NCBI GenBank assembly: GCA_013284265.1
Contig: JABTBR010000032.1
Location: forward strand, 1 to 64,000
Direction: 5' to 3'
Length of the DNA: 64,000 nucleotides
Source of the DNA: Oxalobacteraceae bacterium
Lineage (GTDB): Bacteria; Pseudomonadota; Gammaproteobacteria; Burkholderiales; Burkholderiaceae_D
The notes beneath the pieces were generated by a model, which did no database searches, was not told the origin of the DNA, and saw only the letters and a program-made list of their open reading frames with translations. Each line of letters opens with the position of its first letter. Position 1 is the first letter of the stretch. Shown here in pieces: positions 1-64,000 of this stretch. Made by a program: the position numbers and the translations under genes.

Positions 1-41
1 CCTTGGGTTCTAAGCAAGGCGCGCCCCTCAATTCATCCCTC

Positions 42-1475
42 TCAGCTCACCGTCCTGAAAAACCGCATCATCTCGCGGCTGGCATCCGGTCCCTTGGCAT
101 CGGTATAGCTGCCGCTGTTGCTACCGCCCGACCAGGCATGCGATGCGCCGTGAATCAGCCAGTGCTCCGCCAGCGGCTTGCCATCGGCCTGCTGGTGCGT
201 AGTCTGGGTATAGCGGTGGCCATTCGGCACGCTGCCCGTTTGCACCGACGGCTTTCCAGGCTGTCCCTGCAGGCGCTGCGACAGCACCTGTTCGCCATTG
301 ACCGGATTGACGGTGCTGTCCTTGTCGCCATGGAAAACGATGATCGGCAAGCTGCCGCCGTTCTTGCCGACGCTGCTGCTGCCGCGCTTCATCGCGCTCA
401 ACGCCGATGGCAGATCCTTGGCCGACGCATATGGCAGGCCGGAATGCACTCCCACCGCCGCGAACAGGTCCGGATACAAAGTCCCCACAATCACCGCCAT
501 CGCGCCGCCGGCCGACAGCCCCGCCACGTACACCTGGCGCGGATTGACCGGATACTCGTCCATGATCTGCTGGGCGATGCCGGCGATCAGCGATGGTTCG
601 CCCTGGCCACGGGTCTGGTCAACCGCGTTGAACCAGTTCCAGCAGCGCGAACTGTTGGCGCCTTGCGGCTGCTCGGGGTAGGCCACGAAGCAGTGGCGCT
701 CCTCGGCCACCTGATTCATCTGGGTGCCGGAGGCAAAATCGTCCGGATTCTGGGTGCAGCCGTGCAGCATCACCAGCAGCGGCATGGCCTGGCCGTGGTA
801 GCTGCTGGGGATGTATAGCTTGTAGTTGCGCATGCCGGCGCCGTTACGGTAGCTGGCGCTGAGGAACTGCGCACCTTCCGGCAGTGGCGGCGCCTTGGAC
901 GGCGCGTCGTAGGCGGGCAGGTCCAGGCTGGAAAAGTCGAACTGCGGCAGGTCGAGATTTTTCAGGCCGGCCGGCATATTCGCCTGGAACTCGGCCATGC
1001 GCGCCTGCATCGTGGCCTGCATGTCGCCGCTGATGCCCATGCGTGCCAGCATATCCTGTGCGGCCCGGCTGGCGGCGCTGGTGGCCGCAGCTGCGGCGGC
1101 GCTGGACTCGGCCGCGCGCTCCGCGGCGGACTGGCCGGGCGCGGCATGGCTTGCGCCATCGACCGGGCCAGCATCGCGCCGCGTTCCTTGCAAAGCTTCC
1201 TCGGGCTGCCGATGTTCGCGCGCTACTCCTGGCTGCGCATGCGCCGCATCGTGAACGCGCGCATCGGCCGCACCGCCCTGGCGTGCGGCCGGGGGCGGAT
1301 TGATGTCGCGCATGGCCGGCTGGGCCGCTGCTCCTTCCGCGGCGGCGCCGCGTTCGCGCAAGCCTACGCTGGCCAGCGCCGACTGGATGGCGGCGGTGGC
1401 CGAGGCCGGACCCTTGGACAACAGGTTCTGGGTGGCGGCGCGCATCTGCGCGAAGATAGGGTGGTTCAGTTTCAT
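42..1475 (-). CDS. PHB depolymerase family esterase
   Basis: A 477-residue alpha/beta-hydrolase of the LpqC-like PHB depolymerase/feruloyl esterase family. Visible motifs are the oxyanion region MLHGCTQNPDDF, the nucleophile elbow GLSAGG, an acidic site in FHGDKDSTVN and the catalytic histidine in GASHAWSGG, all in the C-terminal ~270 residues. Residues 1-200 are Ala/Pro-rich low-complexity sequence. No signal peptide is visible, so a role in the cytoplasm on short polyhydroxyalkanoate chains or other esters is more likely than secretion. A CopG-type regulator lies just upstream on the same strand. The family is clear; the substrate is inferred. Confidence 0.88.
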   Translation of the reverse strand: MKLNHPIFAQMRAATQNLLSKGPASATAAIQSALASVGLRERGAAAEGAAAQPAMRDINPPPAARQGGAADARVHDAAHAQPGVAREHRQPEEALQGTRRDAGPVDGASHAAPGQSAAERAAESSAAAAAATSAASRAAQDMLARMGISGDMQATMQARMAEFQANMPAGLKNLDLPQFDFSSLDLPAYDAPSKAPPLPEGAQFLSASYRNGAGMRNYKLYIPSSYHGQAMPLLVMLHGCTQNPDDFASGTQMNQVAEERHCFVAYPEQPQGANSSRCWNWFNAVDQTRGQGEPSLIAGIAQQIMDEYPVNPRQVYVAGLSAGGAMAVIVGTLYPDLFAAVGVHSGLPYASAKDLPSALSAMKRGSSSVGKNGGSLPIIVFHGDKDSTVNPVNGEQVLSQRLQGQPGKPSVQTGSVPNGHRYTQTTHQQADGKPLAEHWLIHGASHAWSGGSNSGSYTDAKGPDASREMMRFFRTVS

Positions 1476-1531
1476 GGACGTCCTTTACTCTTGCTGCGCA
1501 CCACTGTGTGGCCCTTGGCCAGTGCTGCGGT

Positions 1532-1945
1532 TTAGTGAATTCGCCCGGCTAGGGCGGTCTTGACTACCGCGCTCGCGTGCAGCGCTCCCAATACAAAAAT
1601 CGATTCAATCGTCGCCAGCGCCAGCTCCACCGATACGTCGCTGGCGATGCTGGCCAGTCCCAGTACCTGGATCTGCAGGCGCTGCCCGGCCGCCTGCAAG
1701 GCTTCCAGGTCGGCGCGCGAGTAGTGCTGCATACCCAGCACCAGGCTCTTGCGCTCCACCGTCTGGCGCACCACGTCGGCATGCGAATTGAGCTGGTTGC
1801 GGATCGCGGTGCGGATCAGATCGGTGCGGTTCGAATAAAACCCCTCCTGCACCAGCAGGTCGATCTGGCCCAGGTCGATCGGCCCCAGATTGATGGTGAT
1901 TTTTTCCGATTCGCTGGTCTTCAACTTCAGTTCTTGCTTGGCCAT
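1532..1945 (-). CDS. CopG/ribbon-helix-helix transcriptional regulator
   Basis: A 137-residue protein with an N-terminal ribbon-helix-helix DNA-binding segment at about residues 12-55. A beta strand (KITINLGPID) is followed by two helices (IDLLVQEGFYSNRTDLIRTA), the MetJ/Arc/CopG arrangement. The C-terminal half is a helical extension that probably dimerises or binds a ligand. It lies 57 bp upstream of the PHB-depolymerase-like gene on the same strand, so it may control that gene and itself. The regulon is inferred from position only. Confidence 0.75.
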   Translation of the reverse strand: MAKQELKLKTSESEKITINLGPIDLGQIDLLVQEGFYSNRTDLIRTAIRNQLNSHADVVRQTVERKSLVLGMQHYSRADLEALQAAGQRLQIQVLGLASIASDVSVELALATIESIFVLGALHASAVVKTALAGRIH

Positions 1946-2145
1946 AAGTCTCCATCCGGCGCTGTTATCTTATTCAAGGTATCTGGCCTAGCATCCCGTT
2001 TGGCATCCACGCACCATCCAAATACCATCTGCATGGATGGTAGTATAAGGCCATATGCCTGTTTTTCAAGCACTGAATTCACTTCTGTATCGTTTTGGGG
2101 CCTATCGCAGGCATAATGAACGCCTGATCTTTTTTTGACTCCGCA

Positions 2146-2370
2146 ATGCGCACCGAGACCCCTATCGCCGAGCCGCTGCCGCCTGAATTGGCCACGCCGG
2201 TCCCTTCGCCCTGCATCAGCCTATGCAAGATGAATGCCGACACCGGCCTGTGCGAAGGCTGTGCCCGCACCATTGAGGAAATCATCGCCTGGTCCAAGTC
2301 GGGCGATGACTTCAAGCGCGCCGTCTGGGCCGAAATCCGGCAGCGCGAAGCGCGGATCGACTTCGACTAG
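2146..2370 (+). CDS. DUF1289 domain-containing protein
   Basis: A 74-residue protein with the DUF1289 signature: SPCISLCKMN, then GLCEGCARTIEEI and a tryptophan-rich end (AWSKSGDDFKRAVWAEI). The spaced cysteines (CxxxC and CxxC) suggest a small metal-binding fold. Function is unknown. It sits 32 bp upstream of a metallo-hydrolase on the same strand and may be co-transcribed with it. Confidence 0.8.
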   Translation: MRTETPIAEPLPPELATPVPSPCISLCKMNADTGLCEGCARTIEEIIAWSKSGDDFKRAVWAEIRQREARIDFD

Positions 2371-2402
2371 CCCTCCATGACCCTTTTCCGCCGCCCGCTC
2401 CC

Positions 2403-3317
2403 ATGAACGCACTACCCGATTCCATCCTGGTGTTCGAGCGCGGCTGGCTGTCCTCGAACAATATTCTGCTGCTGGGCCGCCACGAGACCGCGCTGGTCGA
2501 CAGCGGCTACAAGATCCACGCCGAGCAAACGCTGGAACTGGTGCGCCACGCCCTGCACGGGCGCCGCCTGGACCGGCTGATCAACACCCATCTGCACTCC
2601 GACCATTGCGGCGGCAACGCCATCTTGCAGGCCCATTTCGGCTGCCAGACCGCGATTCCCGTGGCCGAGGCGGACAAGGTGCGCCACTGGGACGTGGAAG
2701 CGCTCAGCTTCAAGGCCACCGCCCAGCAGTGCGACCGCTTCGGTTTCGACACCACCATCGCGCCCGGCGACGTGCTGACCCTGGCCGACATGGAATGGCA
2801 GGCGCTGGCCGCGCCCGGCCACGATCCCCACTCGCTGCTGTTGTATTGTGCACAGGAGCGCATCCTGATTTCGGCCGACGCGCTGTGGGAAAACGGGTTT
2901 GGCATCATCTTCCCGGAACTGGACGGCGCTTCCGGCTTCGCCGAGCAGCGCGCCACGCTGGACCTGATCGCCACGCTGGACGTGCGGATGGTGATTCCCG
3001 GCCACGGCGCGCCCTTCGACGATGCGGCCGGCGCGCTGGCGCGGGCCCGTTCGCGGCTGGACTACCTGGCCGCCGATCCGCAGCGCAATGCCCAGAACGC
3101 GATCAAGGTGCTGCTCAAATTCCTGCTGCTGGAGCGCCAGCGCATCGCGCTGAGCGATCTGCCGACCCTGCTGCTGGCCATGCCGGTGTTTGACGCGGCC
3201 AACCGGCGCTTCCTGAAGCAGACGCCGCAGGCGCTGGCCGAGTGGGCCGTCGGCCAGCTACTCAAGGCTGGCGCGGCTCGCGTCGATGGTGAGTACTTAC
3301 TTAATGAAAAGGATTGA
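2403..3317 (+). CDS. MBL-fold metallo-hydrolase
   Basis: A 304-residue metallo-beta-lactamase-fold enzyme. The zinc-binding signature HLHSDHCGG is at residues 63-71. Further likely ligands are the histidine in AAPGHDPHS, the aspartate in ISADALWENG and the histidine in IPGHGAPF. The arrangement is like glyoxalase II. The C-terminal ~80 residues form a helical extension. The substrate cannot be told from sequence; a hydrolytic thioester or ester role is typical of the family. Confidence 0.85.
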   Translation: MNALPDSILVFERGWLSSNNILLLGRHETALVDSGYKIHAEQTLELVRHALHGRRLDRLINTHLHSDHCGGNAILQAHFGCQTAIPVAEADKVRHWDVEALSFKATAQQCDRFGFDTTIAPGDVLTLADMEWQALAAPGHDPHSLLLYCAQERILISADALWENGFGIIFPELDGASGFAEQRATLDLIATLDVRMVIPGHGAPFDDAAGALARARSRLDYLAADPQRNAQNAIKVLLKFLLLERQRIALSDLPTLLLAMPVFDAANRRFLKQTPQALAEWAVGQLLKAGAARVDGEYLLNEKD

Positions 3318-3443
3318 AGCCGGATAGCGCAGGCAAATAGAGGGTCGCGCCTAACATTCGCACGATCGTACTATTTTCGGCTTATTTTCAATTTATAATC
3401 GTCCGATAGTTCTTCCGATCCCTTCTTCGACAGCGAGTTCGTC

Positions 3444-4397
3444 ATGGCCCTGCCAGCAGCGTTGCAAAACCTCTCCCTTCCCGTCATCGCCTCGCCGATG
3501 TTCATCGCCAGCGGTCCCGCGCTGGTGGCGGCCCAGTGCAAGGCCGGCATCGTCGGCTCCTTCCCCGCGCTGAATGCGCGCCCGGCCGAACTGCTGGACA
3601 CCTGGCTGACCGACCTGAAGGCCGAGCTGGCCGCATTCCAGGCCGCCAATCCGGACAAGCGGGTCGGCCCGATCGCCGTCAACCAGATCGTGCACCAGTC
3701 GAACGACCGCCTGGCGCATGACGTGGAAGTCTGCGTCAAGCACCAGATCCCCATCATCATTTCCTCGCTGCGCGCGCCGCCGAAGGAAATGCTGGACGCG
3801 ATCCACAGCTACGGCGGCATCGTGCTGCACGATGTGGTGTCGATCCGCCATGCCCAGAAGGCGCTGGAAGCGGGCGTCGACGGCCTGATCCTGGTGGCCA
3901 GCGGCGCCGGCGGCCATGCCGGTTCGCTGTCGCCGTTCGCGCTGGTGGGCGAGGTGCGCAAGTTCTTCTCCGGCCCGATCGCCCTGTCGGGCTCGATCGC
4001 CACCGGCGACGCCATCCTGGCCGCGCAAGCGATGGGCGCCGATTTCGCTTACATCGGCTCGCGCTGGCTGGCGACCAAGGAATCGAATGTGGCCGATGGC
4101 TACCGCGAAGCGATCGTCGAATCGTCGGCTGCCGACATCGTCTACACCAATCTGTTTACCGGCGTGCACGGTAATTATTTGAAAAAATCCATCGTCAACG
4201 CCGGCCTCGATCCGGAAGCGCTGCCGCAGGCCGACAAGAGCGCCATGAACTTCGGTTCCGGCAGCGCCAAGGCCTGGCGCGACATCTGGGGCGCCGGCCA
4301 GGGCGTGGGCCTGATGCATGACGTGCCGACGACGGCCGAGATGGTCGAACGCCTGGCGGCCGAGTACCAGGCCGCGCGCGCCCGATTAAGTCTGTAA
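3444..4397 (+). CDS. Nitronate monooxygenase family protein
   Basis: A 317-residue FMN-dependent TIM-barrel enzyme of the 2-nitropropane dioxygenase/nitronate monooxygenase family. Visible elements are the N-terminal PVIASPMFIASGP, the phosphate-binding GAGGHAG, the SGSIATGDAI strand-loop and the YIGSRWLATKES motif typical of the family. Members oxidise alkyl nitronates; some act as enoyl reductases. The start ATG is the first plausible one in the frame. It appears to be a stand-alone gene. Confidence 0.87.
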   Translation: MALPAALQNLSLPVIASPMFIASGPALVAAQCKAGIVGSFPALNARPAELLDTWLTDLKAELAAFQAANPDKRVGPIAVNQIVHQSNDRLAHDVEVCVKHQIPIIISSLRAPPKEMLDAIHSYGGIVLHDVVSIRHAQKALEAGVDGLILVASGAGGHAGSLSPFALVGEVRKFFSGPIALSGSIATGDAILAAQAMGADFAYIGSRWLATKESNVADGYREAIVESSAADIVYTNLFTGVHGNYLKKSIVNAGLDPEALPQADKSAMNFGSGSAKAWRDIWGAGQGVGLMHDVPTTAEMVERLAAEYQAARARLSL

Positions 4398-4447
4398 AGG
4401 GAAGAAGTTTCATTTAAAATAAGATTTCTTCCTCTTGTAGAGATCTT

Positions 4448-5614
4448 ATGTTGAAATCCATCCTGGCACTGGCCTCCTGCGTCACGCTCGCCCTACCTGC
4501 TGCGGCCAGTATCGGCTGCAATGCGACTTGCGATGCTTTGCTGAAACAGGGTTATGTCCTTCAGTCGCAAGGCAGGAATCGGGACGCCATGGGCAAATTT
4601 CAGGAAGCGAGCCGGGCCGACCCCGCCGCCTCCTTGCCCGTATCGCAGATGGCGGCCATGTTTTTGGGGATCGCGCAAGGCGAGCGCAAGGACGCGATGC
4701 GCCAGGAGGCGACGCGTCTGGCCAGGCTGGCCTTGCAACTGGGCCCCGGGGATCCGGTGGCCCAGGAAGTGCTGCGCAAACTCGATGAGGATGCGCCGCA
4801 GGCAATTCACGAGGCCAGCGGCGTTGCCCTGGCGGCGATGCAGGAGGCCGAGGGATTTTTTCATGCAGAGAAGTTCGCTGAGGCCGTGCAGAGCTATGAG
4901 CGCGCGGCCCAGCTCGATCCCGCGCTGTCGCAAGCCTGGCTCTACGCTGGCGATAGCTTCTTCATGCAAAAAAATTATGCCGAAGCGGAGACGCGGTTTC
5001 GCAAGGCTGTCGGAGTGGAACCGCTGAATGGGCAGGCTTGGCGATTCCTGGCGGACGCCTTGATATTTCAGGGTAAACGCGACGATGCCCAAGCGGCCTT
5101 GTTGAAGGGAATCGAGGCCCAGCCCAGCCAGTTACCCAATTGGGACAAACTGGAGAAGATGCGCGCTGCCGACGGAACCCCGCTGCAGGCTTTGAATCTG
5201 AAGCCCATGGCCCGCCTGTTGATAGGACAAGGTAGTAACAAGAACACCGTGGAACTAGACCCGCCGCCGCAGGGGAGCCCGCTCAAATCAGCTGAACAGG
5301 CTGTGTGGATGTCACGCGCGATGGAGGAAGCGGCTTTGCTGACGCGGAAAAACGGCCGGTCGCCGTATGCGATCGCGCTGGCATCGTGGCGCAAGGCTCT
5401 GCAAGTGGCGGCGGAACTGAGCGCCCAGCCAGGCATGGCTTTGAGCGATTCAGGATTGCTGGCCCTGGTGGCGCTGGACAAGGACGATCAGTTGGAAACG
5501 GCCTTGCTGCTGCTGATGTACCGGGAAGCCTACCGTCCCGAGCTGGAAACATGGAAGGCGGCACATCCGAAGGGCGTGAAGAAATTCATCGACGCTTACG
5601 GCCTGCGGCCGTAG
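4448..5614 (+). CDS. Tetratricopeptide repeat protein, exported
   Basis: A 388-residue protein with an N-terminal signal peptide (LALASCVTLALPAAAS). TPR-type helical repeats run through about residues 25-65 and 125-220, for example AMQEAEGFFHAEKFAEAV and AWLYAGDSFFMQKNYAEA. The C-terminal third is predicted helical with no recognised domain. It probably acts as a periplasmic scaffold; the partner is unknown. It ends head-on with the hpt gene, separated by a strong hairpin. Confidence 0.75.
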   Translation: MLKSILALASCVTLALPAAASIGCNATCDALLKQGYVLQSQGRNRDAMGKFQEASRADPAASLPVSQMAAMFLGIAQGERKDAMRQEATRLARLALQLGPGDPVAQEVLRKLDEDAPQAIHEASGVALAAMQEAEGFFHAEKFAEAVQSYERAAQLDPALSQAWLYAGDSFFMQKNYAEAETRFRKAVGVEPLNGQAWRFLADALIFQGKRDDAQAALLKGIEAQPSQLPNWDKLEKMRAADGTPLQALNLKPMARLLIGQGSNKNTVELDPPPQGSPLKSAEQAVWMSRAMEEAALLTRKNGRSPYAIALASWRKALQVAAELSAQPGMALSDSGLLALVALDKDDQLETALLLLMYREAYRPELETWKAAHPKGVKKFIDAYGLRP

Positions 5615-5624
5615 GCGTCGATGA
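5586..5624. terminator. Long hairpin between convergent genes
   Basis: Two 18-base arms (5586-5603 and 5607-5624) pair at 17 of 18 positions around a 3-base loop. The hairpin spans the stop codon of the TPR gene and reaches to within 7 bp of the end of the convergent hpt gene. There is no clear T-run, so a bidirectional terminator or RNA-stability role is inferred. Confidence 0.5.
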
Positions 5625-5630
5625 CCGGGT

Positions 5631-6200
5631 TTAGCTCTCGGTCTGAATCGCCCACAGGCCAGGCAGATTGCGCCAGTAGCCGTACGCATCCATGCCGAAG
5701 CCGACCACGAAGCGGTTCGGAATCGTGATGCCGACGATGTCGGCCTTGCAGGGCTTGGGCTTGCCGATGGCCTTGTCCGCGAACACGGCCAGGATCACTT
5801 CGGACGCGCCCATGTCCAGCAAACGCTGTTTGACGTGGGCCAGGGTTTCGCCTTCGTCCAGGATATCGTCGAGCACGATGACGGTGCGGCCGGTGACGTT
5901 CGAGCGCGGCACGACCTTCCAGACGACTTTGCCGCCCTGGTCTTCGTCGCCGTAGCGGCTGACGTGGATGTAATCGAATTCGAGCGGGAAGGTCAGTTGC
6001 GGCAGCAGATTGCCGGTAAACACGACCGCGCCGCCCATGACGCCCAGCACCAGCGGGAATTCCTGGCAGTCAGGCGCATTGAAGCGTTCGTTGAGGGTGT
6101 CGGCCATGCGCGCGACGGCGGTGTCGACGTCTGCCTTGGTGAACAGTTCTTCCGCGTTTTCCAGCAGGGCACGGGCGCGGTTATGGTGGAAGTCTTGCAT
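5631..6200 (-). CDS. hpt: Hypoxanthine (guanine) phosphoribosyltransferase
   Basis: A 189-residue type I phosphoribosyltransferase. The PRPP-binding signature VIVLDDILDEGETL is present, and the purine-specificity end (VVGFGMDAYGYWRNLPGLWAI) matches the HPRT family. It salvages hypoxanthine or guanine to IMP or GMP using PRPP in the cytoplasm. Length is normal for bacterial HPRT. It is monocistronic and convergent with the TPR gene. Confidence 0.88.
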   Translation of the reverse strand: MQDFHHNRARALLENAEELFTKADVDTAVARMADTLNERFNAPDCQEFPLVLGVMGGAVVFTGNLLPQLTFPLEFDYIHVSRYGDEDQGGKVVWKVVPRSNVTGRTVIVLDDILDEGETLAHVKQRLLDMGASEVILAVFADKAIGKPKPCKADIVGITIPNRFVVGFGMDAYGYWRNLPGLWAIQTES

Positions 6201-6397
6201 AGTCTTCAGCTTTTGTGACGGGTGGGAATGTTCCTATTATCCGCCATATCACCCCCGCTTGCGGTCGAGTTGGAATTACACCACATATTAGAATCGCGCC
6301 GATTCGCGCCCGGGAATGGGCAAGGGGATCCGTGGACGTGCGAACGGGGCGGGCATCCCGGTAGATGCGCGCCCCGCTTGAGTGCAGCCGCTGTGGT

Positions 6398-6946
6398 TTA
6401 GGCGGCTTGAACCTGCTTTTTGCTGCGGCGTGCGGCGATCGCGCCGACCAGCGCCAGGCCACCCAGCATCATGCCGTAGGTCGCTGGTTCCGGTACCGGG
6501 GATACGGTCACGCTGGAATTGTATTTGCCCGAGGCGTTCGATACCACGCTGCCGCGCACCTGCAGGTAGTAGTTGCCGGCTAACAGAGGACCGGTGGAGT
6601 CCAGCTGCCATTCGTCTTTGGCGCCGGTGGAGACCAGATGGCCGGTGCCGACCAGACCGTTCGAGTCGAACAGATCCAGGCCGGTGATGTTCAGGCCGTT
6701 GTTGGCGTTGCCGCTGGACGAGAAGACGTCACCCTGCACGAAGGCCGAACCGGTCAGGCTGAAGCTGTAGTTGTCGGCGAAGGTGTCGTTTTGATGACCG
6801 CCGTTGAAATGCTGGCCGAAGAAGGCCGAGCCATCGACCAGCTCGACAGGGGTGGTTGGGGTGCTGATATCGCCCGCGTAGGCGGCCTGGGACACCATGG
6901 CCGCGCTGGCCATGGCAATTGCTGCAATCATCGTTTTTGCATTCAT
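6398..6946 (-). CDS. PEP-CTERM sorted exported protein, FxDxF-like
   Basis: A 182-residue secreted protein. The N-terminal signal peptide is IAAIAMASAAMVSQAAYAG. The C-terminal PEP-CTERM signal has the motif VPEPATYGMMLGG, a hydrophobic helix (LALVGAIAARR) and a basic tail, so it is expected to be processed by an EpsH/exosortase system. The mature part contains DNYSFSLTGSAF and GLDLFDSNG, in line with FxDxF-type PEP-CTERM proteins of Oxalobacteraceae. A good Shine-Dalgarno (GGAG) lies 8 nt before the ATG. Exosortase genes are not in the window. Confidence 0.85.
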   Translation of the reverse strand: MNAKTMIAAIAMASAAMVSQAAYAGDISTPTTPVELVDGSAFFGQHFNGGHQNDTFADNYSFSLTGSAFVQGDVFSSSGNANNGLNITGLDLFDSNGLVGTGHLVSTGAKDEWQLDSTGPLLAGNYYLQVRGSVVSNASGKYNSSVTVSPVPEPATYGMMLGGLALVGAIAARRSKKQVQAA

Positions 6947-7128
6947 CTTGTAAGCTCCTTGAGTTTAAGCGAAGTCAGGCGGAGGCCTGACAGGACGCAA
7001 ACTTATCAGCATTGCCAAAATGAAGACGCCCTGTTCAATTGAAACTTACAAGCACTTACAAGTTTATTTTTAATAATATTCCTCTGTGAAATTTAACATT
7101 TATTTTCTTGAAATGTTATATATGCAAG

Positions 7129-8430
7129 TTACTTGTAGTCGCGCACATCGTCGATGATCTTGCCGTCGCTGGGCAGGCTGCCGCGCGCCACGAAGCGCAC
7201 TTCGGCGCGCAGCTTGGTCAGTTCGCGGATGCTGTCGATGATGGCCGCGCCGTCGCCGTAGCCCGCCGGGTCGGCCACCTCGCAGTGCAGGGTCATCACG
7301 TCCTGCGCCATCTGGCCCGACACCACCAGCCGCGCCTTGACGATTTCCGGATGGCGCCGCGCGATCTCGTGGACCTGGGCCGGATGCACGAACATGGCGC
7401 GCACCTTGGTGGTCTGGTCGGCCCGTCCCAGCCAGCCGCGGATACGGGTGTTGCTGCGGCTGCGGCTGCCGCGCGCGCCCGGTAGCGGCGCCAGGATGGC
7501 CGACAGGTCGCCGGTGGCGAAGCGGATCAGCGGATAGTCGGGATTGAACACGGTGAGGACCACCTCGCCGATTTCGCCGGCCGCCACCGGGTCGCCGCTG
7601 CCGGGGCGCACGATCTCCAGGATGATGTCCTCGTCGAGCACCATGCCGGGATCGAGTACGCCATCGGTGTCGGTTTCGTAGGCGATGCTGCCGACATCGG
7701 CCGAACCGTAGGTCTGGAACACGCGCGCCACGCCATTCGCGGCAAACCAGGCGCGCAGCGATTCGGGCAGCGCCTCGGCGCCCACCAGGGCCTGTTTCAC
7801 GCTGCTGATGTCGGCGCCCATTTCGCGCGCCCGTTCGATGATGATGCGCAGGAAGGAGGGCGTGCCCACATAGGTATCGGGGCGCAGCTCGCTCATGGCC
7901 TGCACCTGCATTTCGGTCTGGCCGATGCCGGCCGGGATCACCGCGCAGCCGATGCGCGCCGCGCCGCCTTCGACCATGAAGGCGGCCGGGGTGAAGTGGT
8001 AGGCGAAGCAGTTCTGCAGCAGGCCGCCGGAACGCACGCCGGCCGCATACAGGGGGCGCGAGAAGCGCCACCAGTCGCTGCCGCGGCCTTCCGGATCGAA
8101 GATCGGGCCGGGCGACATGAACACCCGCGACAACTGGCCCACCGCGGTGGTATTGAGGCCGCCGAAAGGGGCGATGGCCGACTGCAGTTTCATTAGCTCG
8201 GACTTGCGCGTGACCGGCAGCTGCGCCAGCGCGGCGCGGCTGTTGATGGCGGCGGCGTCCACGCCCTGCAGAATCCTGCCCCAGCCGGGCGCCGTCTGGG
8301 CGCGCGCGACCAGCGCCGGCAGGCGCGCCATCAGCTCCTGCTCGCGCTGCGCGGGTGGCCGGGTTTCCAGTGAGTCGAGCGTGTCGGCCATGCTTGTGTT
8401 CTCCGTCTTGGGTAGAGTTGCGCCGTCCAT
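7129..8430 (-). CDS. Phenylacetate-CoA ligase-like AMP-forming ligase
   Basis: About 433 residues of the ANL adenylating superfamily, PaaK-like. The core motif YGSADVGSIAYE is the A5-type element, and GEIGEVVLTVFN plus a C-terminal PaaK-like domain with IRGWLGRADQTTK are visible. It should activate a carboxylic acid to its acyl-CoA through an acyl-AMP. It is the last gene of the liv-type operon, 8 bp after livF. The chosen ATG at 8430 has AAGG at 5 nt; an ATG at 8391 with GGAG upstream is an alternative that better matches the family N-terminus. The substrate is unknown. Confidence 0.83.
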   Translation of the reverse strand: MDGATLPKTENTSMADTLDSLETRPPAQREQELMARLPALVARAQTAPGWGRILQGVDAAAINSRAALAQLPVTRKSELMKLQSAIAPFGGLNTTAVGQLSRVFMSPGPIFDPEGRGSDWWRFSRPLYAAGVRSGGLLQNCFAYHFTPAAFMVEGGAARIGCAVIPAGIGQTEMQVQAMSELRPDTYVGTPSFLRIIIERAREMGADISSVKQALVGAEALPESLRAWFAANGVARVFQTYGSADVGSIAYETDTDGVLDPGMVLDEDIILEIVRPGSGDPVAAGEIGEVVLTVFNPDYPLIRFATGDLSAILAPLPGARGSRSRSNTRIRGWLGRADQTTKVRAMFVHPAQVHEIARRHPEIVKARLVVSGQMAQDVMTLHCEVADPAGYGDGAAIIDSIRELTKLRAEVRFVARGSLPSDGKIIDDVRDYK

Positions 8431-8438
8431 GTTGACCT

Positions 8439-9260
8439 TCAAGCGAGCCAGCGCTTGCGGCGCCGGTAGAATTTCATGTCGCGGAAGCTCTTGCGCCCCG
8501 CGCCGGATACGCCGAGATAGAACTCCTTGACGTCTTCATTGCTGGCCAGGTCACTGGCCGCGCCTTCCATCACCACCCGGCCGTTTTCCAGGATGTAGCC
8601 GAAGTCGGCATAGCGCAGCGCCACGTTGGTGTTCTGCTCGGCCAGCAGGAAGGACACCTGTTCCTTGCTGTTGAGGTCTTTGACGATGCCGAAGATCTCG
8701 TCGACGATCTGCGGCGCGATGCCCATCGAAGGTTCGTCGAGCAAAATCATCGAGGGCTTGGCCATCAGGGCGCGGCCAATCGCGCACATCTGCTGTTCGC
8801 CGCCCGAGGTGTAGCCGGCCTGGCTGCTGCGCCGCTCGCGCAGGCGCGGGAAGTAGTGGTAGACCTTTTCCAGCGATTCCTTCAGCTGGGCGCGCGACAA
8901 CTGGCGCGTGTAGGCGCCGGTCAGCAGGTTTTCCTCGATGGTCAGGTGGCCGAAGCAGTGGCGCCCCTCCATCACCTGCGACAGGCCGCGCTTGACCAGT
9001 TCATTCGGCGTGAGCTGGTCGACCCGCTCGCCCTTGAACTGGACCTCGCCCTTGGTGACGTCGCCGCGCTCGCCGCGCAGCAGGGTGGAAATGGTTTTCA
9101 GCGTGGTCGACTTGCCGGCGCCGTTGGCGCCCAGCAGGGCGACGATCTTCCCCTGCGGGACCTGCAGGGAAACGCCCTTGAGCACGAGGATCACGTGGTC
9201 GTAGATCACCTCGATGTTATTGACCGACAGGTAGGGCTGGCTGGCAGTGGCAGTTTGCAT
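8439..9260 (-). CDS. livF: Branched-chain amino acid-type ABC transporter ATP-binding protein
   Basis: A 273-residue ATPase with Walker A GANGAGKST, signature-like TSGGEQQMCAIGRAL and Walker B MILLDEPSMG. The short form with this N-terminus is LivF-like rather than LivG-like. It couples ATP hydrolysis to import with LivG, LivH and LivM. The C-terminal tail (SGAGRKSFRDMKFYRRRKRWLA) is basic and longer than in canonical LivF. The stop lies 8 bp before the next ligase gene. Confidence 0.88.
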   Translation of the reverse strand: MQTATASQPYLSVNNIEVIYDHVILVLKGVSLQVPQGKIVALLGANGAGKSTTLKTISTLLRGERGDVTKGEVQFKGERVDQLTPNELVKRGLSQVMEGRHCFGHLTIEENLLTGAYTRQLSRAQLKESLEKVYHYFPRLRERRSSQAGYTSGGEQQMCAIGRALMAKPSMILLDEPSMGIAPQIVDEIFGIVKDLNSKEQVSFLLAEQNTNVALRYADFGYILENGRVVMEGAASDLASNEDVKEFYLGVSGAGRKSFRDMKFYRRRKRWLA

Positions 9261-9333
9261 GGTCGTCTTCAGTGTGGCGCCGGCATGGGGTGAGTTACGC
9301 CCCGTGCCGGCGGATGCTATCGGCTCGAATGGA

Positions 9334-10653
9334 TTACTTGGCGCAGGCTGGGGTGATTTTCTTCTCGGCCGCGTAGGCGGCGGAGGAGTCTTCCAGCAGC
9401 TTGCGGGTCAGCGCCTTGTCGCCCACCACCCAGTTCGGCGTGGTGGCGGTCCACTTCTTGCCATCCCATTGCTGTACCTTGACCGCGCCCGAGCCTTCGT
9501 GGTCGTCGCAGCTGGTTTTCACCGGCGGCAGCATGCCCAGCGCGCCGATGGCTTTCAGGCGCGCGTCGTCCACGTTCAGGTGTTCCAGGCCCCAGCGCAG
9601 CTGCTCGCCGGTGACCGGTTTGCCCTTGCCGAATTTTTCCTGGGCGGTGCGGATCGCTTCCACCCACAGGATGCCGGCCGTGACGCCGCGCATGTGGTAG
9701 ACGGAGCCGATGCGCGAGCGGTCGGCCAGATTGCCCTTGCCGGCGTCGTACAGCTTCTTGTGGATCTCGTCCATCAGCGGGTAGTTGCCAGGGGTGTTGA
9801 AGGTCATTGCGCTATAGCCCTTGGCCGCGTCGCCGGCGGGCACGGTGTCTTCCTCCGAACCGGCCCACCAGACGCCCAGCATTTTTTCGCGCGGGAAGCC
9901 GTTGCGCTGCGCGGTCTTGATCGCGACCGAATTCATCACGCCCCAGCCCCACAGGATCACGAAGTCGGGATTGGCCTGGCGGATCTGCAGCCATTGCGAC
10001 TGCTGTTCGCTGCCCGGCGGCGCCACGGCGATCTTGATCAGTTCAAAGCCGTGCTGCTTGGCCAGCGCGTCGAACACCGGCAGCGGTTCCTTGCCGAAGG
10101 CCGAGTCGTGGTACAGGTCGACGATCTTCTTGCCTTTGAGCTTGTCCATGCCGCCGCTCTTGTCGCCCAGGTACTTGATCATGCCGGCGGCCTGATTCCA
10201 GTAGCTGGTGATCAGCGGGAACACATAGGGGAAGACCTTGCCGTTGGCGGCGTCGGAACGGCCGTAGCCGATCGTGGTCATGGGGATCTTGTCCTGCGGC
10301 AGGCGGTCCAGGATGCCGTAGGCGACGCCGGTGGACAGGGGCTCGACCAGGGTGGCGCCGCCGTTCTTGGTTTTCAGGCGCTCATAGCATTCGATGCCGC
10401 GCGAAGGGTTGTATTCGGTCTCGCATTCTTCCCAGCTGATCTTGACGCCATTCAGGCCGCCGGCCTGGTTGACCAGGTTGAAGTAGTCGATGATGCCGCC
10501 GTAGAAACCGGTGCCGCCGGCGGCGTAAGGGCCGACGCGGTAGGAGGGCAGGGCGATGAATTGTTCAGTGGCCGGTTGCGCCCAGGCGGCGCTGCTGGCG
10601 CCGATGGCGGCGGTGATGGCCGCGCCCAGCACCAGGGATGGAATGCACTTCAT
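9334..10653 (-). CDS. ABC transporter substrate-binding protein, liv type
   Basis: A periplasmic binding protein of about 439 residues with signal peptide (SLVLGAAITAAIGASSAAWA). It belongs to the type I periplasmic-binding (Peripla_BP_6) family, with segments such as YFNLVNQAGGLNGVKISWE and YERLKTKNGGATLVEPLS. I chose the ATG at 10653 because GAGGAG lies 7-8 nt upstream and the signal peptide starts there; the longer open frame overlaps livM. Members of this branch occur beside CoA ligases and may bind fatty or aromatic acids rather than leucine. Confidence 0.87.
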   Translation of the reverse strand: MKCIPSLVLGAAITAAIGASSAAWAQPATEQFIALPSYRVGPYAAGGTGFYGGIIDYFNLVNQAGGLNGVKISWEECETEYNPSRGIECYERLKTKNGGATLVEPLSTGVAYGILDRLPQDKIPMTTIGYGRSDAANGKVFPYVFPLITSYWNQAAGMIKYLGDKSGGMDKLKGKKIVDLYHDSAFGKEPLPVFDALAKQHGFELIKIAVAPPGSEQQSQWLQIRQANPDFVILWGWGVMNSVAIKTAQRNGFPREKMLGVWWAGSEEDTVPAGDAAKGYSAMTFNTPGNYPLMDEIHKKLYDAGKGNLADRSRIGSVYHMRGVTAGILWVEAIRTAQEKFGKGKPVTGEQLRWGLEHLNVDDARLKAIGALGMLPPVKTSCDDHEGSGAVKVQQWDGKKWTATTPNWVVGDKALTRKLLEDSSAAYAAEKKITPACAK

Positions 10654-10721
10654 TTGTCGTCTCCTCTTAGGTCCAAACTTAGATTCAAACATCAGATGTA
10701 CTTCTCTTTTGTGTTGTTGTT

Positions 10722-11780
10722 TTAATGCGGGAAAGGCCATAAACGCAGCTTTTCCTTACCGATCTGCCAGAGCCGCGCCAGTCCATGCGGTTCCACGATC
10801 AGGAAGAAGATGATCAGCGCGCCGAATACCATCAGTTCCAGATTCGATGCCACGCTGGTGGGCAGGTGCAGGCCGTGCGCCAGGATGTTCAGGAACACCG
10901 GCAGCAGCACGATGAAGGCCGCGCCCAGGAAGGAGCCTAGCACCGAACCGACCCCGCCGATGATGATCATGAACAGGATGCGGAAGGACAGGTCCAGGTT
11001 ATAGGCTTCCGGTTCCACGGTACCCAAGTAGGCGAAGGCGTACAGCGCGCCGGCCACGCCGCAGTAGAAGGAGCTGACCGCGAAAGCCAGCAGCTTGGTG
11101 CGCATCAGGCGGATGCCGATTACCTCGGCCGCCACGTCCATATCGCGCACCGCCATCCAGGAGCGGCCCACGTTGGAGCGGATCATGTTCTTGGCCAGCA
11201 GGGCCATCACCGCCACCACGGCCAGCACCAGCAGGTATTTGCTGCCCGGCGTGTCGAACTGGTAGCCGGCGATGCTGATTTTTTGCGCAGTGATCACGCC
11301 CGAGCTGCTGTAGTTGGTCAGGTAGGGAATCTTGGTCAGGCACCAGATCACGAAGAACTGGGTGGCCAGCGTGGACGCGGCCAGGTAGAAGCCGCGGATG
11401 CGCAGCGAAGGCAGGCCGAAGGCGATGCCCACAGTGGCGGCCGACAGTCCGCCCAGCACGAAGGCCAGCAGGATGGGAATGCCGGGTATCCGCGCCACGA
11501 AGTTATACGCGCCGAAGGCGCCTACCGCCATGAAGGCGGCCGTGCCCAGCGACAGCTGGCCCGCATAGCCGGTGAGGATGTTCAGTCCCAGCGCGGCCAG
11601 TGAAAAAATCAGGAAGGGAATCAGGATCGCCGATAGCGCGTAGGGCGAGGCGACGAAAGGCATGGCCAGAAAGGCGATTGCCAGCAGCGCCGTCAGCGCG
11701 TAGCGATCCTGCCGGATCGGGAAAATCTGGCTGTCGGCCTGATAGCTGGTCTTGAACTGTCCTGCTTCGCGGTAGAGCAT
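10722..11780 (-). CDS. livM: Branched-chain amino acid-type ABC permease LivM
   Basis: A 352-residue inner-membrane permease with about 8-10 hydrophobic segments and the LivM/LivH-type motif GLNILTGYAGQLSLGTAAFMAVGA near the first third. It also has the cytoplasmic coupling loop WMAVRDMDVAAEVIG and the C-terminal block IIGGVGSVLGSFLGAA. It forms the translocation pore with LivH. It lies 10 bp downstream of livH in the operon. Confidence 0.88.
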   Translation of the reverse strand: MLYREAGQFKTSYQADSQIFPIRQDRYALTALLAIAFLAMPFVASPYALSAILIPFLIFSLAALGLNILTGYAGQLSLGTAAFMAVGAFGAYNFVARIPGIPILLAFVLGGLSAATVGIAFGLPSLRIRGFYLAASTLATQFFVIWCLTKIPYLTNYSSSGVITAQKISIAGYQFDTPGSKYLLVLAVVAVMALLAKNMIRSNVGRSWMAVRDMDVAAEVIGIRLMRTKLLAFAVSSFYCGVAGALYAFAYLGTVEPEAYNLDLSFRILFMIIIGGVGSVLGSFLGAAFIVLLPVFLNILAHGLHLPTSVASNLELMVFGALIIFFLIVEPHGLARLWQIGKEKLRLWPFPH

Positions 11781-11790
11781 GATGAGCCTT

Positions 11791-12693
11791 TCAGATCCGA
11801 CGGATGATTTTTTCGCCGAACAGGCCTTCCGGCCGTACCAGCAGGAACAGCAGGGCCAGCACGTAAGGGAACCAGCCCTCGATGCCGCCGCCTACCAGCG
11901 GGCCGATATACACCTCGGCCAGTTTTTCGGATGCGCCTATCAGCAGGCCGCCGACAATCGCGCCCGGCACCGAGGTGAAGCCGCCCAGGATCAGCACCGG
12001 CAAGGCTTTGAGGGCGACGAAGGTCAGCGCGAACTGCACGCCGTTGCGGGCACCCCACAGCAGGCCGGCCACCAGCGCGACCAGTCCGGCCACCGCCCAC
12101 AGCACCGCCCAGATGCGCTGCAGCGGAATGCCCACCGCCAGCGCGGCCTGGTGGTCGTCGGCCACGGCGCGTAGCGCGCGGCCCACCTTGGTGCGCGAGA
12201 ACAGCAGGGCCAGCGCGGTCACCAGCAGCGCGCAGATGCCGGCGGCGGCCAGGTCGAACTGGGATACGATGATGTTGAAGTTGTCCAGCAGGTAGGCCAG
12301 CGGCACGTCCTCGATCGGCAGTTCCAGCTTGTGCACCTGCGAGCCCCACAGCAGCTGGGCCAGGCCCTCGATGAAGAAGGCCAGGCCGATGGTGGCCATG
12401 AACAGGGTGATTTCGGGCTGGTTCACCAGGGGGCGCAGCACCACTCTTTCAATCGCCAGCCCCAGCAATATCATCACCACGATGGTCAGCGGAATCGCCA
12501 CCCAGATCGAGACGCCGAATTTATCCATGATGCCGACCACGGTGAGGGCGGCGAAGAACACCATCGCCCCCTGGGCGAAGTTGAACACGCCGGAGGCCTT
12601 GTAGATCAGCACAAAGCCGATCGCCACCAGCGCATACATCACGCCCGACAGCAGGCCGCCTATCAGTACCTCGAAAAAGAAATTGATATTCAT
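11791..12693 (-). CDS. livH: Branched-chain amino acid-type ABC permease LivH
   Basis: A 300-residue permease with about 8 transmembrane segments. It has the N-terminal LivH pattern SGVMYALVAIGFVLIYKASG, the coupling loop GRALRAVADDHQAALAVGI and LPVLILGGFTSVPGAIVGG. It pairs with LivM. It lies 12 bp downstream of livG. Confidence 0.88.
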   Translation of the reverse strand: MNINFFFEVLIGGLLSGVMYALVAIGFVLIYKASGVFNFAQGAMVFFAALTVVGIMDKFGVSIWVAIPLTIVVMILLGLAIERVVLRPLVNQPEITLFMATIGLAFFIEGLAQLLWGSQVHKLELPIEDVPLAYLLDNFNIIVSQFDLAAAGICALLVTALALLFSRTKVGRALRAVADDHQAALAVGIPLQRIWAVLWAVAGLVALVAGLLWGARNGVQFALTFVALKALPVLILGGFTSVPGAIVGGLLIGASEKLAEVYIGPLVGGGIEGWFPYVLALLFLLVRPEGLFGEKIIRRI

Positions 12694-12705
12694 CTTGTTT
12701 CCGTT

Positions 12706-13551
12706 TTAATGGGCGATGCCCAGGTAGGCGTTGATCACATCCTGATTGGCGCGCACCTCGTCGGGCGTGCCGTCGCCGATCTTCTTGCCGTAGTCGAGCA
12801 CCACCACGCGGTCGGAGATGTCCATCACCACGCCCATATCGTGCTCGATCAGCACGATGGTGGTGCCGAACTGGTCGTTCACGTCGAGGATGAAGCGGCA
12901 CATATCCTGTTTTTCTTCCACGTTCATGCCGGCCATCGGTTCATCGAGCAGCAGGATTTCCGGTTCGGCCGCCAGCGCCCGGCCCAGTTCCACGCGCTTT
13001 TGCAGGCCATAGGGCAGGCGTCCCACCGGAGTCTTGCGGATCGCCTGGATTTCCAGGAAGTCGATGATTTCCTCGGCCTTGATGCGGTGCGCGATTTCCT
13101 CGCGCCGCGCCGGGCCCCAGTACAGGGCCTGCATCAGGAAATTCGATTTCATCTTCAGGTTACGGCCCGTCATGATGTTGTCGAGTACCGTCATGCCCTT
13201 GAACAGGGCGATGTTCTGGAAGGTGCGCGCGATGCCCGAGCGCGCGGCGGCGTAGCAGTCCATGCCGCGGCGGTGTTCGCCGCGGTAGATGATCTCGCCC
13301 TGCTGCGGGCGGTACACGCCGTTGATCACATTGAGCATCGAGCTTTTGCCGGCGCCGTTGGGGCCGATGATGGCGCGGATCTCGTGCTGGCGGATGTCGA
13401 AGGAGATATCGGTGAGCGCCTTCACGCCGCCGAAGGCGAGCGAGATATTGCGCAGGTCGAGTATCACGGGGCCGATCTTGCGGCCAGTGCCGGGGGTGTC
13501 GCCGAAATGCGCACCGGGTTCGTTCATCTGCATGCTGGCATCCTCGGTCAT
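12706..13551 (-). CDS. livG: Branched-chain amino acid-type ABC transporter ATP-binding protein LivG
   Basis: About 281 residues with Walker A GPNGAGKSS, signature-type LPYGLQKRVELGRALA and Walker B ILLLDEPMAGMN. The start ATG at 13551 overlaps the stop of the upstream synthetase (ATGA, 13548-13551), which indicates translational coupling. The open frame continues further upstream only as an out-of-frame shadow of the synthetase. It is an energising subunit with LivF. Confidence 0.88.
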   Translation of the reverse strand: MTEDASMQMNEPGAHFGDTPGTGRKIGPVILDLRNISLAFGGVKALTDISFDIRQHEIRAIIGPNGAGKSSMLNVINGVYRPQQGEIIYRGEHRRGMDCYAAARSGIARTFQNIALFKGMTVLDNIMTGRNLKMKSNFLMQALYWGPARREEIAHRIKAEEIIDFLEIQAIRKTPVGRLPYGLQKRVELGRALAAEPEILLLDEPMAGMNVEEKQDMCRFILDVNDQFGTTIVLIEHDMGVVMDISDRVVVLDYGKKIGDGTPDEVRANQDVINAYLGIAH

Positions 13552-15491
13552 GCTGCGGCTTGAATGACGGGGAAGGCGCGCGCGTCCTGGATCGCCAGGT
13601 CGGCGGACACGCTGCCGCTGCGCCCATCCTCGAATTTGACTGTGGTCTCGATAAACTGGCTGGCGCGGCCGCTGTAGAGCGCCTCGATCAGCACCGCGTA
13701 CTTGTCGGCGATGAAGGAACGCCGCACCTTGCGGGTGCGGGTCAGTTCGCCGTCGTCCGGATCGAGTTCCTTGTGCAGCACCAGGAAGCGGCGGATCTGG
13801 GTGCTGCCCATCAGCGCCTCGCCGGCCAGGTCGGCGTTGACCTTTTCCACGCAGTCGCGCACCAGATCGTAGGTTTGCGGATGGGCCGCCAGGTCGGTAT
13901 AGCCGGCGTAGGCGATGCCGCGCCGTTCGGCCCAGTTGCCGACCGCCTCCATGTCGATATTGATGAAGGCGCAGACCTGGTCGCGCGCATGGCCGAAGGC
14001 CACCGCCTCCTTGATGAAGGGGAAGAACTTGAGCTTGTTCTCGATGTAGTTGGGCGCGAAGATGGCGCCGCAATCCATCTTGCCCACGTCGGCGGCGCGG
14101 TCGATGATCTTCAGGTGGCCTTCGCTGTCGAACAGGCCGGCGTCGCCGGTGTGGAAGTAGCCGTCGGCGTCGATCGCCTCGGCGGTGGCGTCGGGGCGGC
14201 GGAAGTAGCCGGCCATGGTGGCGGGCGACTTGACCAGCACTTCGCCGTTGGGCGCCAGCTTGACCTCCACGCCGGGCGCGGGCAGGCCGACGCTGTCGAA
14301 CTTGATGTTACCGTCCGGCTGCAGGCAGACGTAGGCGCAGGTTTCGGTGGAGCCGTACAGCTGCTTGAGGTTGACGCCGATCGAACGGTAGAAGCGGAAC
14401 AGGTCGGGGCCGATGGCGGCGCCGGCCGTGTAGGCGACCCGCACGCGCGACAGGCCCAGCACGTTCTTCAGCGGGCCGTAGATCAGCACATCGCCGGCCG
14501 CGTAGGCGAGGCGGTCGGCCAGCGAGACCGGCTTGCCATCGAGGATAGCGGCGCCGCAGCGCCGTGCCACGGCCATGAAATGGTGGAACAGGCGGCGCTT
14601 GATGCTGCCGGCGTCTTCCATCCGTATCATCACCGTGGTCAGCATGTTCTCGAACACGCGCGGCGGGGCGAAGTAATAGGTGGGGCCGATTTCGCGCATA
14701 TCGGTCAGCACGGTGTCGCTTGACTCGGGGCAGTTGACGGTAAAGCCGGCCACCATCGCCTGGGCCAGCGAGAACAGGCAGTCGCCCACCCAGGCCATCG
14801 GCAGATAGGACAGGATGTCTTCGGCGTCGCTGAGCTGGTCGAAGCCGACGCCGCCGCTGCCGGCCGCGATCAGCGAGGCGTGGGTCTGGCACACGCCTTT
14901 CGGTTTGCCGGTGGTGCCGGAGGTGTAGAGGATGATGGCGTTGTCGCTGCCCTGGCCGGCGGCCACGGCGGCGTCGAAGGCGCCCGGATTGGCCTGGTCC
15001 CAGCCGCGCCCCAGTTCCTGCAGCGCGGCGAAGGAGCGCAGCTCGGTCTGGCGGTAGTGGCGCATGCCGCGCTCGTCGTCGTAGGCGATGTGGCTGATGC
15101 CGGGATAGAGCGCTGCCAGCTCCAGCAGTTTGTCGACCTGTTCCTGGTCTTCGACGATGGCGTAATGGACTTCGGCGTTTTCCAGCACGAAGGCCATGTC
15201 GGCGGCGGGCGCGTCCTGGTACAGCGGCACCGGCACGCCGCCCAGGCTTTGGGCGGCCAGCATGGCCCAGTACAGGCGCGGGCGGTTGTCGCCGACGATG
15301 GCCAGGTTCATGCCGCGTCCGAAGCCCAGCGCGGCCAGGCCGCAGGCCAGCGCACGCACTTCCTCATTGACCTCGGCCCAGGTCCAGCTTTGCCAGATGC
15401 CGAGGTATTTTTCGCGGAAGGCCGTTTTGTGCGGCCGCAGCTTGCCATGTTCCCGTAGTCGGCGCGGGAAGGTTTGTAAATCTGTCTGCAC
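13548..15491 (-). CDS. Long-chain acyl-CoA synthetase-like AMP-binding protein
   Basis: An ANL-superfamily ligase of about 647 residues. Motifs are the P-loop-like ILYTSGTTGKPKG, QLYGSTETCAYVC and the hinge FHTGDAGLFDSEGHLKIIDR, as in FadD-type enzymes. It makes acyl-CoA from a carboxylic acid, ATP and CoA. I favour a GTG start at 15491, with AGGGAG six nt upstream, because the longer frame to 15665 would overlap the divergent regulator's promoter and has no family-like sequence. It is the first gene of a seven-gene operon with an ABC importer, so imported acids are probably activated on entry. Confidence 0.85.
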   Translation of the reverse strand: MQTDLQTFPRRLREHGKLRPHKTAFREKYLGIWQSWTWAEVNEEVRALACGLAALGFGRGMNLAIVGDNRPRLYWAMLAAQSLGGVPVPLYQDAPAADMAFVLENAEVHYAIVEDQEQVDKLLELAALYPGISHIAYDDERGMRHYRQTELRSFAALQELGRGWDQANPGAFDAAVAAGQGSDNAIILYTSGTTGKPKGVCQTHASLIAAGSGGVGFDQLSDAEDILSYLPMAWVGDCLFSLAQAMVAGFTVNCPESSDTVLTDMREIGPTYYFAPPRVFENMLTTVMIRMEDAGSIKRRLFHHFMAVARRCGAAILDGKPVSLADRLAYAAGDVLIYGPLKNVLGLSRVRVAYTAGAAIGPDLFRFYRSIGVNLKQLYGSTETCAYVCLQPDGNIKFDSVGLPAPGVEVKLAPNGEVLVKSPATMAGYFRRPDATAEAIDADGYFHTGDAGLFDSEGHLKIIDRAADVGKMDCGAIFAPNYIENKLKFFPFIKEAVAFGHARDQVCAFINIDMEAVGNWAERRGIAYAGYTDLAAHPQTYDLVRDCVEKVNADLAGEALMGSTQIRRFLVLHKELDPDDGELTRTRKVRRSFIADKYAVLIEALYSGRASQFIETTVKFEDGRSGSVSADLAIQDARAFPVIQAAA

Positions 15492-15664
15492 CAGTGTCTC
15501 CCTGTCGTCCAAGATCCGGACTATATTTTTATAGGAACTGTTTGCTATCTGAGCCGATCGCTCTTGCGCCGGCTGCTTCTTGTGTAATGATATTAGCCTG
15601 ACACGAAGGGCTATGATGTCTTTTCGGGGACATTTGCCGGACTTTTCCATGGTGCGACGCAACA

Positions 15665-16357
15665 ATGAATAATTTACAACCGAGCCTGCGCGACGCGCTG
15701 CGTTCGGCGAACTGGGCCAAGACCCTGACGCCGGAGCAGATGGCGCGTGTCGAGGCCGATACCATCGAGACGTTTGTGCCCAAGGGCGGCTTCGTCTGCC
15801 GCAAGGGCGAACCGGGCGCGCACTGGATCGGCATCATCAGCGGCATGGTCAAGATGAATAATTTTTCGGCCAGCGGCAAGAGCGTGACGTTTACCGGCGT
15901 GCCGCCGGGCGGCTGGTTCGGCGAGGGCACCTTGCTCAAGAGCGAGCTGCTGAAATACGATGCGATGGCGCTGCGCGACAGCCGCATCGCGCGCCTGCCC
16001 GCCGCCACCTTTCACTGGCTGCTGGAAGGCTCGCTGCCGTTCACGCGTTTTTTGCTGGTGCAGCTCAACGAGCGGCTGGGGCAGTTCATCGGCACGGTGG
16101 AGAACGACCGCTTGCTCGATCTCGATACGCGGGTGGCGCGCTGCTTGGCGGCGATGTTCAATTCCCAGTTGTATCCGGGGCTGGAGCAGCTGGTGCAGAT
16201 TTCGCAGGAGGAGCTGGGGCTGCTGTCGGGCGCGTCGCGCCAGCGCGCCAACCAGGCTTTGCAGGTGCTGGAGAAGCAGGGGCTGCTGAGGCTCGATTAT
16301 GGGGGGATACGCATACTTGATCTGGATGGCTTGCGGCGTTACGAAGGCTGCGGCTAA
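15665..16357 (+). CDS. Crp/Fnr family transcriptional regulator
   Basis: A 230-residue regulator. The N-terminal cyclic-nucleotide-binding-like beta-roll (about residues 25-130) includes RKGEPGAHWIGIISGMVKM and GVPPGGWFGEGTL. The C-terminal winged HTH (about 165-225) includes QISQEELGLLSGASRQRANQ. There are no N-terminal Fnr-type clustered cysteines. It is divergent from the acyl-CoA synthetase/liv operon, with about 170 bp between the starts, so it is the likely regulator of that operon (inference from layout). Confidence 0.85.
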   Translation: MNNLQPSLRDALRSANWAKTLTPEQMARVEADTIETFVPKGGFVCRKGEPGAHWIGIISGMVKMNNFSASGKSVTFTGVPPGGWFGEGTLLKSELLKYDAMALRDSRIARLPAATFHWLLEGSLPFTRFLLVQLNERLGQFIGTVENDRLLDLDTRVARCLAAMFNSQLYPGLEQLVQISQEELGLLSGASRQRANQALQVLEKQGLLRLDYGGIRILDLDGLRRYEGCG

Positions 16358-16485
16358 GGCTCTTGCCGATGGCTGCCGCATCGCCTTCAAAGTAAGCGCG
16401 CCGCAGCAGCCCGCAAAAAAACCAGGGCAAAGAGCCGGGGTCTGACCCGAATGCCGCTAACTTAAGCGTGCCACGGAGCTTTTAG

Positions 16486-16570
16486 AACCCACGGCAAAGA
16501 GCCGGGGTACGACCCGCCGGGTCGTACCCCAGGGTTACGCCTTGGGTTTTCAGGGTTACGCCGTGGGTTT
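16486..16570. repeat. Intergenic palindromic repeat, copy A
   Basis: The outer pair is AACCCACGGC ... GCCGTGGGTT. Inside lies a perfect hairpin core at 16504-16530: 12-bp arms GGGGTACGACCC/GGGTCGTACCCC around a 3-base loop. This copy carries an extra internal 'AGGGTTACGCCTTGGGTTTTC' type duplication on its right side. A partial copy lies just upstream at about 16425-16450. The same unit recurs at 23,799 and 30,339. Confidence 0.8.
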
Positions 16571-16656
16571 TAACGGGCGGCGCGGGCGTGCAGCCTTCTG
16601 CCCCTTGCCCAATCGCGGTATCATGAACGCATCTGCCTCCGCTTCCCGCCTGCCCC

Positions 16657-18480
16657 ATGCCCATGACCGATTCCGCCGCGCCCGACGATGTACCGGCCCG
16701 CCTGGCCGCGCTGCGCCAATTGATGCGCCACCACCAGGTCGACGCCCTGCTGGTCCCTTCTTCCGACCCGCACCTGTCCGAATACCTGCCCGCGCGCTGG
16801 AAAGGGCGCGAATGGCTGAGCGGCTTCACCGGCTCGGTCGGCACCCTGATCGTCACGGCCGACATGGCCGGCGTATGGACCGATGCGCGCTACTGGACCC
16901 AGGCCGAGAAGGAGCTGGCCGGCAGCGGCGTGCAACTGATGAAGCTGCCCTCCGGCGCCAGCGTGCTGTATATCGACTGGCTCGCCGCCCATCTCAAGCC
17001 CGGCCAGTGCGTGGCCGTCGATGGCGCGGTGCTGGGCCTGGCCACGGCGCGGCTGCTGACCCAGGCGCTGGCGGCCAGGGAAATCCTGCTGCGCACCGAA
17101 CCCGATCTGCTGTGCGAGGCCTGGCCCGGCCGCCCCGCGCTGCCGCCAGGTCCGGTGTATGAACACCTGCCGCCGCAGGCGTCCAAGAGCCGGGTCGGCA
17201 AGCTGGCCGAACTGCGCGCCGCCATGCAGCAGCTGGGCGCCACCCGCCACCTGATCTCCACGCTGGACGATATCGCGTATCTGTTCAATCTGCGCGGCGC
17301 CGACGTGTCTTTCAATCCGGTCTTCCTGGCCCATGCGCTGATCGAGCCGACCCGCGCCACGCTATTCGTTGCCGAGGGCAAGATAGCTCCGGCCTTGCGC
17401 GCGATCCTGGCCGAGGCCCAGGTGGAGGTGGCGCCGTATGCCGGCGTGGGCGCGGCGCTGGCCGCGCTGCCGCACGAGGGGGCGCTGCTGCTCGATCCGC
17501 GCCGCGTCACCTACGGCACCCGCCAGGCGCTGCCATCCAAACTGAAGATCATCGAGGCGGTCAACCCGACCACGCTGGCCAAGTCGCGCAAGAGCGATAC
17601 CGAGGCGGCCCATGTGCGCGAAACCATGGAGCAGGATGGCGCGGCTTTGTGCGAGTTTTTCTCCGGCCTGGACGCGACCCTGCTCGATGCGCAGCGCGCA
17701 CCACTGACCGAACTCGATATCGACACCCGCATCACGGCCGCGCGGGCGCGCCGGCCCGGTTTTGTCAGCCCCAGCTTCGGCACCATCGCCGGCTTCCGCG
17801 CGAACGGCGCCATCATGCATTACCGCGCCACGCCCGCCTCGCATTCGGTGATCGAAGGCGACGGCCTGCTGCTGATCGATTCGGGTGGCCAGTACCTGGG
17901 CGGTACCACCGATGTGACCCGGGTGGTCGCCGTGGGCACGCCGTCGGCGGCCCAGCGGCGCGACTTTACGCTGGTGCTGAAAGCGCTGATCGCGCTGTCG
18001 GTGGCGCGCTTCCCGCGCGGCACCCGCGCGCCGATGCTCGACGCGATCGCCCGTGCGCCCCTGTGGGCCGAGGGCATCGACTACGGCCACGGCACCGGCC
18101 ATGGGGTCGGCTTTTTCCTGAACGTGCACGAAGGCCCGCAGTCGATTTCGCAGGCCGCCATGCCGGAGCCGCAGACGGCGATGGAGCCGGGCATGATCAC
18201 TTCGATCGAGCCGGGCGTGTACCGGCCCGGCCAATGGGGCATACGGATCGAAAACCTGGTGCTCAACCGCAGCACCGGCAGCGGCGAGTTCGGCGAATTC
18301 CTGGCCTTCGAAACGCTGACCCTGTGCCCGATCGACCGCCGCTGTATCGAGCTGGCGCTGCTGCGCGACGATGAACGCGGCTGGCTCAATGATTACCACG
18401 CGACGGTGCGCAGCCGTCTGCGCAAGCACCTGTCCGGGGCCGCGCTGGCCTGGCTGGAACAACTTACGGAGGCTCTATGA
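16657..18480 (+). CDS. Aminopeptidase P family (Xaa-Pro aminopeptidase)
   Basis: A 607-residue three-domain M24 metallopeptidase like the long aminopeptidase P forms. Two creatinase-type N-terminal domains precede the catalytic pita-bread domain. Metal ligands are visible in LLLIDSGGQYLGGTTDVTR (two Asp), GHGTGHGVG (His), TSIEPGVYRPGQWG (Glu) and IRIENL (Glu). It removes an N-terminal residue before proline. The start could be 16657 or the second ATG at 16663. The stop overlaps the next small gene (ATGA). Confidence 0.88.
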   Translation: MPMTDSAAPDDVPARLAALRQLMRHHQVDALLVPSSDPHLSEYLPARWKGREWLSGFTGSVGTLIVTADMAGVWTDARYWTQAEKELAGSGVQLMKLPSGASVLYIDWLAAHLKPGQCVAVDGAVLGLATARLLTQALAAREILLRTEPDLLCEAWPGRPALPPGPVYEHLPPQASKSRVGKLAELRAAMQQLGATRHLISTLDDIAYLFNLRGADVSFNPVFLAHALIEPTRATLFVAEGKIAPALRAILAEAQVEVAPYAGVGAALAALPHEGALLLDPRRVTYGTRQALPSKLKIIEAVNPTTLAKSRKSDTEAAHVRETMEQDGAALCEFFSGLDATLLDAQRAPLTELDIDTRITAARARRPGFVSPSFGTIAGFRANGAIMHYRATPASHSVIEGDGLLLIDSGGQYLGGTTDVTRVVAVGTPSAAQRRDFTLVLKALIALSVARFPRGTRAPMLDAIARAPLWAEGIDYGHGTGHGVGFFLNVHEGPQSISQAAMPEPQTAMEPGMITSIEPGVYRPGQWGIRIENLVLNRSTGSGEFGEFLAFETLTLCPIDRRCIELALLRDDERGWLNDYHATVRSRLRKHLSGAALAWLEQLTEAL

Positions 18481-18758
18481 CCGGACGCGCCACCCGCGCC
18501 ACCTCGGCGCTCGACCGCCTCAAGCAGCGCAGCGGCAATCCGCGCTATTCGATGGCGCGCACCGCCGCCGGCCTGTTCTTCCTGTCCGACGCTCCCGGCG
18601 GCGCGCCGCTGTGTGCGCCGCTGGAACTGGATGACTTTGTCGCCTTCGTCAATGCCCAGGGACCGCAGACGCCGCGCCGGGTCAGCAAGCTCGATGTGGC
18701 TTTTGAAAAACAATTGAGCAAGAAAAAATCCCCAGGCGAGCCGTCCGGCGCAGAATAG
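18477..18758 (+). CDS. Hypothetical protein, 93 aa
   Basis: Starts inside the stop of the aminopeptidase gene (ATGA overlap), so it is probably translationally coupled to it. It is small and basic at both ends (TSALDRLKQRSGNPRYSMAR, then KQLSKKKSPGEPSGAE), with a short hydrophobic middle (AAGLFFLSD). No family recognised. Confidence 0.55.
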   Translation: MTGRATRATSALDRLKQRSGNPRYSMARTAAGLFFLSDAPGGAPLCAPLELDDFVAFVNAQGPQTPRRVSKLDVAFEKQLSKKKSPGEPSGAE

Positions 18759-18810
18759 GCAGACCTACCGGCGCAGCGATGCGCCGCAATCAGAAGAAAA
18801 GAGGCCGGCA

Positions 18811-19557
18811 ATGCCCACCATCGAATTCCTGACCGCCTACTGGTCGACCGGCGAACTGGCCACCAATGGCGTGATCCTGCTCAATTTGCTCGGCGCATTG
18901 CTGCTTGGCCTGCTGGTCGGCTACGAGCGCTCCTACCACGGGCGCGCGGCCGGCATGCGCACCTATGGTCTGGTGTGCATGGCCTCGGCCGCGCTGACCG
19001 TGATCGGCGGCTATCCCGCGTTCTGGTTCGGCGGGCACATGTCGCATGCCATCATCACCACCGATCCCACCCGGGTGATCCAGGGTATCGTCACCGGCAT
19101 CGGTTTTCTGGGCGCGGGCGTGATCATGCGCGAAGGCTTCAATATCAGCGGCCTGACGACGGCCGCCTCGATCTGGGCGTCCTCGGTGATCGGCGTGATG
19201 GTGGGGGTGGGCTTTTACCTGTCGGCGATGGGGCTGGCGCTGCTGTGCGCGATGTCGATGATTTTCCTGTCCAAGGTCGAAGCCTGGCTGCCGTCGCGCC
19301 ACGCGATCGCCATTACCATGCGCTTTAACGTAGGCTATATGCCGCAGATGCCGGCGCTGCGCGCGATGGCGCTGGCGCGCGGCTACGAGATCGCGGGCGG
19401 CTCGCTGATGATAGGCAGCGACGCGGGCATGCAGGAATGGCGCTTCGTGGCGATCGCGCTGAGCAAGCGCAGCGGCGCCTCGCTGGCCATGGTGGCGGCC
19501 GAACTGGCCGTGTTTGACGGCATCGACAGCTTCCAGCTCTCGCATGCGCGCAATTGA
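18811..19557 (+). CDS. MgtC/SapB family membrane protein
   Basis: A 248-residue protein with about five N-terminal transmembrane segments and the MgtC hallmarks LLGLLVGYERSYHGRAAGMRT and GIGFLGAGVIMREGFNISGLTTAA. A cytoplasmic ACT-like C-terminal domain follows. Family members influence magnesium homeostasis, membrane potential or virulence by binding other membrane proteins. The exact role here is unknown. It ends in an overlap with the DUF924 open frame. Confidence 0.87.
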   Translation: MPTIEFLTAYWSTGELATNGVILLNLLGALLLGLLVGYERSYHGRAAGMRTYGLVCMASAALTVIGGYPAFWFGGHMSHAIITTDPTRVIQGIVTGIGFLGAGVIMREGFNISGLTTAASIWASSVIGVMVGVGFYLSAMGLALLCAMSMIFLSKVEAWLPSRHAIAITMRFNVGYMPQMPALRAMALARGYEIAGGSLMIGSDAGMQEWRFVAIALSKRSGASLAMVAAELAVFDGIDSFQLSHARN

Positions 19558-19595
19558 TGATGAAGATGATGATGACTGATGGGGAGGGCCGGGAC

Positions 19596-20180
19596 ATGAA
19601 TCCACAGGCGCGGGAAGTATTCGAATTCTGGTTTCTGCCGGTGAGCGACGCGGGCCATAACGCGGCAAGGCGCGAATGGTTCCAGAAGGACGCGGCCTTC
19701 GACCGGCAGATCGGCGAGCGCTTCGGCGCGCTGATCGAGGCGGCGCTGGCGGGCGGCCTGCACGAGTGGGACGCCGAGGGGCCGCAGTCGGCACTGGCGC
19801 GCATCCTGCTGCTGGACCAGTTCACCCGCAATGTGTTCCGCGACAGCCCGCGCGCCTTCGCCGGCGATGCCCAGGCCCAGCAGGCGGCCCAGGATATGGT
19901 CGACGCCGACGAGGACCTGGCCCTGTCGCCGCTGCAGCGCGCCTTTGTCTACCTGCCGTTTGAACACGCCGAAATCGAGGAGATGCAGCTGCAGTCGGTT
20001 GGCCTGTTCACCCGCCTGGCTAGCGGCGCGCCCGGCATGGAGGGCATGCTCGATTTCGCGTTGCGCCACCGCGATGTGATCAGCCGCTTCGGCCGCTTCC
20101 CGCACCGGAACGCGGTGCTGGGGCGCGCGTCCACTGCCGACGAGCTGGCGTTTCTGCGCCAGCCGGGATCGGGTTTCTGA
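19596..20180 (+). CDS. DUF924 family protein
   Basis: About 194 residues with DUF924 features: EVFEFWFLPVSD at the N-terminus, ARILLLDQFTRNVFRDSPRAFAGD in the middle and a C-terminal PHRNAVLGRASTADELAFL. The fold is TPR-like helical. I prefer the ATG at 19596, with GGAGG 8 nt upstream, over the ATG-rich stretch at 19554 that overlaps mgtC. The stop overlaps the next start (TGATG). Confidence 0.85.
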   Translation: MNPQAREVFEFWFLPVSDAGHNAARREWFQKDAAFDRQIGERFGALIEAALAGGLHEWDAEGPQSALARILLLDQFTRNVFRDSPRAFAGDAQAQQAAQDMVDADEDLALSPLQRAFVYLPFEHAEIEEMQLQSVGLFTRLASGAPGMEGMLDFALRHRDVISRFGRFPHRNAVLGRASTADELAFLRQPGSGF

Positions 20181-21010
20181 TGCGCAGGCTGAACCTCATC
20201 GGCGCCGGCCATGTGGGCCGGGTACTGGGCAAGCTGCTGGCCGAGGCCGGCAGTTTTACCGTGCAGGATGTGCTGACCCGTTCGCTGGAATCGGCGCAAC
20301 TGGCGGTCGATTTCATCGGCAGCGGGCGCGCCGTCGCCAGCCATACGGCGCTGCGCGAGGCCGACGTGATCTTGCTGGCGGTGGGCGACGACCAGATCGC
20401 GCCGGCCTGCGCCGCGCTGGCCGCCGCCGTGCCGCTGCACGGGGTGATCGTGTTCCACTGTTCCGGGGCGCTGGCATCGAGCCAGCTGGAGGCGGCGCGC
20501 GCGGCCGGGGCCTTCGTCGCCAGCGTGCATCCGATCCGCAGCTTCGCCGACCCGGCCGCCGTGGCGGCGCAGTTCGGCGGCACCTTCTGCGGCGTGGAAG
20601 GCGATGCGGCCGCGCTGGACATCCTGGCACCGGCGCTGCACGACATCGGCGCGCGCAGCGTGGCCATCGATGCCGCCGCCAAGACCGTGTACCACGCGGC
20701 GGCCGTGTTCGCGAGCAACTATCTGGTGACGGTGCTCGATGCGGCGCTGCGCGCCTACCAGGCCGCCGGCGTGCCGGAAGAGATCGCGCGCCAGCTGGCC
20801 CGGCCACTGGCGCAGGAATCGATGGACAATGTGTTCCGGCTGGGCGCGGCGCCCGCGCTGAGCGGCCCGGTCGCGCGCGGCGACATGGCCACGGTGGCGC
20901 GCCAGCAGCAGGCGCTGGCGGCCTGGGATGCGGCCACCGGCGCCTTGTATCAAGCTCTGGTGCCGGCCACGCAGGACCTGGCGCGGCGCAAACGCGGGGC
21001 TGTTGTGTAA
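20180..21010 (+). CDS. Rossmann-fold/DUF2520 domain protein
   Basis: A 276-residue protein. The N-terminal NAD(P)-binding Rossmann domain has LIGAGHVGRVLGKLL. The C-terminal helical DUF2520 domain has the linking motif SVHPIRSFADP. It resembles short-chain beta-hydroxyacid or pyrroline-5-carboxylate reductase-like dehydrogenases. The start overlaps the stop of the DUF924 gene, so the two are coupled. The substrate is unknown. Confidence 0.83.
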   Translation: MRRLNLIGAGHVGRVLGKLLAEAGSFTVQDVLTRSLESAQLAVDFIGSGRAVASHTALREADVILLAVGDDQIAPACAALAAAVPLHGVIVFHCSGALASSQLEAARAAGAFVASVHPIRSFADPAAVAAQFGGTFCGVEGDAAALDILAPALHDIGARSVAIDAAAKTVYHAAAVFASNYLVTVLDAALRAYQAAGVPEEIARQLARPLAQESMDNVFRLGAAPALSGPVARGDMATVARQQQALAAWDAATGALYQALVPATQDLARRKRGAVV

Positions 21011-21238
21011 GCCGATGCGCTATTTCCTTGCAAATTACTATTTTGCAATTATATTTTAATCAGAAGCTTGCAGAATCGCCTGCCGTTTTAATACTACGTA
21101 TTGCTAAATAAATGGTGGGATGTGTCGACAAACTAGGGAATAAGCAATAAGCTTGATTCTTGGAATGTTTTCTTCAAGAAATCACGCGTCCCCGAACAAA
21201 CGCCAGGCGTCTAAACGCCCTTTGGATAGGAGTCAAAC

Positions 21239-21601
21239 ATGTTATTTCTGAAAAGTACGACCGTAACGAAAGCGCCTGGTATTTACGAAGTGGATATCGC
21301 TGCCAAGCCACCAGGCAAGACCTATGGCGTGTTCATGGCGACCGATCCGGACAATCCACCGACCGAAGTGCTGGCCAAGCTGGCCGAGCTGGGCTTCCAG
21401 AGCACCTATAGCGGCGGCTACACCCACAAGGACCGCGGCAAGGTACTCGATCTGCATTTCCAGAAAGACGGTACCGACCTGTTCAAAGGCTGGAAGGCGG
21501 AAGAATGCGAAGCCAATATGGCCGCCATCACCAGCCTGTTCAACGGCATCGGCATCGAGATCACGCCACGCGTGATGACCCTGGCCGAAGCCTACGCCTG
21601 A
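21239..21601 (+). CDS. Hypothetical protein, 120 aa
   Basis: A strong Shine-Dalgarno (AGGAG) precedes the ATG. The protein has a segment EVLAKLAELGFQSTYSGGYTHKD and a helical end (ECEANMAAITSLFNGIGIEIT). No signal peptide or membrane segment. The long AT-rich leader upstream (21,011-21,238) suggests its own promoter. I do not recognise the family. Confidence 0.65.
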   Translation: MLFLKSTTVTKAPGIYEVDIAAKPPGKTYGVFMATDPDNPPTEVLAKLAELGFQSTYSGGYTHKDRGKVLDLHFQKDGTDLFKGWKAEECEANMAAITSLFNGIGIEITPRVMTLAEAYA

Positions 21602-21621
21602 TGGAATAAACGTTGGGCCGC

Positions 21622-22215
21622 TCAGGCCTGAACGTCGATGTGATACAGCGCCCAGGGACAGGAGCCGAACCGCTCCGGCAGCGCCCTGGCCGCCATCTCT
21701 GCCACCTTGTCGGCATCATAGATCGCCCACAGGGGACCGAGACCACCAAGCGCCATCGCCTGCCCATCGAGATGGGTCGCGACGATGAAGCGCTGGGCGC
21801 GCGCCTGCGCCACCGTGATACCCACCGCATAGCCATCGACCGCGCGCAGCAGCAGCTTGGTATTTTCTCCCAATTTGGCGCCGGCCACGGCCAGCACGTC
21901 CAGCAGCAGGGGACCGCGCAAGGTATGCACCTTGCCGTCGTATTCCAGCGTGGGCTTGATGGTCTGCGCGGGCAGGGCGGCGATGGCGGCGAAGTCGAAG
22001 GCGTGGGCTTGCGTGAAGCTGAGCTTTTGCTTGTGCATCATCTGGTCGCGCACGGCATCGAAGGCGGGACGATTGGGCTTGCCGATGGCGCCGGTGACGG
22101 TCAGCAGGGCGGGGCCGCTGGCGGCGGCTTTCGGCGCGGCCTGCGCCAGTGCAGGCAGCAGGGCAGTGCTGGCGGCGGCAGCGGCGGCGGAACTGAGGAA
22201 CTGGCGTTTTTGCAT
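21622..22215 (-). CDS. Molybdopterin-dependent oxidoreductase-fold exported protein
   Basis: About 197 residues. The N-terminus (MQKRQFLSSAAAAAASTALLPALAQAA) is an export signal that lacks a clear twin-arginine pair (KRQFL). The rest resembles the sulfite-oxidase-type molybdopterin fold: LLTVTGAIGKPNRPAFD, HTLRGPLLLDVLAVAG and YAVGITVAQA. The ATG at 22215 was chosen because the signal peptide begins there. Cofactor-ligating cysteine is not evident, so cofactor binding is doubtful. Confidence 0.7.
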   Translation of the reverse strand: MQKRQFLSSAAAAAASTALLPALAQAAPKAAASGPALLTVTGAIGKPNRPAFDAVRDQMMHKQKLSFTQAHAFDFAAIAALPAQTIKPTLEYDGKVHTLRGPLLLDVLAVAGAKLGENTKLLLRAVDGYAVGITVAQARAQRFIVATHLDGQAMALGGLGPLWAIYDADKVAEMAARALPERFGSCPWALYHIDVQA

Positions 22216-22298
22216 GGCGTGAAGATCTCCGGTGTGGGCTGGCGCAGGTGGACGCGAATCGATGCGTATCGACATCGTATTGGCTTTATCATACCGGA

Positions 22299-22904
22299 AT
22301 GGACCTGTTTTCTGCCCACTCCACCCTGCTGCCGATACCCATTGAAGACGGCGAGCTGGCCTTCCTCGAACAGCTGGCGCTGCCGTATGCGCCGCAGCAG
22401 GTATTCGCGCGCCTGCAGGCGGAAACCGACTGGCGCGCCGAGCAGATCACCGTGTACGGCAAGCGTCATTTCCAGCCGCGCCTGAGTGCCTGGTATGGCG
22501 AGGCCAGCTACAGCTATTCCGGCATGACGCTGCAGCCTTTGCCGTTCACGCCGCTGCAGCTGGAATTGAAGGCGGCGGTGGAACTGGCCAGCGGACGGCG
22601 CTTCAACAGTGTGCTGCTGAATTACTATCGCGACGAGCGCGACAGCATGGGCTTTCATTCCGACGACGAGGCCGAACTGGGGCCGCGGCCGGCCATCGCC
22701 TCGCTCAGCTTCGGCGAGCCGCGCACCTTCATCCTCAAGCACAAACGGCTGGCGCGTACGCTCAAGATAGACCTGGGCGAGGGCAGTCTGCTGCTGATGG
22801 CGGGGACGCTGCAACAGCACTGGCGCCACGGCATCAACAAGCAAAGCCAGCCTTGCGGCCCGCGCATCAATCTGACCTTCCGCCTGATCGAGCCGCTCGC
22901 CTGA
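22299..22904 (+). CDS. alkB: AlkB-type alpha-ketoglutarate-dependent dioxygenase
   Basis: About 201 residues of the AlkB family. The iron ligands are H120 and D122 in GFHSDDE and H177 in HWRHGINK. The 2-oxoglutarate-binding arginines lie in RINLTFRLIEP. NSVLLNYYRDERDSMGFH is the typical core. It should oxidatively demethylate alkylated DNA or RNA bases. It is divergent from the molybdopterin-fold gene. The ATG at 22299 matches the family N-terminus; the upstream frame is noncoding in character. Confidence 0.87.
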   Translation: MDLFSAHSTLLPIPIEDGELAFLEQLALPYAPQQVFARLQAETDWRAEQITVYGKRHFQPRLSAWYGEASYSYSGMTLQPLPFTPLQLELKAAVELASGRRFNSVLLNYYRDERDSMGFHSDDEAELGPRPAIASLSFGEPRTFILKHKRLARTLKIDLGEGSLLLMAGTLQQHWRHGINKQSQPCGPRINLTFRLIEPLA

Positions 22905-23089
22905 GCGCGCCTTGATTGCTGCCTGAACACGAATTTCAGACTGCAAAACCTTCCTTACAACTCGTCACACTTCTTACGAAATGTGGACGGACGTGCAAAG
23001 TTTCCGGTGCTATCTTTGACACATCGCAATTCGAGAAACTGCGATCCCAGGCAAGTCCCTTATACATTCTGCTGAAAGATCAAAACATC

Positions 23090-23677
23090 ATGAAAAAAAT
23101 TCTGTTCGCACTGATTGCTTCCGCTACCGCGCTGACTGGCGTGACCGCTCACGCCGCCGATCCGGGTACCGCCTATATCGGTGGCGGTCTGGTGGGCTCC
23201 CACTACAAATATGACGTTACCGGTGCGACCGGCAGCGACGATCGCAGCGGCGATTCCGTGACCGGCAAAGTCTTCGCCGGCTACAACATCGACAAGACCT
23301 GGGCGGTGGAGGGCGGTTACACCGACTTCGGCAAGTCCGACTACAGCTATAACGTCGGCCCGCTGCCAGGCAAGGTGGAAAGCAAGTCGAACTCCTTCTA
23401 CCTGGCCGGTAAAGGCACGGTGCCGATCAACGATCAGTTCTCGGTCTTCGGCAAGCTGGGTGCGGCACGCAACCACAGCAAGTTCGAGAACACCGGCGCG
23501 GCCACCGGCCTGGGCCAGGGCGGCAATAAAACCGCGCTGTATGCTTCGGTAGGCGGCGAGTATGCGATCAACAAGAACGTGTCGCTGTCGCTGGAATACG
23601 AACACTATGGCAAGAACGAAAGCGATCTGGGCCGCAAGACTGGCGCCGTTACCGCTGGCGTGCGCTACAACTTCTAA
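23090..23677 (+). CDS. Outer-membrane beta-barrel protein
   Basis: About 195 residues with signal peptide (MKKILFALIASATALTGVTAHA). Eight alternating amphipathic strands can be read, ending in VTAGVRYNF with the terminal phenylalanine needed for BAM assembly. It resembles the small OmpA-type 8-stranded barrels (FAGYNIDKTWAVEGGYTDFG; VGGEYAINKNVSLSLEYEHYG). It is probably a structural or stress-related surface protein. Two hairpins follow the gene. Confidence 0.83.
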   Translation: MKKILFALIASATALTGVTAHAADPGTAYIGGGLVGSHYKYDVTGATGSDDRSGDSVTGKVFAGYNIDKTWAVEGGYTDFGKSDYSYNVGPLPGKVESKSNSFYLAGKGTVPINDQFSVFGKLGAARNHSKFENTGAATGLGQGGNKTALYASVGGEYAINKNVSLSLEYEHYGKNESDLGRKTGAVTAGVRYNF

Positions 23678-23775
23678 GACTTGAGGGGGAGCGATCCCCC
23701 GTCTGCGAGTCGAGGCCGGATGCGACTGCCGCAGCGTTCGCGCTGTTAATGTCCTTGTGTCCGCCTCCCTCACCC

Positions 23776-23797
23776 ATCCGCCGCTTGGCGGATTTTT
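23776..23797 (+). terminator. Rho-independent terminator after OM barrel gene
   Basis: Stem ATCCGCC/GGCGGAT around GCTT, followed by TTTT. It lies about 100 bp after the barrel gene stop; a second GC-rich hairpin (GGGGGA/TCCCCC, about 23,684-23,701) lies closer to the stop but has no T-run. Confidence 0.65.
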
Positions 23798-23798
23798 C

Positions 23799-23863
23799 AA
23801 ACCCACGGCGTAACCCCGGGGTACGACCCGGCGGGTCGTACCCCAGCTCTTTGCCGTGGGTTC
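23799..23863. repeat. Intergenic palindromic repeat, copy B
   Basis: Outer AACCCACGGC/GCCGTGGGTT pair, with the perfect 27-nt hairpin core at 23818-23844 (GGGGTACGACCC arms). It lies between two convergent genes. Nearly identical in layout to copies A and C. Confidence 0.8.
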
Positions 23864-23893
23864 TAAATAGGACTGCGGCGCTTTGACGTGGTT

Positions 23894-23933
23894 AAAAAAA
23901 AAATCCCCGGTGCGTGAGCAACGGGGATTTTTT
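23894..23933. terminator. Bidirectional terminator of ettA
   Basis: Stem AAATCCCCG/CGGGGATTT with a 12-base loop, flanked by an A-run on the left and a T-run on the right. It would work in either direction between the convergent barrel and ettA genes. Confidence 0.7.
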
Positions 23934-23947
23934 CATGCCGGCAAAAC

Positions 23948-25615
<1,668 letters not shown>

Positions 25616-25755
25616 TGAGAATCTCGGTGTGTAGGTGAAAAATTAAGTGAAAATAGTGAAACTGCGTAGAAACGCGCGAAGGACAACAGGATACACAAAA
25701 ACCGCAGCCAGGCCATGGTTTCGGGGCAAATGTTTTAGGGTGACGCCGCGGGTTT

Positions 25756-26634
25756 TTAAGTGCTTGCGCGGCGCGCCGTCCATAGCCCTTCGGCCGCATA
25801 CAGGGCCAGCGCGCTCCAGATGATGGCAAAGCCGATCAGGCGCGGCGTGTCGAAGGATTCGCCGAAATAGGTCAGGCCCAGCAGGATCTGCATGGTGGGC
25901 GACATATATTGCAGCATGCCCAGCACCGACAGCGGAATCTTGCGCGCGCCGGCGGTAAACAGCAGCAACGGAATCGCGGTGATCGGGCCGGCCGCGGCCA
26001 GCAGCCAGCGCGTGCCGCTGTCGGGCGCGGACAGGAAGGTATTGTGGCCGTTGAACGCCAGCCAGCCCAGATAGGCCAGCGCGATGGGAAACATGATCAT
26101 GGTCTCGAAGGACAGGCCTTCCAGCGCGGCCAGCGAGGCGGTCTTGCGCAGCAGGCCGTAGCCGGCGAAGGAGGTGGCGATGATCAGGGCGATCCAGGGA
26201 ACCTGGCCTGCCTGCACGGCCAGCCACAGCACGCCGCAGGCGGCCAGGCCGATGGCGATCCACTGGCCGCGCCGCGGCCTTTCCTTCAAAATCAGGAAAC
26301 CCAGCAGCACATTGGCCAGCGGATTGATGTAGTAGCCCAGGCTGCCATCGATGACGTGGCCATTGTTGACGGCCCAGATATAGGTCAGCCAGTTGACGGT
26401 CAGCAGGGCGGAGCTGGCGATGAAGCTGGCGATCACGCGCGGCTGGTGGCGCAGTTGCGGCAGCCATTTCCACTGGCCGCGCGCGGTCAGCACGATGGCC
26501 AGGAACAGCAGCGACCAGACCACCCGGTGGGCCAGGATTTCCGAAGCGGGAACGTTGTTGATAGCGTGGAAATACAGCGGGAACAAACCCCACAGCAAGA
26601 AGGCCGTTATGGCGTAGACGATACCTGAATTCAT
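25756..26634 (-). CDS. rarD: EamA family transporter RarD
   Basis: A 292-residue inner-membrane protein with about ten transmembrane helices in two EamA repeats. The N-terminus GIVYAITAFLLWGLFPLYF and the block LLTVNWLTYIWAVNNGHVIDGSLGYYINPL are diagnostic of RarD. It is a drug/metabolite-superfamily permease of unknown substrate. It is divergent from kup. Confidence 0.9.
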   Translation of the reverse strand: MNSGIVYAITAFLLWGLFPLYFHAINNVPASEILAHRVVWSLLFLAIVLTARGQWKWLPQLRHQPRVIASFIASSALLTVNWLTYIWAVNNGHVIDGSLGYYINPLANVLLGFLILKERPRRGQWIAIGLAACGVLWLAVQAGQVPWIALIIATSFAGYGLLRKTASLAALEGLSFETMIMFPIALAYLGWLAFNGHNTFLSAPDSGTRWLLAAAGPITAIPLLLFTAGARKIPLSVLGMLQYMSPTMQILLGLTYFGESFDTPRLIGFAIIWSALALYAAEGLWTARRAST

Positions 26635-26848
26635 GAAGGGGCTGGGCTGGCGGTGGTGCGGAGCCCGCCATTATCGCCGATTCGCCGCGGAACCGCTCGC
26701 CAGCCGGCCGCGGCTTTGCCGCCAGCAGACGAAGGCGTACACTGCGGGATCGGATCACTTTCAGGCGACGGCGCATGTCAAAATATTCTTGCTATTTGCA
26801 AATACTTATCTTATTGTGCAATGCACCAAAACTACAACAGGTGCAATC

Positions 26849-28726
26849 TTGACCGCACAACACAAGAAAAGTAGTCTCGCCGCGTTGACGCTGGGTGCTG
26901 TGGGCATCGTTTATGGCGACATCGGCACCAGTCCTCTCTATACCCTCAAAACTGTCTTCTCCCCTGAGCATGGTCTGGTCCTCAATCCCGACAACCTGCT
27001 GGGCATCATTTCCCTGATTTTCTGGGGTCTGACGGTGATCGTCTCGCTGAAATACGTCACGCTGGTGTTGCGCGCCGATAATCGCGGCGAGGGCGGCATC
27101 ATGGCGTTGATGGCGCTGGCGCTGTCGTCGGTCAGTCGGACGAGCAGGTTGCACCATTATTTGCTGCTGTGCGGTGTGTTTGGTGCCGCCCTGTTCTACG
27201 GCGACAGCGTGATCACGCCCGCCATTTCCGTGCTCTCGGCCATCGAAGGTCTGGAGGTGGCCACCCCGGCCATGAAAGCCTATGTGGTGCCGCTGACCAT
27301 CGTCGTGCTGGTCGCGCTGTATTCGATGCAGCACCGGGGCACGCATGGCATCGGGCGCTGGTTCGGGCCGATCATGTTGCTGTGGTTCCTCGCCCTCGCT
27401 GGAATGGGGCTGGTGAATATCATCGCCGCGCCGCAGGTGCTGGCGGCACTCAATCCCTGGTACGCGCTCAAGTTCGTCATCGCCAACCGCTTGATCGCGT
27501 TCATCGCGCTCGGCGCGGTGGTGCTGGCCTTCACCGGCGCCGAGGCGCTGTATGCCGACATGGGCCACTTCGGCAAGAAGCCCATCCGCATGGCCTGGTT
27601 CACGATCGCGTTCCCGGCGCTGGCGCTGAATTACCTGGGCCAGGGCGGTCTATTGCTGGTTCATCCGGAAGCGATTTCCAACCCCTTCTACCAGCAGATG
27701 GGTGCCTGGAGCGTCTATCCGCTGGTGGTGCTGTCGACCATGGCCACCGTGATTGCATCGCAGGCGACGATTTCGGGTACCTTCTCGATGACCAAGCAAG
27801 CCATCGCGCTGGGTTTCCTGCCGCGCATGCGCATCCTGCACACCTCGGTCACTGAAATTGGCCAGATCTACATCCCGATGGTGAACTGGCTGCAACTGAT
27901 CGTGGTGCTGCTGGCCGTGATCGGTTTTGGTTCGTCCGAAAGCTTGGCGGCCGCCTACGGCATTGCGGTGACCGCGACCATGCTGGCCACCACCATTCTG
28001 ACCTTCTTCGTGATCCGCTACCGTTGGAAGTTGAACCTGATGCTGTGCTGGGCGGCCACCGGCTTCTTCCTGCTGATCGACGTGCTGTTCTTCTCGGCCA
28101 ACGCGCTCAAAATCCTGCACGGTGGCTGGTTCCCGCTGCTGCTGGGCACCGTCCTGCTCACCGTGATGCTGACCTGGCGTTCCGGTCGCGAGCTGGTGTT
28201 CCAGAACTTGCTGAAGCATGCGATTCCGCTGGAAGACTTCCTGTCCTCGCTGTTCGTGGCACCGCCGACGCGGGTCTACGGCACCGCGATCTTCCTGCGC
28301 GGTGAGAGCGATGGCGTGCCGCATGCGCTGCTGCACAATCTGTCGCACAACAAGGTGCTGCATGAGCGCGTGGTGTTCTTCACCGTGCATACGCTGGAGG
28401 AACCGTATGCGGCGCGCGAGGAGCAGATTCAGATCATCGAACTGGGACACCAGTGCTACCAGCTGAATGTGCATTACGGCTTCAAGGACGAACCGGATAT
28501 TCCCAAGCTGCTGGCCATGTGCGGCGACAAGGGCCTGCCCTTCGAGATGATGGAGACGTCCTTCTTCATCGCCCGCCAGACCGTGATCTCGGCGCCGGGT
28601 TCGGGCATGGCGCCGTGGCGCGAGCACCTGTTCGTGATGATGTCGCGCAATGCGCGCGGCGCGGCCGATTACTATCAGATTCCTACCAACCGGGTGATTG
28701 AACTGGGCACGCAGGTGGAAATTTGA
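26849..28726 (+). CDS. kup: Low-affinity potassium uptake protein Kup
   Basis: About 625 residues, the usual Kup length. Motifs include the N-terminal GAVGIVYGDIGTSPLYTLK, RADNRGEGGIMALMAL, FYGDSVITPAISVLSAIEG and TGAEALYADMGHFG, followed by about 12 transmembrane segments and a C-terminal cytosolic domain. The start is read as TTG at 26849 because homologues begin TAQHKKSSLAALTLG; no in-frame ATG lies nearby. It is a potassium/proton symporter of the inner membrane. Confidence 0.9.
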   Translation: MTAQHKKSSLAALTLGAVGIVYGDIGTSPLYTLKTVFSPEHGLVLNPDNLLGIISLIFWGLTVIVSLKYVTLVLRADNRGEGGIMALMALALSSVSRTSRLHHYLLLCGVFGAALFYGDSVITPAISVLSAIEGLEVATPAMKAYVVPLTIVVLVALYSMQHRGTHGIGRWFGPIMLLWFLALAGMGLVNIIAAPQVLAALNPWYALKFVIANRLIAFIALGAVVLAFTGAEALYADMGHFGKKPIRMAWFTIAFPALALNYLGQGGLLLVHPEAISNPFYQQMGAWSVYPLVVLSTMATVIASQATISGTFSMTKQAIALGFLPRMRILHTSVTEIGQIYIPMVNWLQLIVVLLAVIGFGSSESLAAAYGIAVTATMLATTILTFFVIRYRWKLNLMLCWAATGFFLLIDVLFFSANALKILHGGWFPLLLGTVLLTVMLTWRSGRELVFQNLLKHAIPLEDFLSSLFVAPPTRVYGTAIFLRGESDGVPHALLHNLSHNKVLHERVVFFTVHTLEEPYAAREEQIQIIELGHQCYQLNVHYGFKDEPDIPKLLAMCGDKGLPFEMMETSFFIARQTVISAPGSGMAPWREHLFVMMSRNARGAADYYQIPTNRVIELGTQVEI

Positions 28727-28751
28727 GACAGAAATAATGTAACTGAATGTA

Positions 28752-28773
28752 GTGCCCATCTGGTGATGGGCAC
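28752..28773 (+). terminator. Hairpin after kup
   Basis: Perfect 9-bp stem GTGCCCATC/GATGGGCAC around TGGT, 25 bp after the kup stop. There is no T-run, so terminator function is likely but not certain. Confidence 0.45.
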
Positions 28774-28843
28774 GGTCTGCTAAACTTCTGCTCCGACCGG
28801 CGCCGCGCGCGCGACCATTCGACACCCAATTTTAAAGGTACTC

Positions 28844-29710
28844 ATGAAATCGACGTTCCCTATCATCGCCACCCTGGTTTGCGCGCTTGGCCTGAGCGCC
28901 TGCGGCGGCGGTTCCGATCCGGCGCCGACCACGCCGGTGGTGGTGCAGCCAGCGTTTTCTCAAACCGACCTGCCTGGTACCGGCACCGAGGCTAAGAATA
29001 GCGACTTGGTGGTAGTGCATGCCGGCATCTGGCTGTACGACGCGAGCGCCGATGGCAAGAAAGGCGCCAAGGTCAGCAGCACCTATGACCGGAAACAGCC
29101 TGCGGCCTTCACCTTGGGTACGGGAGCCATATTGCCGGTGATGGATCAGGCCATTGCAGGCATGAAAGTGGGTGGAAAGCGCAATCTGATCGTACCGTCG
29201 ACGCGGGCATATGGTGCGACCGAAGTTCCGGCACTGGCGGATTACATCGATGCGGCCGGCGTCAAATATACCTACTCTAAGATCCCTGCTAATTCGGCAC
29301 TGGTCATTGAACTGGAACTGGTGTCCGTGACCAAGGCGATTGAGCCAGTGCCGGTGCCTCCGCCGACCGCACTGGTGTCGCTGGACTTGACGACCGGTAC
29401 CGGGACGGAAGCGGTAGCCGGCAAGGCCCTGACCGTCAATTACACTTTGTGGCTATACAACGGCACGGTCAGCGATTTCAAGGGTTCCCGCGTACAAAGC
29501 ACACTCGACGCTGGCGGACAGCCATTCCCGTTCACGCTGGGCGCTGGCGGCGTTATCCCCGGTTGGGATCAAGGTGTGGTTGGCATGAAGGTTGGCGGCA
29601 AACGCCGTCTGACAGTTCCGCCAGGCTTGGGCTATGGCAATCAGGTTAAACCAGGGATACCGGCCGGTTCCACCCTGATTTTCGAAATTGAGCTGCTGAC
29701 TGTGAAGTAA
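28844..29710 (+). CDS. Tandem FKBP-type peptidyl-prolyl isomerase lipoprotein
   Basis: A 288-residue lipoprotein. The lipobox is LSAC after a hydrophobic signal, followed by a GGGS linker. Two FKBP domains follow. The C-terminal one (about 180-288) is canonical, with FTLGAGGVIPGWDQGVVGMKVGGKRRLTVPP-type sequence and YGNQVKPGIPAGSTLIFEIELL. The N-terminal one (about 45-165) has the aromatic pocket altered: the usual VIPGWD reads ILPVMD, and there is an insertion before the last strand. The first domain is therefore probably a binding or inactive copy. It should act as a periplasmic folding chaperone anchored to a membrane. Confidence 0.85.
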   Translation: MKSTFPIIATLVCALGLSACGGGSDPAPTTPVVVQPAFSQTDLPGTGTEAKNSDLVVVHAGIWLYDASADGKKGAKVSSTYDRKQPAAFTLGTGAILPVMDQAIAGMKVGGKRNLIVPSTRAYGATEVPALADYIDAAGVKYTYSKIPANSALVIELELVSVTKAIEPVPVPPPTALVSLDLTTGTGTEAVAGKALTVNYTLWLYNGTVSDFKGSRVQSTLDAGGQPFPFTLGAGGVIPGWDQGVVGMKVGGKRRLTVPPGLGYGNQVKPGIPAGSTLIFEIELLTVK

Positions 29711-29731
29711 GCGGCAGCGGCAATACAGAAA

Positions 29732-29755
29732 GGGCGGCCTGCGGGCCGCCCTTTT
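29732..29755 (+). terminator. Rho-independent terminator after FKBP gene
   Basis: Stem GGGCGGCC/GGCCGCCC with a 4-base loop and a TTTT tail, about 20 bp after the stop codon. Confidence 0.8.
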
Positions 29756-29779
29756 GCGTTTCTGCGCTAGCCGCAGCGA

Positions 29780-30232
29780 TCAGCGCAGCATGTCGATGTG
29801 CGCAATCCCGTCCTCGTCATACGGGGCGCTGATGGTGGCGAAGCCGAAACTGGCGTAGAAGGATTCCAGATGCGCCTGGGCGCCGATGCGGATGCGGTGG
29901 CCCGGATGCAGGCGCTCGGCATGGGCGATGCCCTGTTCCAGCAACTGGCGGCCAAGGCCCAGGCCGCGCGCGGCCTGCGTGGTCAGCACACGGCCCAGCG
30001 ACATTTCAGTGTAGCGCGCACCGGGCGCCAGGCAGCGCAGATAGGCCGCCAGTTCGCGCTTGCCGTCTTCGCTGCGCCAGGCCAGCAGGTGATGGGCGGC
30101 CGGATCGTCGCCATCCAGGTCCGGGTACAGGCATTGCTGCTCCAGCACGAAGACCTGCTGGCGCTGGCGCAGCAGTTCGTACAGGTCGGCGTTGGGGATG
30201 TCGTCAAATGCGAGCCATTGCCAGTCAATCAT
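29780..30232 (-). CDS. elaA: ElaA-type GNAT acetyltransferase
   Basis: About 150 residues. The N-terminus DLYELLRQRQQVFVLEQQCLYPDLDG is the ElaA signature. The acetyl-CoA-binding motif A reads GRVLTTQAARGLGLGRQLLEQG. The ATG at 30232 has GAGG five nt upstream; a GTG at 30238 is an alternative. The acceptor substrate is unknown. Confidence 0.85.
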   Translation of the reverse strand: MIDWQWLAFDDIPNADLYELLRQRQQVFVLEQQCLYPDLDGDDPAAHHLLAWRSEDGKRELAAYLRCLAPGARYTEMSLGRVLTTQAARGLGLGRQLLEQGIAHAERLHPGHRIRIGAQAHLESFYASFGFATISAPYDEDGIAHIDMLR

Positions 30233-30338
30233 GAACACCTCGTGGAAGTCGGAAGCGGTGATTGTACGGCAGGCGGGGGAGGGGTTGAAAACCCAGGGCG
30301 TAACTCTGGTAGTTAGCGGGCCGGGGGCTATGGCTTAA

Positions 30339-30402
30339 AACCCACGGCTTAAAGCTGGGGTCTGACCCGGCGGGTCAGACCCCGGAACTTTGCCGTGGGT
30401 TC
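30339..30402. repeat. Intergenic palindromic repeat, copy C
   Basis: Outer AACCCACGGC (30339) and GCCGTGGGTT (ends 30401), with a 27-nt hairpin core at 30357-30383 (GGGGTCTGACCC arms, differing from copies A and B by paired changes in both arms). A partial unit (AAACCCAGGGCGTAACTCTGG) precedes it at about 30,288. Compensatory arm changes argue that the hairpin itself is maintained. Confidence 0.8.
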
Positions 30403-30441
30403 CAATTGAAAAAAGCAGGGCGGCGCGGGGCCGCCAGACCA

Positions 30442-30867
30442 TTACACCAGGGTCAGGGTAACGTCGATGTTGCCGCGGGTGGCGTTCGAGTATGGGCAAA
30501 CGATGTGGGCAGCGGCGACCAGTTTCTCGGCGGTGGCTTTGTCCAGGCCTGGCAGCGAGATTTTCAGTTCGACTTCGATGCCGAAGCCGGTTTCGATGGC
30601 GCCGATACCGACCACGCCTTCAACCGATACGTCTGCCGGAACGGCGATCTTGTCGCGGCCACCGACGAATTTCATCGCGCCGATGAAGCAGGCCGAATAG
30701 CCGGCAGCGAACAGCTGCTCTGGATTGGTGCCTTCGGCACCGGCGCCGCCCAGTTCTTTCGGGGTGGTCAGTTTGACGTCCAGCACTTTGTCGGACGAGG
30801 TGGCACGGCCTTCGCGGCCGCCGGTTGCGGTGGAGCTTGCGCGGTACAGAACTTGTTGGATCGACAT
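30442..30867 (-). CDS. ohr: Organic hydroperoxide resistance protein Ohr
   Basis: A 141-residue OsmC/Ohr-family thiol peroxidase. The two redox cysteines are in [10 protein letters not shown] and [12 protein letters not shown], and the N-terminus ([23 protein letters not shown]) is Ohr-like. It reduces organic hydroperoxides in the cytoplasm. A Shine-Dalgarno AAGGA precedes the ATG. The usual OhrR/MarR-type regulator is not next to it; the accessory island begins about 200 bp upstream. Confidence 0.92.
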
Positions 30868-30914
30868 GATGAATTCCTTTAATGTGAGTGAAGATCAGCT
30901 ATCAAACTGATAGT

Positions 30915-31042
30915 ATCGTTAACGATTGAATCGCTTGCTACTTACAAAAGCCAGGGACTGCTGCTACTAATCCTGCTGAACCCGGTATTCGCCGCGTCCA
31001 TGTACACACTATAAATCGTGCGCAATTGAATAGCAAGCGATT
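30915..31042. promoter_or_regulatory. Candidate operator region upstream of ohr
   Basis: Contains a perfect 12-bp palindrome ATCGTTAACGAT (30915-30926). It also holds a 12-bp inverted repeat: AATCGCTTGCTA at 30929-30940 and TAGCAAGCGATT at 31031-31042, the second next to CAATTGAA. This layout fits operator sites for a MarR/OhrR-type repressor in the promoter region of ohr. The regulator identity is inferred; none is encoded beside it. Confidence 0.4.
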
Positions 31043-31097
31043 TATATAAAAAAGCCGGGACGGTGTTCGACCCAGCTGACGTGTTCCTTTGAAAAAT

Positions 31098-31133
31098 AGT
31101 CGAAAACAACGAAATATAGACGAAAACAATGAA
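31098..31133. repeat. Tandem 16-bp repeats at the left edge of the Tn7-like element
   Basis: AGTCGAAAACAACGAA (31098-31113) and AGACGAAAACAATGAA (31118-31133) are near-identical direct repeats with a 20-bp period. The tniQ start codon lies in the second. They could be transposase-binding sites of the left end or an operator for tniQ. A related TATAGAGGAATGAAAAC string occurs inverted at about 40,950-40,970 beyond tnsA, which is only weak support for an end sequence. Confidence 0.4.
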
Positions 31134-32172
31134 TAATATTCAAGAACAGTGGCTGGCAGATCCAGTACGTAAGGCAGCGGACGAAGGCCCAGATCAGCTT
31201 AGTCTTGTACCTGGGCCGGTCCTCGATTGGTTGCCTGGGGAGAGTCTCTACAGTCTGCTTGCGAGGAATCACTACTTTCGCGGTCATCGAGACCCATCAC
31301 ACACGGTTTGTGCGTTTTTTGGAACACTCACAGGCAAGAGTCATCAGAAAGATATGACTGAAATCGACGTGTTCGTAGCGCGGACAGGAGGGGCCCTGGG
31401 TGCAGCTCGGCAGGTGCTGGAAGAGCGAACGCTGCTGCGTTTCTACAGGATATTTATGGAGGGATATGAAAATACTCTTCTCGAACCTGGCCGACTATCC
31501 ACAGACTCAATACTAAAATTTCCAACGGGACTCCAGACTGGGCGATTCAGGACTAAGCATCCGCTGAAAGGTTGTTCCGCTTGCCTCGAACGGGACGCGA
31601 GGCAGATCGGTTTCCAGTACTGGCGATTAGTTCATCAGTTCCCAGGCTTGTGGGTGTGCTTGGAGCATGATCGTGCCCTGCAGGAGATTCAGATTAAACC
31701 CAAAGCCCAGCAGAAATTCTTGTGGCAAACCCCTGCAGTTGAGCGCTTGCTGCCAGTTTCGTGCGCTGTGGCTGGCAAGGAGGGACTTTCGAAGTTCAGA
31801 AGTCTGGCGCAATTGATTGTCTCGATCACATCGGACAAGGAGCAGGGGATCAGATATCTAACAGAAGCAAGAGGACGCTTCTGTCGTTATCTAAGTGATG
31901 CTGGTTTTGTTTTGCCGTCGGGACCTCTGAGGTCGGTATACAAGAATCAGGTTGCCGATCTCTGCGTTAGCTTCGTTGAGTTCGTCTATGAATTCCGCAG
32001 GCATCCTGAATTCAAAGCTCTCCCGGAAAATGCCGTTGCAGCGTTCCGTCTTTTGTCACGCTATGTGAACGGTAGGAGTGTAGTTCGACCTTTAGAAAGG
32101 GTCGTGATCACTGCTTGGCTTGAACAGCTGACTTTGCCGAATGGTCTGTCGATATATTCATACAAAAGGTAA
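31129..32172 (+). CDS. tniQ: TniQ family transposition protein (first copy)
   Basis: A 347-residue protein. The N-terminal TniQ motif LPGESLYSLLARNHYF (about residues 36-51) is followed by a zinc-finger-like CSACLERDARQIGFQYWR and HQFPGLWVCLEHDRAL, the classic TniQ/TnsD sequence. In Tn7-like elements TniQ/TnsD binds the target site and recruits TnsC. It starts inside the left-edge repeats and reads inward. It differs clearly from the second TniQ at 35,113. Confidence 0.8.
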   Translation: MNNIQEQWLADPVRKAADEGPDQLSLVPGPVLDWLPGESLYSLLARNHYFRGHRDPSHTVCAFFGTLTGKSHQKDMTEIDVFVARTGGALGAARQVLEERTLLRFYRIFMEGYENTLLEPGRLSTDSILKFPTGLQTGRFRTKHPLKGCSACLERDARQIGFQYWRLVHQFPGLWVCLEHDRALQEIQIKPKAQQKFLWQTPAVERLLPVSCAVAGKEGLSKFRSLAQLIVSITSDKEQGIRYLTEARGRFCRYLSDAGFVLPSGPLRSVYKNQVADLCVSFVEFVYEFRRHPEFKALPENAVAAFRLLSRYVNGRSVVRPLERVVITAWLEQLTLPNGLSIYSYKR

Positions 32173-32449
32173 AAAATATCCAACGGTATCAAACGACGTC
32201 AAACCCCTAACAACGAAGGTGTTATTTACCAGGAAGAAGGACCGCACATGGCCGACCATCCCGTATAACCATAAGGCACCGCCAACTTCGTACCTAGATT
32301 GTTCTCGGCCATTAAGAGTCGTTGCAAAAGGCCCGCGTTGGGGTTACCCCGCCATCCTAGCAACCTCGAACAAGGCTGCGGACGGCTAACTTCATCAAAC
32401 CGGCAGCGGTTGTGTGATAATCCACGTACAAAACGAACGAAGTGAGCGG

Positions 32450-34912
32450 ATGACCGATCAGCAGACCAGGAACAACCATTACGTGCCGCAGTGGTACCAG
32501 CGCGGTTTTCTTGCTCCCGGCCACTCTCGCCTCTTTCATCTCAACTTGGACCCGGATCGCAAGACGCTTTCCGATGGCAGGCAAGTGCCGCGTACTGCGC
32601 TTCATGAATGGGGCACGAAGAACTGCTTCGTCGAATACGACCTGTACACCACCCATTTCGGTCCGATCGTCAACGACGAAGTCGAGAAGTACTTGTTTGG
32701 TGCCATCGACGACCAAGGGGCGAGAGCAGTCCGCGCCTTCGCGCTCGGGAATCACTCCGACGTGCACGAGTCTTTCCAGGACTTCTTCGAGCAGATGGCA
32801 GCGCAGAAGCTGCGCACGCCCAAGGGCCTGGACTGGATCCGCTCGTGCTACGGTACTCTGGGCCAAGTCGACCTGATGGTCGAGATGCAGGCTCTGCGCC
32901 TGATGCATTGCACTATGTGGGTCGAAGGCGTGCGAGAGATCGTATCGGCGCACGACTCGGATGTGAAGTTCATCCTGACGGACCACCCGGTGACGGTCTA
33001 CAACGCGGCGGCGGATCCCACGTCCGAGCAGTGCACCTACCCTCAGGATCCACTGGTAGCGGCGGTGGGCTCTCAGACTGTGTTCGTGCTGGACGCCAAC
33101 ACCTGCCTGATTCTCACGCACCTGGAATATGCTAAGGAGCCGGATCAACTAGACCTGACGCGGCTGCGCACGAACGCCCGACACTTGGGCGCGGGCATGA
33201 CGCGCACAGACAACTTCATCCGAGACCGGCGACTGAGCCGGGAAGAGGTGATTGCGATCAACCACCTGCTCAAGTCGCGGGCGAAACGTTACATCGCGGC
33301 CGCCGACAAGACCTGGCTCTACCCGGAGCAGGAGTTCAACGGCTCATGGGCGCAGATCGCCAAGGTGCTACTTCCTAAGGCCGATCTTTGGCGCTTTGGC
33401 GGGGAGATCTATGTCGGCTACAAGGACGGCACGTCTGGCTACTGGGACGAGCATGGCCGTACGTCCAAGGCCCATGAGTTCCTCACCCGTAAGCACCCCA
33501 GTAAGAACATCGGGGCCAACGACTTCTGCGGATGCGGCAGCGCCTACGCGTTCAAGGACTGCTGCCAGCAGCTGCCAGTCCCGGATCGCCCATCGTGGGA
33601 GGTCTACGGCCTGCGCGAGCGCAACCTGATGTTCTGCAACGCAGTTAAGGGCATACTGGGGCTGTCTGACGGGGCGTCCTGGGAGGACGTGCGCCGCAAC
33701 CTGAGCGACGAGCAGGTCAAGCGTATCCATAGCGCGTTTGCGAGCCTGTGGCCCGAAGACACCGATCTGGCCTCCCTGCTACCAAGGCCTAACCCGAAAG
33801 TCCTGCGCTCGGTCTACATGGGCTTCAGCGATCCGCGCACCGTCGAGGCGGCGGTGCTGGGCTGGCTGCCGTTTGTCGATGAGATTGTGCTCGTGAATCC
33901 ATTCTTCCTGGGCACGCGCATGAAGCCCGAGTTCAGCCCCATCGAGTCGCCCACCGGCCACAAGATGCAGACGCTCAAGAACGTCATGCTGCTCCTGGTG
34001 CTTGAGCCGTTTATCCGCTCCGGTCTCGTGCATCTGGTGCCCGATCCCGGCGAGGTCAGTGCCCAGCTCGGCCATCATGTCCGGGAAGTGCTCACGCGGC
34101 GCACCGACGGATGGAAGCCCCCTAAGGGCGGCGGCTTGCACCACTTCCTGAAACTCGCGGAAGAGGAAAAGCAGCGCGTCATCTGCATGCTGCCAGAGGC
34201 GTATCAGAGGCGCTTCATTGCCGACCACATGCCAGAGGCAGGCGCCGAGATGACGGATCGGCTAATCGCGTACTTCAAGCGCCAAGCCGAGGCCGATCCC
34301 TACACGCTGCTGCAGCCGCTTCCCGCAGGCAAGGACGGTGCGCAGAACCAGATCTTCAAGGGACTGAGTCTGGAAGCGGCTCTGTATGTGGCTTCGCTGA
34401 CTGGTTCGATTATCCACGTTGACACGGAGGTGCAATGGGCGCAGCTTCTGAAGGACGCTCAACCTGGTGACGCACCGTCGCAGTCCACATGGGAGCCCGT
34501 GCGACAAGCCTTGGGCGAGATCTCGTTCCCGGTGGAACTCAACTCGCAGCTGGTGGCGGAACGTATCGCTAGCGGCGACCGCCCGCCGATCCGGTCGCTG
34601 TTGCGGCGGCTGGCCGAATCGGTCTCTACCCCGGGAGGCAGGTCCGACCCCAGCGTGCTGGCCACGCATATGCGCCAAGCGCGCGGCAAGGTCGAGCGGA
34701 CGAGGAAACGCGCGGGCGACAGTACCCTTCTCCCCGCACGCCTGGAGCTGCACGTGCCACCGACGGGATTTGCCCGTCACGAGGTGCAGCGGCTGCTAGT
34801 AATGTTTGCCGGCGTGACCCGACCTCGGTCCATTCCGTACGCGCTGCGCTTGGTGTTCGACGAGTCGGAGGATGACGGCATCACCGGTTCACGCGTCGGG
34901 TCGCGTCGCTAA
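32450..34912 (+). CDS. DUF4238/SEC-C motif protein, large cargo protein
   Basis: About 820 residues. Residues 9-30 (NHYVPQWYQRGF) and the following ~260 residues match the DUF4238 pattern, including FILTDHPVTVYN. A SEC-C zinc motif follows at 357-372 (NDFCGCGSAYAFKDCC). Residues 390-820 have no recognised domain; they include LPFVDEIVLVNPFFLGTRM and FKGLSLEAALYVASLTGSIIHVDTEV. The gene is visibly richer in G+C than the tniQ genes around it, which suggests separate origin. It sits as cargo in a Tn7-like element, where defence genes are common; a defence role is inference. The ATG at 32450 starts the family N-terminus. Confidence 0.75.
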   Translation: MTDQQTRNNHYVPQWYQRGFLAPGHSRLFHLNLDPDRKTLSDGRQVPRTALHEWGTKNCFVEYDLYTTHFGPIVNDEVEKYLFGAIDDQGARAVRAFALGNHSDVHESFQDFFEQMAAQKLRTPKGLDWIRSCYGTLGQVDLMVEMQALRLMHCTMWVEGVREIVSAHDSDVKFILTDHPVTVYNAAADPTSEQCTYPQDPLVAAVGSQTVFVLDANTCLILTHLEYAKEPDQLDLTRLRTNARHLGAGMTRTDNFIRDRRLSREEVIAINHLLKSRAKRYIAAADKTWLYPEQEFNGSWAQIAKVLLPKADLWRFGGEIYVGYKDGTSGYWDEHGRTSKAHEFLTRKHPSKNIGANDFCGCGSAYAFKDCCQQLPVPDRPSWEVYGLRERNLMFCNAVKGILGLSDGASWEDVRRNLSDEQVKRIHSAFASLWPEDTDLASLLPRPNPKVLRSVYMGFSDPRTVEAAVLGWLPFVDEIVLVNPFFLGTRMKPEFSPIESPTGHKMQTLKNVMLLLVLEPFIRSGLVHLVPDPGEVSAQLGHHVREVLTRRTDGWKPPKGGGLHHFLKLAEEEKQRVICMLPEAYQRRFIADHMPEAGAEMTDRLIAYFKRQAEADPYTLLQPLPAGKDGAQNQIFKGLSLEAALYVASLTGSIIHVDTEVQWAQLLKDAQPGDAPSQSTWEPVRQALGEISFPVELNSQLVAERIASGDRPPIRSLLRRLAESVSTPGGRSDPSVLATHMRQARGKVERTRKRAGDSTLLPARLELHVPPTGFARHEVQRLLVMFAGVTRPRSIPYALRLVFDESEDDGITGSRVGSRR

Positions 34913-34965
34913 AGTCCATGCCACACCGGAAAACAACAAGAGTGAGAACAGATGGCTGCGACTTA

Positions 34966-35001
34966 TGAGAATAAGTGGCGGCAGTGACGAGAATATTCAG
35001 C
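34966..35001 (+). repeat. Isolated end-like repeat behind the DUF4238 gene
   Basis: AGAATAAGTGGC followed by GACGAGAATATTCAGC matches the right-hand end of the repeat-bounded STAND cassette (AGAATCGGTGGC ... GACGAGAATACGCA, about 50,947-50,978) at about 21 of 28 positions and in the same orientation. It lies 54 bp after the DUF4238/SEC-C gene. No matching inverted left end was found between 32,173 and 32,449. Confidence 0.45.
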
Positions 35002-35112
35002 CATGATTCGCTCAGCACTATAATGACAGTGCTGCAAGGAGGTGGGCGCTCCACTTCTTATCGATGCGATTGTTCACGAGGGTGAAGTAGCATCCTCTTT
35101 TCTGAGCGAATT

Positions 35113-36552
35113 TTGTTCTGGCATCATGCACCGTTGGAGCATTTGAAGCGCTATTTACCTGCCACCGAACGGACTTACAAATTGTTCTTCCCATCGCCAT
35201 TTCCGGACGAGTTCCATGCTGGATACTTTGGCCGCCTTGCTGAACTTAATGGTCTGCCCAAAGATCGCATCAAAGCCATGAAAGTGCTGAAGGCAATCGC
35301 CCCTTCGGAATATTTTCCTGATGGTTATGAGCCGCAAATGATCCAAATGCTGGCATTTGCGGCCGCTATGACGTTGCCGGATTTCGTGAGGGGGCATACT
35401 TTGCTTCCCTATCGGCGCGCAATTGCTTCCCATAAGGAGACGCTCCTGCACGGTGATCCAAGCGACCTGCAGATGCTTCGCTTCGCAGCAACACGGGTCG
35501 CTCGCGAAGGAGCGTATTTTTGTGCCAATTGCATAAACGAGGATATAAAAAAAGGTGGTATGAGCTATTGGCGGCGCTCCCATCAGATTCCGGGACTGCT
35601 CATCTGCTCAGCGCACGGCACCGCCCTGCGATACATGGAGACTGAGGCCGCATTTAGGATGGCACCTTCTCAGTGTATGCCTGTCAGCCTACCTATTGAC
35701 GAAGAATGGGCTATACAAAGTCATGCTAACCCGCTGGTAGCCAAATTCATCGAGTTATCTCTAGCTCTTGCTAGCTCGGACAAGCCGCTGCCGATCAAAC
35801 CTGTGCGTCAAGCGCTGGTCCAGATAGCCAGACAGAAAGGAATTTCTGTCTACGCTAAATCAAGTAAGGAACTGCTTAGCGACCGTATTGTGGCCCACTT
35901 CCCGCAACGGTGGCTGGAGTCAGTATTTCCAGGTATAACGGCGAAGCACTCTGGCGAAATGCTGCACCAGATTGACGGTGTCCTATACCTTTCTACTTGC
36001 TCATCAACAGTCGCGGCATACCTGTTGGCCATCTGTATGCTATTTGACTCAAATGAGCAGGCTTTGGAGGCACTTGCCTCAATCGGCCCCGAGACGGTGC
36101 TGAACACTCGTGTCTGTGTTCCGAGGGCACAGCTTGATTTTGAGAGCCTGCTGGTGGACTACGTAGAATTCAAGGGAAGTCACGCGGCAGTAGCGCGGAA
36201 ACGTAAAATGCCGACTATTACTCTTACCCAACAGCTTCGAAATTTAGGGCTACCAAACCTCACATTGTCGGGAAGCCGCCGGGGATCGTTATTGGACGCT
36301 GCTTATAACTTCTTTATTCATGGCTTGCCAATGGCCGAGAGTGCCAAGCGAGCAAATGTGATGCTGGCAGATTTGGAGCGTATCGTACGCTACGCTGGCG
36401 TGGAACTCATCGCCTCCCTTAAGCAGATGTCACCTACAGCGTTACAGTCAAAGTCCACCGCAAGGCTTGGAAAAGGTCAGCTCCCGCATCGAATGAGCTT
36501 CGCATTGCGCGTCGGCGATTGCATTGAGGATCCTGCCAAGAAGGCCGCATGA
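35113..36552 (+). CDS. tniQ: TniQ/TnsD-like target-selection protein (second copy)
   Basis: About 479 residues. TniQ core: PSPFPDEFHAGYFGRLAELNG, then a zinc-binding stretch FCANCINEDIKKGGMSYWRRSHQIPGLLICSAHG at about residues 137-172. The longer C-terminal half resembles TnsD-type DNA-binding extensions (KMPTITLTQQLRNLGLPN). No ATG lies near the N-terminus; the frame opens after a stop at 35083 and TTG at 35113 is one candidate, so the start is uncertain. Its stop abuts the tnsC stop tail to tail, an unusual orientation since Tn7-type genes normally run in one direction. Confidence 0.75.
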   Translation: MFWHHAPLEHLKRYLPATERTYKLFFPSPFPDEFHAGYFGRLAELNGLPKDRIKAMKVLKAIAPSEYFPDGYEPQMIQMLAFAAAMTLPDFVRGHTLLPYRRAIASHKETLLHGDPSDLQMLRFAATRVAREGAYFCANCINEDIKKGGMSYWRRSHQIPGLLICSAHGTALRYMETEAAFRMAPSQCMPVSLPIDEEWAIQSHANPLVAKFIELSLALASSDKPLPIKPVRQALVQIARQKGISVYAKSSKELLSDRIVAHFPQRWLESVFPGITAKHSGEMLHQIDGVLYLSTCSSTVAAYLLAICMLFDSNEQALEALASIGPETVLNTRVCVPRAQLDFESLLVDYVEFKGSHAAVARKRKMPTITLTQQLRNLGLPNLTLSGSRRGSLLDAAYNFFIHGLPMAESAKRANVMLADLERIVRYAGVELIASLKQMSPTALQSKSTARLGKGQLPHRMSFALRVGDCIEDPAKKAA

Positions 36553-37803
36553 TCATCGTTGCCATATTGACGCCCAGAATGCATCATCCTGATACGCCAA
36601 GTCGCTAAAGCGTCGCATCTGTACAGGATCGCGCGAGCGCAGTGCTTTGATTGCTGGCCCTAACGGTGCGAGATAAGTATCGGCCGCCTTCTTGAAGTCG
36701 GTGATTCGCAACTCATCACTTTTCGTTCGCTCGAAAGCGATACGATGGGCCGCTACCCAAAGGGCGATAATGATGCGAAAAATTCCCCCGGAAAGCTCTA
36801 GAATTAACTCTGCGAATGAGTCATTGAGTTCAAGTGGTTTTGCGACGAACTGATAGCGCATCAATTCCGGTAGCAGCAGCCTTCTAAAATCAGATTCATT
36901 GGGGTCTTCGAAATGCCGAAACTGATGCGCTCCACCGGTAGTGAATCGTTGCGTGGTAGCTAGGCGTTTGGTTAGAGCGTACATCCCATCGGGAGTGCCG
37001 GAGTATGCTAACGCGAACCGACCAGTGTTGTACATATTAAAAAAAAATTTTAGGCACTCGTCTTCGACAATCGATAATTCGATTTCGTCCTCGTTCTTCG
37101 TCTTGTTTCGGCGCTTTGCCAACGCCGGAAGCCGGAACAGATTCTGAATTTCGTCTAGATGCAGCAATCCCAGAAATTGCGCAGATGCAGCCTGCTGCCA
37201 TTCTTCCAGCATGACTGATCCTTTACGACGGTTCAATCCTAGTAAGTGTTCGAAGCGACTCGATTTGCAAAGCCTATTCCATTCATACATCAATGTAGAC
37301 GCCAGATCTGCCGAGCGCCCCGACGCCGGCACATCGCATGACATCCAGACTACTTGTTTCAATGGGCGGGAAGCCTGCGGAAAAGATTCGTGGAAAATGA
37401 CCTGCTCATAAGTACTTAGGGTATTGCGGATCGCCGATGTCTTCCCTGTCCCGGGCAGGCCCGTGATGAGTGCTGACATGGCTGGAGGCTTTGGCCTCGC
37501 GCCGAAGCCTTCTCCTCTTAGCGACGACCAAGTCGAAGGTTGCTGAGGGTCTAGGTGGTGGTAATTGCTGCGGATCATCAAGTCGAAAGTATCAGCGAGT
37601 TTAGCCTCCTCTCGGGATACGACATGGAGTTCGCGAAGCATTTGTAGGTGATGCAATCGAATGTGCCGAGGAATGTTTGCGACGTCCTCCGGCATCCTTG
37701 GCAAATAAGTCAGCACGTCAAGAGCCTCTTGCGGGGATAGGATTGGACGCATTCGGTCAATCAGCAGATTTCCGGTATATGGATTAATGTATTGGGTAGT
37801 CAA
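36553..37803 (-). CDS. tnsC: TnsC/TniB-like AAA+ transposition ATPase
   Basis: A 416-residue ATPase with Walker A GLPGTGKTS (115-123) and Walker B LLHLDEIQNL (213-222). A sensor-like YSGTPDG and a TnsC-type helical C-terminus follow. It links target recognition by TniQ/TnsD to the transposase. The gene begins 8 bp after the tnsB stop in the order tnsA-tnsB-tnsC, an operon typical of Tn7-like elements. Confidence 0.87.
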   Translation of the reverse strand: MTTQYINPYTGNLLIDRMRPILSPQEALDVLTYLPRMPEDVANIPRHIRLHHLQMLRELHVVSREEAKLADTFDLMIRSNYHHLDPQQPSTWSSLRGEGFGARPKPPAMSALITGLPGTGKTSAIRNTLSTYEQVIFHESFPQASRPLKQVVWMSCDVPASGRSADLASTLMYEWNRLCKSSRFEHLLGLNRRKGSVMLEEWQQAASAQFLGLLHLDEIQNLFRLPALAKRRNKTKNEDEIELSIVEDECLKFFFNMYNTGRFALAYSGTPDGMYALTKRLATTQRFTTGGAHQFRHFEDPNESDFRRLLLPELMRYQFVAKPLELNDSFAELILELSGGIFRIIIALWVAAHRIAFERTKSDELRITDFKKAADTYLAPLGPAIKALRSRDPVQMRRFSDLAYQDDAFWASIWQR

Positions 37804-37811
37804 ATCCTCTC

Positions 37812-40016
37812 CTAGCGGCCTTTTGCGTGAAGAACAGACTTCATCATCTCGAAATATGCGTCTGATTCGTCATCAGCTTCCCCCTGATGTTCCGGAACCT
37901 TTAACATGGAGGCTGGCTGTTCGGCGACGAACGTCTCGAGTTTGCGTGCCTCTAGCAAAGAAGGGCTGGGCCCTTTGTGCTGCTCGATCGCTTTAGCTGT
38001 TTGCTGCTGTGCACCTTTAGTGAGTTTCTTGGAGCGCTGGTCATATTCCATTTGTAGAACGAGACGGTTATGTCGAGTCTCGGGAAGTCTCAAGCTGCCA
38101 TGCGCAAACGCTTCAAGCACCTCCTCATAGGTCTGGGTGGGTGCGGCATTTGCTTGGTCAGTGAGCTTTAATTCCAAGAGTCCGGCGCCAGCCATGTTGG
38201 GCGTCCAGATTCGCGAAACAGAGCCCGGGAAGTGATGTATAGGGATGGTCCAGCCTCCAAAATTGCGTGCCTTTTCCGTCCATTGGCATAGGGCAGCGTC
38301 ATCCATAGAGTAAGCTAGGCGGTCAAAATTAACGCCCTCCCTAGTGACCTTCGCTTCGCTCTGCGGCAGCAATAACTGGATCAACTCGGACGGTGGCCGA
38401 TGACGCAATGTCCCGATTCCTGCTTCGTGGCCCCATCTCCATAGGCCCGCTGGCGACGGCACTACACCCGCAGAGATCATGTGGGTATCGAGCCGCTTTG
38501 TCCGATCGGCAGTCAGGTTATACGTTGTGAAGATGTTGTGAAGTAGAGCCGCATATTCAGCAACCGTAAAAATTGCCTTGCTCGAATCAAACTTGCGCAG
38601 TTCGTATTCGGCTCTGCGCGCGTCAATGGCGCCGGGATACCAATACTGATGATCCTTTGTGATGCGATGAAGGACTTCGACCAAGCCCTTCAAATCTGGT
38701 CGATATGGTGGAGCATAGCTTATGCGATCAAAGGATGAGAATGCAGTTTCCTTGGCTGCGAGACTTAAGTATTCACCTCGGTCGCACAGCAAGACCGACG
38801 GAAGACCTGGAAAAGGATACAGCGTTTGCCAAGATGGGTAGCCCCAAAGATCTCCCAGCAATTCAGAAGAAGCAAGCGAACTGAATATTGCTGTCTTTGC
38901 CATTTCCCAACTAGGGCCGCGTAGGCAAACGTAAAATCCCATGATTGCAGTCGACCATACATCAACCATGATATACAGGATTGGACGTCCAATTATCCAC
39001 GCACGATTGATGCTCGATCTTAGATAGATGTCAGCAATTGTGGAATCTATTTGCCAAGTGTGACCAGGCCCGGACACACCTTTCCAGCTGCGCGCTTTCA
39101 TGCCTCGCATGCTTCGTTGGAAGTGCCCCTTGGTCGTTGTGTCGAGAAGCCGCTGGAGTTCTGGTATTTCGACTTCTAGCACCCTGCGCACTTGATCTGC
39201 GTTAGGGTACTCGCCGAATTTGACCGGCACGGGCGTGTGGGTACCATCCACCTCACGAAAATGCTTGGTAAAACCTTCGGCGATTATGTCGCGAAAGCGC
39301 TTGGGAAAGCGGGGTTTTGGCGCACGGATTTTTCGATCAGCCATCATGATCAATTGCCGCCACTCAGCGCTCATGCCTGGTTGTAACTGCGCATCCGGTT
39401 GGCCAGTATGCCTTGCTAAACGTTGTGCGTTGGTCTTTCTTCCAGGTTTGCGACGGCCGGTTGGCGAACAGTTCCTCACCTTACCTGGGGCTCCGCAGCG
39501 ATCTAACCTTGAGCGCAGACTCTCTTCACTGAATCCGTAGCGGCATAACAGTGACCAGCACTTATAGACCAGGGTGCGGCTGATACCGTGTTCCGTTACC
39601 GCATTGGTTACCAGTCGGCCGATAGATCCATGTGAACGTATCGAGGCCCGAAGTGAATCAAAATGTAAAAAGCTCGCCATGATTTTTTTTCGCTTTTCGT
39701 AACGTTCAAGATCGGTAAGGGAATCCATAAAATTCTCCCGTTCCAAATCTATGATGTGCAGAGTACTTTGCTGGGCTAGTTGAGCAAGCGCATCTGTTTT
39801 CAGCCAGAGAAGTTTTCCACAAAGAGGTGAAGCTGCTTTCTTTTTTCCTGCAATATCTTCAAGCGTTCTGGCACTAACACATTCGGGGTCTGTGAATTTT
39901 TCGATCAATGCCACAATTGTGCAGCCTGCAGGTACTTCAGCGAGGATCACGCGATATATGCCAGATAGATCGCCTTCTAAAATGCGGAAGGTCTGATTGT
40001 GGATCAGGCTTGCCAT
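37812..40016 (-). CDS. tnsB: TnsB-like DDE transposase
   Basis: A 734-residue rve/Mu-type DDE transposase. The catalytic acids are D324 in HTWQIDSTIADIY, D412 in LLCDRGEYLSLA and E447 in DLKGLVEVLHR. N-terminal helix-turn-helix segments lie at about 125-175. A Mu C-terminal-like beta domain follows the core. It cuts 3' ends and joins them to target DNA. Its start overlaps tnsA by 13 bp, indicating coupled translation. Confidence 0.9.
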   Translation of the reverse strand: MASLIHNQTFRILEGDLSGIYRVILAEVPAGCTIVALIEKFTDPECVSARTLEDIAGKKKAASPLCGKLLWLKTDALAQLAQQSTLHIIDLERENFMDSLTDLERYEKRKKIMASFLHFDSLRASIRSHGSIGRLVTNAVTEHGISRTLVYKCWSLLCRYGFSEESLRSRLDRCGAPGKVRNCSPTGRRKPGRKTNAQRLARHTGQPDAQLQPGMSAEWRQLIMMADRKIRAPKPRFPKRFRDIIAEGFTKHFREVDGTHTPVPVKFGEYPNADQVRRVLEVEIPELQRLLDTTTKGHFQRSMRGMKARSWKGVSGPGHTWQIDSTIADIYLRSSINRAWIIGRPILYIMVDVWSTAIMGFYVCLRGPSWEMAKTAIFSSLASSELLGDLWGYPSWQTLYPFPGLPSVLLCDRGEYLSLAAKETAFSSFDRISYAPPYRPDLKGLVEVLHRITKDHQYWYPGAIDARRAEYELRKFDSSKAIFTVAEYAALLHNIFTTYNLTADRTKRLDTHMISAGVVPSPAGLWRWGHEAGIGTLRHRPPSELIQLLLPQSEAKVTREGVNFDRLAYSMDDAALCQWTEKARNFGGWTIPIHHFPGSVSRIWTPNMAGAGLLELKLTDQANAAPTQTYEEVLEAFAHGSLRLPETRHNRLVLQMEYDQRSKKLTKGAQQQTAKAIEQHKGPSPSLLEARKLETFVAEQPASMLKVPEHQGEADDESDAYFEMMKSVLHAKGR

Positions 40017-40900
40017 GCGGATCTCCCAGAAACAATAGGATTGATCTCCCAGAATTCTTGCTCAGCTAAAAGAATAAGAGGGGATGAAGGTCGCCAACTG
40101 CGCCGTAAGTCGAAGGGCAATTTTCCAGTCCACACCGCCCCCCAGAAGCCAAGCTTCGCCGTCTCGGGGCAACCACAATATTGTTCGATTTTTCGAAGGA
40201 CGTGGGTCAAATCTCTTTGGTTAAAATCTTGGACGTGCTGGCAAAGCCAGTGGGCGAGGAGTGCGGAATCTGTCCCTCCCAATGCCCAGTAGCTATTGCC
40301 TTTGAGAAGATCCGCGACTTGCGTGTCATAAAGGCTTTGGGTGATCAGGAGCCATGGAACATTTCGGCATGCCCAATATTCGCGTTCCAGCCCAAGCAAG
40401 AACTTCGTTCTTTTTCCAGTCCAGACATTCGAAGGCTTGACCGAAATAGCGAGTAGTTGAAACCCTTCATGTGTACGCAAGGTGAGCAGCAGATCAGTCG
40501 TCATGATCCAAGGAGCTGCTATTCCGTGTTCACTCACGGTGGGATGTTTCATTTTCATCTGTTCAGCCAATTCAATCGTGCCCGAAAAAGCGCCGGTGCG
40601 GCTGCCAATTTGGTAGGAATTTAGTTCGTGGCTGCATGAATGTAGATTGAGTGCAAATTGCTCACGGATGTCCACGACGTCGGGATGCATCGTCGAAAAT
40701 AGCAGCGCGACGAGCTCCTGATCTGAGAGTAGCTCGCGCTGCCGCCCGCGCCACAACTGCAAATGGGAGCGGCCCATACTTGAAGGGTCGGAGCGGCTGA
40801 CACGATGCCATGGAATATAATTTTCGTACGTGCCCATTCCTCGCCCTAAGGCCGTGAATCGACGCAAATCGCTCGGGGTAAATATCGGTTTCGATCTCAT
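40004..40900 (-). CDS. tnsA: TnsA-like 5'-end endonuclease of heteromeric transposase
   Basis: A 298-residue protein of the TnsA PD-(D/E)XK family. The catalytic triad reads E62 (SDQELVALL), D136 (WIMTTDLLLTL) and K155 (LLAISVKP). It cleaves the 5' strands so that transposition is cut-and-paste. First gene of the tnsABC operon. The preceding 40,901-41,277 interval is noncoding and is the likely right end of the element. Confidence 0.85.
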   Translation of the reverse strand: MRSKPIFTPSDLRRFTALGRGMGTYENYIPWHRVSRSDPSSMGRSHLQLWRGRQRELLSDQELVALLFSTMHPDVVDIREQFALNLHSCSHELNSYQIGSRTGAFSGTIELAEQMKMKHPTVSEHGIAAPWIMTTDLLLTLRTHEGFQLLAISVKPSNVWTGKRTKFLLGLEREYWACRNVPWLLITQSLYDTQVADLLKGNSYWALGGTDSALLAHWLCQHVQDFNQRDLTHVLRKIEQYCGCPETAKLGFWGAVWTGKLPFDLRRSWRPSSPLILLAEQEFWEINPIVSGRSAWQA

Positions 40901-41277
40901 GTTTTATATTCTGCTTTCAGGAAATGTGGATAACCGTTGCAATCCATGATTCGTTTTCATTCCTCTATACGTGAATGAATTCAGCAGCACGATGTGCGGC
41001 TACGAACCTCCAATCCAACTTTCAATGGGCGTAAAGATGCCGCCAGCTCAGATCGTAGAACTTTGAAGCGCCTGCGTTATAAAACATAGGCGAACGAATT
41101 CACGATCACAATGAACTGAGAATTTTGCAGAATGAATGGGCGAGAAGGTGCCATGAGATCGGCTTGACAAGCCTTCCTCCTCATGGCACAGTGGGCTATC
41201 TGCTGCTAGTGGATAGCCGACTTCAAAGAGCTCACGTTTCTCGACAAAACGCGGGCTCTTGGCTTTTCTGTCCTACG
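40901..41277. other. Noncoding interval upstream of tnsA
   Basis: No supported gene. It should hold the tnsA promoter and probably the right end of the Tn7-like element. I see scattered GAATGAAT/GAATTC-type repeats (40,971-40,982; 41,092-41,100; 41,131-41,137) but no convincing ordered array. Confidence 0.4.
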
Positions 41278-41685
41278 TTAATTTACGTTACGCTTATAGC
41301 TATTCCTTTCCCTTTCTGTAGCGTGGAGCACGGTCTGTTCAATGTCTGCCCATGCACTATCGTCGATAAATGGCAATAGTCGGATCAACTCGTGAATACC
41401 CGCGTACCCTTTCCAGCTGCCTGTTGTCGGCAATTGCACAATGGTGCGAGATTTTTTGGCGGCAGTAACCAATGCTACACGCTCCTCTTCGTCAAGCTCC
41501 AAGACATCTGCAATCCGGGCCAGCAATGGGGAATTGACCGGCGCGCAAAGGCCGCTTTCGATGCGAGAGAGGTAACCTGTACTGCAGCCGCACCGCAACG
41601 AAAGATCTTTTTGAGACATATTACGCATGGCGCGAAGCTCGCGCAATTTGTGGCGAAGAGGTGTGTCGATCGGAGCGGAACTCAT
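41278..41685 (-). CDS. XRE family helix-turn-helix regulator
   Basis: A 135-residue protein with an N-terminal HTH_3 domain (about 12-70): LRELRAMRNMSQKDLSLRCGCSTGYLSRIESG. The C-terminal ~60 residues lack a known domain. Shine-Dalgarno GGAAAG precedes the ATG. It lies between the tnsA end and an IS3 remnant, so it could be the last gene of the transposon or a separate island regulator. Confidence 0.8.
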   Translation of the reverse strand: MSSAPIDTPLRHKLRELRAMRNMSQKDLSLRCGCSTGYLSRIESGLCAPVNSPLLARIADVLELDEEERVALVTAAKKSRTIVQLPTTGSWKGYAGIHELIRLLPFIDDSAWADIEQTVLHATERERNSYKRNVN

Positions 41686-41963
41686 AGCTTTCCGTTATCT
41701 CAAGTTGATGGACTTGGTTATTGTGCCGATTTCACTGACTAAGGTAAACCACAAAAATCATAGGACAACCAACGAGTTATTTAGAAAGTTTACGATTCAA
41801 CCGAATCGGGATAGATTTTTTATTTATTTTCTTGCGCGCGCTACTTGAAATATTGGGGATAGTGCTGTTTTAAATGGAAATTGGAGTTTATTTAACTACT
41901 CGTTATCTAAAACCAAGTAGCGGCGAACTCGTAAAAAAAATTAACGCGCGCCGAAAAAATCGA

Positions 41964-42329
41964 CGCGGGACGGCCACTAACAAGACGCTGAAGTACCGCT
42001 CGAGCTATCCGGACCAGGCGTTTGCCGATCTGGCAGCAGCAAGGAAGTGGGTGGGAGCCTTCGTTGACTGGTACAACAACGAACACCGCCACAGTGCCGT
42101 TCGCTTCGTCACACCAGGGCAGCGGCATGCAGGACAGGACCAGCCTCTACTTCGCAGACGCAAAGTCGTCTACGAGGCAGCCAAGGCCCGCCATCCTCGT
42201 CGATGGAGTGGCATGACGCGCAACTGGACGCCAGTTCGGGTCGTGCATTTAAACCCGGCAAAATCGGCTAACAACGACAGCCACCGCCGGGCAGCATAAC
42301 CGTCGTTAAACGCGACAACTAGCTTGACA
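41964..42329 (+). pseudogene. IS3-family transposase remnant with right terminal repeat
   Basis: The frame ending at 42,299 carries only the last ~110 residues of an IS3-type OrfB: WVGAFVDWYNNEHRHSAVRF, TPGQRHAG and NWTPVRVVHLNP. These align with the same parts of the full copy at 57,409. After the stop, ACGCGACAACTA and TTGACA (to 42,329) match the terminal repeat of that element. Upstream of about 41,975 the sequence is unrelated, so the 5' two-thirds are lost. It marks an old recombination joint. Confidence 0.75.
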
Positions 42330-42642
42330 CTGACCGAGCACGTCACTGAGACCCTCGCAAGGATCAGGGCAGTTGCGGGCAATAGTTGAGGGCAGTCCTC
42401 GGCCAGAAGTAGCCTCTCGACTTCAAGTGCAGTTGAGTCCATCACTGACCCTCCATGGCTCGACTCAAGCCGCGTGCGTGGATTGTCGCATTTGTTAATA
42501 CTGTGTTCGCACACAACATAGATGCAGTTACTCGTAACAGAATATGCGTTTTCGGCTTATGTTCGACCGATATTAAATTCCAGCCGCCCATGTTATATTG
42601 ATAACGCGCCAAGTACCTTTTACACCCACCGACGGAGATTTC
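42330..42642. other. Noncoding interval before the TIR gene
   Basis: No supported gene. A minus-strand open frame here overlaps the IS remnant and shows no recognisable domain. The AT-rich part at about 42,480-42,620 probably holds the promoter of the TIR gene, whose Shine-Dalgarno GGAG lies 5 nt before its ATG. Confidence 0.4.
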
Positions 42643-43686
42643 ATGCCCCTCACTGAGAGAACGGATGAACTAAAGCGATTGATTCAAGCCTTTGAGTCCG
42701 AGGCTGGAAAGTTCTATCCCCTGACGCTCTCACTTCTGTACGTGACGCAAAATGCCCCCAGCGTCAACCGTCAAATCCCGAAGCCAAACCACGGGATTAT
42801 GTTGTGGCAGTATTACGGCGCGATCCATGGAGACAGCGGTGCGGCGGAGCTCGCCAAAAACTTGAACGATAGCGATTTGAAATGGGGTATCCGAGGTGCC
42901 GAGCTGAGTTGCTTTGGTGTACTCGAAGGCGACGGCTGCGAATTATTTGTTCGTATGGCGCAGCGTGCAGGGGCGCTGTTCGACAAGGCCGAGGCTAGCT
43001 TGCTCAAGTCGCTGATGGTGAAAGAAATAATGGAAGTGGAACTGAAGCGATGTTCACCAGCCAAGCCTACTGCAGCAGCGAACGATAATCCGCTCGCAGT
43101 TTGGCTGAACTACTTGCTGTTCCACCTCTCTCTGACCAACCCCGGTAGGGAGAGGGCTCAGCGCATCGATCCCGATCCATTTACCCTCTCCCTGCTCGCA
43201 TTGGAAAGGCTCTACTCAGAACGTTCGATTGATAAAGTGGACAGGTCGGTACGGCAGCTGTCAGCGCTCCGATTTAAAGTGGCGATGTCATTTCCTGGCG
43301 AGCGACGACAGTACGTCTCAGACACGGTCACCGCACTTCGACCGCAACTGCCGCCTGACTCAATCTTCTATGATTACGACTACCAAGCTCAGCTTGCAAA
43401 GCCCAATTTGGACGTCCTCCTGCAAGACGTCTACCGAAACCAGGCCGACCTGATAGTCATCTTCTTGTGCGAAGAGTACACCGAGAAACAATGGTGTGGT
43501 CTAGAGTGGCGGGCAATCCGGGACCTGATTAAACACAAGAATGACGATCAGGTCATGTTCGTGCGGTTCGACGATGCTTCCGTCGAAGGCGTGCTTTCTA
43601 TTGACGGCTACGTCGACGCAAGAGTTCATTCGCCAGAGAAAATGGCCGATTTTATTCTGCAGCGAATACAAACCTCGACGTCGTGA
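42643..43686 (+). CDS. TIR-domain protein, probable NAD-cleaving effector
   Basis: About 347 residues. The C-terminal TIR domain (about 210-345) starts LRFKVAMSFPGERRQYV, has the box ADLIVIFLCEEYTEKQW and ends with a likely catalytic glutamate, E288 in WCGLEWR. The N-terminal ~200 residues are helical and unrecognised (MLWQYYGAIHGDSGAAELAK; LAVWLNYLLFHLSL) and may be the sensor. Bacterial TIR proteins commonly deplete or convert NAD+ during phage infection. No Thoeris ThsA-type partner is adjacent, so it may be single-gene. The ATG at 42643 was chosen for its Shine-Dalgarno. Confidence 0.8.
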   Translation: MPLTERTDELKRLIQAFESEAGKFYPLTLSLLYVTQNAPSVNRQIPKPNHGIMLWQYYGAIHGDSGAAELAKNLNDSDLKWGIRGAELSCFGVLEGDGCELFVRMAQRAGALFDKAEASLLKSLMVKEIMEVELKRCSPAKPTAAANDNPLAVWLNYLLFHLSLTNPGRERAQRIDPDPFTLSLLALERLYSERSIDKVDRSVRQLSALRFKVAMSFPGERRQYVSDTVTALRPQLPPDSIFYDYDYQAQLAKPNLDVLLQDVYRNQADLIVIFLCEEYTEKQWCGLEWRAIRDLIKHKNDDQVMFVRFDDASVEGVLSIDGYVDARVHSPEKMADFILQRIQTSTS

Positions 43687-43930
43687 ACGCAGAGGCGCCT
43701 AACCCGATCACGTGACGCTGAAAGGGGGCGCGCACCACCTACGCGAGCTTGTCGTGAAGCCCGCTACGGACGGCACAACTTTCCTGGCAATCGGCCAGCG
43801 CTCAATTTAGCGTACGCAAACCCACATTCAGCGTGGCCTCGTTTGAGCCCGGAATACAATTGACATAAAAACAAAGCCTATCCATAATTCCCCGCTTGTT
43901 TAGGCTCAGAATGCTGAGTACGGAGGGGAA

Positions 43931-44344
43931 ATGAGTAAGCCTATCATTCGTATGGGCGACCGGACCAGTCATGGCGGTACTGTAATTAGCGGTGACCTGA
44001 CTTGGACAATCTATGAAAAAGCTGTAGCGAGGGCCGGGGACCTGACCGTTTGCCCAAAGTGCAAAGGTACATTTCCTATCGCCGCCGGGGCAGGCGACTT
44101 AACTGCGTTTGGTCAAGCTGTGGCGAGAGACGGCGACAAGACTGCATGTGGTGCGACCCTTATCGCCACCCAAATTTCCGCTTCATGGGACCAGCAATCT
44201 GATCAAGGTGACGCTTCGTTGAAGACTGCCGCCGAGCCGCTTGAGGCCGCAACTAAGGCCGTTGCCCAACTTGCGCCGACCATTTGCCTCGAATGCCTGG
44301 CAGCGGCGGCGGCGGCCGGTTCTGCTATCGTCGTGAGAAGTTAG
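43931..44344 (+). CDS. PAAR domain protein (T6SS spike tip)
   Basis: A 137-residue protein. PAAR repeats run over residues 1-80: IIRMGDRTSHGGTVISGD, VARAGDLTVCPKCKGTFPI and VARDGDKTACGATLIA. A hydrophobic/helical tail follows. It should cap the VgrG trimer of a type VI secretion system and carry the downstream toxin. A strong Shine-Dalgarno (GGAGGGG) precedes the ATG. No VgrG or structural T6SS gene is in the window, so it depends on a system encoded elsewhere. Confidence 0.87.
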   Translation: MSKPIIRMGDRTSHGGTVISGDLTWTIYEKAVARAGDLTVCPKCKGTFPIAAGAGDLTAFGQAVARDGDKTACGATLIATQISASWDQQSDQGDASLKTAAEPLEAATKAVAQLAPTICLECLAAAAAAGSAIVVRS

Positions 44345-44346
44345 TA

Positions 44347-44841
44347 ATGATCAAAGTTATCGAACGATTTCAGACTCTTCGTCAACAAGAGGAGACACTT
44401 AATCTCTATGCGTTGGTGGACGGCTTCCAATACGAGCAACATACCGGCCAACGCATCGAGCACCAGCGAGGAGCCAATCGTTCCATATTGCACGGGACGG
44501 AGGACGAGCCACTCGCACACGCCGGGCCATAGTTGTTTGATGTCACGAAAATAGCTGAGCAGGTATACGCGTTGATCGAGCTCGAACAGGCGTTACCGGC
44601 GGTGTCTTGGCTCATCACGTCCGTTGACCTTGAGGGATTGTCGCAGCTACTGCAGCTTAAGCTAGATGCGCAGCTGCCCGATGGCAGAAAAGTCCTGCTC
44701 CGGTTCTACGATCCACGTGTGCTGGGGAACCTATGCCATACGATGGACGCCGAGCAGTACGCGGAATTCTTTGGCCTCATCGACGAGTGGCATTTCAACT
44801 ATAAGGGCCAGTGGGTGGCCGCAGGACGACGTCATGCTTAA
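44347..44841 (+). pseudogene. DUF4123 T6SS adaptor, interrupted by an in-frame TAG
   Basis: Two consecutive open pieces in one frame encode a DUF4123 (Tap/TEC-type adaptor) protein of about 164 residues. The N-part ends GTEDEPLAHAGP, then TAG at 44530-44532, then LFDVTKIAEQVYAL and SWLITSVDLEGLSQLLQ. The TAG sits where family members usually have tryptophan (GPW), so a single TGG to TAG change explains it. Such adaptors load the effector onto PAAR/VgrG. The gene starts 3 bp after the PAAR stop and overlaps the next gene by 8 bp. Readthrough, recent nonsense mutation or sequencing error are all possible. Confidence 0.82.
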
Positions 44842-45169
44842 ATTCAGCGAAGCGCAACTCGCCCAGATAGATCACCTCGAAAAACTTCAGTATGTTGAAG
44901 ACGTGCGTAAAGATGTCGTCATGCAATACCCTGAACTGGCCGACGACAGCAGTCTAAAAGCTCGCCTTGAGCAAGCGTACAGTCATGCGATCACTCTTGG
45001 ATTCGTGAAGGGAGTGGCCATTACCCAATTCTTGTATTACGAAGCTTTCGCGCAGGGATTTTATCGCCAACCTGCGATAAATGCGTGGTTGACGAAGCCA
45101 GGTCAGAAAGTTGAGCAGAGATTCACCGATCTCATCGCCCAGCTGAAGTCTAAGTTGAAGGAGTATTAG
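44834..45169 (+). CDS. T6SS cassette accessory protein, 111 aa
   Basis: Helical protein (KFSEAQLAQIDHLEKLQYVE; LGFVKGVAITQFLYYEAFAQ; KPGQKVEQRFTDLIAQLKSK). Similar small proteins often lie between a DUF4123 adaptor and a toxin in PAAR cassettes, but I do not know a formal family name. It overlaps the end of the adaptor gene by 8 bp and directly abuts the toxin gene start, so it is part of one operon. An effector-loading or chaperone role is inferred. Confidence 0.7.
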   Translation: MLKFSEAQLAQIDHLEKLQYVEDVRKDVVMQYPELADDSSLKARLEQAYSHAITLGFVKGVAITQFLYYEAFAQGFYRQPAINAWLTKPGQKVEQRFTDLIAQLKSKLKEY

Positions 45170-45763
45170 ATGGCAGCACTTGCAATCCCCGTGGTTGAAG
45201 GCGCAGCGTTGGCGTTATTGCGGGCGCTTGGCATTGTCGCTGTGGGAGGCGTCGGAGCGGCGGCAATAAACGAAGCCGCAAAGAAAAAGGCCGAGTCCGC
45301 CGAAAACGCAAAGGCGACACCAATTGCTCAGGCGGGAACGCAAACGAAGACTCGCGACACTTGCTCGAAATGCCCTCCCGATTGCGGGACACTAGTTCCG
45401 CGTGACTGGAACATGTCAGAGATTTCCCGTGCCTATCAGGCACGGATTACCGGATTCGTTCCTGGCACCGAGTGGAGTTTCCGAGGCAACGACTTTGATG
45501 GATTTAAGTCGCAAGCCTGCCTGCTATTGGAGGCGAAAGCTAAATATGATCAGTTCTTCTCGTCTGTGAGCAAGCCTAAGGTGTTCTTTTCCCTCACAGG
45601 TTTGCCCAAAATTCGGGATCAGGCTATCCGCCAGAGTGAGGTCATCGAGGCATCTCCACCGTCCCAGCTGCACTGGCATTTCATGGAGCCGCTGAGCTAC
45701 GGTTTCTTTTCTCAGGCCTTCGCCAATTCCTTTTTACCTATTGTCACCCATCTGACCCCATGA
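45170..45763 (+). CDS. Tox-REase-5 domain toxin, T6SS effector
   Basis: A 197-residue protein. Two N-terminal hydrophobic stretches (about 7-32) are followed by a Tox-REase-5 nuclease domain from about residue 64: CSKCPPDCGTLVPRDW, GNDFDGFKSQACLLLEAKAKYDQFF. The likely PD-(D/E)XK residues are D110 and E121-x-K123. Members of this toxin family include T6SS-delivered DNases such as TseT. The stop overlaps the immunity gene start. It is the presumed killing cargo of the PAAR operon. Confidence 0.83.
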   Translation: MAALAIPVVEGAALALLRALGIVAVGGVGAAAINEAAKKKAESAENAKATPIAQAGTQTKTRDTCSKCPPDCGTLVPRDWNMSEISRAYQARITGFVPGTEWSFRGNDFDGFKSQACLLLEAKAKYDQFFSSVSKPKVFFSLTGLPKIRDQAIRQSEVIEASPPSQLHWHFMEPLSYGFFSQAFANSFLPIVTHLTP

Positions 45764-46494
45764 GTTTCCATCTCACCATTAGCGCAAACTTCCGGACGGG
45801 CGCCAGCCTTCCATCCATCGATGATCAATACAACGATCTTTGGAAAATTGCCAAATCTCTTGAAACTGCTGGCCTGCCCTTGGACGGATGGTTCCCGCCA
45901 GCAGATTCTGAAGCAAATTCGTTGCTTAACAATGCTTTCGTTCCCACCGGTCCGAGTCCTGCCGCACTTGCCATGGCAAAGGCTGACAAGAGCAATCTGG
46001 CCACGGACCTGCGCACGCTTGGCGTTTGGAACGGCGAGGAAAATGAAGGCGCCATAGTCTATACAGCGACATACAATACGGGGCGCATTCCTTCCCACTT
46101 TGATTTCAGCGCCGATGAAGTTCCCGCTTTCATGGACTATCGCAACGTGGTTAATCTGGTGCAAACTTTGATCAGGTTATGGCGTCCGATGTTGGTGAAG
46201 ATCGCACCTGGTGGCTACGCTGGAAAAAACGTGTTTCCGGATCGCCCTCCGGTGGGATGGATGATTTATTTGCCGTTTGAAATAGACTCGAAACAGGTTC
46301 CAGAGGCTGCGGTTATCCTCCCCATCCTAGATGAGCACGACAATAAACAACGGCTGGGTACTTTGATCGTATCGGTCGCGGAAACATTCGATCCGAACAA
46401 TCCGGAGCACGTCAAGAAAGCCAACGCTATCGAGACAAGGCTGGTGGATCAGGATCTTCTGCCGACTTTGAGGGAGTTTGTGACGAGGTTCTGA
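45760..46494 (+). CDS. Imm52-like immunity protein
   Basis: A 244-residue cytosolic protein starting inside the stop of the Tox-REase-5 gene (ATGA). Sequence such as GYAGKNVFPDRPPVGWMIYLP and the overall length agree with the Imm52 family, the usual partner of Tox-REase-5. It should bind and neutralise the toxin. The family call rests partly on its position. Confidence 0.75.
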   Translation: MSFHLTISANFRTGASLPSIDDQYNDLWKIAKSLETAGLPLDGWFPPADSEANSLLNNAFVPTGPSPAALAMAKADKSNLATDLRTLGVWNGEENEGAIVYTATYNTGRIPSHFDFSADEVPAFMDYRNVVNLVQTLIRLWRPMLVKIAPGGYAGKNVFPDRPPVGWMIYLPFEIDSKQVPEAAVILPILDEHDNKQRLGTLIVSVAETFDPNNPEHVKKANAIETRLVDQDLLPTLREFVTRF

Positions 46495-46537
46495 CGACAA
46501 AAACCGTCACTATTTTGCGAAGTTCCCATGAGTCAGC

Positions 46538-46656
46538 TGCTTATTCTCATCAACGCGGCCACGAATTCCTGTGCCATGCGGCCACTCATTCCTGCGCCAA
46601 AGCGGCCAGTCTTTCTTAAACACGTTGTCGATTCCTGCGTGAGCCACTGATCACCG
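46538..46656 (-). repeat. Left inverted array of ~20-24 bp repeats
   Basis: The outer end TGCTTATTCTCATC is followed by units of the form GGCCACnnATTCCTGnG (46,557; 46,580; 46,603 and degenerate copies to 46,656). It is the mirror of the array at 50,803-50,978. Arrays like these resemble multi-site transposase-binding ends, such as those of IS21-type elements. Confidence 0.7.
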
Positions 46657-46755
46657 TGCTGCCGGGCCGCGAATAAGGGACACTGGCAAGTTTCGCCAAA
46701 GCAGGGCGTAGAATCTTAACTTTGAAAAAACCGCCATCCACGGGCTTGAGATCAT

Positions 46756-49700
46756 ATGTCCTCCATATTTGTGGTCACGCCATCAGACATTCGGCAACTG
46801 AACGATAAGCAAGCCAGGGAGTTTGTGGCTCGCCTGTGTAAGGCAGAGCTGCGTGAGGAAGGTCTAGGAACAGCACCGATCACTTGGGGCGGCGACCAGC
46901 GAGCGGCAGACGGTGGTACCGACGTTAGAGTCACCATCACACAATCAGTCGAGCGGGCTGGCTACATCCCCAGAAACGCCACCATTTTCCAGGTGAAAGC
47001 GGAAAGCTTCATACCGAGTAAGATCCCAAAGGAAGTTGCTCCGAAAAGAGTGCTGCGTCCGTCGGTTCTGGAGTTAAGCAAGATATCTGGCGCCTACGTG
47101 ATTGTATCTACGAAGGATGACTGTTCGGACACCTCCTTAAAGAGTCGGGTAAAAGCCATTCATGACTGTCTAGCGCAGGTCGGTATACAAGATAGTGTGC
47201 ACCACGATTTTTTTGACTCCAATCGCCTTGCCGATTGGGTAGAGCATCATCCTGGCGTTCAGATCTGGTTGCGAAACATACTTGGCAAGTCGCTGCAAGG
47301 ATGGAGGCCATTTGGCGCCTGGGCTTACCGAGAACAAAGCAGTAATGACGAATATTTGTTAGACGAAAAGGTAAAAGTCTTCGCTCCCGATACCGAGCAG
47401 CCAATTCCAGTCATAGAGGCGATACAGCGGCTGCGTCTGCACCTCGCTGCGCCACGCAGATCGGTACGCATCGTCGGGCTTTCCGGTGTAGGAAAAACGC
47501 GGCTCGTGCAGGCACTTTTCGACGAGAGAATCCAGACGACTCCCCCTTCTTTGGATGCTGAGAACGTCATATTTACAGACATCTCAGACGATCCTCAACC
47601 GACGCCCCAAGATCTGGTGGAATCTCTGCTCGCGGAGTCCGCTGACTGCGTTGTAGTCGTAGACAACTGCTCCCAGGCGCTGCACGGCCGGCTGACCGAG
47701 CTCGTGCAGCGAAACCGCAGCAAGTTGAGCCTACTCACAATTGAATACGACATTCGTGACGACTACCCAGAAGGGACCGCGTGCTACCGCCTCGAAGGAT
47801 CATCTCCTGAAGTGATCACACAGCTTCTGAAGCGCCATTACAACGCACTCTCCGATTTGGACATCCATAAGATTGTCGATTTTTCCGACGGCAATGCGCG
47901 GGTGGCGTACGCTTTGGCATCTACCTCTGAGATAAAAGGTCAGTTAGCACAGCTGCGTGACGAGCAATTGTTTCGACGCTTGTTTTTCCAGAACCATAAC
48001 GAGGACACTGAGTTACTTCGCTGTGCTCAGGCTGCCAGTTTGCTGTATTCGTTTGATGCCGAAGATGAATCGGAAACGTCCGAGCTGGCAAAATTAGCGG
48101 GGATCGCGGGAACATCAGTTCTAAACTTTCAGCACTGCGTCGCCGAACTGATGCGACGAGGGTTGGTACAGCAACGTGGCCGATGGCGAGCCGTTTTACC
48201 ACACGCAATCGCTAACAGGCTTGCTTCGCTCAGCTTAGAGGCCCGTCCGGCAATAACCTTTATCGACAAGCTGGTCTCCAATAGCACCGTTCGTGTAGCG
48301 CGCTCTTTCTCTCGCCGGATAGGCATGCTCCATGAATCAAAAATAGCCGTCAGCATTGCTCATGAGCTGGTGAAGATCGAAGGTCTTCTGTGGAACGTCT
48401 GTCAGTTGAACGAACTTGGGCGTCAAATGCTGGGGAATATCGCCCCCTTGGCTCAGCGTGCTGTTCTGGAGAACCTATTCGCCGCGACTGCAGACGTATC
48501 GTTCACCGCCGTGGCACATCCACATCGCGCGCACTATACGCGGCTGCTACGCTCGCTGGCATATGATAAAGAGCTGTTTGACGTCGCTGCACAAGCCTTG
48601 CTCAGGTTCGCGTTGGCGGAAGATGAGAACTATCGCAGCGACTCTGTCCGCGATCTTCTAAAGTCACTATTCTCCGCCCATCTTTCTGGAACGTTGGCGA
48701 CGACAACTCAGCGCGCGCGGTTCATCCAATCGTTGTTCGACGCTGAAGACACGGCGAGAAAGAAGCTGGCTCTTAGTTTGTTGGGAGCGGCCTTGCAAGC
48801 GCGACATTTCTCCTCGCATTATGGCTTTGACTTTGGAGCGCTAAAGCGCGGATATGGCTGGCATCCAAAGACAGCAGAAGAAATTCGAAATTGGTACACG
48901 ACGTTCCTGAATCTTGCAGCCACAGCGGGGCAATCACGTAGTGAGATCGGAATGGAAGCGCGGGGCCTCATAGCCCACGTAATCCGCGAACTATGTGGGG
49001 ACGAGGTGTTAATGGCGACCGTCGCTGATATTGCGCACGGATTGAAGGCAGTGGATGGCTGGCCTGCAGGCTGGATCGCGGTACGAAATACCATCCGTTG
49101 GCACAAGGACGACTATGGCAGTGAGGTCCTGGATCGATTGCGTCTGCTTGAAAAAATACTTGCACCAAACGATTTGATGGGGAAGATTCAGGCCAAAGTG
49201 CTCTCCAACGGTATGTTCGTTACTGATGATTTCGACGATGATGAAGATACAGGCGAGAGCTACAGCGCAAGTATAGCCAGAGCCTTACAGGAAGTAGAGG
49301 CGCTCGGCCTAGCCGCAGCTTCCGATGACGTGTTATTGGCCACGCTACTCCCGAACCTGCTGACGACATCGAGAACATCAAGGTCGTATTACTTTGGTAT
49401 TGGAGTAGCACAAGCCTATTCGTCGTTCTCAGCACTTTTAGCACAGATAAAACAAGTGGTGATTGGACAGCCAGAGCAGCCTGTTGATCTGCAATTTGTC
49501 TGCGGGCTAGTGGTTGGTCGCCACAAAATTAAACCAAAAGACGTGTCGGATTTCTTAGACTCTGCCATCGCGGACGAAGTATGGGGCCGCTATCTCCCAC
49601 GGCTGCAACTTGCTAATGTGCTTGATGACGCCGGCTTTCTGCGCTTGCTCGAATCAATCCGATTGCGCATAGCACCTAGCTATGCATATCGCGATCTTGA

Positions 49701-50598
49701 AGCAGGAGGTAGAACCGCACCGCTGTCGGCGCAGCAAATTGCGACCTTGATAGATGCTTTAGCCGAGTTATCTGAAGGTGGTTTGAGCGTAGCGATCGAT
49801 ATCCTCTACATGGTCCTCTACAGCAAGGACGAACGAGACCAAGCATTCCTGAGCGATCTACAAGCCTATCTGGCCCGTCTTTTATCCACCGTGGACTGGG
49901 CAAAACTAGAGCTCACTATACTGAACAATTTGACGCATCTTGAATCTGTCATTGAGTTTGCCGTGTCAAATGGCGATCCACGTAGCGTCACAGCACCTCT
50001 ACTACTTCGCTTGATCGAACAGCAACGATCAAGCAATCGATTTCTGGGGAACCAACTTGGCGACGTCCTTCGTCCGCTCTTTGAGGAAAATCCGATTGCC
50101 GCGTTGGACATCGTGTTTGAACATGCCGATGACGGTTTTCTGCCGCGCTTTCTCACTACCATGGCGCCCAACCACTACGGTGAGTCCGTCCTCAGCGTCA
50201 TAACAGACTCGACCTGGCTGCTGTGGTGTGAAGATGCTCCTGAAAAATGGCGTTTTGCCGCTGAAGAATGCCTGCTTTTCGCGACGACAACCGTTGCCAA
50301 TACAGCAGAACAGCAAATAACAATAAGCCCCGCTGCAATCACCATCTTTCATAACACACCAGAGAAACGGGAGGTAATTGACATGTATTTAAATCGGCTC
50401 GTACCGACTAGTTGGTCCGGCTCACGTGCCGCCGTGATGCGGCAGCGGCTGCACCTCCTCGATGAACTGAACCCTACGGGGGACGCGCAGTTGCGCTCGC
50501 TGCTGGAGGATGCCAAGGAACGCTTTAACCGCAGCGTCCTCGACGAGGAGGCGCGGGAACAAAAGAACTATAACGAAGAATCGAAGTCCTTCGAGTGA
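46756..50598 (+). CDS. Nuclease-STAND NTPase, putative antiviral protein
   Basis: A 1280-residue protein. The N-terminal domain (about 1-180) looks like a PD-(D/E)XK nuclease: WGGDQRAADGGTDVRV with D56, then IFQVKAE (Q79-V-K81). The central NTPase has Walker A GLSGVGKT (241-248) and Walker B CVVVVDNC (298-305), followed by a winged-helix-like region. The C-terminal ~750 residues are helical repeats, suited to sensing a ligand. This plan (effector nuclease, STAND ATPase, helical sensor) matches the architecture of Avs and related STAND defence proteins, though it is shorter than most Avs. The exact family is not recognised. Confidence 0.75.
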   Translation: MSSIFVVTPSDIRQLNDKQAREFVARLCKAELREEGLGTAPITWGGDQRAADGGTDVRVTITQSVERAGYIPRNATIFQVKAESFIPSKIPKEVAPKRVLRPSVLELSKISGAYVIVSTKDDCSDTSLKSRVKAIHDCLAQVGIQDSVHHDFFDSNRLADWVEHHPGVQIWLRNILGKSLQGWRPFGAWAYREQSSNDEYLLDEKVKVFAPDTEQPIPVIEAIQRLRLHLAAPRRSVRIVGLSGVGKTRLVQALFDERIQTTPPSLDAENVIFTDISDDPQPTPQDLVESLLAESADCVVVVDNCSQALHGRLTELVQRNRSKLSLLTIEYDIRDDYPEGTACYRLEGSSPEVITQLLKRHYNALSDLDIHKIVDFSDGNARVAYALASTSEIKGQLAQLRDEQLFRRLFFQNHNEDTELLRCAQAASLLYSFDAEDESETSELAKLAGIAGTSVLNFQHCVAELMRRGLVQQRGRWRAVLPHAIANRLASLSLEARPAITFIDKLVSNSTVRVARSFSRRIGMLHESKIAVSIAHELVKIEGLLWNVCQLNELGRQMLGNIAPLAQRAVLENLFAATADVSFTAVAHPHRAHYTRLLRSLAYDKELFDVAAQALLRFALAEDENYRSDSVRDLLKSLFSAHLSGTLATTTQRARFIQSLFDAEDTARKKLALSLLGAALQARHFSSHYGFDFGALKRGYGWHPKTAEEIRNWYTTFLNLAATAGQSRSEIGMEARGLIAHVIRELCGDEVLMATVADIAHGLKAVDGWPAGWIAVRNTIRWHKDDYGSEVLDRLRLLEKILAPNDLMGKIQAKVLSNGMFVTDDFDDDEDTGESYSASIARALQEVEALGLAAASDDVLLATLLPNLLTTSRTSRSYYFGIGVAQAYSSFSALLAQIKQVVIGQPEQPVDLQFVCGLVVGRHKIKPKDVSDFLDSAIADEVWGRYLPRLQLANVLDDAGFLRLLESIRLRIAPSYAYRDLEAGGRTAPLSAQQIATLIDALAELSEGGLSVAIDILYMVLYSKDERDQAFLSDLQAYLARLLSTVDWAKLELTILNNLTHLESVIEFAVSNGDPRSVTAPLLLRLIEQQRSSNRFLGNQLGDVLRPLFEENPIAALDIVFEHADDGFLPRFLTTMAPNHYGESVLSVITDSTWLLWCEDAPEKWRFAAEECLLFATTTVANTAEQQITISPAAITIFHNTPEKREVIDMYLNRLVPTSWSGSRAAVMRQRLHLLDELNPTGDAQLRSLLEDAKERFNRSVLDEEAREQKNYNEESKSFE

Positions 50599-50802
50599 GC
50601 GTCTCCCTATTTTCAGTTTGGTTTGGCCAGGCTGGTCCGCCGCTTCCAATCGTAGATATACAGCGTGCATTTGCCTTTCACCGCTCATCTGGTGGAAGCG
50701 CGCTGTTCGACTGACGCTGTCGATTCAAAAAGCTGTTATATCGGTAGTGGCATTCATGTGTACTGACTCTCGTAAATGCACCCGTTCTACTCATATCCGG
50801 AC

Positions 50803-50978
50803 CAGGAATGAGTGGCGTGCAGCAACAATCGGCGGCTCGTGGTAAGAATTGGTGGCTTGAAGCAGGAATCAACGGCCTGAACAAGAATCGGTGGCTTACG
50901 CAGGAAATCGGCGGCGGGCTCAAGAAAGACCGGCCGTGTTGACGTAAGAATCGGTGGCCGTTCCGACGAGAATACGCA
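50803..50978 (+). repeat. Right inverted array of ~20-24 bp repeats
   Basis: About eight degenerate units of the type AGGAATCnnnGGCnnn, for example AAGAATTGGTGGCTTG, AAGAATCGGTGGCTTACG and AAGAATCGGTGGCCG, ending GACGAGAATACGCA. Unit spacing is irregular (about 19-24 bp). The STAND gene stop is about 200 bp to the left; 50,599-50,802 holds no supported gene. Confidence 0.7.
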
Positions 50979-51036
50979 ATTCAGCTCCGGCGTTTCCCGC
51001 TAAATGGTCATTTTAGAGTGTCACTTTATCCCGCTT

Positions 51037-51245
51037 TTAGCCAATGACGTGTGCGGACAATTCCACAATGAAATTGCTATCAAACTGGGAGTTTTCGATT
51101 CCACCGCCACGCGTCATATACCCGCAGGGATTGCAGACGACCCTGCAGCGTCCTATCGTGTAATCTAAAGATTCATGCATGTGGCCATGAACCCAAAGAT
51201 CTGCTTTGTCAGCCAATTGCCAGCGCTGTGATCGAACGAATTCCC
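51037..51245 (-). pseudogene. 3' fragment of a metallophosphoesterase gene
   Basis: The minus-strand frame ending at TAA 51037-51039 encodes WQLADKADLWVHGHMHESLD, then IGRCRVVCNPCGYMTRGG and ENSQFDSNFIVEL. HGHMH is the calcineurin-type phosphoesterase metal motif near the C-terminus. Only about 65 residues remain; no start or upstream metal motifs exist, and the 5' side runs into the cREC gene in another frame. It is a truncated relic. Confidence 0.7.
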
Positions 51246-51502
51246 GCTTCCATTTTCGCGCGCGCAGACGTGTTGGCTGAATGAACTGTCATCTTGGGCG
51301 AAGTGAATGCTCGAACAGCTACCGCCTCTTCCACCCAGACGACCACATCATAGCCAGTGCCACGTTTATCGTCGCCAAGGTCGTGATCAAGACTCAGCTC
51401 GGTCACCTTGCCGGTTTCAAGGAAGGCGATCACCTCATCGGGCTAGTACGCTCTTACCCATCCCGCTGGTGTCGCGCGCTCGTCGTTCAGAAATACTCGC
51501 AT
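51209..51502 (-). pseudogene. Cyclic-phosphate-processing receiver (cREC) domain protein, interrupted by TAG
   Basis: Read from ATG 51502: MRVFLNDERATPAGWVRAY, TAG at 51445-51443, then PDEVIAFLETGKVTELSLDH, DLGDD and a C-terminal SPKMTVHSANTSARAKMEAG. This matches the cREC domain found in RNA-repair contexts. The TAG falls at the position usually held by tryptophan (VYWPDEV), and the first acidic pair reads ND instead of the usual DD. Total length would be 97 residues. It runs in the same direction as, and 91 bp downstream of, the exonuclease-HAD gene. Confidence 0.72.
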
Positions 51503-51593
51503 TTCTTGCCTCTCGGTTCCAATAGATACATCGACATCTGCGCTTGGACATCAGCATGCATCAGCATGCGGTCGTCAAAACCCTGCAGTGCCG

Positions 51594-52691
51594 TTATTGC
51601 TTCTGAATCAGACCCAAGCGGCTGCGTATATCTTGTTCCAGTTCATCAGTAAGTCCGACTTTCGTTTCGCAGCACACCAAGTTCTCCAAGCCAGGTTGGA
51701 ACCAATACGGCCTATCGTCAATAGCGATCCAGCGCATCTGCGGCCACCCTGATTGCTCGATCCATCCTTCGATCTCTACTTGACGCTCATAGGGACCAAT
51801 ACGCTTGAACAGGTGCTGGACTTCATGCCAGTCTGGCGTCACATCAATTATCCGTTGAGCGATATCGGCACTGAAGTATGTCCGCAGGTCGTCGATTGTT
51901 TGGTCCTGACGCCATGCGCTACTGATGACGACTTCAACGTCAGGGAAGTCGCGCAAAATTTTTTCTAAGCGTGGAAGGTGGCAAAGCGTATCTGATTGAT
52001 AGCGGCAAGGGTCTGGATGAAGGACTCCGTCAAAATCGAGAAATAGAATTGTGTCACCCCGAGGACGAAGACGACCAGTATCAATGCCGGGATGCACGGC
52101 CGCAGGACTATTCAGATTTTGCTCTGTGATGGACCCTGTTTCTGGCATTAGGGTACTGAGCTCGTCGTCATGGTGCTCTGGAGCCTTGCTAACGACCTCT
52201 GAGGCCTCCGCCAGCCGCCATGCCTGATACCCTGCCCTGAGAGCTCGCGCGTCCGCTAAAGCGTGATGTGGCGGCCATTCTGGTGAAAACGCTCGCAGCA
52301 GTGCATGTTGGAACGTGGGATCGCGCGCAATTTCTGCGGTCAGCAAAAGCTTATCGCCTACCGATTCTGGATAGCTATCGAATTCGTCGCCAAGTAGAGC
52401 GTCCGCGAGCAGCTCCCAGTCCGTAAAGTGGTCGAAGATCAAAGTCGCTTTTTCGGACAAGGCATCAAACCACTGTCGCAGTCGCTGAGTGAGTTCTGTT
52501 CGTGTGCAGGTCACATTCGGGATGCGGCCCAATACAGGCAGGACGGCCGCGCGGACGAAATCACTGCAATCTTCAACCCGGTAATCGGTTCGCTCACCGT
52601 AGAATTCTCGACCATCCTCGGCTACCAGGGCAACGCTGATGAGGTCGATTTGAACAAAATCGGTGAATTCGGTATCAACGAACACTAGCAT
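51594..52691 (-). CDS. DEDD-type 3'-5' exonuclease fused to RNA-repair HAD domain
   Basis: About 365 residues. N-terminal RNase-T/DEDDh-like exonuclease (1-170): D6-T-E8 in VFVDTEFTDF, FDHFTDWELL, and H143/D147 in HHALADARALR. After an acidic linker the C-terminal HAD domain (215-365) has FLDFDGVLHPD (D219, D221), VVISSAWR and IAIDDRPYW, the form known from 'Swiss-army-knife' RNA-repair proteins. The combination suggests RNA end trimming plus end dephosphorylation. The ATG at 52691 starts the conserved core; a GTG at 52703 is possible. It overlaps the upstream gene end. Confidence 0.78.
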   Translation of the reverse strand: MLVFVDTEFTDFVQIDLISVALVAEDGREFYGERTDYRVEDCSDFVRAAVLPVLGRIPNVTCTRTELTQRLRQWFDALSEKATLIFDHFTDWELLADALLGDEFDSYPESVGDKLLLTAEIARDPTFQHALLRAFSPEWPPHHALADARALRAGYQAWRLAEASEVVSKAPEHHDDELSTLMPETGSITEQNLNSPAAVHPGIDTGRLRPRGDTILFLDFDGVLHPDPCRYQSDTLCHLPRLEKILRDFPDVEVVISSAWRQDQTIDDLRTYFSADIAQRIIDVTPDWHEVQHLFKRIGPYERQVEIEGWIEQSGWPQMRWIAIDDRPYWFQPGLENLVCCETKVGLTDELEQDIRSRLGLIQKQ

Positions 52692-53106
52692 CAGTTGGCT
52701 CACAGTCAGTCGACGGCGAAGAACGGTCAGTCGCTAACTTCAATAGGTGCTTTACACGCTCACGACCGTCAGGGCTGTCTTTGCTCTCAGATTGATCTGG
52801 CGGCTTGGTAAATTTCACGAGGTAACTTGAATGCAGATTACCACACTGTACAGCGAGTAATTCATGCTTCATTTTAGCTTCTTCTGAGCTGATCAGACCC
52901 AGTAACCTTCCCATGCGAACAGCTCCCTTGAGGTACGCAAAGCGCTCGTCAATGTTGTATTGGAAACCTGCCGCGCGCTCTGGTGGGGCAGTTGCGACGG
53001 CATGTTGCAGTCGTTCTTTTTCAACGCCAAGAAGCAATTCAAAATACTGGTGAAAATGATGCTGCAGCTCCGAGTTATCGGCACCGCGTTGCAAATCGTG
53101 CTTCAT
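52675..53106 (-). CDS. Hypothetical protein, 143 aa
   Basis: The ATG at 53106 has GGA six nt upstream. The protein is largely helical (NSELQHHFHQYFELLLGVEK; MKHELLAVQCGNLHSSYLVK) with a charged tail. Its 3' end overlaps the exonuclease-HAD start, so the two are probably coupled. No family recognised. Confidence 0.55.
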   Translation of the reverse strand: MKHDLQRGADNSELQHHFHQYFELLLGVEKERLQHAVATAPPERAAGFQYNIDERFAYLKGAVRMGRLLGLISSEEAKMKHELLAVQCGNLHSSYLVKFTKPPDQSESKDSPDGRERVKHLLKLATDRSSPSTDCEPTDASVR

Positions 53107-53141
53107 AAAAATTCCAGTTGCTAGACTCGTCGCCCTTACGG

Positions 53142-53495
53142 TTACGTTGAGTAAAAATGGACAACGAGGTCCCAGAGCCATTTGATAATAACAGCCACAA
53201 TTCCCAATACGAATATACTCATCCACAAAACGAATCCACGGATTGCCATGTAGACGAAGCCGAGGGTGCCTGTCAGCTGAGCAGTTCGTTCCAGCCATCG
53301 AGGGCCGAGCTCCCATCCCAGATTCTCATGCAAAACTGTAGGCAGGATGCCGCCAAGAATTCCTGCCGTAAGCGCGCAGCCCAGGATCAAAACTGCTTGC
53401 CCTCCTGACAAACTCTGGAATGTGACCGCCGGCATTCGGAGGGTGATCGCTGCGCTCAGAAGCAATACAGCTGCAATGTATGCGGCAGACCACAT
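53142..53495 (-). CDS. Small membrane protein, 117 aa
   Basis: Three to four hydrophobic segments (YIAAVLLLSAAITL; AVLILGCALTAGILGGILPT; LTGTLGFVYMAIRGFVLW; SIFVLGIVAVIIKWLW). No domain recognised. It lies 2 bp from the lipoprotein gene on the same strand, so the pair is probably co-expressed. Confidence 0.6.
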   Translation of the reverse strand: MWSAAYIAAVLLLSAAITLRMPAVTFQSLSGGQAVLILGCALTAGILGGILPTVLHENLGWELGPRWLERTAQLTGTLGFVYMAIRGFVLWMSIFVLGIVAVIIKWLWDLVVHFYST

Positions 53496-53497
53496 GC

Positions 53498-53857
53498 TTA
53501 GAGCTTCGTCTCGGACAGAGAGTAGCTTTCTACAACGCCTTTTTTGTCGAAACTGATCCGAAGGTACTTGCCAGTGATGCCACTTGATCCGGTCACAATT
53601 TTTACAAAGGGAATCATACCGACTCCCGAGGTTTGAGACATCTGGTATGCCCAGTACTCTTTACCGTCGTTGGTGCCGATCTCTGAAGGCTCTCCGAAGG
53701 CAACGCGCAGATCGGCCTTGGTTGTCTTGCCTTTTACGATCTTCTGCTCAATCGTCGCATTCGACTCGCTGGCGATCGAAGTGTTGCCGATGGCGCAGCC
53801 AGTAAGACTGGTCACCGTGATCGCCGCCACCAGTATGGGAATGCACAGCTTTTTCAT
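53498..53857 (-). CDS. SmpA/OmlA-like small lipoprotein
   Basis: About 119 residues with lipobox LTGC after a signal sequence (MKKLCIPILVAAITVTSL). The middle (IVKGKTTKADLRVAFGEPSE) is the BLIP/SmpA-type fold with a conserved GKTTKxxVxxxxGxP pattern. It is probably a periplasmic lipoprotein. The ATG at 53857 begins the signal peptide. Confidence 0.72.
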   Translation of the reverse strand: MKKLCIPILVAAITVTSLTGCAIGNTSIASESNATIEQKIVKGKTTKADLRVAFGEPSEIGTNDGKEYWAYQMSQTSGVGMIPFVKIVTGSSGITGKYLRISFDKKGVVESYSLSETKL

Positions 53858-53991
53858 GTTTTTTTTCCCGCGAATTTCGTTAGAAATGGGTTTTTTTCCC
53901 TTGGAATCGAAATATATCCGTAAATCCGTCAAATGTCACTCATAGTTGTCATATAGTTCCTTATAGTTGGTGGACTGCTTTAGCTCCTCGA

Positions 53992-54267
53992 ATGAAGCTT
54001 GCAGTCATGAAAAAGCCAAATGAACAGCTGTCCGCAAGGGAGGTTTTCGGAAGAAATCTGCGCCGAGCTCGGCGTCTAAAAGACGTATCGCAAGAAGAAC
54101 TGGCGTTGCGAGCTGATCTGAGCCGTACCTATGTCAGTGAGGTCGAACGCGGCGTCAGGAACGTTTCGATCGACAATATGGGGCTCTTGTCACAGGCGCT
54201 GGGCGTGCCACTGCGCGACCTTGTTGATCCCGCGCTATTTAAGACACTCGACGCACCACCTGAATAG
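53992..54267 (+). CDS. XRE family helix-turn-helix regulator, 91 aa
   Basis: HTH_3 domain across residues 18-75: GRNLRRARRLKDVSQEELAL, then SRTYVSEVERGVRNVSI and LSQALGVPLRDL. No other domain. It precedes the 318-residue unknown gene by 90 bp on the same strand and probably regulates it. An ATG at 54007 (MKKPNEQL) is an alternative start. Confidence 0.8.
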   Translation: MKLAVMKKPNEQLSAREVFGRNLRRARRLKDVSQEELALRADLSRTYVSEVERGVRNVSIDNMGLLSQALGVPLRDLVDPALFKTLDAPPE

Positions 54268-54357
54268 GCAAAGAAGCTATGCTCGTTCTTGGAAAATTAT
54301 TAATACATGAACCCGCGAGCCAATTGGGCGCCGCAACTTTGCTGAAAGGCCCCACTC

Positions 54358-55314
54358 ATGAACCAATTCTCGCAATTTCTGGTCGATGCGATCAGCGAAG
54401 ACTTTGGCCGTCCGGCCAAACTACTTAACCTGTTGAATGAGTGGCCGGATATTCGAGTCCCTATCGCCCCACAGTGTGACAGCATCGCATCGGACAGTGT
54501 CGTTCGTTGGCACGAGCTCGGAATGGCTCCAGCCATGGAGTGGCCGGGCCGCGAGCACGGGCACTTGCTTGGCTGGAAATTGTCTGGCGGGCACTACTAC
54601 GAGAGTTTCGTCGTCCAGCGTCCTGAGTTTGCTCAGTTTGGCCGTAGGGTAGTAGTCAAAAACTGGTCCTGCGACATCAAGCAGGTATATGGTTTCTCTG
54701 CGTCCGGATCGGATCTGAAAAAGTTCCGATCTATGGATGAGATGGCCGAGCGCAAATCCCAGGAACTGATCAGTGAGGTCTCACCTCAGGCTTTGGCGCG
54801 CAACCTTTCCTACCACGAGGTACGCATCCTCCGGCCCGACACAGATGATTCCTTCCAACATCACCAGTGGGATAGCCGCCTGTTCCTGATGAACAGCGGC
54901 GGCTCGCATCATTTCGCGGCAGCCAAGTATATCGCTGCACGCCTTGATGAGCCGGTCCCGCTAACGGGACCTTTGCACGCATATTCACTTAATCCGACCG
55001 CCATTGCTTCGCTGCGTCGGGATTTTGATATCTTCGTAATCTCGGATGAGCCCGCGATCTCAGGGGCCTTCCATGACGCCATGGCAAGCTTCAGGGCGAC
55101 GTGGCTTTGGACGTACATGCCGCGACCATACGACAATTCTAAGGCAATCCTACTGCCCAAAAACGAACGCCGGTCGCAACGGGTCGCTTCGGTTCTTCGC
55201 AATGCCGGGATCGTCGATCTAGGTGCGTATCTCGAAGAGCTGGCTTGCAGCGGTAATGCGCTTTTCCCGCCCACTGCGATTGTGGCGGGCCTCGCAACAT
55301 ATATCTCACCATAG
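54358..55314 (+). CDS. Hypothetical protein, 318 aa, next to XRE regulator
   Basis: No family recognised with confidence. It is cytosolic, with a block LFLMNSGGSHHFAAAKYIAARL near the middle and FDIFVISDEPAISGAFHDAM after it. The conserved-looking histidine pair (GGSHHFA) and the acidic SDEPAI may be functional. It follows an XRE regulator in a defence-rich island, a common layout for self-regulated defence or toxin genes, but no toxin motif is evident. Confidence 0.6.
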   Translation: MNQFSQFLVDAISEDFGRPAKLLNLLNEWPDIRVPIAPQCDSIASDSVVRWHELGMAPAMEWPGREHGHLLGWKLSGGHYYESFVVQRPEFAQFGRRVVVKNWSCDIKQVYGFSASGSDLKKFRSMDEMAERKSQELISEVSPQALARNLSYHEVRILRPDTDDSFQHHQWDSRLFLMNSGGSHHFAAAKYIAARLDEPVPLTGPLHAYSLNPTAIASLRRDFDIFVISDEPAISGAFHDAMASFRATWLWTYMPRPYDNSKAILLPKNERRSQRVASVLRNAGIVDLGAYLEELACSGNALFPPTAIVAGLATYISP

Positions 55315-55468
55315 ATTCTCCACAATCGGGTTTGTCGCTCAAAGTGAACAGCCCGTTCCTGCTTGAGGAATGGTCGCGAAGCAGCCCTTTTATATGGCCT
55401 CGCCGACAGTCGCCCGTACACGCAATGCAGCCGATCACGTGCCTCATCAGCTCTGGCGATCGAATCGT

Positions 55469-56485
55469 CTACGTTGGAAGGATGTCACGCAACCCAGACG
55501 GAAAATCCGGACTAGTCCACCTGCGCTTTTCTTCCGGATCTGGATGACGCGCTTCCCAAGAATCGGCAGGCGCCTCTCCAGCCTGAAACCATAGGGCGCG
55601 CGTTTCTTTGCTCCGAGCCACGACCGTGGTTGGGGCATAGGCGGCATGCCGGTGATTTAAGGCATCGACGCAGTCTAAGGAAACCTCGGAGTATAGCGAG
55701 TCGACGACGGGGCGATGCGTGAAGAGAAGGCACTGCGCTGGGGAGAGTGGCAGCGTGATTTCAATAGCTGGGTTTTTTAGCCCGATGGCACGCTCGTAAG
55801 GATGCCGACGGTAGGCGGTGGGGTCGCACCACGTTGATGGCGCATCGGTGGTTAGGAACCCAATAGGGTCACTTGTGCAAAGCACCGTCTTGTGCATGCC
55901 AAGCAGCGTCGGAAGGATCAGCTTTACCGCTGTATTAAGCAGTGTTGTAGTCGCCGTTTCCTTCAAGTTGTCGAAGTCCCCTGGTTGAGGAATGTAGACG
56001 TTCGACCGCTCAACGTGAGGTGGAAGCTCTGGCTCAACCGTTCTGGTTTCCCAGTCGGGACCTGCGACCTTCTCGAACATCGCTTTCAATTCCTCCATTT
56101 GATTGAGGAAGTGATCGCGGCTTGCTGCGGTACGGGTGTGTGCCGTCGCAGCGAACAAACATGCCCAAATCCAGTCCTCTTCCGTTAAGGGGCGTTTGAA
56201 ATTGAATTTGCTAGTTCTCACCTTCGTGAAATGCGACTCCACAGTCGCAAGGCCATGTTCGAGCCGAAGGTCATGTCCACCATCGGGCGCGGTCAGCGTG
56301 TACATATCGGATTCACGAAAGATCTTCTCGGGTGCCTTGGCTTTAGGGTTTTCACCCTTTCTATCAAACAGCCAAACGTAAGGCGTGTTCATGCTTGTCT
56401 GCGGCGCCGAAGGATCCAGCCAAGCTTTTAGGTAGCATGCAGGGATGAAATGCTGCTTTCGATGCTCGTACTTCTTTCGTTTCAT
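55469..56485 (-). CDS. DUF4238 domain protein, second copy
   Basis: About 338 residues. The N-terminal RKQHFIPACYLKAWLD is the DUF4238 signature; LCTSDPIGFLTTDAP and IEITLPLSPAQCLLFTHRP agree with the family. Unlike the copy at 32,450 it has no SEC-C motif or long C-terminal region. The ATG at 56485 is chosen; the frame opens a little further upstream from TTG. Function is unknown. Confidence 0.75.
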   Translation of the reverse strand: MKRKKYEHRKQHFIPACYLKAWLDPSAPQTSMNTPYVWLFDRKGENPKAKAPEKIFRESDMYTLTAPDGGHDLRLEHGLATVESHFTKVRTSKFNFKRPLTEEDWIWACLFAATAHTRTAASRDHFLNQMEELKAMFEKVAGPDWETRTVEPELPPHVERSNVYIPQPGDFDNLKETATTTLLNTAVKLILPTLLGMHKTVLCTSDPIGFLTTDAPSTWCDPTAYRRHPYERAIGLKNPAIEITLPLSPAQCLLFTHRPVVDSLYSEVSLDCVDALNHRHAAYAPTTVVARSKETRALWFQAGEAPADSWEARHPDPEEKRRWTSPDFPSGLRDILPT

Positions 56486-56651
56486 AGTCTTAGTGGCCAA
56501 AGAAAGTTATTATCGCGCCGATGCGGAGATGCCCCTGCCTCAAGCGGTTGCTTGCTGCCGACTGCTCCTAGACGGTAGCGGGCGCATGAGAACTCTAACT
56601 AACTATCTGACTGCTTGTGTCAGGTCAGTCTGAGCCAGTTCATAAAGTGCA

Positions 56652-57308
56652 TTAGTTCACCTCTGCCGCTTCCTCAACATGAAGCTCGCAAAGCCAGCCA
56701 TGGCGCAGCAAACGCGCTGATTGTTCGTCATGCGCAGCGCACTGCTGAAAGCCCGACAGAGAAAATCGTTCCTCAGACATCCAGTCAAGCTCACTATCTA
56801 TTAATGCGGCCTCCGGGGCACGGGTTGTCGCCTCTGATCGTATTTCCGCCAAAATTGTATGGCGCCCGAGCGCCGAGGCGTGACAGCTCGTGATTGACAG
56901 CATCCCTTTTGTATTGATCGAAAATCGGTCAAACAACGTTCTCCGGGGAAGTTCGTGTCCCTCCTTATGGGTGTGGACAGCTTTCAATTTCATCGAGCTA
57001 TTCGGCAGCGCTAATTTGCACAGCCAGGACTGGGCTACGCTCTGCTTGCCAAGTGCGTCAACTACCTCTTCGGTTCCGCTCAGGACGAATTCCCAGTTCT
57101 TGAACCACACTAGCTTCGGTGAGATCAGCTCGATTATCGCTACCCTTGCCCCGATGGGCATCAGCCGTGCCACCTTGGTCGGTCGCCGTTGTCCCTGATC
57201 AGTCACATCCATCACCAAAAGTTCGAACGGTGCCAGCATTTCACCGACGCGGGAAGGGCTCTCAAGCAGCACGCCCGCGTCCCGTCGCTTTGCCACCCAC
57301 GCGCGCAT
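56652..57308 (-). CDS. Hypothetical protein, 218 aa
   Basis: Cytosolic protein beginning RAWVAKRRDAGVLLESPSRV, with VVDALGKQSVAQSWLCKLAL in the middle. No recognised domain. It lies between the second DUF4238 gene and an IS3 element. The ATG at 57308 is preferred; the frame is open to 57353. Confidence 0.5.
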   Translation of the reverse strand: MRAWVAKRRDAGVLLESPSRVGEMLAPFELLVMDVTDQGQRRPTKVARLMPIGARVAIIELISPKLVWFKNWEFVLSGTEEVVDALGKQSVAQSWLCKLALPNSSMKLKAVHTHKEGHELPRRTLFDRFSINTKGMLSITSCHASALGRHTILAEIRSEATTRAPEAALIDSELDWMSEERFSLSGFQQCAAHDEQSARLLRHGWLCELHVEEAAEVN

Positions 57309-57408
57309 TTTTACCTCACAGATAGCTGTATATTTGCACAGTATAACGTGCATTCAAAAACAGCTACCATTTGGAAACGGTGTTTGTCAACGTAGTTGTC
57401 GCGTCATC

Positions 57409-58509
57409 TCAAGCGGCTTGCTTTAATTCTTCTGGCCGAATCCGCTCCGGATTCAACCAGACTTGGTCTTCGAGTTTCCAGTCCCTCGTGTCCCGCGACC
57501 AGCGTTGCGGATTGCGGTTCCTGGCATCACGATAGACGTCCTCACGGCGCGCCAGGATCGCTGCATCCATGCCGCTGTGGCGCTGCGCCGGCGTCACGAA
57601 CTTCAGGCCGCTGTGCTTGTGTTTCTGGTTATACCAACGCACGAATTTTTGTGTCCACGTCCTCACCTCGCCCAAACTCCCAAACGGCTTGCTCGGGTAG
57701 TCTGGACGGTACTTGCAGGTTCGGAACAGCGACTCTGCATAGGCGTTGTCGTTGCTCACACGCGGCCGGCTAAACGACGGCGCCACGCCCAACTGCTCCA
57801 ACGTGGCGAGCATCGTCGAACCCTTCATGGCGCTGCCATTGTCCGAGTGGAGCACCAGCGCGCGGCCGGCCAGCCCTTCAGCCAAACTGGTGCGGCGCAT
57901 CAGCAGCGATGCCAGTTCCGCCGACTCGGCCACATGCACTTCGTGGCCGACGATCTTACGACTGAACACGTCGAGCACCATGTACCAGTAGTAAAACTGG
58001 CCCTTCACCGCAGACGGCATCCACGTGATGTCCCAACTCCAGACTTGGTTCGGACCGGTGGCGCAGTGGCTTGTAAGAACCCGGCTGGACGGCTTCTTGG
58101 CTCGGCCCCGGTGATGTTGCTGCGACGTCTCTTTTAACACTCGGTAGAAGCTCGATTCCGATGCCACGAACACTCCCCGGTCGGCCAGCGTCGGTACGAT
58201 CTGGCTCGGTGGCAGGCTGGCGAATTCCTCGCTGTTGGCAACTGCCAGGATCTGCGCGCGCTCGTCGTCGCTCAATTTGTTCGCCGGCTCGGGTCGCGTA
58301 CTCGTCGTGCGGCTATCGGCAGCGACCGCATCGTCGCCTTCCCGTACCCACCGCTGGAACGTACGCAAGCTGATATCCAACTCAGCGCACGCTGGTTCAA
58401 GACGGCTGCCAGCCGTCACTGCTTCACGAATCAGCTCTACACATAACAGGCGATCTGGGACGCTGGTCAGTCGTCCTCTTTGTCCCCCCAGATCGCCTGG
58501 GCTTTTTTT
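57409..58509 (-). CDS. IS3-family transposase OrfB (frameshift product part)
   Basis: Encodes the rve/DDE catalytic part in the -1 frame relative to OrfA. D in QVWSWDITWMPS, D in LVLHSDNGSAMKG and E in DNAYAESLFRTCKY form the DDE triad; HSGLKFVTPAQRHSG follows. The frame is open upstream of the shift site only as a shadow of OrfA. A full OrfAB fusion of about 520 residues would be the active transposase. Confidence 0.85.
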   Translation of the reverse strand, partial: KKSPGDLGGQRGRLTSVPDRLLCVELIREAVTAGSRLEPACAELDISLRTFQRWVREGDDAVAADSRTTSTRPEPANKLSDDERAQILAVANSEEFASLPPSQIVPTLADRGVFVASESSFYRVLKETSQQHHRGRAKKPSSRVLTSHCATGPNQVWSWDITWMPSAVKGQFYYWYMVLDVFSRKIVGHEVHVAESAELASLLMRRTSLAEGLAGRALVLHSDNGSAMKGSTMLATLEQLGVAPSFSRPRVSNDNAYAESLFRTCKYRPDYPSKPFGSLGEVRTWTQKFVRWYNQKHKHSGLKFVTPAQRHSGMDAAILARREDVYRDARNRNPQRWSRDTRDWKLEDQVWLNPERIRPEELKQAA

Positions 58510-58964
58510 CGCAGGATCAGCAGCGCCGCCGCTTCGGCCAGCGCTTTCTCCTTGCGTTGCAGATCTTTCTCCAATTGCCGGATGCGTTTCTTGTCTTCCT
58601 TCGACTGCGTCTGGTGGCCACGTGACTGTTGCGGCGCGCTGGCGTTGGCCGACATACAGGCGGCCCGCCATGCGGCAATCTGCTCGGCGAACAGGCCCTT
58701 GCGACGGCAGTATTCCGCCAGCTCGGCCGCGTTCAACGCCGCCGTTTCGAGCACCACAGCAAATTTATCCTCTGAGGTCCATTCCTCAGCATTTTTCCCA
58801 TTACCTGGCACCGGCGTTCCTTGATTACGAAGTTGACGGCGCCAAGTATAAAGCGTTTGCTCCGTGATTCCGCTCTCGCGGGCCAACTCCGACACCAGCT
58901 TGTTCTGTGGCGGCATCATCTGCCGCAGTAGCGCTTCTTTCCGTTCTGCTGGATACTTGTTCAA
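58467..58964 (-). CDS. IS3-family transposase OrfA
   Basis: A 165-residue helix-turn-helix protein: MMPPQNKLVSELARESGITEQTLYTWR, with a C-terminal leucine-rich coiled coil (RIRQLEKDLQRKEKALAEAA). It starts at TTG with GAGAGA upstream. A run of seven A (58509-58503 on the coding strand) near its 3' end in frame A_AAA_AAA can shift ribosomes -1 into OrfB. Confidence 0.82.
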   Translation of the reverse strand: MNKYPAERKEALLRQMMPPQNKLVSELARESGITEQTLYTWRRQLRNQGTPVPGNGKNAEEWTSEDKFAVVLETAALNAAELAEYCRRKGLFAEQIAAWRAACMSANASAPQQSRGHQTQSKEDKKRIRQLEKDLQRKEKALAEAAALLILRKKAQAIWGDKEDD

Positions 58965-59064
58965 CCGATCTCTCTTGCCCGTCCCCGGTATGTATTTACT
59001 TCATCAGGTGACGCGACAACTATTCTGACACCGGGGGGAAAGCTAAGACCACGGAGCCTGTGCC

Positions 59065-59778
59065 ATGTGTATCAACTTTCGCCCACCAGATCCGGAGATG
59101 TTGGCAGCCGTAATGGGCATCCTTGTAGGTCTTCATGAACTCGACTGGAAGACGGAAACATGGAAAGATTATCCGGCTCCGATCGTGCGGCGCGGTGCCG
59201 ATGGCGGCCGCGAAGGCGTGCTGGCCACCTATGGTCTCGTTCCTCGAAAACGCCAGAGGCCCGGTAATTATTTCGACACTTTGAATGCCAGGTCAGAGAC
59301 GATCGGCGAGCTGCACTGGTACAAGGGACCATGGAAGCAGCAGCAATTGTGCCTTGTTCCAATGACTGCTTTTTACGAGCCGAGTTATGAAAAGGATGAG
59401 AGCAAAGCGGAATGGTGGGGGATCGGCATGGAGGGCAAATCCATGTTTGCCGTTGCCGGTATGTGGCGGTCTTGGGACGGAGACGCCGGGCTTGAGACAT
59501 CGTTTACGCAGCTAACGATGAACGCTGACTCACACTCGTTGATGAAGCGCTTTCATGGTCGCGAGGATGAGAAGCGCATGCTGGTGATCTTACCAGAATC
59601 CGATTGGGATGAATGGCTGAACTGCCGAGACCCTGAGTTCGCACGAAGCTTTATTCGGCATTTCCCGGCCGAGTTGATGGTCTCACGGGAGGCGCCACGG
59701 GCACCGCGAGCGAAGAAGCCGAAGGCAGCAACCGCTCCGGTACCTGCACCGCCTAAGAATTTGGATTTCGGTTTTTAA
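59065..59778 (+). CDS. SOS response-associated peptidase (SRAP/HMCES family)
   Basis: A 237-residue protein with the required Cys2 directly after Met (MCINFRPP). The fold motifs are YFDTLNARSETIG, MTAFYEPSY and the histidine in KRFHGREDEKRMLVILPE. SRAP proteins crosslink abasic sites in single-stranded DNA through Cys2. The basic, proline-rich tail (RAPRAKKPKAATAPVPAPP) is extra. Located just outside the IS3 element, so probably island-borne rather than the housekeeping copy. Confidence 0.87.
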   Translation: MCINFRPPDPEMLAAVMGILVGLHELDWKTETWKDYPAPIVRRGADGGREGVLATYGLVPRKRQRPGNYFDTLNARSETIGELHWYKGPWKQQQLCLVPMTAFYEPSYEKDESKAEWWGIGMEGKSMFAVAGMWRSWDGDAGLETSFTQLTMNADSHSLMKRFHGREDEKRMLVILPESDWDEWLNCRDPEFARSFIRHFPAELMVSREAPRAPRAKKPKAATAPVPAPPKNLDFGF

Positions 59779-59785
59779 TCATCCG

Positions 59786-61141
59786 CTAACCGCCTGTGGA
59801 TTCTGGCTGCTTGCCAAGCGGCGCGACAGTTTGATCTGTCTGATCTGAACGAGGCGGCGTTCCAATATCGCTGTCCACACAATCGACAAACTCGCTCACA
59901 ATTAAATCCATGAATCTCAGATAACTCGATTTTAGGTCATCATCAATTGTTAAAAAAGCTTCATCGTCGAAACGATTGGCATGAAGCGAAGCGACCTCGA
60001 AATCTTGATGCGACACCTGCGATAAAAAGCTGTAGATTTCCTTGTGAAAAAGGATTCCAACCTTAGGCAAACGCGCCTTTTCCGATACTGTTGTTGCGAA
60101 ATTTACTGGCTTCCACACGATGCTGGCGTGTTCCTCGGCATCAGATGCCGATAGCCCTTCGGCCATGTAATCGATGCTCAATTTCCGCTTTGCCTTAGCA
60201 ACAGCGCTCGTGCTTAGCGCAGCTGCTATCGCCAAATATTTGTAGTTCGACTCCGGTTGCAACCAATCGAAGAAGAAATTTAAGTGAATTTCGTACAGTA
60301 CCCGCAACAAGGCTAGGGCTTGATACCACAAGTTCTGTTCAACTAACAACTCAATTGCTCGCATTGTTTCCTGTGCGCGAACTACCGCAGAGAAGATCAT
60401 GTGGTGGTAATGCAGTTGGCCATTTTGCGATAAGTGAAAAAGGCGAAGACGTGCGACAAGCGTTCGTAGTTCACTGGATAGCTTCTCCAATCCTTTCAGT
60501 GCGTCACTAGGTAAAGTAGTGCCTAGAATCGTTGCCACCATCGTTGGACGCTCTGCACTAACTAGTCCACTTATTCTAGGGCCAAGTTTTTTTGCTGAGG
60601 GAAATACCTTCGCTTCAAACGATGATTCAGGAAGTGATTTACAACCAGGTGAGAAGACAATTGCGGGAACCTTACGCATACCTAACCTTCGGTATGCGAT
60701 GCATATGCAGACATCGTCAGGGCAGAGAAAGCGTGGACCCGCGTTGGGATTCTGATTTGCGTACAGATGCAAAGGTCGCCGCGATCCTTGGCGGATATCA
60801 AGCATTTGCTCCTGAATTATATCTTCAGGTGGGGCGTCGCATAAATATTCAAAGCCGCGTGATGGCAAGTAGAAGCCTTCTTGAATCATCTCCATCGGGA
60901 CACGAGTAGCGAAGCCCGGTATACGGCCAAGCAGAAATTTTTTATGAAGGCTAGCGAAAATTGGATCTTCTCCGACCATCCACTCAGGTGTAAAGATATC
61001 CTCGGGAGCAATTTGAAAAATTTTCGGCGAGCGACGAACTGTTGTTGCGTCCAATCTGACCACGCTATTTTTCGACGTTCCGGCGCCTTCGCGAGTCTTG
61101 GCTCGGCTGACTTTCTTTACTCGTTTTTTGGATTTTGGCAT
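59786..61141 (-). CDS. DUF5677-like protein with possible ParB-type N-terminus
   Basis: A 451-residue protein. The C-terminal half is helical and resembles DUF5677: LLVEQNLWYQALALLRVLYE and SFLSQVSHQDFEVASLHANR. The N-terminal half has DIRQGSRRPLHLYANQ, then CPDDVCICIAYRRLGMRKVP, which is reminiscent of ParB/sulfiredoxin-fold nucleotide-binding domains. The basic first 25 residues could contact nucleic acid. The domain calls are from pattern memory and are tentative. Confidence 0.55.
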   Translation of the reverse strand: MPKSKKRVKKVSRAKTREGAGTSKNSVVRLDATTVRRSPKIFQIAPEDIFTPEWMVGEDPIFASLHKKFLLGRIPGFATRVPMEMIQEGFYLPSRGFEYLCDAPPEDIIQEQMLDIRQGSRRPLHLYANQNPNAGPRFLCPDDVCICIAYRRLGMRKVPAIVFSPGCKSLPESSFEAKVFPSAKKLGPRISGLVSAERPTMVATILGTTLPSDALKGLEKLSSELRTLVARLRLFHLSQNGQLHYHHMIFSAVVRAQETMRAIELLVEQNLWYQALALLRVLYEIHLNFFFDWLQPESNYKYLAIAAALSTSAVAKAKRKLSIDYMAEGLSASDAEEHASIVWKPVNFATTVSEKARLPKVGILFHKEIYSFLSQVSHQDFEVASLHANRFDDEAFLTIDDDLKSSYLRFMDLIVSEFVDCVDSDIGTPPRSDQTDQTVAPLGKQPESTGG

Positions 61142-61229
61142 ATTGATGAAGAAGACGTGGTCTTGTGGAAAGGGGGAGGCTGGCCTTCGTCAGAGGCTGT
61201 GCACCCGGTAATTTTAGCAACCACATTTT

Positions 61230-61790
61230 TTAAAGCTCAGGGAAGAGCTGGTTCACTAGATGGTTGATCATCAGGACCCTGTTGGCGCCATTACTGTTCA
61301 TGTAGCTGCTCCCATGCGCTAATGCGTTTCGGATCTTGGGCATGAACTTCGCGAGGACTTCAACGTATTGCCGGAGGACTGGAGAATCTATTTCCTCAAG
61401 CTCACCGCGCGGCGTTATTTGAAGTGCTTTTGGAATCTGAGGAATCGGCAGACCAACGTCCGAAATCCAGCTGTTGCGTACCGCATGGTCCATCGCGTCC
61501 CGTAACCCCCTAAACACAGCAGTCTTTCCTTCGGCTTCCGCTCGGAGGTTAATGGCCAATTCAAGTGCGGAAAACGCTGCCTGCATCGCTGTCACATTGA
61601 AAGGATAGTAGTGGCATGAGTGAATTATCAGATTCTTGGATGTGACAATTAGACGGTGCACATGTTCCGGCACGTTGCGACTTATGGGAACTGATTCCAT
61701 GAGTACGAACCTTTTCTCGGGAGTCCATCCAAACATAATCGCGCGTGGATCAAGTTTGTGGATCTCGGAAGGGGAAATTACAGATTCCAT
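61230..61790 (-). CDS. HEPN-like protein, 186 aa
   Basis: Helical protein with a C-terminal RNALAH (R154-x4-H159) motif, the signature of HEPN ribonucleases, and an upstream helix AAFSALELAINLRAEAEG typical of that fold. No MNT-type antitoxin gene is adjacent; the neighbours are the DUF5677-like and the 600-residue nuclease-like genes. RNase activity is inferred. Confidence 0.6.
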   Translation of the reverse strand: MESVISPSEIHKLDPRAIMFGWTPEKRFVLMESVPISRNVPEHVHRLIVTSKNLIIHSCHYYPFNVTAMQAAFSALELAINLRAEAEGKTAVFRGLRDAMDHAVRNSWISDVGLPIPQIPKALQITPRGELEEIDSPVLRQYVEVLAKFMPKIRNALAHGSSYMNSNGANRVLMINHLVNQLFPEL

Positions 61791-61918
61791 GATTGCCTTA
61801 GCATTTAAAGGTTTGTGGCTGAACGGAGGTATTTATTATGCAGCTTACAATTTAGTTTCTTGACCATATGTAACTAAAAGTGTTACTACTGTAGCAAAAT
61901 ACTGACAAGGACCACACT

Positions 61919-63721
61919 GTGATCGCCATTCCTGCCGTAGCACCCTATGCCAGTTTTGTAGCCGCCCATACGAAAGTCCCCAATCCGGATGCCGCTCGAC
62001 TTGTTCGGCAGCTTAGAGCCTTGTTCCCCACGTCTTCTAAGCTGTTCGACTGGACTGACTTGAAGCCCATGGCCATCGCGGGTTTTGATGGGCTGAGTGC
62101 GTTTCATCTTAAGGAGAAGCGTTCAGTCACTTGGTCTGGTAAGAACAAAGTGGAGGACCAGCTTAACCATCTTGTTGCGATTTTTATTGCAAATGGTTTT
62201 GCGCTGATTTATATGAGTGATGGCGAATTGAAGTCCGACATTCACAATGCATTGTTCGCTGGCCATCTTTCGGAGTGGGAGCCTGTTGATGAGCGTGTTC
62301 TCGTAAACGCCTATGTTACTGGTAACGCGTTGCGAACGCTGTGGCTAGGGGGAACCCATAGAAACCTCCCGATTCGGCCGAACAGCAAAGTTATGAGCGG
62401 CAAGGATCTCAATGATGCCATCGAACCATTCGGCGATTCTACCTTTCTCGCAGGTGCTGTTAGATCGTCGAAAGCCGGAGTCAGCCTGAAGCGAAGCGGC
62501 ATCTGGTTCGGACCGATGAAAGAGTGGGGGGATCTGTGCGCGTTAGCCATGACAGTGTTGGCAGAACTGGCTGCGAATCAATTGAACATTGCCAGTTTGT
62601 CAGCCTCTGTGCACGAAGGACTAGCCCAAGCCGTCGGGGACTTTAACGACGTAAAAACCGCATACGAAATTGAGTGGGTAGATCCTGAAACCGTCAATGG
62701 TCGGAATCGGGCGAAGAAGTTAGATCAGATCCGAGCGAGATACGGTATTGAGCTCGTACTTTCGCCAGTTCCGGATAAGAACATTAGTGTACGACTGACC
62801 GACTTGGCAAGCGGGAAGACTGACGACGTGGTGTTGGAGCCCGCGTTAACCTCTTCAAAGGTCGTGGAATTTAAAGTCGTAGGAAAGGTTTCGCCAGCAC
62901 TACAAAATTGTGTTGATACTTTAAGGACCGATCCAGGTTTTGTACGCGTTTACTACGAAAGCTGGCATACCATAACTGACGCGACCTTAAGCCTTGCAGC
63001 TGTCCAAGATAGGGATTTCGTATTGGAGTATTGCAACTTTGGATTATTGACGGAGTGTGACGTCGGCCAAGAGAAGCCTAAAGGCCAAAAACTTGACCTG
63101 CCGAAGATTTTCACCTCGGCAGATAATAGCCTGTTCAAGTGGGTATTTCAAAAGGGTCTTGCACAACTTGGTTTAGCGCAACCAAGTACTGGTAGATGTT
63201 GGTTGTATTGTGACGATGGTGCAGGCGAAGTTGCTGACTTTATTCATGTTGCATTGCCTCCCTACAGTGGGATTACGATTCCCAAGATCACGTTGGTCCA
63301 TGTAAAAGGGGCCAATAATAATGGAGCAAAGCGGAAAATTTCTGCGGGTGCCTACGAAGTTGTGGCCGCCCAAGCAATGAAAAATTTGCGTAGGATGATT
63401 TCCAATCAGATGCTTCTCGATATCAAGAACACCGTAGACAAGCACGGCGACGAGCGAACTTGGGACCAGCCATGGGCACTGGGCCTGACCTCCTCACCAC
63501 AAACTGGTCAAGCGTTGCTGAACGCTTTGAAAAATATAAAATCAGTGTGTGATTATGAAGTAATTATTTTGCAGCCACATGTCCTGAAGTCCAAGTATCA
63601 GACCCTAACTGGCCCAAGCACTGACGTCACAGCCGTACAGCTACGCAGTCTACTGTTTGGAGTGAAGTCTATGACGCAGGCCGCTGGTGCCACTTTGCGC
63701 GTGGTTTGTGACGATAGATAG
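61919..63721 (+). CDS. Unknown 600-residue protein with PD-(D/E)XK-like C-terminal motif
   Basis: Starts at GTG 61919 with AAGGA 7 nt upstream. Residues 432-464 contain DDGAGEVADFI (E437, D440) followed by ITLVHVKGA (K463), an acid/acid/lysine order that fits a restriction-type nuclease; SAGAYEVVAAQAMKNLR follows as the next helix. The N-terminal 400 residues are unrecognised. A second probable nuclease gene begins 35 bp downstream on the same strand, suggesting a two-gene unit. Confidence 0.55.
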   Translation: MIAIPAVAPYASFVAAHTKVPNPDAARLVRQLRALFPTSSKLFDWTDLKPMAIAGFDGLSAFHLKEKRSVTWSGKNKVEDQLNHLVAIFIANGFALIYMSDGELKSDIHNALFAGHLSEWEPVDERVLVNAYVTGNALRTLWLGGTHRNLPIRPNSKVMSGKDLNDAIEPFGDSTFLAGAVRSSKAGVSLKRSGIWFGPMKEWGDLCALAMTVLAELAANQLNIASLSASVHEGLAQAVGDFNDVKTAYEIEWVDPETVNGRNRAKKLDQIRARYGIELVLSPVPDKNISVRLTDLASGKTDDVVLEPALTSSKVVEFKVVGKVSPALQNCVDTLRTDPGFVRVYYESWHTITDATLSLAAVQDRDFVLEYCNFGLLTECDVGQEKPKGQKLDLPKIFTSADNSLFKWVFQKGLAQLGLAQPSTGRCWLYCDDGAGEVADFIHVALPPYSGITIPKITLVHVKGANNNGAKRKISAGAYEVVAAQAMKNLRRMISNQMLLDIKNTVDKHGDERTWDQPWALGLTSSPQTGQALLNALKNIKSVCDYEVIILQPHVLKSKYQTLTGPSTDVTAVQLRSLLFGVKSMTQAAGATLRVVCDDR

Positions 63722-63756
63722 GTTCGCCACACAAATTAAAGGACGTTGCGATACAT

Positions 63757-64000
63757 ATGCTAAAACCGATTGTGAAGCAGCCTGGGGTGACGGAGGGAGA
63801 GCGTTACCTTGCTAAGTTGGCAAACTCGACTTTCATTGGAATGTGGAGCTATCCGAGTGTCTACCGTGATGAAGGATTTTCAAAAAATGGCATAGGTCAA
63901 GAAACGGCTGATTTGCTCGTGGTGTTCAAAAATACAGTCATCATCTTTTCCGAGAAAGACATATCATTCAACAGCGACATTGACATAAAAGTCGCATGGG
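63757..64000 (+). CDS. Partial nuclease-like protein, cut by window edge
   Basis: Starts at ATG 63757 and runs open to the window end. The readable part begins LKPIVKQPGVTEGERYLAKL and contains FIGMWSYPSVYRDEG and QETADLLVVFKNTVIIFSEK. The core D-x-L-V...F-S-E-K is the usual beta-strand order of PD-(D/E)XK enzymes. No stop is visible, so the true length is unknown. It follows the 600-residue gene by 35 bp. Confidence 0.55.
   Translation, partial: MLKPIVKQPGVTEGERYLAKLANSTFIGMWSYPSVYRDEGFSKNGIGQETADLLVVFKNTVIIFSEKDISFNSDIDIKVAW

What the first reader, a model, noticed from the sequence alone, without database searches (positions are those of the whole stretch)
51209..52691. Linked cREC domain and exonuclease-HAD fusion: candidate RNA-repair/processing pair
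The cREC domain and this HAD form were both described computationally in RNA-damage-repair contexts (work of Burroughs and Aravind). Here they are adjacent on one strand, and the HAD is fused to a DEDDh-type exonuclease. That suggests trimming of cleaved RNA followed by end healing, possibly countering RNase toxins such as HEPN proteins.
Basis: partly seen in the sequence, partly recalled or inferred. Interest (0 to 1): 0.65.

Follow-up and report, generated by a model that had tools for sequence, protein, structure and literature searches.

The report
Decayed RNA-end-processing gene cluster
A bacterial defence island carries one protein that joins an RNA-trimming enzyme to a phosphate-removing enzyme; relatives often keep these as neighbouring genes, but two companion genes here are broken.

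Summary
The large gene (51594-52703, minus strand) is an open fusion of an RNase AS-like DEDDh 3'-5' exonuclease (EXO) and a HAD_SAK_2 phosphatase. The cREC gene behind it has an in-frame TAG at an otherwise invariant position. After it lies only the last ~55 residues of a calcineurin-like phosphoesterase (MPE). The end of the operon is decayed.

EXO-HAD linkage is well supported. With the window genome left out, the two lie within 2.5 kb in 8 of 24 family genomes and 7 of 10 order genomes that carry both (0.07-0.08 pairs expected), on one strand in 14 of 15. MPE is near EXO in 17 of 78 loci. cREC is near EXO in 2 of 78, and near HAD in 0 of 13 genomes with both. Most EXO genes (52 of 78) have none of these partners. 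No other EXO-HAD fusion was seen in 146 EXO loci, and no RNA ligase among 61 picked neighbours.

I read it as a decayed copy of a modular, mobile "unblock and degrade" 3'-end-processing cluster, not a ligation-repair pair. The biochemistry is untested.

The parts
51594..52703 (-). EXO-HAD fusion gene, 369 aa from the GTG at 52703 or 365 aa from the ATG at 52691
   Evidence: Open frame; HAD_SAK_2 97.3 bits; RNase AS relation
52209..52691 (-). RNase AS-like DEDDh 3'-5' exonuclease domain (aa 5-165)
   Evidence: DEDDh residues invariant in 31 sequences; profile hits RNase AS chains at E about 1e-13; seven best fold matches are RNase AS chains
51642..52049 (-). HAD_SAK_2 phosphatase domain (aa 219-354)
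   Evidence: PF18143; DxD and DD motifs kept; model mean pLDDT 91.4
51209..51502 (-). Broken cREC gene with an in-frame TAG at 51443-51445
   Evidence: PF20274 88.3 bits with 1 TAG inside; split profile match; alignment
51058..51231 (-). Remnant of a calcineurin-like phosphoesterase (MPE), only about the last 55 residues
   Evidence: 69% identity over 54 aa to residues 210-263 of 265 in L123; profile positions 201-258 of 258
52675..53316 (-). Small soluble protein ORF (likely start near 53106, by my reading), overlapping the start of the fusion gene
   Evidence: 32% identity over 82 aa to a protein in the EXO-MPE-cREC cluster of L123; no match in 115 other family genomes
53142..53495 (-). Small hydrophobic, probably membrane protein
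   Evidence: 33-38% identity to proteins next to HAD-MPE-EXO in L115 and L117
53498..53932 (-). Probable lipoprotein, BamE-like at below cut-off
   Evidence: BamE 18.8 bits, cut-off 23.2; 30% identity to a protein next to EXO-MPE-EXO in L185
53992..54267 (+). Divergent XRE-type regulator
   Evidence: HTH_3 57 bits; 71% identity to the regulator beside MPE-cREC-EXO in L169

Best explanation
The locus is a partly decayed copy of a modular, horizontally moving 3'-end-processing cluster. Its parts list in relatives is an RNase AS-like 3'-5' exonuclease (EXO), a HAD_SAK_2 phosphatase, a calcineurin-like phosphoesterase (MPE) and, rarely, cREC, sometimes with a divergent XRE regulator. Shown: the parts, their recurrence, the fusion, and the decay of cREC and MPE here. 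Inferred: the enzymes act in turn on 3' ends of RNAs or short oligonucleotides cut by metal-independent nucleases. MPE and/or cREC would open the 2',3'-cyclic phosphate, HAD would remove the remaining phosphate, and EXO, which needs a free 3'-OH, would then degrade the strand. The cluster would clear damaged or foreign RNA ends rather than prepare them for ligation. In the window only the HAD and EXO steps are left, tied together in one protein.
For: EXO-HAD within 2.5 kb in 8 of 24 and 7 of 10 genomes with both, against 0.065 and 0.083 pairs expected, same strand in 14 of 15. HAD in 17 and MPE in 17 of 78 EXO loci found without regard to neighbours, against about 0.09 and 0.10 expected; 17 pairs overlap or lie under 30 bp apart. 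HAD, EXO and MPE overlap head to tail on the Rhodoferax antarcticus plasmid. Catalytic residues of both fused domains are kept. EXO fold is closest to RNase AS. One linked locus also has KptA, an RNA 2'-phosphate enzyme. No RNA ligase among 61 picked neighbours.
Against: 52 of 78 EXO loci have no HAD, MPE or cREC within 2.5 kb. Of seven annotated EXO plasmids inspected, five show no HAD or MPE nearby. HAD also occurs without EXO and MPE in many genomes (54 of 116). The fusion is a singleton. No substrate evidence exists. HAD's fold matches are weak and led by MDP-1, not by an RNA phosphatase. Genes clustered in mobile islands may lie close without joint function.
Confidence: 0.45

Rival explanations
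1. The cluster (not necessarily this copy) erases nucleotide second messengers of defence systems. cREC and MPE would open cyclic or cyclic-phosphate signals, HAD would remove phosphate, and EXO would degrade linear oligoadenylate. It would be an anti-defence or off-switch function.
For: cREC is predicted to act on cyclic ADP-ribose phosphates or 2',3'-cyclic ends (PMC7824862, PMC9503650, passages). The nearest structures of EXO belong to a polyadenylate-specific exonuclease (entry titles). EXO genes occur on 26 plasmid records. The window's island also has a TIR gene and PD-Lambda-4.
Against: No link to CBASS, Thoeris or type III CRISPR genes was tested or seen as recurrent. In phage contigs, where anti-defence is expected, EXO was never with HAD or MPE (0 of 68). 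RNase AS specificity may not carry over at 41 bits.
Confidence: 0.2
2. No joint function in this copy: a fusion made by chance in a decaying, recombining island, with EXO and HAD as unrelated accessory genes.
For: cREC is broken and most of MPE deleted. The fusion was seen in 0 of 146 other EXO loci. The linker has no relative at E 1e-4. EXO and HAD have different nearest relatives: Deefgea at 70%, standalone same-genus HADs at 48-49%. 52 of 78 EXO loci stand without these partners.
Against: EXO-HAD adjacency is about a hundredfold above random placement and nearly always on one strand, whereas HAD-cREC, also accessory genes, shows none. Overlapping genes suggest shared translation. Catalytic residues of the fusion are kept.
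Confidence: 0.22
3. RNA repair by end healing and ligation: ends cut by RNase toxins are trimmed and healed, then joined by a ligase encoded elsewhere.
For: cREC and SAK HAD were placed in phage RNA-repair neighbourhoods with ligases (PMC7824862, PMC9503650, passages). KptA stands beside EXO-HAD-MPE in one locus.
Against: No RNA ligase among 61 picked neighbours (18 Pfam families) or among the 25 of 52 families shown for 131 neighbours. A fused 3'-5' exonuclease would consume the ends to be joined. Ligases elsewhere in the genomes were not searched.
Confidence: 0.1

Closest known systems
RNase AS (Rv2179c; PDB 4hec, 4oke, 6s0m), polyadenylate-specific exoribonuclease
   Same: DEDDh 3'-5' exonuclease fold and residues; seven best fold matches; profile match E about 1e-13
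   Different: Only 41 bits against the equivalog cut-off of 200; fused to a phosphatase; substrate unknown
HAD_SAK_2 (PF18143), HAD domain of 'Swiss army knife' RNA repair proteins
   Same: 97.3 bits over the full profile; DxD and DD motifs
   Different: Fused to an exonuclease; no ligase seen nearby. The defining paper (PMC5062991) is not held, so its contexts are recalled only
cREC domain and its phage neighbourhoods (PMC7824862, PMC9503650; passages read)
   Same: Clear cREC family match; cREC-MPE proximity also occurs in phage contigs (9 of 80)
   Different: The window's gene is interrupted; its main bacterial context here is not a sirtuin or ligase set
T4 polynucleotide kinase-phosphatase (recalled as an RNA 3'-phosphatase in tRNA repair; PDB 2ia5)
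   Same: HAD phosphatase tied to a second nucleic-acid enzyme; weak fold match at rank 17, E 0.05
   Different: Partner is an exonuclease and not a kinase, which points to degradation

Membership tests
RNase AS (NF033638) | DEDDh catalytic residues | tested here: met
   D10, E12, D91/D95, H147 and D151 invariant in 31 aligned sequences
RNase AS (NF033638) | Equivalog score cut-off | tested here: not met
   41.1 bits against 200, over aa 8-115 only: a relative, not filed as RNase AS
RNase AS (NF033638) | Poly(A) specificity | not testable with these tools
   Needs an assay
HAD_SAK_2 (PF18143) | Profile score over the gathering cut-off | tested here: met
   97.3 bits against 27.5
HAD_SAK_2 (PF18143) | HAD catalytic motifs | tested here: met
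   DxD and DD invariant in 14 sequences, window included
cREC (PF20274) | Profile match | tested here: met
   65 bits for the downstream part, 88.3 bits with the stop read through
cREC (PF20274) | Intact gene and acidic active-site residues | tested here: not met
   In-frame TAG; one acidic residue that 12 of 12 relatives keep is changed
RNA repair system with ligation | RNA ligase in the neighbourhood | tested here: not met
   None among 18 Pfam families of 61 picked neighbours; 131 neighbours show 25 of 52 families without one
Known anti-phage defence system (PADLOC) | Cluster genes match a specific defence model | tested here: not met
   Fusion: a generic DEDDh hit at 18 bits; cREC part, small protein, membrane protein and lipoprotein: none at E 0.01; regulator: generic HTH hits

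The most novel reading that the evidence does not exclude
EXO-HAD-MPE(-cREC) is an undescribed mobile 'unblock-and-degrade' cassette. It clears oligonucleotides with blocked 3' ends: RNA fragments left by antiviral RNases and linear or cyclic oligonucleotide alarm signals. Plasmids, Tn7-like elements and defence islands would carry it to dampen or survive RNA-based and signal-based immunity. The window's fusion would be the Rosetta-stone protein showing that the phosphatase and the exonuclease act on one substrate in turn.
Probability: 0.2. Interest if true: 0.75.

Novelty: new variant of a known kind. Interest (0 to 1): 0.45.

Why it matters
cREC was called experimentally uncharacterised in 2022 (PMC9503650, passage), and I saw no biochemical test of this HAD family. 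A recurring cluster that puts the HAD next to, and once inside, an RNase AS-like exonuclease and beside a phosphoesterase gives a concrete, testable chain: cyclic phosphate, phosphate, 3'-OH, degradation. It also corrects the pairing: EXO, HAD and MPE are the recurrent partners and cREC an occasional one. If the cluster degrades RNA ends or signal oligonucleotides, it would be a mobile counter-measure to RNA-targeting immunity.

Tried and rejected
Rejected: an intact cREC/exo-HAD pair (stop in cREC, MPE remnant); a conserved cREC-HAD link (0 of 8 and 0 of 5 other genomes with both); more EXO-HAD fusions (0 of 78 and 0 of 68 EXO loci; 0 of 1917 plasmid records cover 80% of the fusion); a specific PADLOC system for the cluster. 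The small upstream protein is no general marker: 1 of 116 family genomes, the window's own, with relatives only in L123 and L184 of the loci searched, which are the same stretch of one organism.

Led nowhere: a joint alignment of EXO and HAD rows (A4) appears to have laid the two domains on each other and was not used. The fusion model is good for EXO only, its alignment holding no HAD-only rows; its low confidence at residues 185-242 is no proof of disorder. HAD was modelled apart. The fold search of HAD gave no match at E 0.001 or better. cREC had no relative of solved structure at E 0.1. A Cupriavidus plasmid with an EXO carries no annotation. The HAD_SAK paper (PMC5062991) is not held. Literature searches; none of the listed titles or abstract starts describes an RNase AS-HAD-MPE cluster. 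I saw passages of PMC7824862 and PMC9503650 and the abstract and outline of PMC12287305, no whole paper.

Rows dropped before counts. Family set: cREC places under 29 bits, two HAD places under the cut-off, four EXO rows of E 1e-4 or weaker. Order set: cREC places under 30 bits, four HAD places under the cut-off, no EXO row; one of the seven EXO-HAD cases there (G332) rests on an EXO fragment. Place lists for searches were copied. In one search a weak HAD (L172, 24 bits) is counted and a distant one (L202) is not. In one search, 89 loci include 11 added by hand (9 chosen for such neighbours, 2 plasmid matches), four of which repeat stretches already among the 78. One search kept the best 80 of 105 relatives and the best 80 of 91. 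One search scanned 131 of 290 neighbour genes (duplicates and some others left out by hand), 61 of these, picked by hand as mostly same-strand and near.

Full report
What is in the window. On the minus strand, 51594-52703 encodes a 369-aa protein (365 aa from the ATG at 52691). Residues 219-354 match HAD_SAK_2 (97.3 bits, cut-off 27.5). Residues 8-115 match RNase AS weakly as a single sequence (41 bits against 200), while a profile of 14 relatives matches the RNase AS structures at E about 1e-13. The predicted exonuclease domain (pLDDT 96-98 over residues 11-170) has RNase AS chains as its seven best fold matches. The DEDDh residues are invariant in 31 sequences and the HAD motifs are intact. 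HAD alone models at mean pLDDT 91.4; its fold matches are weak (none at E 0.001 or better), with the phosphatase MDP-1 first and T4 polynucleotide kinase-phosphatase at rank 17. The linker of about 53 residues has no relative at E 1e-4 among the loci held.

The cREC gene is broken. A TAG at 51443-51445 interrupts the domain. In 12 of 12 aligned relatives that position holds one and the same residue, and an acidic residue kept in the same 12 is changed here. Of 25 strong cREC places in 245 family genomes only this one has a stop; in 300 order genomes 2 of 9 do. A sequencing error cannot be excluded from the assembly alone, but a second sign of decay is independent: overlapping the cREC end in another frame are about the last 55 residues of a calcineurin-like phosphoesterase (51058-51231; 69% identity to residues 210-263 of 265 in L123), the rest being absent. 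The same genome has an intact MPE of this family elsewhere (G000:C72) but no second EXO, HAD or cREC.

Upstream genes. Divergent from an XRE-type regulator (53992-54267, +) run a probable lipoprotein, a small hydrophobic protein and a small soluble protein whose ORF overlaps the start of the fusion. Each has a relative in another EXO cluster: the regulator at 71% in L169, the hydrophobic protein at 33-38% in L115 and L117, the small protein at 32% in L123, the lipoprotein at 30% in L185. No single relative holds all of them, and the small protein had no match in 115 other family genomes.

Setting. The genome is probably a Duganella: same-genus contigs G034:C93, G025:C22 and G019:C33 have exactly the lengths of contigs of D. 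radicis, D. lactea and D. flavida. The cluster lies in a lower-G+C stretch with Tn7-like genes (TnsA, a TnsC-like ATPase, two TniQ, and a TnsB-like protein supported only below cut-off), a full-length PD-Lambda-4 gene (840 bits), a TIR protein and PDC-M17 candidates. It looks like a defence island, perhaps cargo of a Tn7-like element; the element's ends were not mapped.

Is the adjacency conserved? Three surveys. (a) Family, 245 genomes, window genome left out: EXO and HAD within 2.5 kb in 8 of 24 genomes with both (0.065 pairs expected at random placement; 7 of 8 on one strand), EXO and cREC in 2 of 5, HAD and cREC in 0 of 8. (b) Order, 300 genomes, window genome left out: EXO-HAD 7 of 10 (0.083 expected; 7 of 7 on one strand; one case rests on an EXO fragment), EXO-cREC 0 of 2, HAD-cREC 0 of 5. 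The two sets share some genomes, and a few cases share a genus. (c) 78 EXO loci from a scan of species genomes by an EXO motif (best 80 of 105 relatives kept): HAD within 2.5 kb in 17 (17 of 17 same strand), MPE in 17 (11 same strand), cREC in 2; 26 of 78 have at least one partner and 52 have none. Expected in these 0.84 Mb are about 0.09, 0.10 and 0.02. Seventeen EXO-partner pairs overlap or lie under 30 bp apart, ORF starts being taken at the first start codon. Clustering neighbours without preset query gave HAD first after EXO itself (23 of 89 loci), then MPE (17) and XRE regulators (14), relaxases 6 and cREC 5 (11 of the 89 were added by hand and four stretches occur twice).

Plasmids. EXO occurs on 26 of 72,556 records. 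Of eight inspected one has no annotation. HAD is near EXO in two of the other seven: Rhodoferax antarcticus, where HAD, EXO and MPE overlap head to tail, and Paraburkholderia kururiensis. Five show no HAD or MPE nearby. HAD also occurs without EXO: beside MPE in Variovorax and alone in Klebsiella.

Two sub-modules. In viral contigs EXO was never with HAD or MPE (0 of 68), while cREC was followed by MPE in 9 of 80, four of the nine with identical coordinates. The order cREC then MPE is also that of the window's ruin. The window may thus have combined an EXO-HAD pair with a cREC-MPE pair; this is inference. EXO and HAD have different nearest relatives (Deefgea at 70%; standalone same-genus HADs at 48-49%). 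No other EXO-HAD fusion was seen in 146 EXO loci.

How it most likely works. By established enzymology (recalled), DEDDh exonucleases attack a free 3'-OH, while ends made by metal-independent RNases carry cyclic or linear phosphates. A phosphatase tied to such an exonuclease makes most sense as an unblocking step before degradation; MPE and cREC would open the cyclic phosphate. None appears among 61 picked neighbours (18 Pfam families: calcineurin-like in five, dual-specificity phosphatase in two, KptA once, SIR2-like once). The KptA gene sits beside EXO-HAD-MPE in L145 (placed there by its motif). What this copy still does, with two of four steps left, is open.

Compared with what is known. 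cREC was defined and linked to RNA ligases and NAD-processing enzymes in PMC7824862 (passages); PMC9503650 (passages) adds calcineurin-like and SAK HAD partners in phage neighbourhoods and calls cREC uncharacterised. Neither set of passages mentions an RNase AS-like partner, and no listing of eight literature searches describes this cluster. The primary HAD_SAK paper could not be read. I file the HAD as HAD_SAK_2, the EXO as a relative of RNase AS but not RNase AS, the cREC as a broken family member, and the whole as a new variant of the known kind 'predicted RNA-end-processing conflict neighbourhoods'. Interest is moderate: the recurrent EXO-HAD-MPE link is real and apparently undescribed, but this copy is decayed and the mechanism is inferred.

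Noticed in passing
window 31129-40900: Tn7-like genes: two TniQ, a TnsC-like AAA protein, a TnsB-like protein (below cut-off) and TnsA. The element's ends were not mapped.
   Followed up: partly
window 46756-50598 (+): Full-length PD-Lambda-4_A defence protein, 840 bits.
   Followed up: no
window 42598-43686 (+) and 45170-46494 (+): A TIR-domain protein (29.1 bits, just over cut-off) and two genes matching defence candidates PDC-M17A and PDC-M17B.
   Followed up: no
window 32414-34912 (+) and 55469-56500 (-): Two DUF4238 proteins in one island, the first with a long C-terminal extension.
   Followed up: no
window 54358-55314 (+): DUF6685 protein (235.6 bits) right behind the XRE regulator on its strand.
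   Followed up: no
window 57409-58964 (-): Two overlapping ORFs that read like an IS3-type transposase; label by eye, not tested.
   Followed up: no
L304, L321, L354 (viral contigs): cREC and MPE as overlapping genes in phage contigs, 9 of 80 cREC loci with MPE, four of them with identical coordinates.
   Followed up: partly
L129:4494-5287: cREC gene overlapping a following gene that reads like a dual-specificity phosphatase; label by eye, not tested. A similar protein lies in L124.
   Followed up: no
L205, L207; genome G412:C4 and C19: Tandem arrays of several HAD_SAK_2 and EXO genes side by side, like local duplication within the cluster.
   Followed up: no
L145:6837-7523 (-): KptA/Tpt1-type RNA 2'-phosphotransferase beside EXO, HAD and MPE in Rhodoferax sp. 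U11-2br.
   Followed up: partly
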